A stretch of DNA of 64,000 nt from Branchiostoma floridae (lineage: Eukaryota > Chordata > Leptocardii > Amphioxiformes > Branchiostomatidae). The notes under the pieces were generated by a model. The model did not search any database. It saw only the letters and a list, made by a program, of their open reading frames with translations, and was not told the DNA's origin. The position numbers and the translations under genes are program-made. Below, piece by piece: positions 1-64,000 of the stretch (its first letter is position 1; each line of letters begins with the position of its first letter). Where the stretch lies: assembly GCF_000003815.2 (NCBI RefSeq), contig NC_049988.1, forward strand, positions 3,449,971 through 3,513,970, written 5' to 3'.

Positions 1-184
1 TAGACAAGTACCTGAACATTACAAAACAAATATAACTTTAGTGACAACCCAACACCTAAAAGCAGTCTTAGTTGAAAATGATGAGATGGGAACAATCAGT
101 GGGTTGTCTTTCAATTTACTGTCATTATTTTCACTCCGCGTACCGTAGGTACGCTTCGAGTGAAAATATTGTTTTCGTACCGTT

Positions 185-187
185 TCT

Positions 188-222
<35 letters not shown>
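185..222. repeat. (CTTT)n microsatellite
   Basis: Perfect CTTT tetranucleotide run. Confidence 0.95.
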
Positions 223-264
223 CCTGTCACGACCTTTAAAGTGATTCCTCTCCGTCGTTCTTGG

Positions 265-1140
265 ACCGAATGACCTGAAATTTGGCACAAGTGTACTTTG
301 GGCCAATACCCTCGGACGTTTTTTTCTGTTTTTTGATAGATACTTTTAAAATGATTTTATGGATGTTTTTAGGTGATAATTTGACCAAACTTTATACTTG
401 TGCCTCCCGTGACCAGGTATTAAGTCCTAGGGACCCGAAATTTGGTATGGTAGTGCATGAGATATTTGCTAAAAGGACCCCGTTATCATTTTTGGCTAAA
501 AATCACTTCAAAATGATTTATAAGCCAAGTTGGCGGGTTTTTTCATCTGCGTTTTCGTCTTCACCGCCTCTGAGCGTCTCACCATATATGGTTAATGACG
601 TAATTACCTTCCCGCCACCTGTAGGACCAGGTGGCGGCCGTACACGTGGTCACCCCTGCTTGCTCTAATAATTAATATTCATGAACACGCGTCGCAAACG
701 TCGTCCGGCGAATGCGGGTGTTGTTCGAATATCTGCTGTTATCAAATTCATGAACGACGAATAATGACACGGTGTGAGGGCATTGTTCTCAGCGCTATTG
801 TCACCAAATCAAAGTTTTTTGATAGATACCTTTACAATGATTTTATGGAATCCGATTTTTTAGGTTATTTTCTGACCATACTGCACATTCCTGCCTCCCG
901 TGCCCATGTATTAAGTCCGGATGGCCTGGAATTTGGTATGATACTGTGTGAGATACTTATCAAAAGGACCCCGGTATTATTTTTGGCCAAAAGTCACTTC
1001 AAAATTATTTAAAAGCCAATTTGGCGGGGTATCTACGTATATTTTCACCGAGGTTCTCCGGATTTCGCGCGTGTCGCCATATATGGTCACGTTCCCCCCG
1101 TGCATCCGTTGCACCATATATGGTCATTGACGTTCCCGCG
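265..1140. repeat. Two diverged ~0.4-kb tandem units of an unknown repeat
   Basis: Segments 265-600 and 770-1090 share TTTTTTGATAGATAC, ATGATTTTATGGA, GCCTCCCGTG, GTATTAAGTCC, AAATTTGGTATG, AAAAGGACCCCG and CACTTCAAAA in the same order. No coding function is evident. Confidence 0.75.
582..1123. promoter_or_regulatory. Three perfect CArG-type palindromes CCATATATGG
   Basis: CCATATATGG occurs at 582-591, 1077-1086 and 1114-1123. It fits the SRF-binding consensus CC(A/T)6GG. They fall at the ends of the two tandem repeat units, so they may simply belong to the repeat. Confidence 0.5.
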
Positions 1141-1184
1141 CGCGTGACGCAGCTTTGCATCGTGGCTAATTGAATTTAGGAGGG

Positions 1185-1255
1185 GAGCCAATATGCGCCC
1201 GACACTTAGCAGAAGCGATGACCTGATTGGTCAGCTCGGATACAGCCAATGGGGA
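1185..1255. promoter_or_regulatory. CCAAT-box cluster, possible promoter
   Basis: GAGCCAATATG, the inverted CTGATTGGTCA and CAGCCAATGGGG lie within about 70 bp in a locally CpG-containing stretch. I find no coding exon on either side, so any transcript would be non-coding or start outside the visible coding sequence. Confidence 0.3.
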
Positions 1256-4070
1256 AGGGTCTTTCATCTAGCGGCTGGGAGTACATACATGTACATGTCG
1301 CCGGGAAGAAGTCCGTTGAAAGTACGTGAAAATTTGTACTGTTTATAAATTGGCAACAATACACAAACGCAGTAACAAATTTGGGTAGCTTGTCGTCGAT
1401 ATTGTGTAGTTTTTGTTTGATTTACCCACGTTTAGAGTGTCGGGTTAAGCGATACTAGGCGTGCAGAATGCCGCGGTGGGAGAGGAGCAGGCGCACGCAT
1501 GGAATATTGTTGCGCTTTGCAGTGACTGAGACAGTACTGTTGTTTATTATCTGTGAAAAGTGTACAGTAGTTCTTTTCCATAGTATATAATAGTACAGAT
1601 CTTCAGGGGCAAATCTACAAGTACTAACGTTACACTATGTTGTGAATTGTGCATTGATGTTGGTTTTACAAGAATATATGTAATCAGGTGTGGCTTTTTT
1701 TCCTAATCAACAAACAAAAAGGATCTTCCTTTTACTCTGGGTGGCAGAACATGAAATTACACAAAGGAAATACTAATTATTGTATTCTACTGGAGGAAGA
1801 TGAAACACCAACTGTTGTGCAGACCGGTGAGGTTGTGCCTTGATAGAAGGTGTCAATTTGACAGTGCTAAATTCAGTATTGGTCGGGTGCTCGAACTCGA
1901 CTAATTCCACGAAGTCTGGCCTGTCAGAGAACACAATAGTCAACTGGCTACAAAGGTGGCACCAACAGACACAAAGGAGAGGATAGCAAAGTCAAGTGCA
2001 AGAAGTGTTCCCACATACATAATGAAACTGTGACAGAAACACCAGCTTGATGTATGAGCCCATAACACTGAGGAAGCCACACGGCGAAACATGTCTGTTG
2101 TGTGTCGGTTCGAATAAAGTTCCTAAACGGGGAACATGCGGCTCCAGCGTCTTTTCTGAAGATGTGGCGTAAGTGTGAACGGTTGGCTGAGGTCTCCTTC
2201 TCCACATATATCTACCAGCTTGATGTATGATTAGGTTATTTGAGACACCACACCATGGTATATGCTGTGTAATTTAATAATGTACTGTACTGTACTAAAA
2301 ACAGTTTATCAGAACAATTAAATAGTCATAAACTGATTAGTTTATGTGGAAAATAAATGGGACTTTAAGGTTATAACAGACGTATAATTACTGCAATTGC
2401 TGCATCCTTTTTTAGACAAAAAGCATACAAAACATGGAGATATATAAAACAGACGTCGTGCAAACATACATAGTGGCTAATTAGCTTTGTTCATCAATAT
2501 TATGTATTAGCTGATTACCTCTAAGTATAAAGATAGAATGTGATCCTTTTGTCTAAATACAATGTGCATTAACTTTATATGTATTTGTACTGATAATGTC
2601 ATTGCAGGGCTGCCATATTGCATCATATCCAATTGGATTTTGTTTTAATGCGCTTCGCTAAAAACGGCTAATAAGCATATCTTGATAAAGAGTTAAAAGT
2701 GTAGTACAGTTTGTTTGGAGAGGTCTGCTTGTATGAAGATTAGTTATGCTTGTGACAACCTTGAAGTAACTAAGCTGCCCTTGCCTTGTGTAAATAAGCA
2801 GGTAAGCCACGCTATTGTCTGCTGTGGATACGTAATACCAACGTTTAGGGTCGCACAACGTGTTGCATCTGTAGAAAAAAATACAACACAATTTCCGTTT
2901 GTGAAATAAAAACTTTTTTTCTTGAAGTAACACGGTGCCTTCTTTATTAATGCGTGAAACACTAGCATGTTGTGTGCGTGTTGTGTTCACGAAATAAAAG
3001 TTTGATTACCATACAGTACTACGTACTAATAGTATAGTAGCATCGTAGTTCCGGGTAATTCTCTCATGTTATTCATTTTTTTCAAATTCAATTTTGGAAG
3101 AGTCCATGTTTGCATAAAGAGGTAGAGCGGAGTGAAAATAGCTGAATTTGCTCCTAAGCAAATACCGGCCTTTCTAGTTTATATTGTGGTGCTAATTCGG
3201 TGCCATTCCAGAGAACATGTAAATGAAAACTTGTAAGCCAGAAAATTTTGATCGAATTATTGCAATCATGGTAGCACTCTTCAATTAGTAAAACACAAAA
3301 TAGGCAAACCCTGTCTAAACAGCCTGGTGTCAATAGCCTTAGTAGGCCAAACCAATTTGAGTTCTTGGTTGTTGGATTTTTAAAAAAAGTTAATGATTTT
3401 AAACTGGAGCATAATCACGTAAATAGATTGAGGGCAAAAATCATGATCAGATATGCTTTAGTGCATATACATTGTACATATATCTGTACCATAGAAAGAG
3501 AACATGGTCAGTTTCAAGTTCCCCATTTATTGGGTCCTTGATTTTAACTTTTATTTTTCCAAGAACCAAGAAAATGAATTGGTTTGGCCTTACATAGAAA
3601 AAACACAATGTGCAAAGGGATTTTCTAATCCAAGTAATGATTTGCTGAATGTACAACATGTAGCACAATTATACACACAACTTTGTGTAACATTGGTCAA
3701 TTTTAACAGACATTTATACTGACAAGTCTGACTGAATCGCACTTTGCTGCAGTTGCTCAAAGGTACAGATTATGCAAAATTCTGTTGTAGCTACCTGTAA
3801 TAATGTTCAACCTGTTACTACAGGGTATTTCAATAAAAAACAGTATTTTGTGAAGTGTCTGTGTTTACTGTGTGGCTGGCATATTAATGGTAAAGTTGAA
3901 GATGGGAATATTTTTAATATGTTCCTGACCAAATCTTGGGAAGGTAATTTTGTCAACTTACATAAAATTACATAAACACCATCAATCAAAATTAGCAATG
4001 GCCCAGCGGTTACAGTGATTACTTTGTACTATTAGGGAAGTCATATCAAATACTGATCAGAAACAGTGTG

Positions 4071-4648
4071 CAGTCAAACCTGTATATAGCGGCCACTGAA
4101 GGGACTGGAGAAACGTGGCCACTATAGACAGGTGGTCGGTATATAGAAAATGTTGATCAATTGACCACAAGCAATAAGTTACATGTTTTCGGTATCCACT
4201 AATCTCTCTCACCAAGTAACATTGTCTCGATCGTCTGAGAATTCAACTTACCATCAAAGTCAAATCTACCGAAAATGATTAATATTGCCATGCGGAGTGT
4301 TGGTAAATTCGCGGAAAAAGAATTTCACTCTAACGTTCAAGGCACGCGTGCCTTCTGCATGACCTTCCCCTACCGCAAAAATGACCCTGATGGGAACTCC
4401 AAATCCTCGCAAACTACGATTTTAAACCGGGCGCAGAGTGATATACGGGCACTGTATGGTCGCAATAGACAGTGTTTCTGTATCTGCGGGACTTAAAATC
4501 GTGTGGCCGTGGCCGCGTTGGACAGATGGCCGCTATAGACTATTTATTAATGCTTAGGTCAATGGGAAAATGAAAGGGACCGACAAAAAGTGACCGCATT
4601 GGCCAGGTGATCGCCATGCAAAGGTGGCCGCTTATACAGGTTTGACTG
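4071..4648. mobile_element. 578-bp inverted-repeat (MITE-like) element, GCGGCCAC type
   Basis: Both ends read CAGTCAAACCTGTAT followed by A(T)AGCGGCCAC in inverted orientation (4071-4096 and about 4622-4648). There is no coding capacity. Inner parts repeat the phrase GTGGCCACTATAGACAGGTGG. A target-site duplication is not clear. A related, truncated copy in the opposite orientation lies at about 37905-38160. Confidence 0.75.
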
Positions 4649-5167
4649 TATAAGGCTTCTCTGCTCAGTATTGCACTTATAAATGGTAAAGAGAACCACA
4701 CTGCAATGAAAACAGCATACACGTGACAAGGCAAAACATTGTACAATGTGATGATTAAGACAGATAGAATGCCATATTTAGGGATGAATTTCAATTTCCA
4801 AATGTGTGTGCTCTTTTTTGTCTTTGAAACCGCCTCAAAACATACCTTTTAGTTTACAAAATGTGTGTCTGTAAGTCAGAGGAATTTACCAACAGAATCA
4901 GCTAGGTCATGCAAATTTGATGAATTATTAGATGTAGCCAATATATGACTGCAGGAAACATGTACATGTAGATAGGGCCAGATATGAGTCAAACAATGGA
5001 CCAAAGTTCCTTTTCCCACAACAAAAGGAACTAAATATGAACTGGCCCTGATTTTACTTACGTATCTAATATGTAAAGGAAATACTGAACTTAAATGACC
5101 TTTGGGAACATGCAAACTTGTCTATAATGCATATGTCATGGCAACGGCATCGAAATATGGCTGTTGT

Positions 5168-8099
5168 TCAACGATAGTCCGTGTCCAGTTCCTGTCTCAT
5201 CAGCTTCAGCTCCTGCATCAGGTACAGGGTCACATTCTCCTCATCATCCAGCTTCTCCATCATCTTGTGTTCTTCTCCAGCCAGATCATCTTCCATACTC
5301 ACAGTAGGGTGGACTCTAACCTTCATACGCTCCTTCTTCCCAACAAAATCTCCCAACTGTTCAATGAAGAAGTCGACGATCTCGTGGTCGTTGGAGCGTA
5401 GATTGTTGGCGTACTTGACGGACTGGAAGCTCTCGGTGATGATGGCGATGGGGAAGTTGAGGAAGACCATGTTCATCAGGACCATGTACACTGTGAATAG
5501 GATTGGACCCCAAAAGCTGTAGGAAAAAAGGAAATATGTGCTCTGTTAAAGGAAATATTTTGGTAAAGGTCCCATTTTTTTAGGGAGGGGGGCATACATG
5601 TAGGTGCATAAATCAAAGGGTGTATTAAAGGCAAAGTGTAATGCAATTTATATTACAGTATATATATATATACATATGGTGTATGTCCTAGTAGACATTT
5701 GGATTTACGGCAATCTCAGATTGTCCTACATGTAGGACAGACTGGAATCAGAATCTTCTCTACGACATATTGGAATTTGTCTTAAGACTATTTGCAATTG
5801 CACTTTAATTATAATTACAGAATCTGGTTGGGTTAGGAGAAGAACGTTAAGTCTAACTACACCCAAGTAGAACTACCGATTATTTGATTTGATTTATTCG
5901 GCCATATAGAGAGAAATACAGTCAGGGCTACCCAATTAGCCAGAGGCTATTATCAAGGGCTAGCCCTGCTGGGAACAATTAATACAATATTACATATATA
6001 GCATAACACATCTATTGATACATGAGGTTTGCTAGGTCTAAGATGAATCAACGTAAAATAAAGATTTAAGTATGTCTTAGGACAAACTGCTTGTAGAACT
6101 GCGGATTGTCCTTGGATATATCCTGATATGATTACAGTCTTTCCTAGGAACGGCTCCGTCCGTTGACACTCTGCAGTAACTGTTGACTTGTTAAATAAAC
6201 TCATCTCTACAGTGACATATACATTTTAGGACTTGGTTGTTCCACCTACCTGTTGCCCTGGAAGGACTGGAAGTCGAACATCCCCAAACCAACATTCCAG
6301 AGGGTCATTCCGACTGCGTAGACGGAGCGGAAGTCACCAGTGGAGGCACCAAGAAGGAGGAAACCAGCGTGGATAAACGCCATGAACAGTATACTCCACA
6401 TGGCGGCGACACCAACAAGGGCAAACGCCGACTCGCGAAGGGTGTCCCCGAAAAGTGACAACCGTTTGTTGAAACGCAGCAGTCGGATGAGCTTAGCGAA
6501 CGTCAGGGCAGACAGGATGGACAGAACATAGCCGTAGGCGGCATCCCACATCGCAGGCTCACTGCAACAGAAGGAACATTGGAAGTATTACATCAAGGAA
6601 AAATAGATAAAGTACTAATTTGTGCTGCTTTAAAAAATTGTAAAATTACTAAATGATCTCACGTTGTGTTATATAAAAGTTCCCACAAAAGCAAAATAAA
6701 GTTCCAGGCAATGCGGCAGAGGGAGAACAGATAGGAGAGCAAAATCTAAAAGGATCATTTTAAAATGGCATACTTCATCAAATAAAGTGCCTGAAACAGA
6801 ATCCACTTTTTACTCATCAATATCAAATCCACCTAAGTCAACTCAGCACCAGATGTGCCGGCCCTGCTTGGTCCACCTGGACTCAGGGTCGNNNNNNNNN
6901 NNNNNNNNNNNNNNNNNNNNNNNNNNNNNNNNNNNNNNNNNNNNNNNNNNNNNNNNNNNNNNNNNNNNNNNNNNNNNNNNNNNNNNNNNNNAATAACGTG
7001 ACGTCACGACAGAAGTGGATTGTTCATTCCTTGGCAAAGACTGGTGCTGCTCAGTTGAAAATTTGGGTGAGTTCAATTTTTGTGTTGGATATTACAGTTA
7101 AACAAGTTCAAGAAGTCCAGTAGGTTACCTGTAGTTGATAAAGCCCTGAGGATTTTCGAGTCGATGCTGGCTGGTGTAGTCTACCACCACCCAACGTTTG
7201 ATGTAGAAAGCCAGAAGGCAGACAGATAAACACGTGATGATGATCTCCACCCAGCTCCAGAACTGTAAGATGTACTGCCACCGAAGCCGCTTTACTTCAG
7301 CACCTTGGACAGAGACAACCAAGATAGTTACATTTTGTCACAGTAACTGTTTAAACTTGAATACTCGCGTTTGCAGTCTTTCTAATGAACTCTCCACTGC
7401 GAAGCCTTCAGATTGTAATCATTCAAACTTTTCTTTGCTTTCGGTGTGTCACCTTAAAATCTAAGCCCAACGAACACCCCACCTTCGTTGTTCCTGAACT
7501 TAACAAAGTAACTTGGACAATGTCTACATGTAATTTTGTGGTGGCCAATGTATTTACTATGTCATCATTTTGTCACTAAGACTACCAAGCAAAGCAGTGT
7601 CTGCCACTGCTGTTGGTGTCCCTATTGCATTTGCAGACAGTGAATCATAAACGTAAAGAATTTTTACACATACAGAGATCTTCCGACCTCTCAAAAATGT
7701 CTGTTGCTCAAAAAAAGAGAACTATGAGAAGAATATATGTATGTAATACTTTTTTCAAAACTTTCGGAGAAAGCACAAATAATGAGTACACCTGAGCTAC
7801 GATCCATCAAATTCAAATAGGGAAACCAAAATGGCAGATAGTTAAGTTTTACCAGTGAGACAATGCAGCTGTCATTATCTTTTTTATTGTAATTCTAAGT
7901 GTCTTGAGCTATGTAGTTCTAAAATTATTAAATTACCTTCTCTGACCAGCAGTATGATGAACATGATGATGTAGAGGATCTCACACACCAGGGTGTAGAA
8001 ATCACTGTTGTTTACATAGTTGTGCAGGCGGAAAGTCGTAACTTTGGTCTGGGTTGGAGAACAACCACCTGTTGGGGGAAACTCTGCCAGCAAGTTTAC
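5168..8099 (-). CDS. Exons 41-44: polycystin S2-S6 channel and C-terminal tail
   Basis: Exons 8099-7937, 7303-7129, 6561-6250 and 5516-5168 (residues about 2581-2912). Helices are S2 (YTLVCEILYIIMFIILLV), S3 (VEIIITCLSVCLLAFYI), S4 with the RLLRFNKRLSLFGDTLR stretch, S5 (WSILFMAFIHAGFLLLG) and S6 (VLMNMVFLNFPIAIITESF). The predicted pore region reads GLGMFDFQSF in place of the PKD2 LGD filter. A short Leu/Met heptad region (EEHKMMEKLDDEENVTLYLM) near the end could form the polycystin C-terminal coiled coil. The N gap is in the intron before exon 43, and the reading phase shows no exon is missing there. Confidence 0.95.
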
Positions 8100-11000
8100 C
8101 TGTGTCAGATATGGGAAGCAAAGTTAACATGCAGTTTTTGCACAAAAATAATAATTAAAAAAAATACACCCAAAAGCTATTCAGGGTACATGAGTTAAGA
8201 ACGGAAAGAACGGAAAGAAAACATGGTCTGCATGGATAATTGATCACTCAAGTCACCATTCTTATTGCCTGTGTCAATTTTAAAAATTGTCCATAGGACC
8301 ATGCATCACCATAAAGGAGTCACATTGGCCAGATTGTCACTATGTACTAGAGGCCTGTATGAATCTATGAGCAGTGTGCAGAATGAGAGAATCCTCATAA
8401 CGATAAAGTATTTGCGACCTTATGTTAGACTTTTTATTTTGCATTAAAGTTTTGATGGAGATGAGCGGAGCTATAGGATCAGTCTGTTCTATATAATTAT
8501 GTATTTGGTGTTCCTTGATGCACCTACATAAGATATGATATCAATAGCATTTAGGAATAAGGCATTGTGCTGTTCAAAAACCAGTAACCATAATCTCACC
8601 AATGCCTTCGAAATTGTTCTTTTCAAGTGACCTTTAACATGAATATCTTTTTTTGATAGACAATAATTGTCATCTCGTCACAAAGTCCACCTTGAAGTTA
8701 AGCATGAAATGATTGGACTCACCATAGTAAACAAATTGGTATTTGGGTTGTAGATCGTAAACTCTGCCAAAACAGCACTTGTAGTCTCATCAACCCAATT
8801 GTTCTTCTCCAGTTCCTCCACTAGTGCCAGGTCTTCTGCTTTTGTCCCCAACAGTTCAACTACGTAACCACCGCCAGAGTAGGTGCCCCACATTCCCCAG
8901 ATACTCTCACCTAGAACAAACATTCAAGGTACAAGTATCAAAACTAGAGGTTCTACTGATACACTGATACAGAAGTACTGGTGAAAACTACTCTGGATAC
9001 CAACATTGAACTTGTCACTTGTTTTGCTGTCACACCTATAGTGTCAACATACAAAATATCTTAGAGATCCATTCATAGATTTTGTCAGAGGGGAACGGCA
9101 CCCTCATACTCTAACGATCCTACTGTGGGGAGCAGGTCCTCTGATGAACAATTGATATATGTATTGAATTGCTTTGTATTAGATTTAGGTCACATGTGGC
9201 CATTAAGTCTTTAAGTGTGACTTGTCTGTATTTTTTCCCATCAAGAAAACTTTAAATACACCCATTTAACTTAAGTAAGTTAGATCCTTTTTCAACTAAA
9301 ACTTCACAATGGGGTAAACCCACTCCATCCTCTAAGCTAGCAATTGGTCTTTCTGATCTGCTTCCTCACAATGGTGTGCCGAGGCAATTTTTATGTGTGA
9401 AAGAGCTCTCCTTGGGTTAAGGTCTTGGGTTAAAGACCTAAATACAAGTAGTTCTCTTTAAAGTTTGGACTATGGCCTGCAGGCAAAGTTTTGTATACAG
9501 TTATTGACTGTTATTGCCATATTTTCACAATATTGATATTCTTAAGTTGGCCAGTCCTGGCTACATCCCACAATGTCAAGTTCAAGACAAAATCAAAACC
9601 TTCAAAACGACACCAAAATGGCAAGTACCAACCATTCAAGTCTTCAGCTGTTTGATAGTTCCATGGTGACTTCCCACTACTGTTGAATTGTCCAATCTGT
9701 CTGGTTTCTTCTGTACTTTGACTGTACATCACGTTGCAGTTCAGTGTGTAGTCAGCAAGCATGGGATGTACAGTACACTGTACATCTGTGAAAATATATT
9801 TCAATGGGATATAGCAAAAGTATTACTTTAAGAAACCTTACTGTTTGACAACGTCTAGTGGAGGAAGACATTTGAAATTTTGCTTTGATAATTGCGCTGT
9901 TGATATTCAGCCAACTGCTCCAGTAAATTGTTCCAATACTGGCAATTGCCTAATTTGGCCGATTTTGAATAAAGTGTATAATACTTTTTATTCAAAAAGA
10001 TTCTGTAATATTTAGCAGTGTGGAGACAAGCAAAGGCATTCATTAAAACAATCACACCTGACAACCAGGATGTGTCGCATAGTATCTATCTAGTACGTAA
10101 CAATTACTTCACATGTGGAACTGCATTAATTTTGTTTTTGTATCATTTGACCTAGATGAAGTTGCCGCGTGTGATAACTTAATTACAAACCTATCAGGAA
10201 GGTGACAAACGGACATCAAAACATTGTTCATACTATTAGGTGGTTATGAACCAGGAACGTTGTTCGTCAGTTACATGTACTTACATGTACGGACACTTTG
10301 ACTAGAGACTCTGGTATTGATTTTGTGAACTTAGAACAATCAATGTTAGATAGGGTTCTGTGGAGTGAAATATTGTATGTAAGCCTGGTCCCGACCTACG
10401 GTCGATAATGGACATGTACCAAGTTGAACATGCTGAAATTTTCCCCAAATCATATCCAGTTAATTGAGCACTCAGTCTTCTATTTGATGTATCTCCTTAT
10501 CTGGATGTCTAAACTTCATTGACATATGATGAAATTATTCACAAACTCTACTAGCATGTTAAGGTACCATAACAACTCATGTACATAATGTATAGAATAT
10601 GCTGATGGATTTCCAAACTCACCGTTCCTGGTACGATGTTGCCGTAACCTGGCCACGCCCACCAGATAGTTGACGTGGTTGTTAGTGTAGCCCCGGTGGG
10701 TGGTGTTGTCCCCGTTATACCACTGTCCACCTGCCACACCTGGTACCAGCACACCTTTCACCCACCTCCACCAGTTTGTCTGGGAGGACAGCTAAGGGAC
10801 AACATTGTGTTAAGGATGAATCATTTGTTTACTCTTTGCTTTGTATCCATCCTATTCTAGCTTCAGTATGCTCCTATGATCAAAATATGATCATTGCTCT
10901 TTGCCCAATAGACTGATCCTGACTGTCTATCACAATGAGCCATTCATCCATGTCTGAAAATACATTATAGTGAAAGTTTTATTTATTCCTATCACAGACA

Positions 11001-14000
11001 CTGAGTTGCTGCCAACGGTTAAAATGTCCAGTTCTGCACTGTCGTTCAGGAAACTGCTAAGAAACGGTAATCACTGCTGACCCCTGACCTCCCGGCACTA
11101 ACTTTGATTAATGAGTTACGATGTTGATTTATGTCTATGTAAATATTGTTAATTTGGTTTGTTCATTGTTTATTTTATTTTGTTTCTTTGTTATGCTATT
11201 TTGTGTATGTTATTCTGTACAGGGCACGCCTGGAAAGCAGTGCGCAAAGTACTGAGTGTGTCAACCCTGTATAAAGAAAACAGAAATAAATAAATAGACA
11301 CAAACGTATAAAGATACTGTCCTAGTACCAAAGGACAGATAACACTCTGTGGGTGCAGTCAACTGTACTTTTCACAAGAAAATATACTCTGCCAAAATAT
11401 CTGACTTACTGAAACAAACGACTTGTTGTTGGGTATTTCTGCATGTAGAAACGTGTTCCTGACGTCCGTTGTTTGGTAGAAGGCGATCTCCTTGCGATGT
11501 CCATACCCGATGGAGAGGACGACCCACAGGTACATGAAGTAGAAGACCACCTCCAGTATGACCATGTACATCTGACTTCTCTTGGTGAAGAACTCACGTG
11601 ATGCGATCACCTGTTTGTTACCAGGTCTGGGTGGTGCGACCTCATCATCATCATCTTCATCTTCCTACACAACAAAAGATTGTGATGTAATAATTTCAGA
11701 AATCACCCCTATATTTTAGTTATTGTGGAACAGGCTATGTGGTTTCAGCGTTTGGTAACCAGCTTATCTCCAAGCAGATAGGGTGATTTATGTGTACAGA
11801 TGTTCGTCGCATTATGTGTGATGTAACGAAATAAACTGGTGGACGTACTGACTGATAAGTATCTAATACCAGCTAAAAAAGGAATAGTCATGCCGTCAAA
11901 TACCAGATTTACCGACCTAAGAATCATGTATTAATAAATTTTTGCTTTCCCACAACTATCGTAGAGTGGAATTTGTTATCACCAAGCACAGTGGGGGCAT
12001 CTTCTCTGGATAGTTTTAAAGAATGCTTGTAGATAGATGTGCAAAACTATGTGTGACAGGCCGTTTAGTGTAATATATAACCAGCTGCTGCCGCGCCGCG
12101 TTACGCCAGAGGGTGGTTATACCGGCTATATAGATACAGATACAGATGCAATTATGTCTTTTGGGGATTCCAATAGCATGGTGTGAAAGTCCTATAAAAA
12201 TGGTTCAAAACTGTAATCAATTCAAGCAAGATATCTCTCTGAAGCTGTGGCACTTTGGTGGCATCACTGCGTGTATTTGTGTAACTCTTGAATTTATAAT
12301 GAGAATATCAAGTAAAACATACATAGTCAAGTACTGTACGACTAAAAGACAACGCACAAAGCGTAAAAAGATTTAAATTTTCAATTTCATTGAGTGCTTT
12401 GTTAAATCACTTGGTCGCAGGGACGCCACCATGAGAGGGACAGAGAGTTTGTTGAGATATTACTATCGCACTGTGATTCAAAACCAAAGCATACAACAGG
12501 CATGTTTTGAAGGGTACAATAAGTGCCAACCTCTTTAAAAGTAGATCTTTGATGAAGGTACTCTTCATCATTCTCCAGCTCTCTTGTAATGTTATCATTC
12601 TTCAGGTCTTCAACACTCTTTGGAAAACAGTGCATGGACAAAAATTGTGACGTTATGAAAAACAATGTCATGTTATTAATTAAAGTTTACATTGTATATG
12701 CTGATATTGTAACGATTGAAGTTACGTGTAAGATTTGACATATACTGATCACAAATGTACTCTTTAAAAAATTTCAATGGTAAGACAGTGTACATCACTC
12801 CCAATGCTACCCGTGGCTGTGAAAAAAAGGATTACCATCCTCTTACAGGATGGGAAAATCTCATTGAATTGCTCTCCATGCCTGAATTATTAGTCTTTGC
12901 GGAGCAAACTCTCATTTTTTCAGGGCACCATACTCTGATACTGCCCAGTGTCCACTATTAGTTCATACATGTCTGCATTTTAAATTTAAATTAGCAGGAT
13001 TGAGATTTGACTTTTCTTGACTAGAATCTGATGGTCATTAAGCCTCTATAAGCCGGATTAGGGCTGCCAAAAGTGCTGTTCATGCAGGCTATATATAAAT
13101 ATAGAATACAACACGGTTCATTCCGTATTGCCAGAGGTACCAGTCCGACCGCAGGTCGGATCGCCCGAAGGCCGGAGGGAGATCCGACCCGCCGGAGGGA
13201 GATCCGACCCGCGGGAGGGCTGGGACCAAGGGTGATGCTGAATACACCGTGTTGTCATCATTCTATTTATGTCATGCCCATCTGAGAAAACATAAGTTTC
13301 GATAGGAAATGCACCAGAAGTTAAGAAAATTTTACTGTCCTCGAACAAAAACAGTTACAGCTGCAGCAATTCCAATGTTTGAATCACGTATTCGAATTTT
13401 CGACTGCGCCGCACTTTGCGTGCGCAGAGTATGTTCGAAATATTCGATGGAAGCCTGTGTGATAAAACTTCGAAGCCTGTTTGATACAGCTTTTTATCGC
13501 CTGGTCCGGAACACCCGTATAAAACATTATCGCGGCCCTGGTATGACATGATATACCATACTGACCTTCATGATAAGAGCAACCATGGCTGCCAATATCA
13601 GTACTTTAGCAGGCTGGATGAACAGGAGGTCCATGATGAACGAAGTGAAGAAAGTCAGGAGCCAGGCCTCTGTCTTTGCCTTCCCATAAGCGTTGCCGTA
13701 CAGCATGGTGAAAAATGCTGATGTAGCACAGGTGGCAAACACAAGAAACCATCCTGCGGAAAAACAACACATAGTGCAGGTGATCTCAAACCAGTTAAAC
13801 TCACCGAATAACAAGTAGTAATCTTCTACCAGTCATGATAATATGTACAGGATCAAACCATTACAGCTAAATGGGGTAACGAAGGTTTCCCAAGCAGCCT
13901 TCGTAACACCTGCTTCACCTATTGGCCCAATTAGTTGACTTTGCTAAAGCTCAATGTTTCGGACTTGGGGAGAAGAGACTGGGATTCAAACTCTTGACCT

Positions 14001-17000
14001 CTCCGTCCAGGAGTAGGGTCGCGTGCAAGCAGAATATGCGGGGTACTACAACTCAGGACAATTACTACAAACTATCCCTTCATTATACATGTGGGCTCAC
14101 ATTTCTGTCTTTGAAATCGTAGAAAATCATTCATAATGTGAATGTTCAAAATAAATCACACTTTAACTACTCAGTGCAGGCTTTCTTGGAATTCGATATC
14201 TGTACTTACCTATATACAGGAACCACCATGGCAGAAGAAATGGTTGTTTCTTCTTGTCTTCTTTGTCAGCCTCTGTTCCCTCCATGGAACTTGGTCCGTC
14301 CGTTGCCTTTACTTCTGATATCTCTTCTTCTGAGGTAAAAATGGTTTATTGGTCTGGTAAGATACTTGCGTTAGGTCGCTATATTACGTACTGTATGCAT
14401 TTGTGACTCTTAAAGGACTATGAATAACTACAAATTCTCCATATTGACACTTAGGCCTAGAATATTGAATGCTGTATTTCTGGTTACCATTCAGACCCTA
14501 AGCAAGAAACTGCTACCCTTAGACTTTTTTAGTCAGCCAGTGGCAGTGGGCATAACATTTTCAACCTTACATCTTTGTGATGAAATTCAAAAGACTTCCT
14601 GTAATTGACACTGTAAACAATTTGATGCTTGGAGCAGTTGATGTGAGAATGTGTAGAAAACATTATACCATTTTGTCAGTATATCGAATCAGACATACTT
14701 GTGCTTGTAATTGTACAATGTAGATCTGTGCGATTCAAATATGATCATGTTGAAAATACTAGTGTCCTGGCACATTTTTGTTTCACATTGTAAAACTGTT
14801 ACAGTATTTGCTGGCTTACTTCCACGAGAAGTCAAGGTCCCCATTCACTTACAATGGACTAGCATTATCATCAGCATTGTATTCTATGATAAGGCAATGA
14901 AGACAGGTGTTTCTCAATCATATAATTTCTATAAGTTGTGCCCTCTCATGTTCAAAAATCGAATCAACCCTTAGTACGAACCTATGTCGTCATCATTTAG
15001 TCCGGCTGTCTTTACAGGTTTAGGCTTGAGATGACGAAATAGCTGCACCAGCAAAATGTTCACTGGTAGAACTATTAAAGCAGACTCAAAGCCAATCATG
15101 ATCTGAAAGAAAAAATGAATTTTACATATAAGTATGTAATGAACACAATCTACTGAATTTATCATAATTGCAGAACAACATATTTGAATTCGAATTATCC
15201 TGATCTTTTTTATTTTAAAAACTAAATTTAAGTTTAAAGATTCACCTTTGAATAAGGCATGAGTGCATCAAATCAATCTCATTCTGCTTGAACATGCTTT
15301 ATCAAACTGGTGTATTGTGCCTTGAGGTGATTTACCTGCAATGTAATATTAGCAAATAAATGTTCACTTTATAGATCGTGTTGTTGTGTTTTATGGTATA
15401 TCAATTGTACCATGTTGCAATTGTGTGGTTTAACTTTCTTTAATGTGTAGTTGTAATTCAAATAGTCATCAATATGTAATTGTCTTTACCTGAGACCACT
15501 GGAAACTAAACACAGCCACTTCTATCTGATCGTTCTTCTCCTCTGTTATCCCGTAAAACATGATGTTGACAAACATGGTACACAACAGGAGGGATAAACA
15601 ACAGGAGACCCGCTGACACCGTGTGAAGGGGCTGTGTGCTGGCCGTCCTAACACTCCAAACCACAGGTGTTTGTCCCTGAAAATGGATGATTTTTTATAT
15701 TGAGAAAACCGTACTTCAAAATAGCTGATACATTATTTTAGTACCAATGACAGATGTCTTCTGTATCAACCAATGTAGTCTTGAGTTGGAATGTGTCTCA
15801 ATTATTGGGAGTTACTTATAACATGCTTTATCACCTTGAAAAAAAAACTGAACCTCAGAACAGTTTATATTTCAGCACTATGGACAGACATCATCCCTAC
15901 ATGAAGTCTTGTTTTGGAAATTTTCTTAATGTTTGGGTGTTGTCTGAAGATTATTTTGCACCCTAGGAGACCTGAACCTCAAAACGAGTCATGTATTACA
16001 ACACTAAGGACATTTTGTATCATCTTTTCTATCTCCAAATGCTGTCTTTGGTTGGAAAGTGTTTCAATCTCTGTGTATTAGCTGAAGATGCTTTCCTTTC
16101 TTGAAAAAACTGCACCTCAGAATAACTGATATTTCAGCACTTGGGACAGACATCATCCCCTCTATACATCAATAGGGTTTTCTGTTCTTTGGGTGTTACT
16201 TGTAGATGCTTTCTTACCTTGAGAAAATGAACTTCAAGACAACTGATATTTCATCACTAAGGATAAAAATCTTTTTCATATCAACCAAAATTGGCAAACT
16301 TTTTAAAAACATTTAAAACATTTAAACATTTGAACTATTTTAAAACCAGAACTTTCTGACTCTGATAATACATCAAGAAGCAAACCTGAAGTCCCGAGAA
16401 CTGTTGACTGAGAAGACGTAGAAGAAATTTTTCAGCTCATCATCCGTGGCAACAGGGAGGATCCTGATGGTCTGACTATCTTCTTTGTCACTAGCCAGCC
16501 ATCTGAAGATAGAAATGTCAGATGGTGAATTCAGATATTGTTTTTTTTTCTCTGTGAACATTGCCATACGGCCAAAAATCAGGAACCTTATAATGGCATG
16601 TGCCTAAAAGTAGATACTTTGTCCCAAAAAAATATGAACATAAAACCCTTTACCTCCTTTCCCTCTTTTTGCAGGGACTTACTGTAAATGCATTTAAGTT
16701 CGCGGGGATTAAATTTTGCGGTAGCGGGAAAATGAACTTTTCGCGGTGGTTTTAATTTCGCGGTAGCACCATGCACTGCAGTCTCTTACTGTTATGGAAA
16801 AATATTCGCGGTGGTTTTAAATTCGCGGTGAAGCGGACGCCGTGAAAACCGCGAACATTAATCCACCGCGAACATTTCTGCATTTACAGTACTTGTGATG
16901 GTGGGAAAGAAATGAGATTATTGCTGTGTTTTTTTTCAGTTAATGTTTCAAATGATTCAGTAATAAAGAATAATACAAAGGAAGTATTTTCATGGTGTCA

Positions 17001-20000
17001 TGGTTTTGCAGTGGAGAGGTAGCACTGCAAAATTAAATCAGCGCAAACATTTTAAAATGAACATGCGTTAGATGTAAAAAAAAAATAGAAAAAATTGATG
17101 TGGATTTGAGGATAAAAGTAAATAGAAGCCTGCTTATAATTGTTGTGAATTATCTAACTGTTAACATGTTAAAACTTCTTATTGTAATCATAGTTTTCTG
17201 GAACAAGGTACCAAGCTCTTCTCTCAGCTTACCTTCTACAAACAAATATGTACTTCTTGTCCTCTTGCATGTCATTGATGACAACCTGATCAAGAAACCT
17301 AAGAAAAGAAAATCAAATTTAATACATTCATGACATTAGAATGAGGTCTAAAACGCTAACTTAGCAACTATGTACATGAAGCATCCCGCTCAACAAAATG
17401 ATCTGATTACAAAAGCAAAACAACAGAGTCTGGAAATGTAATAGTATACAAAGATCATAGCATGTCAAAACAGAAGGATACAAAAACTGGATGTTCAATT
17501 GCATTGTCAAGGAAAGCTGCTAGGGTGCCTAGAAACATGGTATTTGTCCACACAAGCATAAAATCACAGGCAATAAAACATAACCTCTACTTCATGAGGG
17601 TAAAAAATAGACAAAAATTAACTAATTCAAGGAAATGTAAGTTGCAATCACCAGGAGGGATCTCTCCCAGTGTCGTCATGCCATATTTGGATATATAGCA
17701 GAGGACCGAGTGACTCTTCTGTTGTGAGTAGGAATGTGTCCACCCCCGCTCGTTCAAACGTGGGGCGGTCAGCATCGGTCAGCAAGGTGGGGTTACTCTG
17801 TGCCTTTTCTCCAGTCACAACCACAGCAACCTAAAGCACAAACCAACACTAACAAAAATGTCCACAAATAATAGCACAACATCTCCCTAATCAAATATAG
17901 CACATCACTGAGGAGTACCTTAAATAGCAAACAGTAGAATAAGAGGTTTTGGTGTCTATGGTCTCCTTTAGCTATCTACTGGAAGCTAATCTCCCAGGAG
18001 AAGAGAAGATACATAAAGTTCATTAACGGCAATGTAACATAATAAAATCAATTTGCCAGTAGAATGTGGAGGACATGTAAAGCCAGACCTCTAGCATATT
18101 TTATACCCAAACTTGCCAATTAGAGTATGAGAGGTCAGTGTGTTCTGCTAAATCCTATAGATTTTTCAACTGTGGCTAGATGATGTAAGCCTTGTCTGTA
18201 ATTTTGCGTTGCGTGCCTGGTAAACTACCTCATGTCATAACATCATCATCATCATTCATCCTCTTGTGAGGTGGAGCATGTCATAACACATCAGGTTTAT
18301 ACTGAAGAGTACAAGCTGATTTTTCTTTATACTGAAGTGTACAAGCTGAACCACTTAAACTGACATAAGTGTGGTATGTTCTTTAACATGCTTGAGGTGA
18401 GGCTCTCATGATGGGATCACAATTTAACGTCCTGTCCAAGACCTACCTGGCTGAAGATAGGAAATCATGTACACCTGTGTCGCATGAGGAAATAAGTGTA
18501 AAAAATGGCTTTCCCATGGCACAATATCAGAAAATGTAAAGATTTGAAATTTAGCACATCACAGGTGTCGACTTAACATTCCTAAGTACAAGACCAGCCT
18601 ACCACCTATCTGTAGGCAAAATTAAATTAGTACAGACTTTGGCAGTAGTACTGGCATGCTGCTTTGTGCCTGTGTATGTTGTGACGAGGTACCGGTACTG
18701 TTGGGAAAGGTCCATGTCCTTGAGTACAGTGACGCCAACCTGCAATAAATAACAAAGATGACTGATAGTATATATCTTAAGCATTGGATCAGGCCTTCTT
18801 TCTGTAATTTGTATCATGGACTCAAGGAAAAATAGATTTTACTTTTAAAGTCTGATGGAGATCGCAATAAACAAATTTTCATGGCATATATGAGTGTCTA
18901 AATTTTTAATAAAATATTTCTGCAGTGTTGCTTAATAACAATTTAGAACAGCAGATTTATCCCAATGTCCACTACTGAGCAAGACATTATTTGACCCCCC
19001 CCCCAAAAAAGCAAGACTACTGTTCCGTTACTGTATCATAAACCTCATGAGAATGAATACATCTACCTTACATTGTACATATCATTAATAATTGTTGTCA
19101 CTACTTAAACCTAAATAAAATACCTCTTTTTTAAACAGTGATAATCTATGCTTCTGGTAGGATAAGTGCGGACATAAACAAAGCATGTATACAGACAAAC
19201 TATTGATAAAGATCAATAGTTTTTTTGATAAAGATATAAAAAGACTCCCCCTTAAAAATGTGCTTAGTTCCAAACTGAGTACTGTTACCTTCATTAAGTC
19301 CTGTTGGTCTTTTCTCCGTGCCCAAATCATAGCAACTATGTAGATCCCCAAGACAACGCTACAGGTGATGACCACCCCCGGGTTATTGGCAATGTCTCGA
19401 AAGGCAAGTATTGATTCCAATACATCAATAGTATTGGGAGCGACAAAGAAACTGAAGTCAGATCCGAATGCAGTGAGATGTGTGCATTGGCAGTGGGTCC
19501 TCTTGTCATTTGTTAGGCTGCTTACCTGGGATAATAAAAGTAAAGGAAGGTTAACTATCTTGACTTCTGTTTCAGGTAGAGAAAAATGATTCTTCAGGTA
19601 GCTAGTACAATTGTAATGAACTTTTGCACCACATGCTTTTTCTTTACCAAGCTCTCTTATTAAAAAAAACGAGGTCAACATGGGCAGAGTCCAGTCTTGT
19701 TGCGTTCACTTCCAACAGTCACTTACCCATCCAATTTTGCTAGCTTTATTCCGCTTTTAATGGTCACAACCTGTCATTGGAAGGAAGCTTAAGCTACCAA
19801 AACTGAGACCCAGACTAGAACCAATGGCTTTCTGAACGCTTTCCACACATGCTCAAGGTGTGGGTCTCAGGAAAATGTTGTCAAGTGACTAAGTATCTCA
19901 CCTTGCAGCCAAGGTCCTTCCAAGTGTCATCACCAGTGTCAAAATACAGGCACTGTGCAGATGACAATGTTAAGGTGTAGTTGACTGTGAAGTCCTCAAG

Positions 20001-23000
20001 TCCTGCTGTACCTGCCACTGACTGCAACTGAGTTGTGTTATGAGCTACTCCTGAAATAAGGCAATATCAACTTATTTTCATAACTCTGCAAAAACAACAA
20101 GACTACTGTTTACAATCCAGTCGGGGCAAAAAAAAAGCCGGTGGGGTGTGGCCCCTGGCCCTGCAACAATATCAAAGATGCAAAATGTTTGTAATTGCAT
20201 CAATATTAAAAATGTAGATTTCTTTCAATTTGGGTCCTGTAGATTTGACACATGTCTGGGTGACTAAAAACGGGGTAGGCATCTTGTAACAAGCTCCACT
20301 GATGAGTATCAAATATCATTATCAAAATCAGTATCAGAGTAATAAACTTTTAATAAACACCAACATGAGTAAAATTATTAGTACAGATATCACATTTTGC
20401 CAATTCCAATGTACATGTAATTGTGTGACATGATTGTGATGTGACACATTATTTTTTGCTTCAGTTTTGTGACTTGTATCAGTTCCCTAATAGTACATGT
20501 ACCAGCCTCTCTTTATCTAAAATGATAGCAACAACAGGCTCTACTGTTTGAACTTGATCTAAAAGAAAAAAAGTATCATTAACAATAAGTCATATTGTTA
20601 GTTTGGAAAACTAGTATAATCAATACCAAAAGTTAACCTTTGTCTTTAGTTTGAAATACTGAAACAAATGTACTCATTTACAAAAAGATTCTTCATTCTC
20701 CAATATATCAAAAAGATTTTTTGTAGACTTGTTGAAGCTTCTTACCTAATGCCCAGTTGCTGTCGAGTGTTTGGTTGAAATCTTCCTGGAAAACCAGCCA
20801 CGTATATCTGTCTGATTGCTCAACTCTGCCGTTACCAAGGTTAATCGTGTAAAGCTCACTGTCACTCAGGGGGAGAGTGGTGGATACGTCATAGTCCTCT
20901 TTGCTGACGTTCCCATTGTTCTTCAAGTATAGCACCAATGGCACATCTTCCAGTAAAGGCTCAACTATCACTAGTAGAGCCCCAGAAATCACCTTTTGAA
21001 ATCGGTGAACCTTTGTGAATAGGAAATTCAAAGTAAGGAAAACATTCAATATGAGTTAATAGAGCATAAAAATGCTTTCACGATGGTCTAAAATGGCCCT
21101 GAAAATCCTACCTTGACAACCATGTCAATCAATGTCAATCATCCATTTCACTAATGGCAACGGTAGCTGATTGGTTCACACCTTTGAGGGCGGAAACTAG
21201 AAATGTTTTGGTTGCACCTAGACGAGCTGATTTTTTCCCGCGAACTTACCCTTTCAAATGCACGCCCGTCTCCGCCCCAATTGTTCCATTGTTTGCACAA
21301 TAAACAATAGCCAAGCTTTCATTCCCACGATGACGCATCTTTAATACTGACATGTACACAGCCTTCTCAGTCCCTTCTGTGCTATATGCTCGTCTATTCT
21401 GCTACCAATATTTATAAAATACCGAAGCTAAGGTCATGCAAGGAAATATCAGTTTCCGACATTCCCCAGGGCCTTCCCCGCGCGGTCGCCGGGGACGCGA
21501 GAAACCCGTCGCCATTTCCGTTCTTCCATACGTAAATTATATCTGCGCCAGACACACACAAAATTGACCCGCAGATTAGGAATAGTTTGTCGATGAAGTC
21601 GACTTTCTATATATAAGGTTAATTTGTTTTCAAACACATCCATGGAAACAACGTCAACACTGACCCCTTGTTACATATTTGTGCCCTTGATTGAGAACTT
21701 CACTCTGTCCTGTTCTATCAATAATCAACGCCTCGGAAATATTAACCCTCGCTTTCCGATTGAATAACGTATTCTTTCTAATAACTCATTACACCTATGC
21801 ATGAACTACAGTTCGTGATTCAATACGGGCGGTAACAGACTCTGCACAAGCCGCTGTTTGGTGTATCGGCTTGTGTTCGACATGCATGGTAAACCTTCTG
21901 CCAGTTTTGGCGTCCTTGATAGGAAAATTGAAATTAAAAAAAGCCACATGTCTGTAAATAAAAATGTAACTTATAAAAAAGCACACAATGTAAATCAAAG
22001 TCTGGGGAAGAAGGGGGATTATTTGACAAGGGAGCTGGATTAGATCAGTCGGCCCTCCAGTTTGTTTACAAACCGACGCCATGTTTGAATCAATGTGTTG
22101 AATGTATTGTATTTTGATACGTGGTAAACTTCTGGAGTCTCTTTGCTTGAAAATTGTACATTAAAGAAAAGATTTGGATTTTACTAAAACACACAGAAGT
22201 AAATCAATTTAGTTGGTGAAGGAGGGGTTAAAGAGAGTGTTGTTGTTTGACAGCAGCCCGGAATCCTTTGTTTTATATACAACCGACGCCATTTTCCCGT
22301 TTGTCACATAATTTTTTCGGCATGCCTGTATTTCTAATCCCAAGACGTACGGCCCAGACGTGTGTTATTCAAGCATCTTTCAACGTTTCTATCTGTACAA
22401 ATTCTCCCGGCCCGTGAAGCGTCCTATCATGTTTCAATTCCTCGTGCCGGCAAAAAGTTTTCGTGAAATTTCGTGAGATTCTCCCAACGATCATAGGTAA
22501 GCCGGGAGATTGCATAATGCCCTACGACTGTACAAGCTGGACGGTGGTCCATATACAAGAAACTTGAAAACTACAGCAGTTTCTGGTTCTCGTTTCGCAG
22601 GATTGGATAAGAAATTACTGCCGAACTCGTTCAGTTAAAAATCGCGGGCAATTATCTGGCTTGGGTTGCTCAGCGAATACAATAGAAGTATTTCACACTC
22701 ATTTGCATCTTGTATATCTTGTCTGCTTTGATGGAGGACGACTCAACTCATTATAAGTCCTAAACAAACTCGTTCAGCCATGTGCACTGTCCGAATAGAG
22801 CACAAGCTTCATATTTTGGCCTATATCTTTTGATCTTCGTGGGATTTTTCGGCGAAAACAACATGGGCCTGGAGAGCGAAACTTCGCCGCCATTTTGATG
22901 ACGTCGTCTGTTCGCTCCAATCAGGCTCACGGGAAATACGGAAGGAAAATGTGAGGAAATGTGGCCCAAAATTTGGAAAATAATCTTTAATTTCACAGAC

Positions 23001-26000
23001 ATCGGCGGAAAAGGATTGTAACTAAAAAATTATCGCTATGAACATTGACTACAACTTCAACAAATGTTTAGTGCGTAAATTAGAAAAATATCCCTTGAGG
23101 AAAATTTGCAAAGTTCAAAGTTTGGTCACCTATAGTAACCCCTCTTACGTTCGTCTGATTTGATAGGGTATTTTGAACGCAGTGTATAAGTGTCACTTTT
23201 ATACTTGTATGAATTTGAAAAATCAACATATCCTCTCTGTAAGTGATTTTTGCTGTTTCTTGACATGACCACCAAACATGCGTTATTTTGAGAAATATTT
23301 AGCAATGTGTATCAGTCTGTAGACATGAATACAGGGCGGCCGCCGGCACCCCGCGGCGCCGTGGGCGAGGCAAATTTCCCTGACAACGCGGACAAAAGCA
23401 TAGCAATCGGACCACCGTGTTTCATTTTGTAGCACGGCCATGGGTACCATCATCCATAGGTACCCCATAAAAATCGTGAATAATCAGTGCTCCCCCAACC
23501 AAAGAAAAAGCCAGCAGTTACAGAAGTCTGCAAAGGAGGCTAGGATTATTCATTGTGGTTGTTCAGAAAGTGGTTTAACAGTCACAACTTATAATTCTTT
23601 AATTTTTTTATAACACCTACAGTAACAGCTGATTTGCACAGTTACTTACGCTGAGTGAGTTGCTCCCAATACTTGGTGCAGAGGCATTTTCTCCCAGCAG
23701 AAGATCTGAAGGTCTCTCCAACGATATGTCTATTGGGTCATCGAACTCCAAACTAGTTAGCTCACTTCCAGACTGAAGTAAAGAGAATGCTGCAACGTCA
23801 GTCTGGACCAAAGAGGATGTCTCAGCATAGTTGTAAGGGTTGGCACCAGTAGCAAACAGCTGTAGGGAACACATTCAACCATCATACCACTTAAGTTGTC
23901 TTATCATTATAATTCACTAATATTGGAAAGCATTTCTGATTGTTCATTTAACCACGAGGAAATGATTGGCATAATACTGTAGACTCTTGTTGTGGTCCCC
24001 CGACACTAAGAGAAGAGTCGGCCGTCCAAGCTCAACTCTCAAGAAGCTCATTGAGGACGAAACAGGACTGGATGGGAAAGGTCTTCTCTCCGCGATGAAG
24101 GACAGGCAGTTCTGGAGGACCAACTTTGTTTGCTCGACCTCTCAAGAGGATGAAAGATGATGATGAATACTGTTGCAAGAAAGACACTACTTACCCCAAC
24201 TCAATTTGAGCTAACATTTTTTTAGATGCATGTATACATGTACATGTAGAAGACCTTTCAAAGCTCACTGTATAATGTACTCTTCTTGTGTCAATTAACA
24301 TCGTCATTCAAACAAAAAGCAACTTAGTTTCCATTTAAATGCACAGAAACAAATTTATCATAGAAACAAGGAGCTTTTGGTCTTCCTCAGTGCTTCCAAA
24401 AAGAAGCCAAACTCAACTTATTTAGATATAGCAAACACTGATTGACAATTGTCAATTGTGTGATGTCAGCAGTGGGTCAAAAAGGAAGTTGCCGCTTACA
24501 TGAGGACACAGTTCAAACTTCTCTCAACTGGAACTGTGGGTAATATTGACTCTGACACATTGCTGGCATCACACATCCGACAAGTCATATGTCCATAGTA
24601 ATTGGGTCAGAGAGCTGTAGAAGACTGAGTGATTCAGTTGAAACTTCCAGTGAGTCAGAGAATTTTTTGAGCTCAAGAATAGTGTAGCCTTTTTCATAAG
24701 TTACCTCTGTATCCAAACTGTTACCATCACAGTTCAGTGATGCCTTTCCCACAGTGTCAGGCAGCTTGAACCAGTTGTCCTCTGATGTTTGAAAGACCAG
24801 TCCTGGAACACTCTCACAGATTTGCTTGGACAGAGACAAGTCAAAGTCATTCAGGTTGATGACCAGCGGCTCCTGTCCTGGCACCATCTGCTTCAACAAG
24901 ACCGTGTTGACCACGCGCACGCTACCGATGACACTGGTGGCAGCATCCTTTGTCTACAATGACCAAAAAATCAGAGGTATCATTCTTGAACTAGTTTAGC
25001 TGTAATATCCAACTGCACAAAACTTGGACTCACCCAAATTTTCAGCTGAACAGCACTAGTCTTTGGCAAGGAATGAAAAATCCACTGCTGCAGTGACGTC
25101 ACGTTATGCAGATAGAACACGTGACTCAGTGAGCAGTGGATCATGAGTTGCAGGAAGTCTTTGGCGCCCACCATCTCTGTTCAGTGATGGTTGTAAAGCT
25201 CCGATGTACATGGCTTCTTAAATCCTTCTAGCAAAAAGTCTGGCTCTATGTCTAAGATTTTAACTTTATCCAGTGAGACCAAATGACCCATATGTTAAAA
25301 AATTTGGGTGGTCTAATTTTTTTTTTGTCGGATACTACAGTTAAACTAGTTCAAGAATTACTTCTACCAACACAGATGAACTTTCAAGTTTAGAGATACA
25401 TTAAATACTTCATCAAATCAAAAAGTAAGCACCCTCTGGTAGAACATACACTGGATGAAAAATCGCACACAAAACAATACCTCACTCACCTAGGGTGAAG
25501 TAGTAGCCATATTTTTCTAAAACAGCTATGAAATATTCAATATACAACAAAACTAAGTAATATCAAACGGCAATCGATTGTATAAAAAAGGCAACACTGA
25601 GAAATGATATTGGCTTTGCATGCATCGAACGTCAAGATCCAGGAGTAATCAATCAGATTGGTAATTGGCCTTAGTAACTCCATTGCCAATGCTAAAACTA
25701 TTTCAAGTTCGTGGGAACTCGATAATCCCACACAAGGAGAATTTTCCTGTCGAAACAATAACAGTATAGCCTTCGTTCTATCCTCCGTAGTAACTGCAGG
25801 CTCAATATTTTCTATTGATAATGTGAGCGCTAGCAAAACCATTGAGCCATGTGGTTACTGCAGATCAAGGAAGGTACCCACTAATATTATAACTACTGTA
25901 GTAGCACAGTGCCGTGTCACAAGTTTGTATTCAGAGCTCACCACAAAACCCCACAATGAATATTACAGGACGTACAGTATTGTACACTAACTTTTGATAG

Positions 26001-29000
26001 CGTAGAATTAGATGTGGTGTTGGATGACTTGGCCTGGTCAGCTGTGAGAGATGCGGCCTGCAGAACGTTCACCAGACCTGAAGATAGAACACAATTTCAG
26101 CTCAACACTTCCAATTGTTATTGTTATTGTTATTGTGTGGGCCCACCACTATCTCTTGGCAGCCAGGGGCTGAATTGATGGCTGTTTCCAAAAAATCTTT
26201 TCTACCATGCTGTAAATCATACAAGGCAGCTGCGAAATGAGCAAATACATGACAATTTTTTAAAAAATGTACAGAAAAACATATACAAACGTCAGAGTGT
26301 CAATGTCAATTCCATGGTCAAAGAAGATAGAGGAAATTACAAAAATGAAATTTTATTTTTTTGTTCTGTATACCATACTCTCGGTGTGTTTGGTCATTTG
26401 CTCTACCTTCTTGACCACTTCTTCACATGTCATAGAGACCATGAAGTCACCTTTTTTTTTGGCCAAACTTTTTTTATTTGCACACTTGCATCAGTTTGGG
26501 GGTTCCCAGATCTAGAAGATGTCATCCACATAATCAAGGATCTTTCATGATATTATAATAAAATCAACGTGGCCTTATGCAAATAAAGCATTGAGAGGTT
26601 TTAATTACAAAACAGTACCTCCAACCAATGCTCTGCCAGTCTGCTCGACTTCTTCTGTTCCCACTGCTTCCTCCGACTGGTCTAACAGCACCGACGTTAT
26701 CTGTCTCATAGCTGCAGCAGCTTGGACCTAACCAAAAACAGTTACTTTGAAACATCTACCTGTAATGTTACCATCATGTATACTATATATCAGACAGTTT
26801 AAACTTTGTTCCAACATAATATGTACCATTGAATTTTCAATTGTTTTACTGCAGCCATATTCAGAATAGAACAATCTTCTGAGTGACGATAGCAAGGCAA
26901 TTAATGGTTACTTTGACCTAATATATATGAGAGTGGATATATAGCCATCAAATACCTGTATAGAATATTTTTCAGTCATTGACACTTAAAAAAGGCAATC
27001 TAGCACATAACCTCCAAATGTCTTCACAGTACATCTTAGTCTTGCCAGAGCACAAGACTAGGTGCAAGATTTGATCTTCTCCTAGCATAACAGGCACTCT
27101 GGGCCTTTTTTATGCTTTGGGGGGGGGGGGGGGGGGGGGCCCATGAAACATTTTTTGCTGGGCGTTTGGACCGAGTCCCTTGGGCTGCCGGCCCGTAAAA
27201 CCTCCTGCCATTCCAAAAGCCCGGGCGGGAAAAGTGTTTTATAAGCCAAAAATGGCCCCAAAAGCTTGCTATGGAGGCTTATCTTCCCCTACAAAAGATA
27301 GCCTTTGATGCCACACCCTCAGACATGTTCCCATACCTGTGTATCAGCAGACACTTCTTCCTTGACCTGAGTGACAGCTGTGAAGGCAGCTGCCACCTGT
27401 CGCACAGAGGACACGGTCTGAACACTGGAGGCTATGTCCGACAGCTTGGAGGTCAGCTCTGTACGGTACTGGTAAAGTAAAATCAGTAGAGTCACCAAAC
27501 TTCACAATGGATGCCCACTTAACATCTTATAGTTTAAATCTGAGGTGGCAGACATGAACCCTCTGATACATCTTTGATGCTGCTAATTTGTCTATGGCAC
27601 CATTAAAAAGTAATACATTTTACTATGTATACATAATAAAATACATGATGGTTATCATTGACCCATGCATTGTATGCAAACTGTTTCCTTATAATACAAA
27701 AATCAATTTTATAGATCTCTGTTCAGCAAAGTTCAGGTCTGTTGAGTTTATACTGCAGAAATTATGTCAAGGCATGAAAACGAGCCTGAAAGAATACGTC
27801 GCTGCCCTACGGTTAAGTAATGGAGGATTACAGAAAAGCATCTATAGTCTTTTGTACAAATTTTAAACCTGTCATACCTGTTCCAGTTGTTCCTTGCTCT
27901 CAGGGCTAACGTCAGTACTTCTGCTGTTTAGGAAAGTCCCCACGTTGCTAATGAGTGCGGTGGCCGCCTGTGTGTCTCCAGACTGGAGTAGTTCTGTTAC
28001 ACCTCCACCACCTTCTGCACTGATCAGATCAGTCACTACATCCAGGGAGACATTACTGGGTAGAGGCCTCACCTTATGGGTAAAGGTAAGCGTGAGTCAA
28101 CCTCAACTGAGGTGAAAGGATTGATACTTTAATTTTCATTTAGCTAGTAGAAGTGTATTCATTGTTTTACCATGCCTTGTGTTTTTTGCCTAGCACCATA
28201 CTCTCCTTTATAAATAGGTTGTGTTCAGATAGTACAAGTCAGACATTTGACAAGTAGCCCTGATCAGGCTGATGATGCACTGAATACGACGGGGCCGTCT
28301 GCTTTTGTCCCAATCAAAAAGACATAATTGATGGGTGCACCCAGCCCATGCTGACAAGTCATCTAGGGTCAATCCATCAGGTTTGAGCCATATGGCAAAG
28401 CAGGCCATTTACTGCTTGTGCTAAAAAAGTAAACTAAGATACTAGTACTTAAGGTAAGCCAATAGACTTTTTCAGGCCTTATAAACATATATAGGGGCAA
28501 TGCGTTGTTATCCATTGTGTATAAGTGTAGAATATTGGGTGGTTGAGCCTGGCATCCTTCTCCTTTCATAGCCTTTTGCCTCCACATGGCCAACCGAGGT
28601 CTCAGGTACCCATTTTAGCACCTGGGTGAAGGGAGGAACGTTGCATATGAAGTACCTTTCATTATACCACATGACCCTGCTGTATACATGAACAGGAATA
28701 CAGATGCAAAAGTGACTGACCGTCACGTTTAATGTGACAGCTATGCTGGCACCAAGCTTGTCATACACAGCAGTCATGACCTTCAGGATGTTGTCCCTAT
28801 CCTCATCACCAGCAGGGAGACTGGTAGACTCCACAGTGGACTCCTGTGGACAGTTTACAAACGTAAATATGTCATCCACACACTGACTGATTCATGAGTT
28901 CATTCACATTTATAAGAAAGAGACAAGAGTACACGCAAGAAAGAGTAACTTACAAAATAGATGTAAAAACTCTTATTACTAAGCACTAAACTCACCAAAT

Positions 29001-32000
29001 AATTTGTTAAAATCTCTAGAAAAATTAAGTTCTTGAATCAAAATTACAGTGTCATGACTAGTAACCGGTGCACTGATTTTTCTTATTTGATCAGTCCGTG
29101 AAAACGACCTGAAAAACATTAGTGAACCGGATTTTGGAACCTAGTTACGACATCAACAACTTACCTGTCCATAGTATATTGAAGTCCAACCATCCTTTGT
29201 CTGATACAGAAACTCATAAATCAAGGGTGTGTCCGGGTCAGAGAACCCTGTCAAACAAAATGTGAATTATCTGAATCATTGCTAATTGCATTAAAAATAT
29301 TTGTTTGTTAAAAATATACTGCAGCTTTAATACAGACATGTAATGAGTGTCATGTTAATTTCTTGTCTTAATAACAATTCACTGCGAAAACAGCAGTCTT
29401 CGATTAAAACACTAACTGTAACAACTTAAAATATGAAACAGAACAGTTTGAAACCCGTCAGATCAGATTACCATTGAATCCATCTATCCTTCCCCCTTTC
29501 TCTATCTTAATCTCTGTCAGATTGTGATCGCTATGCTGGAGTATGTATTATAGACTGCTACTTAATGTGTGAATGACCGGTACCGTTGCTGACTTTCTTT
29601 CCAACGCTTACTGTTAAATTAGATTTAATACAAATTATTGTAAGGACAAGATATGAAATTAGATTTTCATAGCCCATTTACCTTGGCAGCGAATGTCAAA
29701 CTTTGTAGTCAGCTCCTGCCCTTCTGGAGGAACAATAGTGCAGTTTCCTCGGGTTGGGATGTCGTTTGTAACAAATGCGTAACTGGCAAACCCCACAGTG
29801 TTGTTCTTGGTGATGTCTGCCCGCAAAGTATAGCTCTCACTACCCTGTACCAATACGTTCATCAATGTAAATGTTATAGACTAGTAGTTTGTACCACAAT
29901 AAAAAGGTTAACATCGTCATAATTCAAGTCTTATCCAGACCTGTGTGCTAAGCTGGGCAGCAAGCTCCACGGAATTAATATTTAAACAGAATGTGGCAAG
30001 TCACAAATATTAGTGCTCAGATCTGACTACACCATACAGACAAAACTGTTCATAAAAGAAAAGGTGCCCAACTTAGGCTTAGGTCACATTTCCAAACCGG
30101 GACCCGCCCGGATGTTTTGAATAATATTAAGAAATGAAAAACCAAAATGTATACCTAGAAATATACACATATCATGCCCATGTATCTTATTTTGACATTT
30201 TGTGTATTTTGATGCCTTTAGTATCATTCTTTTTGCTCCTGAAAGCTGCCCGGCCGGGCCCCGGTTTTGAAATGTGACCTAAGCCTTAACTGAAAAAGTA
30301 GAGCAGCTCCTATGTAAAACACAGACTCATAAATCCCGTCCACAGTTTGTCCAGTGCACAAGATATCAAAATTGCAAGACCTTCTGCAGTACCTGAAAAA
30401 GCAGCTAGGAGCTGGAGGCCATCATCAAACTTGACCTTTGTTTTTGAATTCCTGACCTCTACCCGCCTTGTAGCCAAGTATCATCAGGATCCATCCATGG
30501 TTTCAAGTTATGCAGTTCAAAGACACACGTGCACACACAGACACACAATCACATCGAATTCATGGGGAAGGCAATAAGACTGACCTGAAACACATCAGCC
30601 TTGATACCGATGTGTTTAGAAGTCCTGCCTGTTGATGTGTCAAAGTCCCAATCTAAGTCCTGCTTACTCTCATCAGTACTTGCCGGCTGCAATGTCCACC
30701 TGTAGGATACAGCTTCACCCGGGGCACAGTTGGTGCATTCGGCTTGGAGGGCCAGGCGGTTCGAAGGGTTGGTTTTCAGGTCACAATTCTGAAGACAGCT
30801 GGAGTCAAAAGACATTACGACAATTGACTTTCCATGAACTCTGTTATTTTCTAAAGCACTGATGTTGCGGTAGCAGAGGCATTCAGGCTTTTTCATAATA
30901 AATTGTTATATGTAAAAATCTTTTGAATATCATTTCATGGAGTGAAAGTGATCTCAATCCAATAGTATTTACAGGTTTGTGGTATTGGGAAAATTCCCCC
31001 ATCTTTTTTCTACGTCCTAAGGACTGTAACCCTTTCCGGTAGTATACATGTTGGGTGAGTGACACAGCCGGAATTCAATCTCACAGCTACTTGGTCCAGA
31101 GGCAGTGCTGCTATGTTCTTCTACTATTAAATGCTATATTGAATTTTCAAAGAACGTTCATCACTGAAAATAATATAACAACACTACCGTAACACTATAC
31201 TTTTTTTAAATTCTCCCTTGGAAACTGGGAGTTATGTATGACATGGACCTGTTTTCACCCACAGTAAGTTCAATGGCGTGCAAATGGACTTACTCAGGGA
31301 GGACTGAAGATGGACTTACTCCTTTAATTGGTGTGAAGGACTTACTCTAAATAATAGTCCACGAAAACCTATTATAGTAAACACAAATGCCCCTGGACTT
31401 ACAGTAGGAGTAACTCCCCTCTAGCACAAATAGTCAACCTGTACAATCATCATACAACTGACTTATTATTATAATGATTAATACCTGATTTGTACTTCTG
31501 GTGCATTTGGAGCATATAATATGATGATTGACTGGAAGGCTGGTGCTCCACTCTGTCTACCACCTCCTGACACTGACACAGAAAAGAAGTACTCTCCTCC
31601 AGACTGGAGGGCTATGCCAGGCACTTGCAGAACAGGGCCCTTCTGCTCTGTTGTAAGGTTACATGCGGAGCCTACATGGACAAAATGATTCAAGATTGTG
31701 TTTAAGACCACAAAGAAGAACAAATTTAAAGTATTGTACCCCGATCTTCAAATTGTATAGGTTCCATGTCCATCTTATTCTAGCTTCGATTAATTTCATC
31801 TCATGCAGTCTTTATTAAGCCAAGCAACCGCATGTTGCCAAATTGCCAACTTCCTTTGCAGAATTCTAGTGGGGTTGGCTTTTACTTCATGGGGGGGGGG
31901 GGGGGGGGGATTTGCTCATTTTTGCAACATTGGCTAAGCTTTCCTAATACCAGGACAGGTAGTTTGCTGTTGAGGGAGTTTGCCAGGAAAGGGAGATTGC

Positions 32001-35000
32001 TATATCAGCCACTCATTTCTTTATTGAACAAGTTGAAATTTTGCAGAATGGTAAAGGCACATAATTGTGTATCTTCTTTAGGCTTTTACTTAAAGCACTA
32101 CTTTTCGACTCACCCTGATACATGCACATTTTCAAATGCAGGATCGATTAATGTCTAGACTGATTCACATCATACAACTATTACTGACATATTACCTGAG
32201 TGAATGCTGATTAATAATCACTTGATGCCTGCCATTACAACATTCACTATATTGGCCCTATTATATTAAAAGGTAAGCCTACCGTTAGAGTAAGTGCAGG
32301 ACCATTGATAGTCAAACAAGGTAGAGTTGACAATCATGTCGTCTGGATCAAACGAAGAGGAGGCATCTAAGGTCACCATCTTTCCAGCTCCTACAGAACG
32401 GGACGAACCGCCAGCTATCTGTGCCACCAGATCTGAGGCTTCGACAATTAGCCAGGACGACACAGAATCAACGGCCCTGACAGTAGGATTGGTATGGACG
32501 TCAACATGCAAACGCAGCTCAACGGTTCCATACGACAGTGAGTTTCGTGGAATGTTGATAGTTGATTGGAGAGTGTCAATGCTTAGCATCTCCAAGACCT
32601 CCCATGTGTCAGAATCAACAGAATGGTAAAATGTCCAGTTATAGTTCACATAAGCTGAAGTGCTGCAGCTGAACTGCAGTTTAGTAGAAAACAGAAGGGT
32701 GTCTCTCCTGTACACTGCAAAGGGGCTGTTCTGGTTGTTGCTGCCACCAATGATCTGTATGGCCTGAATCTGACACCATGGACCAACTGAAGGTGTTGGT
32801 GGTTGGGGAGTTGGACTCCTGACAACTGGTAATGTAATGTAATAGAAATTGAAAAAGAATTATATTGCATTGAGATCTATGGAAACATTGTTACCTCAAA
32901 GCATGTGGAAAATGAACACTGCAAACTTGTCACAAATTGCAGCTTACTTCAGTAACCTTATGTGATTTTGATGTCACTAACTTAAAAAGACCTACTAAAA
33001 ATAATAGTTGCAGCATCAATAATCCCACTTTAGATATTCAGGTGTTCAATACATTTTTTATAACATCTCGACATAGCATGATATCTTTAAGATTGCAGCT
33101 CTTAGGGCACACTGAAAAATTATAGAGTTGACGTTAATGCATAGATCTGTCTAGTAAATCAAAAACTAAACTCCCAGGCGCCTATGACCCCTTGCATGCG
33201 CGTCTATTTGAGTAATGTGACTTAGGCTTGGGTATTTTCAAGTTGAGCTTCAACTTGATAAAATAATAAACTTGAAAAGGGTCAAAGGACTGGCCGAAAG
33301 ATTGTTTATAGCACTATACTTTGAGAACAGAAAAGGCATATAAGATATTTATAACTCACCAGGTGTTGTTACAGTTGTGTCTGAGGCTGTCAAACTTGCA
33401 ACACTGGTTGTTACATCCAAAAACTCTGTTGTGCTGTGAACATTGACAGTAGAAAACGGACCTGCCTGCTTCTCAGTACTATCACTAGAGAAGTCTTGAC
33501 CGGCGGTACTTTGCAAGGTAATGTCCCCTGTGCTTGCAATGGTACTGTCCATTGAACTTTCTGTTGTGCCCAAATATCTTGTTGAGCTTTCTGTTGTAGC
33601 CAAATGGCTTGTTGACATTTTTGTTGTACCCAAATTACTAGTTGAACTTTTGGCTGCTGTGTCCTTATTCGTTGTCACTTCATCCAAAGGAACTGTGGTA
33701 TCCGCATTGACAATTATGGTAGATTGTTCAACTATGTCGGTCATTGTTTCAGTAGCAATTATGACTGTAGCTCCTCCATCAGCAGAACTCATAGTAACCT
33801 CTTCAACAAAAGTAGATACTTTCAAGCCATCTGTGGTGGCCTGAGCACTGCCTGCATGTGTTGAAAAACAAAGAAATACTTGGTTGAACAAGTTACAGTA
33901 AATGAAGAAACTTTCGCGGTGGTTTAATGTTTGCAGTTTTTGCTGTGGCCACTTCGCCGCAAACTTAAAACCAACGCAAACATTTTTCCATGGCAGTAAG
34001 ACACTACAATGCATGGTGCTACCGCAAACTGCTAAAAGTCCTTTTTCTCGCTACCAAGAAAGTAAATCACCGCAAAGTTAAATGCATTTATAGAAGTTTG
34101 TAAGTCAGCATCAACAACATAGTATCTAAAGTAGCAGATACTGACCGTCATCAATGCTCCATGCTAGATAATCTTGGTAGAAGACATAATATGATACGTT
34201 TTAATTGTTTATGGTTTGTAGACAGCTTCATCAGATTGATGGGCAAAATGCACTCACATATACTAATTCATTGACATCCATCAAAAAGGTCTTTACTTAT
34301 AAGTGCGAACACACAAAGAAAACCAAAAACAGTACCGTACAACCTTGTGAGGTGAATCTCTTTCCTAGAGGTAATCATGAAAGAGAAAAAGGATCATACC
34401 TGCAAAACATTGTGGGTTCTGTGTGGAGTTAGGGTACAGGCTACACCTCAGCTGGGGAGGCCACCCTCCCAGACTGAGGAGTTCGTCCTCACAAGCACCT
34501 CGCACCTCCTCACAGAACTCCTCACACAGCACCCACCGTCTGCCCTCCTCACACGGGGGAAGGAGCACAGAACACAGGAAGGTGCTCCAGGCAGGGTGGC
34601 AGGACAGACTGAAGATTCCTGCCTGTGTCTGGATGTAGTGAGTCAGGTCTGCTTGTACAAAGGCACCAAAGACATTTGGTGAGGAGGTCTGAGTGTAGGG
34701 TAGACTGTTGAGGCACAGGTCTGATGTGATGTCCTCACAGGCAGCTGGTAAGTTTTGAAAATAAAGTTAGAAGCAAAGACTAAATTGTCTTAATGATATT
34801 TCTTACAGGATAGTTGTACTGTTACTTTGGGAATTTTTGTGGCACTTTTAGCTAGCCTTGCAGTTTTCATGGTAACCTCTCAACACATACTCCATTGCAA
34901 CTAATGTTTCAAATGCAAACTCAAAGATGTAGTGAACTATTGCTTTACCAAAAAATCTAAGTATCACAAACATAGTGGACTTTACAATACAATTTAAAAT

Positions 35001-38000
35001 TCAATGTATAGTTCACTGTACACACATACATAACAGAAAAGACGCATTGTAAATACTCACTATTAAAATGATGGAGGCCAAAACAGTAGAGAATGAGTAC
35101 CATATATACACTACAGTTAGGTGTAACATGTACAAAATGTAGACTGTACAAACCTTATGAGAGTGTACTATTATGAAAGCAATAACTGTTATCTACGGTA
35201 CTTTTAAATGTAAGATGTACACACCACAATTCTCTTCATCAGTATCTCCTGGACAGTCACTGATCTTGTCACATACCATCAGGAAGGACAAGCATTTTGA
35301 GGGGTCCGTCGAACACTGGTATGTTTCACAACTTTTCTCAGGATCTAAACATCATTGACAGAAAATAAGCATTGCAGAGTAATGTATTAGCAACTCTTCA
35401 TAAGAGAACCCTTTCTATAAGGGGACAAGATTTCCATTGCATGCATAAGGTGACCAGCATGCTATATGCAACTGTTGTTCAGCACCAAGGACAGACGTGT
35501 CATCACTGTGTGAATGGTGTTCTACACTATTAGAATAGGACAGGTCTACCTGTGTATGGATGGTGTTCATCATCAGGGACAGATGTGTTTACCTGTGTGC
35601 TGATAGTGTTTAGCACCAGGAACAGGTGTGTTTGCTTGTGTGTGGATGGTGTTTCGCACCAAGGATGGGTGTGTTTGCCTGTATAAGGATTGAGTTCAGC
35701 ACCAGGGACAGGTGTGATTACTGTGTGCTGATAGTGTTCAGCACTGGAGACAGGTGTGTTAACCTGTGTGTGGATGGTGTTCAGCACCAGGGACAGGTAT
35801 GCTTGCATGTGTGTGGATGGAGTTCAGCACCAGGGACAGGTGTGTTTGCCTGTATTTGGATGGTGTTCAGCACCAAGGACAGGTAAGTTTGCCTGTATGC
35901 TGATGGTGTTCAGTACCAGTGACTGACGTGTTTGCTTTGTGCTGATAGTTTTCAGGAACAGGTGTGTTTGCTTGCCTGGTGTCAGCACCAGGAACAGGTG
36001 TGTTCACAAGGGCTGGGTACCAGTACGGTGTGCTAGTACAAAACTGTTTTTTTTTGTCGTTGGACCAGTGACCTGAAAAAAAAATAGGGCACCAGATTTT
36101 GGACCATTGGAAAATCAATAGATTATACTTGCAGGGTTTTACGTGTTTCTGGGCTTACCAGTCCAAGAAAAAAGATTGAGGTAGAGGGGAGTTGATAGTA
36201 ATTTTCACCAAGTTTCTACAGTCAAACAAGGTTAACAGAGCCAATCAGTGATTATGAAGATCAGGTTGTAAAATGCCAGTAGAAGTTGTATACTCAATTA
36301 GATTCCTTTGTAGTTAAACTGACCATTGTTTTGAGTATTAATTGTTCACAGGTTTTCACATAAAATCAGATCCTATGGACCTGGACTATACCTGTGCCTG
36401 TTCTGTACCAGTACCCACCCCAAGTGTTCATCAGTCTGTGAATGGTCTTCAACAACAAGGAAGAAGCTATTTACTTGTGTGGTGTTTAGCTACAGCGAAG
36501 GAGTTATTTACTTGGGTGTGTATGGTGTTCAGCACCAAGGACAGGTGTGTTCATCTGTGTGTGGATAGCGTTCAGCACCTGGGACAGGCATCTTAACCTG
36601 TGTGTGGCTGGTGTTCAAAGTCTGGTATAGGTGTCTGTGCAGGGACAGTGTTTGATACAGGGGATATAAGTTATTCCTCTTTAATGTTAATTGTATTTAG
36701 AAAGACAGGTACATGATCATCAAGTGATCAATTCAGACCGTGAATTTCTTTAGTAGGAAACTAAAACTGAAACAAATTCCTTCTTTGGACAAGAACTGTG
36801 ACCAATAAAACATAATACAATCACCACTGAAGCATGCCGGATCCTCATACTGGTGCTGAAACAGACTACAGTTGAGTTGTGGTGGCCATCCACCCCAATC
36901 AGTCAGGTCCAACTGACAGGACCTCTGAACGTCCTCGCAAAACTCCCGGCACAGCCCAGTCCTCCTGGAGTTCTCACACTCAGGGAAGAACACAAAGCAC
37001 AGGAACGTTCCCCACTGTGGATGGCAGGACAGGCTGAAGATATCCGGCTGTGAGTTGATGTAGGGTGTTAGGTGTTCTTGTACAAACGGACCAAACACAT
37101 TCGGTGAGGATGTTCGAGTGTAAGGTAGGATGTTGAGGCACACGTCTGCTTGGATGTCTTCACATTCAGCTAGAAAAACACACACTGACGTCAGTTTAGA
37201 ATTTCTGTTCATGCAGCATTTTAGCACATGTGTCCGTGATGCAAGCAATAACACAACCCCACTGCTAGGACCACTGTCAGAAACCAACAACAACCTGGTG
37301 AACAGATGTTCACATTTAACATAGCAACATGGTATATATAAAAACAACTGTGGACTATTTGAGATTCTTATGGTGTACATGCATATGATCTGATAGCCAC
37401 ATCGGTACAGCCGTGAATCATTATGATATATATATCTGTAAATTTGAATAATTCCATCAGGATGGGACATGCCTGCAAATAACACTGTGAGGAAAATGTG
37501 GTCCCAAATTTGATTGAGGGGGGATACAAGCTTAGTCATATGTTTGATACTGCTTTCCTCTCACTGCAGCGCCACCTAGCAGTGGAAAGGAGAACCAGCC
37601 ATTACTGCTCTGAGGAAACACTGGCAGGAAAATATTTCTGGCAGTGCAACACAGCACTGGCATTATGATACATATATAACTTACCACAACTGGTCTCATC
37701 CTCCTGTTCTGTACAATCCTCCCTCCCATCACAGAGATGGAGGTAGGACACACACTGTCCTGTAGTTGTACACCAGTAGCCTGGACAGCTTTCCTCTTCT
37801 GTCATCCCTGTAACAAATAGACAAGATCATTTTTAGGACAAATCATCTTTGACACACAGTGACTATGGCCAGATCTACAATATGGGGACATATACTGTAT
37901 TAGGGGCCACCTTTTGCATAGCAACCACTTGGCCATTGCGGCCACTTTTTGTCGGTCCCTTAGATTTTTCACCTTGACCTAAGCATTAAGAAATAGTCTA

Positions 38001-41000
38001 TAGCGGCCACCTGTCCAACGCGGCCACATCCACACAATTTCCGCTCCTGTAGATACAGAAACACTGCCATCTTCCTTGGTGAGAATATGTAACTTATTGC
38101 TCAAGGTCAAGTGATCAGAATTTTCTCTATAGTGGCCACCTGTCTATAGTGGTCACATTTTAAAAAATAGGGGCATCCAAATATAGGGTTGTTGGAACAG
38201 GGCTTTTGGAACATAGGAGTGGCAGAATATAGGGGCATCATCAGAACATAGGGGTAACATAGGGATGTTGGAACATAGGGAGGGGCATCAGAACAAATAG
38301 GTGTGTGCAAACAGGTGTCTGAACATAGTCGTGTCAAACCAAAGGGATTTAAAGAACATAGAAGTGTCGGAACTTCAAGGGGGGGGATACAGATAGGGAC
38401 ATTAGAACAAAAGGATTTTGGAACGTAGGGACAACCGAACATAGGGGCACCGGAACATAGGAGTGTTGGAAAAAGTTATACAATATTGTAAAGCACAGCT
38501 GTTCCTCACCGTTAAAACATGAGCCTTCTTGAGATGAGTATGGGAACAGACTACACGACAGGTGAGGCGGCCATCCTCCAAGCTCGGCAAGCTCATCCTG
38601 ACACGCATTCTGAACCTCCTCACAGAACTCCCTACACAGCACCCTCCTCACACCCTCCTCACACTCAGGGTAGAACACAGAACACAGGAACGTGCTCCAC
38701 TGGGGGTGGCAGGACAGACTGAACACTTCAGACTGTGTGGTGATGTAAGCAGCCAACTTGTCTTGTGTGAAGGGGCCAAACGCATTAGGAGATGACGACT
38801 GGACATACGGCAGATTGGCCAAGCAGAAATCTGCTTGTATAGGACTACATGCATCTGAAAGTATGAAATTATAATGGCGACTTTAATCTTAAAAGAAAAT
38901 TGTTGTAAAAGAAAATTTAAGCTTAGTCTCTTTAAGATACGTGTTATCTCACTCTTATTACATGTACATACCTGTGCTACATGTAACATAACTTATGAGA
39001 ATACCTGGTCCAGTGGTTCTTAAGGGCCATTAGTTTTACCATATACACCAATTGTTGGACTTGAAGTTACATGCATTTTGGGACTAATTGACAATGTCAT
39101 ATCATTGTACAGATGACAGATGTACCCGGTAACTAAACATGCATAGAGGTACATTGTATAGAGCCCTCTCTCTGACATACAGTCACGTATCTTGTATTAT
39201 AATAACTGTGGCAGGCTTGTCAGCTGAGACTTTCCGTTGTCATGTCATAGATTTATAGGTTATAGATGACCAGGTTTAGCTTGTTATTTGTGTAATCAGG
39301 TAAATGCATGCTGCTTACTCGTTCTTAGTTATAACATTATGACCTTTGCTCAAGTGCATACCTCAATGTACCAAAACCTAATGTTCTGACACTCCCATGT
39401 TCAGACACCCCTAGGTTCCAACACCCCAACTTTAGGGTTACAGATTACAAAAACAAATTCTAAAAAGAAGTTTTATTTTTTTTTAATTCAGGAGTAAAAG
39501 ATTGTAGGGGTGTCAGAACATTGGGACGTATTGTAACCATACCACACATCCAACCAATGGGAATTCTCAAATACATCCATATGTCCATTTACACATACCA
39601 CAGCTGGCCTCATCCTCAGCACCTGAGCAGTCAGCTGTCCCATTGCAGATGCTGAGGTAGGAAATGCACTCTGGACCAGACGGGCACTTGTATGCAAGAC
39701 AGTCGGTGGCTTCTTCTCTCTCTGGTCCTGAACATAATACAAGTTACTACAGATGTACCTGTCTAGTACTTACTTTTGTAGGGACTCAACTAGAGATGAG
39801 AAAAGGAAGGATAGTAGAGTTTTCTTTTACACATTCAACCAGTTGATATTACCTGCTGACATTTTGATGCCTATGAGATATCTTCCTCAGAGCTTCTAAC
39901 CGGATTTCTGCGTCTCGCCGCTATATGTAGCCGATGTAGGTGGCGCTTTTGCGACAAGAGCACAATCTTAAACATGGCTACGTTTGACCCCCCCCCCCCC
40001 TCGTCAAGGTTTATAACTGCAGTTGACTTCCTTATTCAGCAGAGTGTACAAACGTTTGGAATTTTGTTCTTGCCACAAAAGCACCATCTCAATCAGCTTT
40101 ATATAACGATGAGAAGCAGAACTCCAGTTGAAAGTTCTGAGGAAGATCTCTGATACTCACTAGGAATCAAAATGTCAGCAGGTAATATTAACTGTTGTGT
40201 AAAAGAAAACCCTAATACTATCCTAAGACTTACCAACCTGATGAAAATATTTTTGGCGAGAAAAGGAAGTTTTTTTGCGGCAGTGTAATTATACACTAGA
40301 AACTCGTGGTTCCAGCGTCATGAAATTGCAGTGCTTCAGGGATTTGACCATGAAAAGAAAAAAATAAAACCACTAGACTCATTTTAAGACATACAGTATT
40401 CGTTAGTCACAGAAACAACTGAACAGTTCTGAATACTTTTATTTTTTGGTGAAAACTTTGTACCTTCAAGCTGAACAGATTATGCCTATTTTTGGTGACA
40501 CCACAAGGGTGGAGCCCATTTTTATCAGAAAGTATTTGGTGAAAAATATTACGACATACTACATCTTAAATAACAATTGCAGACTGAGTAATTATTCAAG
40601 TTGGCTCAGAATCATTATTCTTGCTATTAAGTGTTTTCTTTGGAAAGATATCAGTTTAAAAATGATTCAGGTCAGGATCATACCTGCAAAACATTGTGGA
40701 TTCTGTGTTGAGTTTGGGTACAGGCTACACCTCAGCTGGGGTGGCCACCCTCCCAGACTGACGAGTTCCTCCTCACAAGCTTCTCGCACTTCCTCACAAA
40801 ACTCCTCACACAGCACTGACCGTCGGCCCTCCTCACACGGGGGGAGGAGCACAGAACACAGGAACTTGCTCCACTGGGGGTGGCAGGACAGACTAAAGAT
40901 TTCTGACTGTGTCTGAATGTAGTGAACCAGGTCCTCTTGTACAAAGTCTCCGAAGACATTTGGTGAGGAGGTCTGTGTGTAAGGTAGACTGTCGAGGCAC

Positions 41001-44000
41001 AGGTCTGATGTGATGTCCTCACAGGCGGCTGGCACAAGAAGAACAAAACATATATCTATTATCATAATATATTAACTCGAAAGTTTATCTGCGTTTGTAG
41101 AAGTCATTTTGAATCAAGTTTTGTTGTTTGTTTTGCATACCTGGTAAACTGCCTTAAGGCGTAACACACCAGGTTTGTGCATAACAATACAAGCTGCATA
41201 ATCCGGACAGATCTATTTGATCCACTCACACCAGGAAGGTCCCTTACACATAATGCCTTGCGTCTCCCAGTAGGTAATGGGATGTGCAGAAAGGTATATG
41301 ACGTTTACCACAGTCATCTTCATCCTCCCGTGCACTGCAGCTGCCGTTCCCATCACAGACATGTAGATAGGACAGGCACTGTCCACCACTAGGGCACTGG
41401 TACGTCACACAGTCATGACTGGACTTGTCATCTAGCACACCTGCGTTTGAAGTGACAGTCTGGTCAATAGGACTTATAAGGACTCTAAACGATGTAACTG
41501 TATCTCTGTTATATACTTAGTCTGACCCTTGCCTCTTCCCTCATGACCTCGATGAAAAGCGGCCTAAAGGCCGATTTGAGCTTTCATGAATAAATAAAGA
41601 TTCAAACAAACATAGAATATTTCCCATTAACTCTACTCTAGTCTACTTACTCAATTTCTGCTTCAATGAAACATACAGGGGCTGACTGCCACATTGTTGT
41701 CTTTAATTTGACTTCCAATGAACCATAGCTCAAGCAAGTGGGGTAGTGTGGCATAACTGCAGCATGTGTGGTTACAGGTCCTGGGTTCAAATTCTATAAA
41801 TTGAAAAGAGTCTGTAGGAGTCCTTAACAGGGTGAGTGGTTCGATACGGCTATTTCGACTAAGTCTAGCGGTTAGGACACGACTTGAGTCTAAACGATCA
41901 AGAATATCTCGACAAGGATGCATCCGATGGGCTGCGGTTTTCACCTTTCAATAGGGCACAATGAGACCTTTCTGATGGTACAAAGATCGCCCTGCCAGAA
42001 CTTGTACCCTGGCATGGAATCACGTTATTAGGGAATCAGCCAAACCAGGGATTAAGGCTATTACGACTAAGTCTAGCGGTTAGGACACTACTTTAGTCTA
42101 CACGATCAAGAATATCTCGACAAGAAGCATCCGATGGGCTGTGGTTTTCATCTTTCAATAGGGCACAATGAGACCTTTCAAATGCTATAAAATTTGCCCG
42201 CCCGCAACTTGAACCCTGGCCTGGAATCGCGTTATTGAGGTATCAACCCACCCCCGACTAACGGCTACGGCTAGCGGCTAGACCACGACTAGAGTACACA
42301 CGATCAAGAATATCTCCAGGAGGATGCATCCGATTGGACTGCGGTTTTCACCTTTCAATATGGCACAATGAGACCTTTCTCATGATATAAAATTTGCCCT
42401 GCCGCAACTCGAACCATGGCCTGGAATCGCGTTATTAAGGTATCACCCCACACCCGACTTACGGCTATTACGTCTAAGTCTAGCGGTTAGGACACGACTT
42501 GAGTACACACGATCAAGTATATCTCGACAAGGATGCATCCGATCGGACTGCGGTTGCCACCTGTCAATAGGGCACAATGAGACCTTTTTAATGATAAAAA
42601 GTTTGCCCGCCCGCAACTTGAACCCTGGGCCTGGAATCGCGTTATTACGATATCACCCCACCCCGGGCTTACTGCTATTACCTCTAAGTCTAGCGGTTAG
42701 GACACGACTTGAGTACACACGATCATCAAGAATATCTCGACAAGGATGCATCCGATTGGACTGAGGTTTTCACCTGTCGATAGGAACAAAAAGACCTTTC
42801 TAATGATATTAAATTTGCCCGGCCGCAACTTGAAACCTGGCCTGTAATTGCGTCATTAAGGCATCACCCCACCCCTGGCTTACTGCTATTACGTCTAAGT
42901 CTAGCGGTTAGGACACGACTAGAGTACACACAATCAAAAATATCTCGACAAGGATGCATCCTATTGCACTGCGGTTTTCACTTTTCAATAGAAAACAAAA
43001 AGACATTTCTAATGATATTAGATTTGCCCAGCCGCAACTTGAACCCTGCCTGGAATTGCGTTATTAAGGTATCACCCCATCCCGGGCTTACGGCTATTAC
43101 GTCTAAGTCTAGCGGCTAGACCACGACAAGAGTACACACAACCAAAAATATCTTGACAAGGATGCATCCGATTGGACTGCGGTTTTCACCTTTCAATAGG
43201 GCACAATGAGACCTTTTTACTGATATGAAGTTTGTCCGACCGCAACTTGAACACTGGCCAGGAATCGCGTTATTAAGGTATCACCCCAACCCCGGGCTTA
43301 CGGCTGTTACGTCTAAGTCTAGCGGTTAGGCCACGACTTGAGTCTACACGATCAAGAATAACTCGACAAGGATGCATCAGTTTGGACTGCGGTTTTCACC
43401 ATTTAATATGGTACAATGAGCTCTTTCTATTGCTATAAAATTTGCCCGGCTGAAACTTGAACCCTGGCCTGGAATCGCGTTATTGAGGTATCATACCACC
43501 ACCGACTTACGACTTCAGGTAGCGGCTCAACCACGACTAGAGTACACACGATCAACAATATCTCCACAAGGATGCATCCGATTGGACTGCGGTTTTCACC
43601 TTTCAATAGGGCACAACGAGACCTTTCTAATGATACAAAGTTTGCACGCCCACAATTTGAAACCTGGCCTGTAATTGCGTTATTAAGCTATCACCCCACC
43701 CCGGGCTTACTGCTATTTCGTGTAAGTCTAGTGGCTAGACCATGACTAGAGTACACACAGTCAAAAATATCTCGACAAGGATGCATCCGATTGCACTGCG
43801 GTTTTGACTTTGCAATAGGCAACAAAAATACCTTTCTAATGATATTAAATTTGCCCGGCCTCAACTTGAAGCTTAGCCTGGAATCGCGTTATTAAGGCAT
43901 CACCTCATCCCGGGCTTATGGCTATTACGTCTAAGTCTAGCGGTTAGGACACGACTTGAGTACACACGATCAAGTATATCTCAACAAGGATGCATCCGAT

Positions 44001-47000
44001 TGGACTGCGGTTTTCACCTGTCAATAGGGCACAATGAGACCTTTTTGATGATATAAAGTTTGCCCAGCCGCAACTTGAACCCTGCCTGGAATCGCGTTAT
44101 TAAGGTATCACCCCACCCCGGGCTTCCGGCTATTACGTCTAAATCTAGCGGTTAGGACACGACTTGAGTACACACGATCAAGTATATCTCGACAAGGATG
44201 CATCCGATTGGACTGCGGTCTTCACATGTCAATAGGGAACAAAAAGACCTTTCTAATGATATTAAATCTGCCCGGCCGCAATGTGGAGCTTAGCCTGGAA
44301 TCGCGTTATCAAGGTATCATCCCACCCTCGACTTACGCTTGCGGCAAGCGGCTAGACTACGACAAGAGTACACACGATCAAGAATAACTCGACAAGGATG
44401 CATCCGATTGGACTGCGGATTTCACCTTTCAATAGGGCACAATGAGACCTTTCTAATGATATAAAGTTTGCCCAGCCGCAACTTCAACCCTGGCCTGGAA
44501 TAGCGTTATTATGGTATCACCCCACCCCCGACTTACGGCTACGGCTAGCTGCTAGACCACGACTAGAGTACAAACGTTCAAGAATATCTTGACAAGGATG
44601 CATCCGATTGGACTGCGGTTGTCACCTTTCAATAGGGCACAATGAGACCTTTCTAATGATATAAAGTTCGCCCGGCCGCATCTTGAACCCTAGCCTGGAA
44701 TGGCGTTATTAAGGTATCACCCCACCCCCGACTTACGGCTACGGCTAGCTGCTAGACCACGACTAGGGTACACACGTTCAAGAATATCTTAACAAGGATT
44801 CATCCGATTGGACTGCGGTTGTCATCTTTCTATAGGGCACAATGAGACCATTCTAATGATAAAAAGTTTGCCCGCTCGCAACATGAACTCTGGCCTGTAA
44901 TCGCGTTACTAAGGTATCACCCCACCCCGGGCTTACTGCTATTACCTCTAAGTCTAGCGGTTAGGACACGACTTGAGTACACACGACCAAGTATATCTCG
45001 ACAAGGATGCATCCGATTGGACTGCGGTTGCCACCTGTCAATAGGGCACAATAAGACCTTTTTAATGATAAAAAGTTTGCCCGCCCGCAACTTGAACCCT
45101 GGGCCTGGAATCGCGTTATTACGATATCACCCCACCCCGGGCTTACTGCTATTACGTCTAAGTCTAGCGGTTAGGACACGACTTGAGTACACACGATCAT
45201 CAAGAATATCTCGACAAGGATGCATCCGATTGGACTGCGGTTGCCAACTGTCAATAGGGTGCAATAAGACCTTTGTAATGATATTAAATTTGCCCGGCCG
45301 CAACTTGAAACCTGGCCTGTAATTGCGTCATTAAGGTATCACCCCACCCCTGGCTTACTGCTATTACGTCTAAGTCTAGCGGCTAGACCACGACTAGAGT
45401 ACACACAATCAAAAATATCTCGACAAGGATGCATCCGATTGCACTGCGGTTTTGACTTTGCAATAGGCAACAAAAATACCTTTCTAATGATATTAAATTT
45501 GCCCGGCCTCAACTTGAAGCTTAGCCTGGAATCGCGTTATTAAGGCATCACCTCACCCCGGGCTTATGGCTATTACGTCTACGTCTAGCGGTTAGGACAC
45601 CACTTGAGTACACACGATCAAGAATATCTCGACAAGGATGCATCCGATTGGACTGCGGTTTTCACCTGTCAATAGGGCACAATAAGACCTTTTTGATGAT
45701 ATAAAGTTTGCCCAGCCGCAACTTGAACCCTGCCTGGAATCGCGTTATTAAGGTATCACCCCACCCCGGGCTTCCGGCTATTACGTCTAAGTCTAGCGGT
45801 TAGGACACGACTTGAGTACACACGATCAAGTATATCTCGACAAGGATGCATCCGATTGGACTGCGGTCTTCACATGTCAATAGGGAACAAAAAGACCTTT
45901 CTAATGATATTAAATCTGCCCGGCCGCAATGTGAAGCTTAGCCTGGAATCGCGTTATCAAGGTATCATCCCACCCTCGACTTACGCTTGCGGCAAGCGGG
46001 TAGACTACGACAAGAGTACACACGATCAAGAATATATCGACAAGAATGCATCCGATTGGACTGCGGACTTCACCTTTCAATAGGGCACAATGAGACCTTT
46101 CTAATGATATAAAGTTCGCCCGGCCACAACTTGAACCCTAGCCTGGAATGGCGTTATTAAGGTATCACCCCACCCCCGACTTACGGCTACGGCTAGCTGC
46201 TAGACCACGACTAGAGTACAAACGTTCAAGAATATCTTGACAAGGATGCATCCGATTGGACTGCGGTTGTCACCTTTCAATAGGGCACAATGAGACCTTT
46301 CTAATGATATAAAGTTCGCCCGGCCGCATCTTGAACTCTAGCCTGGAATGGCGTTATTTTGGTATCACCCCACCCCCGACTTACGGCTACGGCTAGCTGC
46401 TAGACCACGACTAGGGTACACACGTTCAAGAATATATCGACAAGGATACATCCGATTGAACTGCGGTTTTCACCTTTCATTAGGGCACAATGAGACCTTT
46501 CTACTGATATAAAGTTCACCCGACCGCATCTCGAACCCTGGCCTGGAATCGCGTTATTAAGGTATCACCCCACGCCCGACTAACGGCTACGGCTAGCGGC
46601 TAGACTACAACTTGAGTCTCCACGATCAAGAATATCTCGACAAGGATGCATCAGATTGGCATGGACTGCGGTTGTCACCTTTCAAAAGGGCACAATGAGA
46701 CCTTTCTAATGCTATAAAGTTTACCTGCCCGCAACTTGAACCCTGGGCCAGGAATTGCGTTATTAAGGTATCACCCCAGCCCGGGCTTCCGGCTATTACG
46801 TCTAAGTCTAGCGGTTCGGACACGACTTGAGTACACACGATCGAGTATATCTCGACAAGGATGCATCCGATTGGACTGAGGTTTTCACCTGTCGATAGGA
46901 ACAAAAAGACCTTTCTAATGATATTAAATTTGCCCGGCCGCAACTTGAAACCTGGCCTGTAATTGCGTCATTAAGGCATCACCCCACCCCTGGCTTACTG

Positions 47001-50000
47001 CTATTACGTCTAAGTCTAGCGGTTAGGACACGACTAGAGTACACACAATCAAAAATATCTCGACAAGGATGCATCCTATTGCACTGCGGTTTTCACTTTT
47101 CAATAGAAAACAAAAAGACATTTCTAATGATATTAGATTTGCCCAGCCGCAACTTGAACCCTGCCTGGAATTGCGTTATTAAGGTATCACCCCATCCCGG
47201 GCTTACGGCTATTACGTCTAAGTCTAGCGGCTAGACCACGACAAGAGTACACACAACCAAAAATATCTTGACAAGGATGCATCCGATTGGACTGCGGTTT
47301 TCACCTTTCAATAGGGCACAATGAGACCTTTTTACTGATATGAAGTTTGTCCGACCGCAACTTGAACACTGGCCAGGAATCGCGTTATTAAGGTATCACC
47401 CCAACCCCGGGCTTACGGCTGTTACGTCTAAGTCTAGCGGTTAGGCCACGACTTGAGTCTACACGATCAAGAATAACTCGACAAGGATGCATCAGTTTGG
47501 ACTGCGGTTTTCACCATTTAATATGGTACAATGAGCTCTTTCTATTGCTATAAAATTTGCCCGGCTGAAACTTGAACCCTGGCCTGGAATCGCGTTATTG
47601 AGGTATCATACCACCACCGAATTTACGGCTACGGCTAGCGGCTAGACTACGACTTGAGTCTCCACGATCAAGAATATCTTGACAAGGATGCATCCGATTG
47701 GACTGCGGTTTTCACCTTTCAATAGGGCACAATGGAACCTTTCTAATGATATAAAGTTCGCCCGGCCGCATCTTGAACCCTGGCCTGGAATGGCGTTATT
47801 AAGGTATCACCCCACCCCCGACTTACGGCTACGGCTAGCTGCTAGACTACGACTTGAGTACACACGTTCAAGAATATCTTGACAAGGATGCATCCGATTG
47901 GACTGCGGTTTTCACCTTTCAATAGGGCACAATGGAACCTTTCTAATGATATAAAGTTCGCCCGGCCGCATCTTGAACCCTGGCCTGGAATGGCGTTATT
48001 AAGGTATCACCCCACCCCCGACTTACGGCTACGGCTAGCTGCTAGACTACGACTTGAGTACACACGTTCAAGAATATCTTGACAAGGATGCATCCGATTG
48101 GACTGCGGTTGTCACCTTTCTATAGGGCACAATGAGACCTTTTTAATGATAAAAAGTTTGCCCGCCCGCAACTTGAACCCTGGGCCTGGAATCGCGTTAT
48201 TAAGATATCACCCCACCCCGGGCTTACTGCTATTACCTCTAAGTCTAGCGGTTAGGACACGACTTGAGTACACACGATCAAGAATATCTCGACAAGGATG
48301 CATCCGATTGGACTGCGGTTTTCACCTGTCAATAGGGCACAATAAGACCTTTCAAATGATAAAGTTTCATAAAGTTTCCCGGCCGCAACTTGAACCCTGG
48401 CCTGGAATCGTGCTATTAAGGTATCACCCCACCCCCGACCTACGGCTACGGATAGTTGCTAGACCACGACTTGAGTACACACGATCAAGAATATCTCGAC
48501 AAGGATGCATACGGTTGGACTCCGGTTTTCATATTTCAATAGGGCACAATGTGAACTTTCAAATGATATAAAGTCTGCCCGGCCGCAACTTGAACCCTGG
48601 CCTGGAATCTCGTTATTAGAGAATCACCCCACCCTCGGCTTACGTTATTCAAAACCTACTGTCCAATGGCCATACCTGGTGCAATTATTGCCACCACGAG
48701 TACTACCACGGTCACCGGAGTTAGTGCCAAATGGCAGCTACACCAAACACTTGTGATTTAGCCCTGTCTATTGCAAGCTCTTTGCAAAAAAATTAAGCCT
48801 CTGGCTGATTTTGAGTCCGGGGTTAAATGAATCAATTTACTGCAGCAGCAGATGATAGAATAGATTGAATTACCAGCATGAAAAATAGCATCTCACCTTG
48901 GAAGCATGTAATGTTGTCAGACTCAGGTGGATAAAGTCGACACAGCAACGGTTCAGGCCACTGTCCGTAACCCAGTTCCACCAACGTGGCCTCACAAGCA
49001 GACTTCACCTCCTCGCAAAACTCCCGACACAGCGGAATCCGATTTCTAGCGCTGCACTCAGGGAAGTACACAGAGCACAAGAAGGTTCCCCACTGCGGAT
49101 GGCAGGAGAGACTGAAGATGTCCGGCTGAGCATTGATGTAAGGTGTTAGGTCTTCTTGTACAAACGGTCCAAACACGTTCGGTGAGGACGTCCGAGTGTA
49201 AGGTAGGATGTCGAGGCACACGTCTGCCTGGATGTCCTCACATTCAGCTGAAACAACACACATTGACACACATTATCATATATCCAGACTGGTAAGGAGG
49301 TTTAGAAAGCAGGGAGAGTACTTAGCAATCCGACCCAACCAGCAAGATAAATAGCGGCCGGACGAACAAAACCTGGCTCTTGTCTATGGGCTACTATATT
49401 ATGTAACAAGCGAATGCGTCCTCTGGAGTCGTCACGGCTAGGTATCGGACAATGTCTATATGATAATAACGTTAATGACCCGCTTTCCTTCGGTGTAAAC
49501 CTTGGGGCGTGTCATGAACCCTAGATGAACTATAAGCATGCATCGAAATTACAGTATGCACCCTCGATTGAAGGAAAGTCACAGACAAATCTGTGGGACT
49601 CAAATAAACTAGGGGTTATTTTTGGTTTCATATCCTAAGGCATACAGTCCAATATAATAGCCACAACTGGGGCAATTACTGTCGTACAAGGTCACTATGT
49701 GCTGTACACAGGCTACCATTACAGATCCTTTTGTATATCATAAGATCCTCACAATTATGCACCTGGTTGTAAAGAGAGCCTAGTCAGACAATTCAACGAG
49801 AGAAAATGACTGTTATGGTAATACAACTTGCTATATACTCACCACAGGTGCCCTCATCTTCACCCCCTACACAGGTATCTACACCATCACAGACCTGTAG
49901 GAATGGCAGACACTGTCCACTGGGACACTCCCATAGAGTACAGTCTGAAGTTTCCACGCCTGGAACAAAACGTACAACATTGAAGAAGACTTTTAAGCTA

Positions 50001-50657
50001 CTAAAATAGCTTCCTGACCAACTGAACTGTCCATACGTNNNNNNNNNNNNNNNNNNNNNNNNNNNNNNNNNNNNNNNNNNNNNNNNNNNNNNNNNNNNNN
50101 NNNNNNNNNNNNNNNNNNNNNNNNNNNNNNNNNNNNNNCTAGGCTATTGCCTTGGTTAGATTTACTGTTAAGTTTGCAGATTTTATCTAAGACCTGATCG
50201 ATGGGAAAATGTATACCAAATAATACTGGAGGAAGAATAGTTTTGGCTTCTGCTTAGAGTATGAACATCTTGTGCATTACCATCAAGTCATGTTAGTTAT
50301 CTTAACCTAACATGTTAAATAAAAAATTCACGTCTATTTTGCTTCATCCTCCAAGCAAATATTAAAATTTTGGTCACAAACATCAAAATGTTAAACACAT
50401 AACAGTTATGTACAAGGTACATTGGTACAATGTGTAACAAGTTTTTGCAAAAGGTGATTCCGGTTTGTAAGAATGTTTATCTTATCTTTTTCTAATTTCT
50501 CAACATTTCCAAGTGGCTAGTAGCTAGCATATTTCATATAAGAGGAAGAAAGTCTTAACAAAGCAGATTTCAAACAATAATACAGTAACATACCTTGTTG
50601 AAGAGAAAATTCTGTAAAAAGCAGGGTAAAGAAGAGCCATGGCAAAATGTTTTCCAT
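5168..50657 (-). CDS. Polycystin-1-family receptor/channel with five LDLa-FZ modules (44 coding exons)
   Basis: Coding exons in transcript order: 50657-50594, 49959-49843, 49247-48897, 41440-41309, 41034-40684, 39727-39599, 38854-38510, 37807-37685, 37169-36825, 35344-35225, 34744-34400, 33851-33360, 32786-32283, 31671-31485, 30798-30585, 29844-29682, 29247-29165, 28843-28721, 28072-27878, 27468-27337, 26727-26619, 26077-25992, 24953-24705, 23859-23650, 21010-20746, 20050-19902, 19525-19289, 18739-18638, 17830-17652, 17298-17233, 16502-16386, 15676-15490, 15102-14982, 14329-14210, 13753-13566, 12617-12531, 11664-11410, 10779-10623, 9785-9633, 8910-8723, 8099-7937, 7303-7129, 6561-6250, 5516-5168. 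All have AG acceptors and GT donors, phases agree, and no stop occurs before 5168 (about 2,912 aa). REJ, GPS, PLAT and polycystin channel regions place it in the PKD1/PKDREJ family, which forms membrane receptor-channel complexes, often ciliary or on sperm. The LDLa-FZ ectodomain is what is unusual. Exon edges come from splice signals and phase, not transcripts. Confidence 0.93.
5877..5990 (-). mobile_element. LINE 3' end with AATAAATCAAATCAAAT tail
   Basis: On the minus strand, GCCCTTGATAATAGCCTCTG and CTAATTGGGTAGCCCTGACT are followed by ATGGCCGAATAAATCAAATC, a LINE-type terminus with short tandem tail. It lies in the last intron of the polycystin gene. Confidence 0.45.
6892..6991. other. 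Assembly gap (100 N)
   Basis: Exactly 100 N, probably a placeholder of unknown true length. It lies in the intron between exons 42 and 43. Confidence 0.98.
6992..7116 (+). mobile_element. Repeat with TTGAACT-type terminus, copy next to N gap
   Basis: It contains ATAACGTGACGTCACGAC, a segment with CATTCCTTGGCAAAGACTGG, AAAATTTGGGTGAGTTCAAT and the end ATTACAGTTAAACAAGTTCA. It matches the reverse complement of 24984-25180. It begins exactly at the edge of the gap at 6892-6991. Confidence 0.65.
8723..11664 (-). CDS. Exons 37-40: S1 helix and polycystin TOP extracellular domain
   Basis: Exons 11664-11410, 10779-10623, 9785-9633 and 8910-8723 (residues about 2330-2580). It opens with an acidic EDEDDDDE run, then S1 (EVVFYFMYLWVVLSIGYG). 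The TOP (polycystin) loop has YLVGVARLRQ, a cysteine pair (VQCTVHPM and LNCNVMY), WGTYSGGGYVVELLG and the NNWVDETTSAVLAEF block. These match the polycystin domain that lines the mouth of PKD2-type channels. Confidence 0.93.
11000..11300 (+). mobile_element. Second LINE 3' fragment
   Basis: The frame at 11009-11080 reads LPTVKMSSSALSFRKLL and then a stop, again like a LINE ORF2 end. It is followed by UTR-like sequence and CCCTGTATAAAGAAAACAG with AATAAATAAATAG. Degenerate and non-autonomous. Confidence 0.5.
11943..12150 (+). mobile_element. 5'-truncated LINE 3' end (CR1/jockey-like)
   Basis: One frame at 11943-12032 reads FPTTIVEWNLLSPSTVG then SLDSFKECL and a stop, the usual C-terminus of CR1/jockey-like reverse-transcriptase ORFs. 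The 3' tail ends in GATACAGATACAGATG short repeats. It lies in the intron between exons 36 and 37. Confidence 0.65.
12531..15676 (-). CDS. Exons 32-36: polycystin-1 transmembrane helices 2-5
   Basis: Exons 15676-15490, 15102-14982, 14329-14210, 13753-13566 and 12617-12531 (residues about 2096-2329). The landmark KHLWFGV followed by FTRCQR is typical of the PLAT-TM2 junction. Hydrophobic helices are CCLSLLLCTMFVNIMFYG, ALIVLPVNILLVQLF, WWFLYIGWFLVFATC, and the FFTSFIMDLLF and ILAAMVALIMK pair. Exon 34 is a small cytoplasmic Glu/Lys-rich segment. Donors after exons 33 and 36 (GTTCGT, GTTGGC) are weak, but phase and homology require them. Confidence 0.9.
16386..18739 (-). CDS. Exons 28-31: PLAT/LH2 domain
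   Basis: Exons 18739-18638, 17830-17652, 17298-17233 and 16502-16386 (residues about 1941-2095). Landmarks are YRYLVTTYTGTKQHASTTAK, VAVVVTGEK, the YIQIWHDDTGRDPSW segment, FLDQVVINDM and YIFVCRRWL. PLAT is the cytoplasmic lipid- and protein-binding domain after helix 1 in polycystin-1 proteins. The short 66-nt exon 30 is confirmed by phase and sequence. The donor after exon 28 is GTCTGT. Confidence 0.94.
16681..16890. mobile_element. 210-bp MITE with ACTGTAAATGCA inverted ends
   Basis: It begins ACTGTAAATGCA and ends TGCATTTACAGT. Inside, blocks of the form TTCGCGGTGGTTTTAA repeat in both orientations. The flanks read ACTT on each side, a possible 4-bp target-site duplication. It lies in a PLAT intron. 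No coding capacity. Confidence 0.75.
19289..20050 (-). CDS. Exons 26-27: GPS autoproteolysis site and first transmembrane helix
   Basis: Exons 20050-19902 and 19525-19289. The GPS has CLYFD, a WKDLGCK segment and then HCQCTHLTAFG. Cleavage is expected between Leu1878 and Thr1879. All GPS cysteines and the H-L/T triad are kept, so self-cleavage is predicted. The helix VVITCSVVLGIYIVAMIW follows within about 35 residues. The protein should mature into a large N-terminal fragment bound non-covalently to the membrane fragment. Confidence 0.95.
20746..28072 (-). CDS. Exons 19-25: REJ tail and GAIN-like region
   Basis: Exons 28072-27878, 27468-27337, 26727-26619, 26077-25992, 24953-24705, 23859-23650 and 21010-20746 code residues about 1397-1811. 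The region is helical at first (QTVSSVRQVAAAF, VNVLQAASLTADQAK) and then beta-rich (VPGQEPLVINL, LEFDDPIDISLERP). This is the usual layout of the GAIN domain before a GPS. Exon 23 must end at 24705 (GAG/GTAACT), because the open frame past it runs into a stop and would skip the NPYNYAETSS segment of exon 24. Confidence 0.85.
21885..22300. repeat. Diverged tandem duplication, ~235-bp unit
   Basis: The units at 21885-22085 and 22120-22300 both run from TGGTAAAC(C)TTCTG through GAAAATTG, GTAAATCAA and ACCGACGCCAT. It lies in the large intron between exons 24 and 25. Confidence 0.55.
22845..22925. promoter_or_regulatory. Promoter-like cluster inside the polycystin gene
   Basis: GCCGCCATTTTG (YY1-like, 22886-22897), TGACGTCG (CRE-like, 22899-22906) and CTCCAATCAGG (CCAAT, 22917-22921) lie within about 40 bp in a CpG-rich part of the exon 24/25 intron. 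This is a pattern of housekeeping-type promoters. No transcript start can be shown from sequence. Confidence 0.3.
24002..24175 (+). mobile_element. Non-LTR retrotransposon C-terminal fragment
   Basis: A 52-codon frame includes KRRVGRPSSTLKKLIEDETG and LLSAMKDRQFWRTNF. This GRP-T-K-L/DTG/M-DR--W pattern is frequent at LINE ORF2 ends. A GATGAT tail follows the stop at 24158-24160. It lies in the intron between exons 23 and 24. Confidence 0.55.
24984..25362. mobile_element. Inverted-repeat element, TTGAACTAGTTTA ends
   Basis: The left end TTGAACTAGTTTAGCTGTAA with GACTCACCCAAATTTTCAGC is mirrored, less perfectly, at 25297-25362 (AAATTTGGGTGG, then ACAGTTAAACTAGTTCAA). The inner palindrome TGACGTCACGTTAT is shared with the copy at 6992. 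No coding capacity. Confidence 0.6.
26110..26190 (-). mobile_element. Short LINE-like 3' end with (ACAATA) tail
   Basis: The minus strand reads CAGCCCCTGGCTGCCAAGAG, then GTGGGCCCACACAATAACAA with further AATAAC units. This looks like a retroelement terminus with a microsatellite tail. Weak evidence. Confidence 0.35.
27119..27139. repeat. Poly-G run
   Basis: 21 consecutive G. The following about 130 bases look like low-quality sequence. Confidence 0.95.
28721..32786 (-). CDS. Exons 13-18: REJ (receptor for egg jelly) module
   Basis: Exons 32786-32283, 31671-31485, 30798-30585, 29844-29682, 29247-29165 and 28843-28721 code residues about 972-1396. Family landmarks in order are GPWCQIQ, SDLVAQIAGGSSRS, TLDASSSFDPDD, YQWSCT, CDLKTNPSNRLAL, a YRWTLQ motif and the FSDPDTPLIYEF segment. 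REJ modules are extracellular immunoglobulin/FnIII-like folds in PKD1 and PKDREJ proteins. For exon 13 an AG at 32820-32819 would break the frame, while the AG at 32788-32787 keeps it, so the exon start is 32786. Confidence 0.92.
31891..31909. repeat. Poly-G run
   Basis: 19 consecutive G in an intron of the REJ region. Confidence 0.95.
33360..33851 (-). CDS. Exon 12: Ser/Thr-rich mucin-like stalk
   Basis: 164 codons (residues about 808-971), dominated by Ser, Thr and acidic residues, without cysteines. It contains an imperfect ~10-residue tandem repeat around STSHLATTES, coded by a ~30-bp DNA repeat at about 33550-33650. I infer an O-glycosylated spacer that holds the FZ/LDLa array away from the REJ module. 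Confidence 0.85.
33894..34091. mobile_element. Diverged copy of the ACTGTAAATGCA MITE
   Basis: Intronic sequence with the start ACAGTAAATG, inner TTTCGCGGTGGTTTAATG and CACCGCAAAG, and the end AAATGCATTTATAG. It shares length and inner blocks with 16681-16890. Confidence 0.6.
34400..34744 (-). CDS. Exon 11: Frizzled module FZ5
   Basis: 115 codons and ten cysteines. SLPYTQTSSPNVFGAF, CEEFCEEVRGAC and the end NPQCFAG match FZ2 closely. It is the last cysteine-rich module before the stalk. Confidence 0.93.
35225..35344 (-). CDS. Exon 10: LDLa module 5
   Basis: 40 codons with six cysteines: SCETYQC, MVCDKISDC and GDTDEENC. Its acidic motif is the most canonical of the five. Phase 1 at both ends. 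Confidence 0.92.
35460..36015. repeat. Minisatellite, ~43-bp unit
   Basis: About a dozen imperfect units of GATGGTGTTCAGCACCAGGG followed by ACAGGTGTGTTTGCCTGTGT. It lies in the intron between FZ4 and LDLa5, and related units reappear at about 36470-36650. Confidence 0.85.
36470..36660. repeat. Second block of the GTTCAGCACC minisatellite
   Basis: Three to four degenerate units with TGTTCAGCACCAAGGACAGG, in the same intron as the block at 35460-36015. Confidence 0.7.
36825..37169 (-). CDS. Exon 9: Frizzled module FZ4
   Basis: 115 codons and ten cysteines. It begins ECEDIQADVCLNILPY, nearly the same as FZ1, with which it also shares short flanking intron sequence. Phase 1 at both ends. Confidence 0.93.
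37685..37807 (-). CDS. Exon 8: LDLa module 4
   Basis: 41 codons with six cysteines: SCPGYWC, QCVSYLHLCDGREDC and EQEDETSC. This is a good calcium-site match. The donor is TGTG/GTAAGT. Confidence 0.92.
37905..38160. mobile_element. Truncated copy of the GCGGCCAC-type element
   Basis: Located in the intron between FZ3 and LDLa4. It shares TTTTTGTCGGTCCCTT, TCTATAGCGGCCACCTGTCC and AACGCGGCCAC with the reverse complement of the element at 4071-4648. The terminal repeats are missing. Confidence 0.65.
38165..38475. repeat. Degenerate minisatellite around GAACATAGGGG
   Basis: Repeated short units of the form GGAACATAGGAGTGTC. Reverse-complement fragments (TGTTCAGACACCCCTAGG) occur at about 39365-39430 and a forward one at about 39505-39530. 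Confidence 0.7.
38510..38854 (-). CDS. Exon 7: Frizzled module FZ3
   Basis: 115 codons and ten cysteines. The segment NLPYVQSSSPNAFGPF and the helix CREFCEEVQNAC are clear. It is the most divergent of the five FZ modules and has no obvious partner copy. The donor is AACG/GTGAGG. Confidence 0.93.
39599..39727 (-). CDS. Exon 6: LDLa module 3
   Basis: 43 codons with six cysteines, including SICNGTADC and GAEDEASC. The correct frame differs from the longest open frame over this stretch. Splice signals and phase 1 at both ends select the LDLa frame. Confidence 0.88.
40684..41034 (-). CDS. Exon 5: Frizzled module FZ2
   Basis: 117 codons and ten cysteines, with SLPYTQTSSPNVFGDF and CEEFCEEVREAC segments. 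It is almost identical to FZ5 in protein, and the DNA similarity extends across the donor into the intron. Confidence 0.93.
41309..41440 (-). CDS. Exon 4: LDLa module 2
   Basis: 44 codons with six cysteines. The core is HVCDGNGSC and the end is SAREDEDDC. The donor is TGTG/GTAAAC. Phase 1 at both ends. The upstream intron (41441-48896) carries the satellite array. Confidence 0.9.
41490..41612 (+). mobile_element. LINE 3' terminus
   Basis: AAAGCGGCCTAAAGGCCGAT with the end CATGAATAAATAAAGATTCA is a UTR-like stem followed by an AATAAATAAA tail. It sits just upstream of the LDLa2 exon on the minus strand. Confidence 0.4.
41725..41850 (+). mobile_element. SINE head, 5' part of a copy split by the satellite array
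   Basis: GTGTGGCATAACTGCAGCAT, the B-box-like TCCTGGGTTCAAATTC, and AGTCCTTAACAGGGTGAGTG match the first half of the SINE family. The match stops where the satellite begins. Confidence 0.55.
41855..48645. repeat. Satellite array, ~206-bp unit, 33 copies, with higher-order structure
   Basis: I counted 33 instances of the landmark ATGCATC (or variant) at about 41917, 42128, 42323, 42533 and so on to 48505, spaced 199-213 bp. Each unit also carries TCTAGCGGTTAGGACACGAC, TCAATAGGGCACAATGAGAC, and CCTGGAATCGCGTTATTAAG, with substitutions. Groups of units recur with near identity (for example 42746-43480 with 46860-47600, 43779-44900 with 45427-46550), and 47679-47878 repeats exactly at 47879-48078. 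The array fills the intron between FZ1 and LDLa2. Open frames inside it are chance. Confidence 0.95.
48645..48800 (+). mobile_element. SINE tail, 3' part of the same split copy
   Basis: TATTCAAAACCTACTGTCCA, the segment ATGGCCATACCTGGTGC and CTTGTGATTTAGCCCTGTC with TTGCAAGCTCTTTGC match the second half of the SINE at 52600-53300, resuming where the left part ended. Confidence 0.55.
48897..49247 (-). CDS. Exon 3: Frizzled cysteine-rich module FZ1
   Basis: A whole FZ domain (117 codons) on one exon. All ten FZ cysteines are present, with the LPYTRTSSPNVFG segment, the SLSCHPQW segment, and the CREFCEEVKSAC helix. Phase 1 at both ends. It has one extra residue pair before the WPEPLLC segment relative to FZ4. 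It is most like FZ4. Confidence 0.93.
49843..49959 (-). CDS. Exon 2: LDL-receptor class A module 1
   Basis: About 39 codons with six cysteines in LDLa spacing, a QVCDGVDTC core and an acidic GEDEGTC end that would bind calcium. It is phase 1 at both ends. The acidic motif is less canonical (GGEDE in place of SDGSDE), so calcium binding may be weaker. Confidence 0.88.
50039..50138. other. Assembly gap (100 N)
   Basis: Exactly 100 N, in the intron between the signal-peptide exon and LDLa1. Phase fits without extra sequence, but a phase 1-1 module exon hidden here would also fit. Confidence 0.98.
50594..50657 (-). CDS. Polycystin-like gene, exon 1: start codon and signal peptide
   Basis: The ATG at 50657-50655 opens a 21-codon stretch starting MENILPWLFFTLLFTEF, a short hydrophobic secretory signal, and ends at a clean GTATGT donor in phase 1. 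An in-frame TGA lies four codons upstream, which supports this start. The phase joins directly to the first LDLa exon across the intron that holds the N gap, so no missing exon is required. Confidence 0.85.
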
Positions 50658-52173
50658 TGCTCTCCCTCAATTCAAATCCCATAGAATGATCCTAATATTG
50701 AGAGTGCATTATGGTGGAAGACTTTATCCATTAAAGACTTAATATTCTATAATCATCATGAACAATATAAGTATGGGATAACTACCTTGGCTACAGGGTC
50801 ACTTGTCTTCTTTTCATAAGCTGTTTTGCATTATTGAGAATTGATCCTCTGTGATCTATGGATTATTCTCATTGACAACTTAAGCAGTGGAGTTTGGTTG
50901 GATTGGTTACTAAGACCAGGCCATACCTACAGTTATAGGCTGTTGCTAAAACAAAGTTGGAAAATTTGAAAAATACAACCAGGCTATTGTACACGTATCT
51001 GTAGAAGCACAAGAGAAGAAGAGGTACGAGCTTAAGAATTGTATCAGGAAAAAAAAGCATTTTTGGAACAGCTTGATATGCTATGTGCTATTAAGACATA
51101 AAATGACCCAAAAATAGTGCAAAGCCATTGGAATGTTCAAACAGAAATACATTTGATAAAAGCTCCTTGGATAAACACAATAATGTGAACCATACAAATT
51201 CTGGCCTCATTTGAATAAAGTACAAATGTTTTAATTCACAATGTGATGTTTTAGATACAGAAGTACATGTAGTCAGTGGCATGTTTGAGATGACAGCAAA
51301 GATGTAACATTACAAGAAAATATACCTCTCTCATATCAATTTTTTTTATTAAGTCTACAATTTAAAAAAAAAATTACAATACAGATAAATTTCTTTTGCC
51401 AATTTAAACATGTCAAGCTGTTGGCTAATAATTGCATCTAACTAAAACATGCATGTAAGAATTCTAAATCCATTTTCAGTTTATGTTGTCAGTCCTTTTG
51501 TTTGAGTAGGCACACGTTCACCTCACAATTAACCTGCTATATACTTTATAAAAAAATACAGAGGTGTAAACTAGCACTTACAGAAATGATGTGTTAAGTC
51601 TTCATGAAATTCATCAGTTATCAAAACATGAATACAACGTATTACCCACCATAGCTATGTGTATTCATTTGTACCCTATCCTGTTAGGGTTATCACTGAA
51701 TATTCCAAGTACTACATTTGTTTGTTTCACAAATATAACATGGATGAATGGTTAATATGATTATGGTTCATGGTGCATAATTACCAAAGACTTGAACAAT
51801 ATTGTTAGTATTATTTTGCATTAAATCTAAACTTGACCATTTTTCAACATTTCTTGTACCAGTGACCTTAATCCAAGATTTTCAGTGTTGAAGAAGAACA
51901 AGTCATCTCTGTTTCCAGAAAAAAAATTACAAATCACACTGTTTGCCTCATATCACATTACTGTACTTTAAAAAAATACATTGCTTGAATAATAACTCAA
52001 CCAACACACATACTGTACATGTACATCAGAGCTTGGTAGATTAGACATTGTCTTTAAAGTTTGAACCTAAAGTATTCATAAGAAATCAGAAACAAGACAT
52101 TAGCAGTGTTACATTTATAGCTTAATACACTGATGAATTGTTATAAACTTTCATAATATCTATATCTTTCTTA
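50658..52173. other. Intergenic: polycystin 5' flank and IDI1 3' UTR
   Basis: AT-rich, no supported gene. A minus-strand AATAAA (complement of TTTATT at about 51346-51351) could end the IDI1 transcript, leaving about 0.7 kb for the polycystin promoter. I see no clear TATA or CpG island. Confidence 0.4.
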
Positions 52174-56639
<4,466 letters not shown>

Positions 56640-56850
56640 TGTCCACACCACACATCGTACGATATCGTCCCACCGAGCTGTCAATCAAACTAGGAGGGGG
56701 CGGGGCTACCTGCGTCATCTCGCGGACTGAAATAAGACGCCCTCTAGCGGAATTTACTATCGATGCAGCATATGTGATCATGCAACTGGGCGTCCGACAT
56801 GAACAACGATTTTCCCAGCCAGGCGACATGGGGACAGTTTGGCAAACTAT
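56640..56850 (-). promoter_or_regulatory. Probable IDI1 promoter: GC box, ATF-like site, SRE-like decamer
   Basis: Just upstream of the IDI1 ATG is a CpG-rich stretch with GGGGGCGGGGC (about 56696-56706), the sequence TGCGTCAT (ATF/AP-1 like, about 56711-56718), and ATCGTCCCAC (56664-56673), which differs from the sterol element ATCACCCCAC at two positions. In mammals IDI1 is an SREBP target with adjacent Sp1 sites. The same control here is inference. Confidence 0.45.
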
Positions 56851-58830
56851 GCATATTTGACTTGACTTGGAGGAACGAAAGGTCCTCTAGTCTACTGGCG
56901 CACTAAGTCCTACAGGGGCAACTGTATGCTACGTGTAAGATGGCCCAGCAGATGCAGGTTTGTTGTTTGTTGTTTCCGTCTCCTAGGAGGACTTCCGACC
57001 AAGGATGCAAGCCAGGGTTCCTCCTACCCCTGACTCGTGTGTCATGGCGGGTGCGTCATGCCCGAACATGCCCCTATGGCCTGTCACTACCAAAAAGGCC
57101 TGTCACTGCCACTAGCCGCAGCTAAGTACTCATTCATACCTGAGTTAAGTGAGGAAAGCCATGTAAAGTGCAGTCTGTAACATATGCTTTATCAAGTAAT
57201 ATTGTTATTACCTCCATCAATAAAGCTAATGTTTTCGTTAGTTTTCGTGTTTGGGACAAGGACAGGCCATGTCTGTGTGTGGATAGTATTCAGTACCAAG
57301 GACAGACCATGTCTGTGTGTGGATAGTGTTCAGTACCAGTGACAGTTTGTGTTTGTGTTGATAGTGTTCAGCACCAAGGACAGACCATGTCTGTACATGT
57401 GTGTGGATAGTGTTCAGTACCAGTGACAGGTATGTTTGTGTGTTGATAGTGTTCAGCACCAAGGACAGACCATGTCTGTGTGTGGATAGTGTTCAGTACC
57501 AGTGACAGGTTGTGTTTGTGTGTTGATAGTGTTCAGCACCAGTGACAGGTCGTGTTTGTGTGTTGATACTAATAGTAAAAAAAATCACTACATTCTTCGA
57601 ACTACTTGTTCGCTTTTCTGAATTAGGTCACGTTTTAAAAAGCGTTTACAAAATCGAACTTCTGGTGAATGTAACGTACACTGTCAGCAACCATCATTCT
57701 GTCTTCTTTCCAGCTTTCCAGCACTCGCATGTTGTACAATATGACAAATAAAGTTAGACGTCATATTTTTGCATCTTTCAATACATGTCTCATAACATCT
57801 TTTATCTGATATTTTAGTTTCGGAGGTCCTTCTATATAGATCTCTGTGTTGGTAGAAGTCTCAGGGATGGCATAAGACATCTAACGTTACATCTATTACA
57901 CCTAACTTTTATGATTCCAGAGCCTAAAAAAGCGATTTCTCATTCTCAACTCAGGTGGAATTGAGCAAAAATCGTCACTCATTGGCCCTGCAGATGAAAA
58001 GATAATTGTGTTTGAAAACCAATGCATGTGCATGCTAAATGGTGGTCCCAACTTATTTTGGAGTATTAAAAAAAAAGTGATTTTAGCACCTGTTTTGTGC
58101 CCAGTTCTCACTCACCCAGTTACTTAGTGTAAAATTAGTATAGTGGATCCAAATCGCTGGAAGTATAAAATTCGTCCCCTATATGCTGTTTTCGGTAAGG
58201 TTTTGCTGACGAATATTGGCTTCCGGGTATCGCTCCGACGACGCAAACAGTGAAGAGGCCACGTCACCGCCATGGGCTTTGGACATGTATTAGGATATTC
58301 ATTATTGTGAGATTTGTAGTACTAGAATTTTCTTGTAAATCAGATATGTTGGACCCTATGGTACATGTTTACTTCCTGCATAGGTGTAGTTCCCGGAAAT
58401 TTTTTTGTTGGAAATACGGCGTCGTTGAAAAAAGTCTCTTAACTATTATAATAGGTTTAGATGGGGGGCGAGAAACTGGGATGTGCCCCCTTAACGATGC
58501 AGAAGTTACAACTGGAACGTGTTGGCGCCAACTGTCAAGTAGCATCGGTTTCAACGAAGCACCACAATTATCACTTTGCCATCAAGAGGAGGCATTTAAT
58601 GTTACATTGTGTATTGTGAGAAACAAAGATATGGACGGATTCATCAAAATATTAACAACAAGAAGCACTTGTGTGTTTGGTAACATAGTATACATATTAC
58701 CATTAATACACATAGTGATGAATTTCATGTTGAACTTCATCATTAATAAAAACAGAAGAAATTGCATCGAGGTGTGCAATCACAAAATGAATTTCAACAA
58801 CCGGACACATCAAATATAAGTATGCAACAA
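56850..58830. other. Intergenic between IDI1 and the third gene, no supported coding gene
   Basis: Holds the minisatellite at 57255-57565 and otherwise mixed sequence. A plus-strand 189-codon open frame at 58250-58819 has no recognisable domain, and I do not support it as a gene. Confidence 0.45.
57255..57565. repeat. Minisatellite related to the polycystin intron repeat
   Basis: Seven to eight units of GTTGATAGTGTTCAGCACCA with GGACAGACCATGTCTGTGTG. It shares its core with the arrays at 35460 and 36470 although it lies about 21 kb away, between IDI1 and the next gene. Confidence 0.8.
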
Positions 58831-60395
58831 TATTACTATCACCTACTACAAATGTATATACACAAATGGAATATCAAGTACAATGTAGTCAAATCTTTTC
58901 AAAATGCAACCGTGTAATTTGCAATCACAGTTGTTCATTCAAATTAGACTTCTACATTCACTCATACTGTAAGGACATATCCCCCAATTTTTAAAAATGT
59001 ATAATATCATGTAAGAGAATACAACTTTTATATATTGTATTCTGTATGCCATATTTCCCCTTACTCACTTTTTTTTACTCACAAAATTTCATTCTCCCAA
59101 TAATACTGATATGCAAATGACCACATACATGTTTAACAAAATTGCGTAACACAATTGATTAACTAGAACCATCTTATATGCTTGCCAAATCCAAAGCAAA
59201 TATTACCACCAGTGCATTGAAGAAACCCACACCCATTTCCTTGTGATTTACAAATCAAAACACTGAATGTTGCTCACATGGCTACTCCACCACAGGAAAA
59301 AATATACACACATTTTTTACATTAAAATATCGTACAAATATGGTAGGAAATACCAAACAACGTTCAAAATAAAAGTTCTACACAAAAATAGGAAATGTGC
59401 CATAACGAAATACTGCTATACAGGTACCCAGGTATAGGCTAAAATTCTACTTTAAAACTAAAAGCTTACTCTAGGCGTGAGCATCCCATGGTCAACTGAG
59501 AAGTTGTATATCTGATATTATTTTCGAAACAGCATATGCATGATGTTGTGACTCAACCATTTCTGAACACTTTCATTTCAATTAAGTACAAAATGTCCAA
59601 ACATATGGATTAAGATACTTTTCACTTTTCTCCATAGCATTTGAATGATTTAATGCCTTATTGCCTAATTTCAAGACCGTATAGATTTTTGTAATAATTT
59701 GATCGACATCAGGCACTTTGTTTTGTTTACCGAAATGGATGTAACAATGTTACTAGCCATGGAATGGAATGTAAGTTTCCATTACTTTTTAAATCAATTC
59801 ATTTTTCTTCCTAAGTTCACTTGAAAACTTTAAAAGATATTTGTACAATAGACACATATACATGGCATTTTATAATGTATATACAATCATGTTAAAGTTA
59901 ATAGTATCTATCTGTGTGTGTGTGTGTGTGTCTGTACAATGTATGTTTGTGAGCATGTGTGTGTGTGATTGTGTTGTATAACTTCTCAACAACTTTATAG
60001 TCATTTTCAAAAGCTATTCAGACTATGTAGTTTATTCCAAAAACAAACTACACTGAAAACATAATGGTTACATGTACAATTTGTTTATTCTTTACCAATG
60101 CAGGACGGTTTGTGTTGTACCGGTAGTACACTAGTACACTTTTCAGTATGTTACAATGTACATACAGTATGACTGTCAAACATTAGGATTTGCTCATTCA
60201 CAGCAACCATCAAAAACGTAAGACTTATACACAGCAATGAGAAGTCCTATACCTTAAAGTTTATACATTTTCAAATATGTACAATCCGTGCACAGCACAC
60301 AGTACGTAAAAACCCTTTAAACACGTAACGTTATGTGAATCACAGAAAACACACGAGACTTTTTACATGGTTTCACCATTGAAGAAATATCAGTT
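58830..60395 (-). other. Probable 3' UTR of the unrecognised gene
   Basis: AT-rich sequence without coding potential directly follows the stop. A minus-strand AATAAA lies at 60088-60083, and others may be used further down. A GT microsatellite sits at about 59912-59931. I infer a UTR from position only. Confidence 0.35.
59912..59931. repeat. (GT)n microsatellite
   Basis: Dinucleotide run in the probable 3' UTR of the third gene. Confidence 0.9.
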
Positions 60396-63300
60396 TCACA
60401 AAGAAGTGGAGAAGTCTTCTGTGTCTATCTCCTTTAAGACGATGTGGATGAGGATCTGTTCCTCTCTATGGGTCCCAGGGGCTGCATCCGATTTCTAGGA
60501 ATACTTTAAAACAAGAAATTCAATCTTAGCATGAAAGTTCATCTGTGCTGGGACTTACCATAAATTTTCGGTCAAACTCCGTCGACCTTGTTCACAGAAT
60601 GACCTTGAATTATCTCCAGCAGTGACGTCAGGAACACACCACTTTTGCAGGAGGGGGTCATAAGAACTTTTATGACTATATCACTTTATGTCTATTCCTC
60701 GCGACCTGAGCCGGGAACGCATCCAGCAAAAGTGGTGTGTTCCTGACGTCACTGCTGGAGATAAAGAGGGTCATTCTGTGAACCAGGTCGATGGAGTTTG
60801 ACCGAAAATTTAAGTCCCTATATCAATTCAGTGTTGGAAAAAAAGTTTAGAAATTCAACACACTTTTAAAAGCTGTACTTAGGCAAGTGATACCAGTCTA
60901 CACACTAGTTATGAGACAAACAAGGAAGGCTTGTAGAAATGATTTATTTAAATCTGCACTGGGAAGATGATAAAACAGAACACATGCTTTGTACAGCACA
61001 AAAAAGATGTTTCCACCCATAACATGTTGCCAAAAATAAAATAAAAAAACAAATTAAAGATTCTGAAGCACTTCTGTTGACCTCATAAGGAATTCCCACA
61101 ACCACCCCAGGATTGTTTCTGGTTGATCCCCTGTCGTACCTTGTTGCCGGGGAAACATCGTAGTACCCACTCTCGGTCAGCACGCTCTCAATGATGTTCT
61201 GCATCTGTTCGTACGTGATTCCGAAATCGCTGATGTTCCCCTCCTCCACACTGTTAACACTGGTAAACGCTGAGGATACAAGACAGGAGCATAACATGTG
61301 ATGAAACACTTTATAACATGTGATGAAACACACAAAAATTGGACTCAACGCAAATTTTTGCACCAGTCTTTTTGCTGTTCAGTCGAAAATTTGGGTGAGT
61401 CCAATTTTTGTGTTGGCTATTACAGTTAAACTAGTTCAATAATGACTTCTTAACCCACACATGTGAACTTTCAAGTTAACATTTCATATTACTGTAGTCA
61501 TTTTGTAATTATAGTAAGGCCACACCAAATTTATTTGTTGCTTCTCGAATTTTTTTCAAAAAAAAAAAATGAGGTAAAATAATAAAAATAATGATTTTTT
61601 TCAAAAGGTCTAGGGTGAAGATATACGGCTTGAATAACACCCCAAAAAAACACACACAAAAAATCCTGGTGGGAACACCGCTACAAGAAACATGAGACGG
61701 AATTAAAAACTGACCGGGTCTATCAGCAGCAGCAGCTATGGCAGCCTCCTCAGCCGTAGCCTGTCTGGCCGTCCATGGTGCAAAGTTCAGGTCGATCAGG
61801 TCTCTGGATCCAGTCAGCAACTACATGTATGACAATTATGCAAACTTATGACAATTTTAAATGTAGAGTTCTACAAGAAACAAAATGGTTCTACCTCCCA
61901 TCAAATAGGGCTTTATTTAGCTTTGTATGATTAAAACTAATAAAAGGTTGATAGAGATCCTAAGCAAAGTGACTCGAATTTCGTTTCCTGTTCTTTCAGA
62001 AGGTTGGGACCACAATTAGCTAGTTATCAATATGTGTGTATGTTTAAAAGGTAATAATTAAATGGATTTTATTGAAATACATGTAGAATTTCTCATGTGA
62101 AATAGCAATGCAGCTTATTAGTCGAATTTTGTACCTTGTAGTTTCAGAATCTTGCAGGAATTCATAACGTTCTGTCTTATTCACTAAGTCTCTTAAGATT
62201 GAGGTGAAATCCAAAATTTGCTCAATAGTATGTTCAAAAGGTTAGTAGAATACCTCAGATACAATGAAAACATAGCAGATGTAGTTGAATTCTGCGCCTT
62301 GCAGTTTCCAAACCAAATCTTGCACGAATGACGTACTATAGAAGGGGGTTCGGGAGCATTCACCTTCCATGGTGCAGAGTTTTTGTGAATTTCAAATTAA
62401 AATAGTGCATTCTAAGGTATCCTGTGGGGCAAAATTACTGTGAAAGAGGTCACAGTGGAAGACACAAATGCACTTGTGGCATCCCTGGTCAACCAGAATT
62501 TCATTCTTGTCAGAGGATCTGCTCCCCAGTGTAAGGTCGTCAAGTGCCTCCAATTTCTTGTCATTTTAAGAAAAGCACGTCCAAATGACGCCATGACGCA
62601 TGCCTGGCTAAAAGCCTTACCTTCTTGAGTTCACTCTTGAGGTTGAAGGAGCTGCTCTGAGGTGAGAAGAGAGCCCGCATGAACTTCTCCACCACACGGC
62701 GCCGAGGATTGTGGGTAAGGGTGGGGGGCAGCTGGGAAGGTGGAACACAGAAAAACTCAGTCAAACAATGGGATAGTTTTGTGAATAGTATCATCAAGTT
62801 GGTAAAGTCACTGAAGAACAAAATTCTTCATTCTATTCAACCTTTTAGACCTTCCTCGGGGCAATTCTGACACATTGTACTGCAGCACTAGGTGTCTCTG
62901 CTTACAGATGTGGTCCCATGACTGGATTACAGATTTGAACACTTTTGTATTGAAGTACCATGGCCAGGTAACCTAGAATCTTCAGCTTTCAACTAACATT
63001 TTGTATCAAATATCTAGTACCCGTTTGTAACAGACAAGCAAGCACAGTCAAGCACACGCACACGCACACGCACACACACACACTCTCTCTCTCCCTCTCT
63101 CTCCAAAATCTATGACAGCCTTTGCCCCCTTCTACTATAAGTTTTAGAAGTGTGTCCTTCACAGCATGTCTTCCTTTTGCTCTTACCAATGACAACACTC
63201 TCAAGTCCTAAATGGTTGATGTTTTATTATTGAGATTTACCACATTTGTGGAAGGATTGACATAACAGGCGACTTCCACCTTGTCAACCCGGAGACCGGG

Positions 63301-63759
63301 CTGTAAGGTTTGATCCACTTACAATGGGAAGAACCCCTACTCTTTTGGATAAGTGTGGCTGGTTCTTAAAAACATGCTTGAGGTGTGGCTCTCCCCAAAC
63401 AAGGGACCTCTTTTTAACGTCCTATCTGAGGGACTTCCTCATAACTGAAACTAGGTACTCAATTGCGTGAGAAGAGTGAGGTGAGTGAGTGTACGTAAAG
63501 TGAGGAAAGTTGTGTTAAGTGGCTCTCCCAAGGCCATATCGGTGGCATATCAGCGGATTCGAACCTGGGACCTCTGGGTTCTGGGTCATACATCCTGCCG
63601 CTAATGCCACACGACCCCGCCAAATGTAACACCCATCCTGTACCTGTGAGATGTAGATAATCTTGTGCAGCTGGTGTAACATCTCCTGGATCGGGTCTTT
63701 GATCTGTCGCACTTTCCGAGGGGAGATGGTCAACATGGCCGCACCCGCTGACGCTGAGT
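60396..63759 (-). CDS. Unrecognised gene, last five exons (C-terminal 206 residues; 5' end outside window)
   Basis: Exons 63759-63644, 62731-62621, 61820-61715, 61269-61082 and 60494-60396 join in phase and stop at 60398-60396. The first visible residue pair is completed by one base from an exon beyond the window. I do not recognise the family. The protein is soluble-looking and without cysteine-rich or membrane parts. It begins DSASAGAAMLTISPRKV and has helical segments (IQEMLHQLHKIIYISQLP, VEKFMRALF), an Ala-rich ATAEEAAIAAAADRP helix, the segment YEQMQNIIESVLTESGYYDV, and an acidic end finishing DFSTSL, which fits a class I PDZ ligand. Conserved splice phases and clean exon edges indicate a real gene. 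The donor after 61082 (GAG/GTCAAC) is weak. Confidence 0.75.
60550..60818. mobile_element. 269-bp foldback element with ~110-bp inverted arms
   Basis: The left arm from GGGACTTA through ATTTTCGGTCAAACTCC and CAGTGACGTCAGGAACACAC is mirrored by the right arm ending TAAGTCCC. The whole element could form a long hairpin with a short loop around 60660-60710. It lies in the last intron of the unrecognised gene. Confidence 0.85.
61325..61444 (+). mobile_element. Partial copy of the TTGAACTAG-type element
   Basis: Intronic sequence with CAGTCTTTTTGCTGTTCAGT, AAAATTTGGGTGAGTCCAAT and ATTACAGTTAAACTAGTTCA. It is a clear relative of the copies at 6992 and 24984. Confidence 0.65.
63045..63105. repeat. 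(CACACG)/(CA)/(CT) microsatellite
   Basis: Compound purine-pyrimidine run in an intron of the unrecognised gene. Confidence 0.9.
63265..63625 (-). mobile_element. tRNA-headed SINE copy, reverse orientation
   Basis: The minus strand has GGGGTCGTGTGGCATTAGCG, a consensus B box AGGTTCGAATCC, then AGAGCCACTTAACACAACTT and AGAGTAGGGGTTCTTCCC. It matches the family of the copy at 52600-53300. Confidence 0.65.
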
Positions 63760-64000
63760 CTGAAAGTAGAAAAAGAGAAGAGATCATAGACAGCAGAAAT
63801 ACATTTCAAATGCCATCTGTTTAGTATGCGGAGCTCGAAATACACCCGGTGCATATTAGGCACTTTTGTGCACCCAAAATTGGCGTTTTGCACTTTGTTT
63901 TTGGCTAAGGGTGCACCTGTGTAGGGTTACATACATGTAAATTATGGTACTGATTGCACTTAAAGTGTAAAACATATTCTTACATTCATCTCAGAAAAAT

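Follow-up and report, generated by a model that had tools for sequence, protein, structure and literature searches.

A polycystin-1-class gene model with a predicted head of five LDLa-Frizzled pairs in Branchiostoma floridae

We analysed a stretch of 64,000 nucleotides of the Branchiostoma floridae genome (hereafter the window, C10:3449971-3513970; positions below are counted from its first letter) and searched the whole assembly (513,431,437 bases, 431 contigs) for related loci. The minus strand of the window carries a gene model of 44 exons with AG/GT at all inner borders, an open frame of 2,963 residues and a stop codon at 5168. Its predicted product reads, in order, signal peptide, five LDLa-Frizzled (LDLa-FZ) pairs, stalk, REJ, GPS, membrane span 1, PLAT, spans 2-6, polycystin domain and spans 7-11. 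The LDLa-FZ region lies inside 50657-34400, and the part from stalk to channel lies outside these bounds, at 33851-5168.

Pfam matches in the 2,963-residue model are all above cut-off for the main domains: REJ (1e-93), Fz (1.9e-92, five stretches), Polycystin_dom (2.7e-43), PKD_channel (5.8e-39), PLAT (7.6e-20), LDLa (1.4e-12) and GPS (6.4e-07). Accordingly, we confirm the sequence-only reading of this DNA in its placing of a signal peptide and five LDLa-FZ pairs on the minus strand at 50657-34400, where we find the exons with Pfam matches to the individual modules, and in its placing of REJ, GPS, PLAT and channel after the array. That reading also described one continuous frame of 2,912 residues; the frame is indeed continuously open, its length being least certain in the small exons.

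Exons were called on the minus strand with a splice and codon scorer, after which single exons were fixed by hand; the final exon set is thus hand-made and the borders of a few exons are altered compared to the automatic chain. Four exons of that chain were dropped because their neighbours are phase-compatible when they are left out. Two of these lie in repeats, 46888-46725 in a 200-bp satellite and 35743-35550 in a 43-bp minisatellite; the others are 36072-35976 and 11266-11230. A homology-weighted chain broke at 24585, since a tblastn extension overran the donor at 24705; we retained this donor because a related locus on C17 (described below) has two phase 0-0 exons at that place. The PLAT and polycystin-domain scores are higher in the final than in the first model, which supports the added exons. 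Since the chain was chosen and edited for openness, the open frame is poor evidence for a single gene; the domain matches do not depend on the chain.

The first exon (50594..50657, minus strand) holds the start codon and a signal-peptide-like sequence (MENILPWLFFTLLFTEFSLQQ) and ends in phase 1 before the first LDLa exon. It is the weakest exon of the model (coding score -5.3) and is separated from LDLa1 by 100 N in the assembly (50039-50138). For these two reasons we are least sure of the N-terminus of the protein. A second gap of 100 N (6892-6991) is also intronic in the polycystin gene.

Each module of the array occupies a single minus-strand exon that is in phase 1 at both ends: LDLa1 49843..49959, FZ1 48897..49247, LDLa2 41309..41440, FZ2 40684..41028, LDLa3 39599..39727, FZ3 38510..38854, LDLa4 37685..37807, FZ4 36825..37169, LDLa5 35225..35344 and FZ5 34400..34744. 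With these phases, any module could be copied or lost without a change of frame. All five FZ exons score above the Pfam cut-off of 32.1 bits (77.8, 75.7, 75.7, 71.1 and 70.7 bits for FZ1 to FZ5) and have 10 cysteines. All five LDLa exons match and have six cysteines; three exceed the cut-off of 24.1 bits (LDLa1 25.2, LDLa3 29.8, LDLa4 28.4), and LDLa2 (20.9) and LDLa5 (20.6) fall below it. The four acidic calcium-ligand positions, which we take from work on the LDL receptor, are all present in LDLa4 and LDLa5, and three of the four in each of LDLa1, LDLa2 and LDLa3.

By sequence and predicted fold, FZ2 is of the Frizzled cysteine-rich domain (CRD) type. The fold was modelled for FZ2, one of the five, and compared by VIA-align with structures from a Foldseek list; its identity to solved Frizzled CRDs is 24-32%.

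At the protein level FZ2 and FZ5 are 89.5% identical, FZ1 and FZ4 68.4%, and the other eight pairs 58-65%. FZ2 is much closer to the other four FZ of the window (60-89%) than to any FZ elsewhere in the genome (at most 41% among the matches listed), which indicates that the array grew by duplication within the gene. The nearest pairs, FZ1-FZ4 and FZ2-FZ5, hint that a block of three pairs may have doubled, one pair then being lost. In both, dN is below dS (0.062 and 0.27 for FZ2/FZ5; 0.25 and 0.70 for FZ1/FZ4), from which we conclude that the copies were kept under constraint. Similarity between FZ2 and FZ5 stops around 10 bases past the exon, which would fit either exon-limited gene conversion or old copying. 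FZ2 and FZ4 share one 37-base flank match; all other FZ matches lie in the exon or within about 20 bases of it. Comparison of the ten introns with one another gave no matches at 1e-5, so that introns provide no dating.

A satellite (41845-48644; 33 copies of a 200-bp unit, 84% matches) takes up the greater part of the FZ1-LDLa2 intron, and a minisatellite of 43-bp units occurs twice within the gene (35549-35935 and 36516-36617). A 40-bp array outside the gene (57257-57568) resembles the latter, as judged by eye.

A stalk exon (33360..33851, phase 1-1, 39% Ser+Thr) joins FZ5 to the REJ domain (29165..32825; exons 32825-32283, 31671-31485, 30798-30585, 29844-29682 and 29247-29165). The REJ match covers positions 4-451 of 452 of the Pfam model and is colinear with the C17 locus. 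Nine exons of the splice model (19902..28843) lead from the end of REJ to the GPS; by position we presume them to encode a GAIN-like region. The GPS motif (CQCTHL/TAFG) and the first membrane span share one exon (19289..19525) that aligns to human polycystin-1 (PC1), as does the sequence starting with TAFG after the predicted cut. The PLAT domain (16386..18739; exons 18739-18638, 17830-17652, 17298-17233 and the start of 16502-16386) spans residues 1968-2082, covers positions 1-116 of 117 and aligns to polycystin-1 and 5-lipoxygenase.

Spans 2-6 with their loops (11410..15724) were placed by hydropathy, the splice model and homology to C17, in exons 15724-15490, 15102-14982, 14329-14210, 13825-13566, 12617-12531 (fixed singly) and 11664-11410. 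The polycystin (TOP) domain follows (8723..10779; exons 10779-10623, 9785-9633, also fixed singly, and 8910-8723), and spans 7-11 with the C-terminal tail run to the stop (5168..8099; exons 8099-7937, 7303-7129, 6561-6250 and 5516-5168). By phmmer the channel region matches polycystin-2 (PC2) at 2.5e-54. Hydropathy gives 11 peaks after the GPS and one further peak at residue 1745, in the extracellular part.

This anatomy, with REJ, a GPS before span 1, a PLAT domain after it and 11 spans including polycystin domain and channel, supports assignment of the predicted protein to the polycystin-1 (PKD1/REJ) class of receptor-channels. REJ domains occur across the PKD1 family and are absent from hPKD1L3, and are thus no strict family requirement (PMC1934368). 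We saw no evidence that bears on the gamete-surface signals considered in the sequence-only reading. Members of the polycystin-2 family have six spans and no GPS, PLAT or REJ, all three of which are present here. No Pfam match at E up to 0.01 was found in the final model for LRR, WSC, PKD-repeat, C-type-lectin or protease domains. The LRR, WSC and PKD repeats that mark a vertebrate PKD1 orthologue are therefore missing from the model, with the caveat that the gap at 50039-50138 could hide exons, and so is the trypsin-like domain of a corin-type protease.

Corin is a type II membrane protease with FZ and LDLa modules and without REJ, GPS or channel; FZ and LDLa are what it has in common with the window protein. 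Frizzled receptors and secreted Frizzled-related proteins (sFRPs) carry a single CRD on a G-protein-coupled receptor or a secreted protein. They share the CRD sequence with the window protein and, as far as the FZ2 model goes, the fold, whereas here five CRDs would stand on a channel.

Human PC1 resembles the window protein in REJ, GPS, PLAT after span 1, 11 spans, polycystin domain and the TAFG start of the stalk. The heads differ: LRR, WSC, C-type lectin and PKD repeats in PC1, five LDLa-FZ pairs here. PC1 is reported to carry one LDL-A motif (PMC10487028), a motif missing from the PKD1 domain list of the sequence-only reading. LDLa modules as such are therefore nothing new in a polycystin. 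The sea urchin SpREJ proteins, likewise of the PKD1 family, combine variable ectodomains with REJ, GPS, PLAT (in five of ten) and up to 11 spans; the modules named are C-type lectin, EGF, SUEL, WSC and PKD repeats, and the main text of that paper does not contain the terms LDL or frizzled (PMC1934368). The word frizzled is also absent from the main text of a paper on the zebrafish family (PMC5318412). Among the titles and abstract starts listed from the open-access literature, we found no polycystin with Frizzled domains. Within that literature, the head of five LDLa-FZ pairs is new to the known polycystin-1 family; automatic gene models of the locus probably exist.

Next, we searched the genome for FZ (at least 145 matches, with 150 of 230 candidates scored) and REJ (91 matches). 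Of 55 FZ clusters, four stand 5′ of a same-strand REJ cluster at a distance of 1.7-10.2 kb, compared to 0.05 expected within 20 kb, a rough figure that assumes uniform placement and ignores gene clustering, two of the four loci being tandem neighbours. Outside the window, FZ exons precede REJ-GPS exons at three loci, and the one on C17 also has PLAT and channel. Based on their sequence, we count predicted FZ-REJ genes at four loci and predicted channel-bearing FZ polycystins at two. With these loci, the Frizzled head of the window protein is not alone in its genome.

The C17 locus (C17:1.65-1.70 Mb) and the window are colinear over REJ, PLAT and channel. Compared to the five pairs of the window, it has one clear FZ (52.8 bits), one weak FZ (17.6 bits, below cut-off), one LDLa (29.4) and a C-type lectin piece (23.6); its channel scores 78.5 bits and its GPS piece 18.9 (below cut-off). 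When the three frames are read by eye, both FZ look interrupted in frame in this assembly, which may reflect decay, polymorphism, an error of assembly or an intron that was overlooked.

On C3 (5.43-5.56 Mb), FZ exons precede the REJ and GPS exons in two genes, with each FZ split over two exons and accompanied by Sushi, vWA and EGF domains, in contrast to the single-exon FZ of the window. The gene that was scored has FZ pieces of 30.6 (below cut-off), 50.0 and 46.6 bits, a second-half exon of 15.4 (below), Sushi, vWA and EGF, a REJ of 70.0 bits and a GPS of 19.4 (below). A membrane-span exon lies 3′ of the GPS at these loci. As candidates for full polycystins they were rejected: tblastn with the PLAT and channel of the window at E up to 1 found neither in the stretches of C3:5.4-5.6 Mb read, a search that may miss diverged or more distant exons, and no channel lies at these loci among the PKD_channel matches listed genome-wide. 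The wider region (C3:5.43-5.59 Mb) is a tandem cluster of three REJ loci with predicted heads of Sushi, vWA and EGF, and FZ in two. The membrane-span exon is present there in several tandem copies 3′ of the GPS exons, some with stop codons.

A long FZ array on C4 (C4:10182001-10192000) was also considered as an FZ polycystin and rejected, as the genome search found no REJ match near it (10.19 Mb). Each of its FZ is split over two exons, and the exons that follow are, we take it, EGF-, thyroglobulin-, NIDO-, AMOP- and VWD-like; from its sequence it is a multi-FZ gene of another, non-polycystin family. The reading of FZ loci covered the window, C17:1.65-1.70 Mb, C3:5.4-5.6 Mb and this C4 array; further FZ arrays lie at C3:2.0, C3:11.8 and C3:12.9, on C11 and C13 and on small contigs.

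We counted at least 158 PKD_channel matches genome-wide (E up to 0.001; 150 scored out of 400 candidates), including exons that belong to one gene, and polycystins therefore seem much expanded. Groups of near matches lie on C3, C10, C15, C17 and C19. Given this expansion and the shuffling of heads at the C3 and C17 loci, a five-FZ head is somewhat less surprising. With four FZ-REJ loci, of which two have a channel, the genome also shows free exchange of the head in the polycystin-1 family.

Taken as a whole, the data are best explained by one gene for a GPS-cleaved polycystin-1-class receptor-channel with a tethered agonist and a ligand head of five LDLa-FZ pairs, an explanation that we hold to be probable. 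It builds on the domain order, the open spliced frame, the Frizzled-type CRD sequence, the GPS, PLAT and channel of the model and, for FZ2, the predicted fold; from these we infer the single transcript, ligand, cleavage, gating and partner. The FZ array would bind lipid-modified Wnts or other hydrophobic ligands at several sites at once, with the LDLa modules as calcium-stabilised spacers. The protein would be cut at the GPS between L and T, and ligand or tension would pull off the N-terminal fragment, leaving the stalk that starts with TAFG to act as tethered agonist of the cation channel. The channel would most likely be a heteromer with a PKD2-like partner, since its own filter has no acidic ring.

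Such a mechanism would copy that of human PC1 and Wnt9B, with FZ domains replacing LRR. Wnt9B is reported to bind the PC1 LRR, long exposure raising the calcium permeability of PC1/PC2, and to have no effect on a cleavage-resistant PC1 mutant, the stalk peptide being the tethered agonist (PMC12513491). By this analogy, the sequence suggests that such polycystin channels may sense Wnt-like signals directly. The stronger claim, that fusion of tandem Frizzled CRDs to a polycystin makes an ion channel gated by a Wnt or lipid morphogen, a multivalent route from ligand to current without Frizzled or Dishevelled, seems to us unlikely. Speaking against the preferred explanation are the 24-32% identity of FZ2 to solved Frizzled CRDs, the loss of two charged filter residues described below, and the weak loci on C3 and C17. 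If true, a five-CRD polycystin would represent an independent evolutionary joining of Wnt-receptor modules to the GPS-channel unit, and would offer a clean system in which to test the gating of polycystins by ligands.

A single gene could also carry the FZ array as an adhesive or matrix-binding head for proteins, sterols or other lipids and be no Wnt receptor, which we regard as possible and deserving of some weight. The C3 locus, where FZ is combined with Sushi, vWA and EGF as in the shuffled ectodomains of this genome, fits such a role, as do the FZ exons of the non-polycystin gene on C4. Smoothened CRDs share the fold and, judging from structure titles, have been solved with sterols. MuSK binds proteins.

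Conduction by the protein alone, as a ligand-gated homotetrameric calcium channel, is improbable in our view. The channel is nearest to PC2 (187.8 bits, compared to 121.8 for PC1 and 78.1 for PKD1L3), and in S6 N674 of PC2 is kept and the gate residue L677 replaced by I (numbering counted from 641-LGD-643), all of which speaks for a pore of its own; the gate residue N681, replaced by T, speaks against it. So does the filter, where R638-I-I-L641-G-D643 of PC2 aligns with N-V-G-L-G-M in the window and N-I-Q-L-G-E at C17, with R638 replaced by N and D643 by M in the window protein. The corresponding L-G-M differs from the L-R-L of human PC1 (PMC6832002). D643 has been believed essential for selectivity and conductance of PC2; in the data of the same report D643 acts negatively on permeation, and D643A continues to conduct sodium, with a weaker block by divalent cations, consistent with a conducting homotetramer, whereas R638C alters selectivity and calcium permeability (PMC11630642). 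Loss of both charges would favour a PC1-like heteromer subunit or a monovalent current over a plain calcium channel. Calcium entry, which the sequence-only reading had tentatively proposed, is therefore doubtful through the protein's own pore.

For the preferred explanation, we infer a single transcript spanning the LDLa-FZ array and the REJ-to-channel exons. That the joined frame is instead a modelling accident over two neighbouring genes, a secreted LDLa-FZ Wnt decoy followed by an ordinary REJ-GPS-channel polycystin, is very unlikely given the consistent position of FZ 5′ of REJ across the genome, which speaks for one gene. At each of the four loci, FZ precedes REJ by 1.7-10.2 kb in the same orientation, and the weak second FZ of C17 lies around 1 kb from REJ. 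In a reduced list (46 of 145 FZ and 34 of 91 REJ matches), no FZ was found within 20 kb on the 3′ side of REJ or on the opposite strand; at 50 kb there are four such pairs, each of which links the same FZ pair to the gene that follows it in the C3 tandem cluster. Splice phases also agree along the whole chain, although it was assembled for such agreement. Two genes would be consistent with read-through of the FZ5 donor, which meets a stop after 11 residues, followed by AATAAA-type motifs in the intron between FZ5 and the stalk, and with a false PKD_channel fusion documented in a lancelet gene model, that of chordin (PMC6071037). A signal-like ATG at 33016 could likewise start a second gene; it is likely a chance occurrence, since three such ATGs lie within 2.4 kb.

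Finally, two NUDIX-domain exons (30.3 bits, and 20.1 bits, below cut-off) lie just upstream on the minus strand (52177-54364), presumably from a gene for isopentenyl-diphosphate isomerase. This gene ends around 52.2 kb, which sets a limit to how far the polycystin gene can extend in the 5′ direction.
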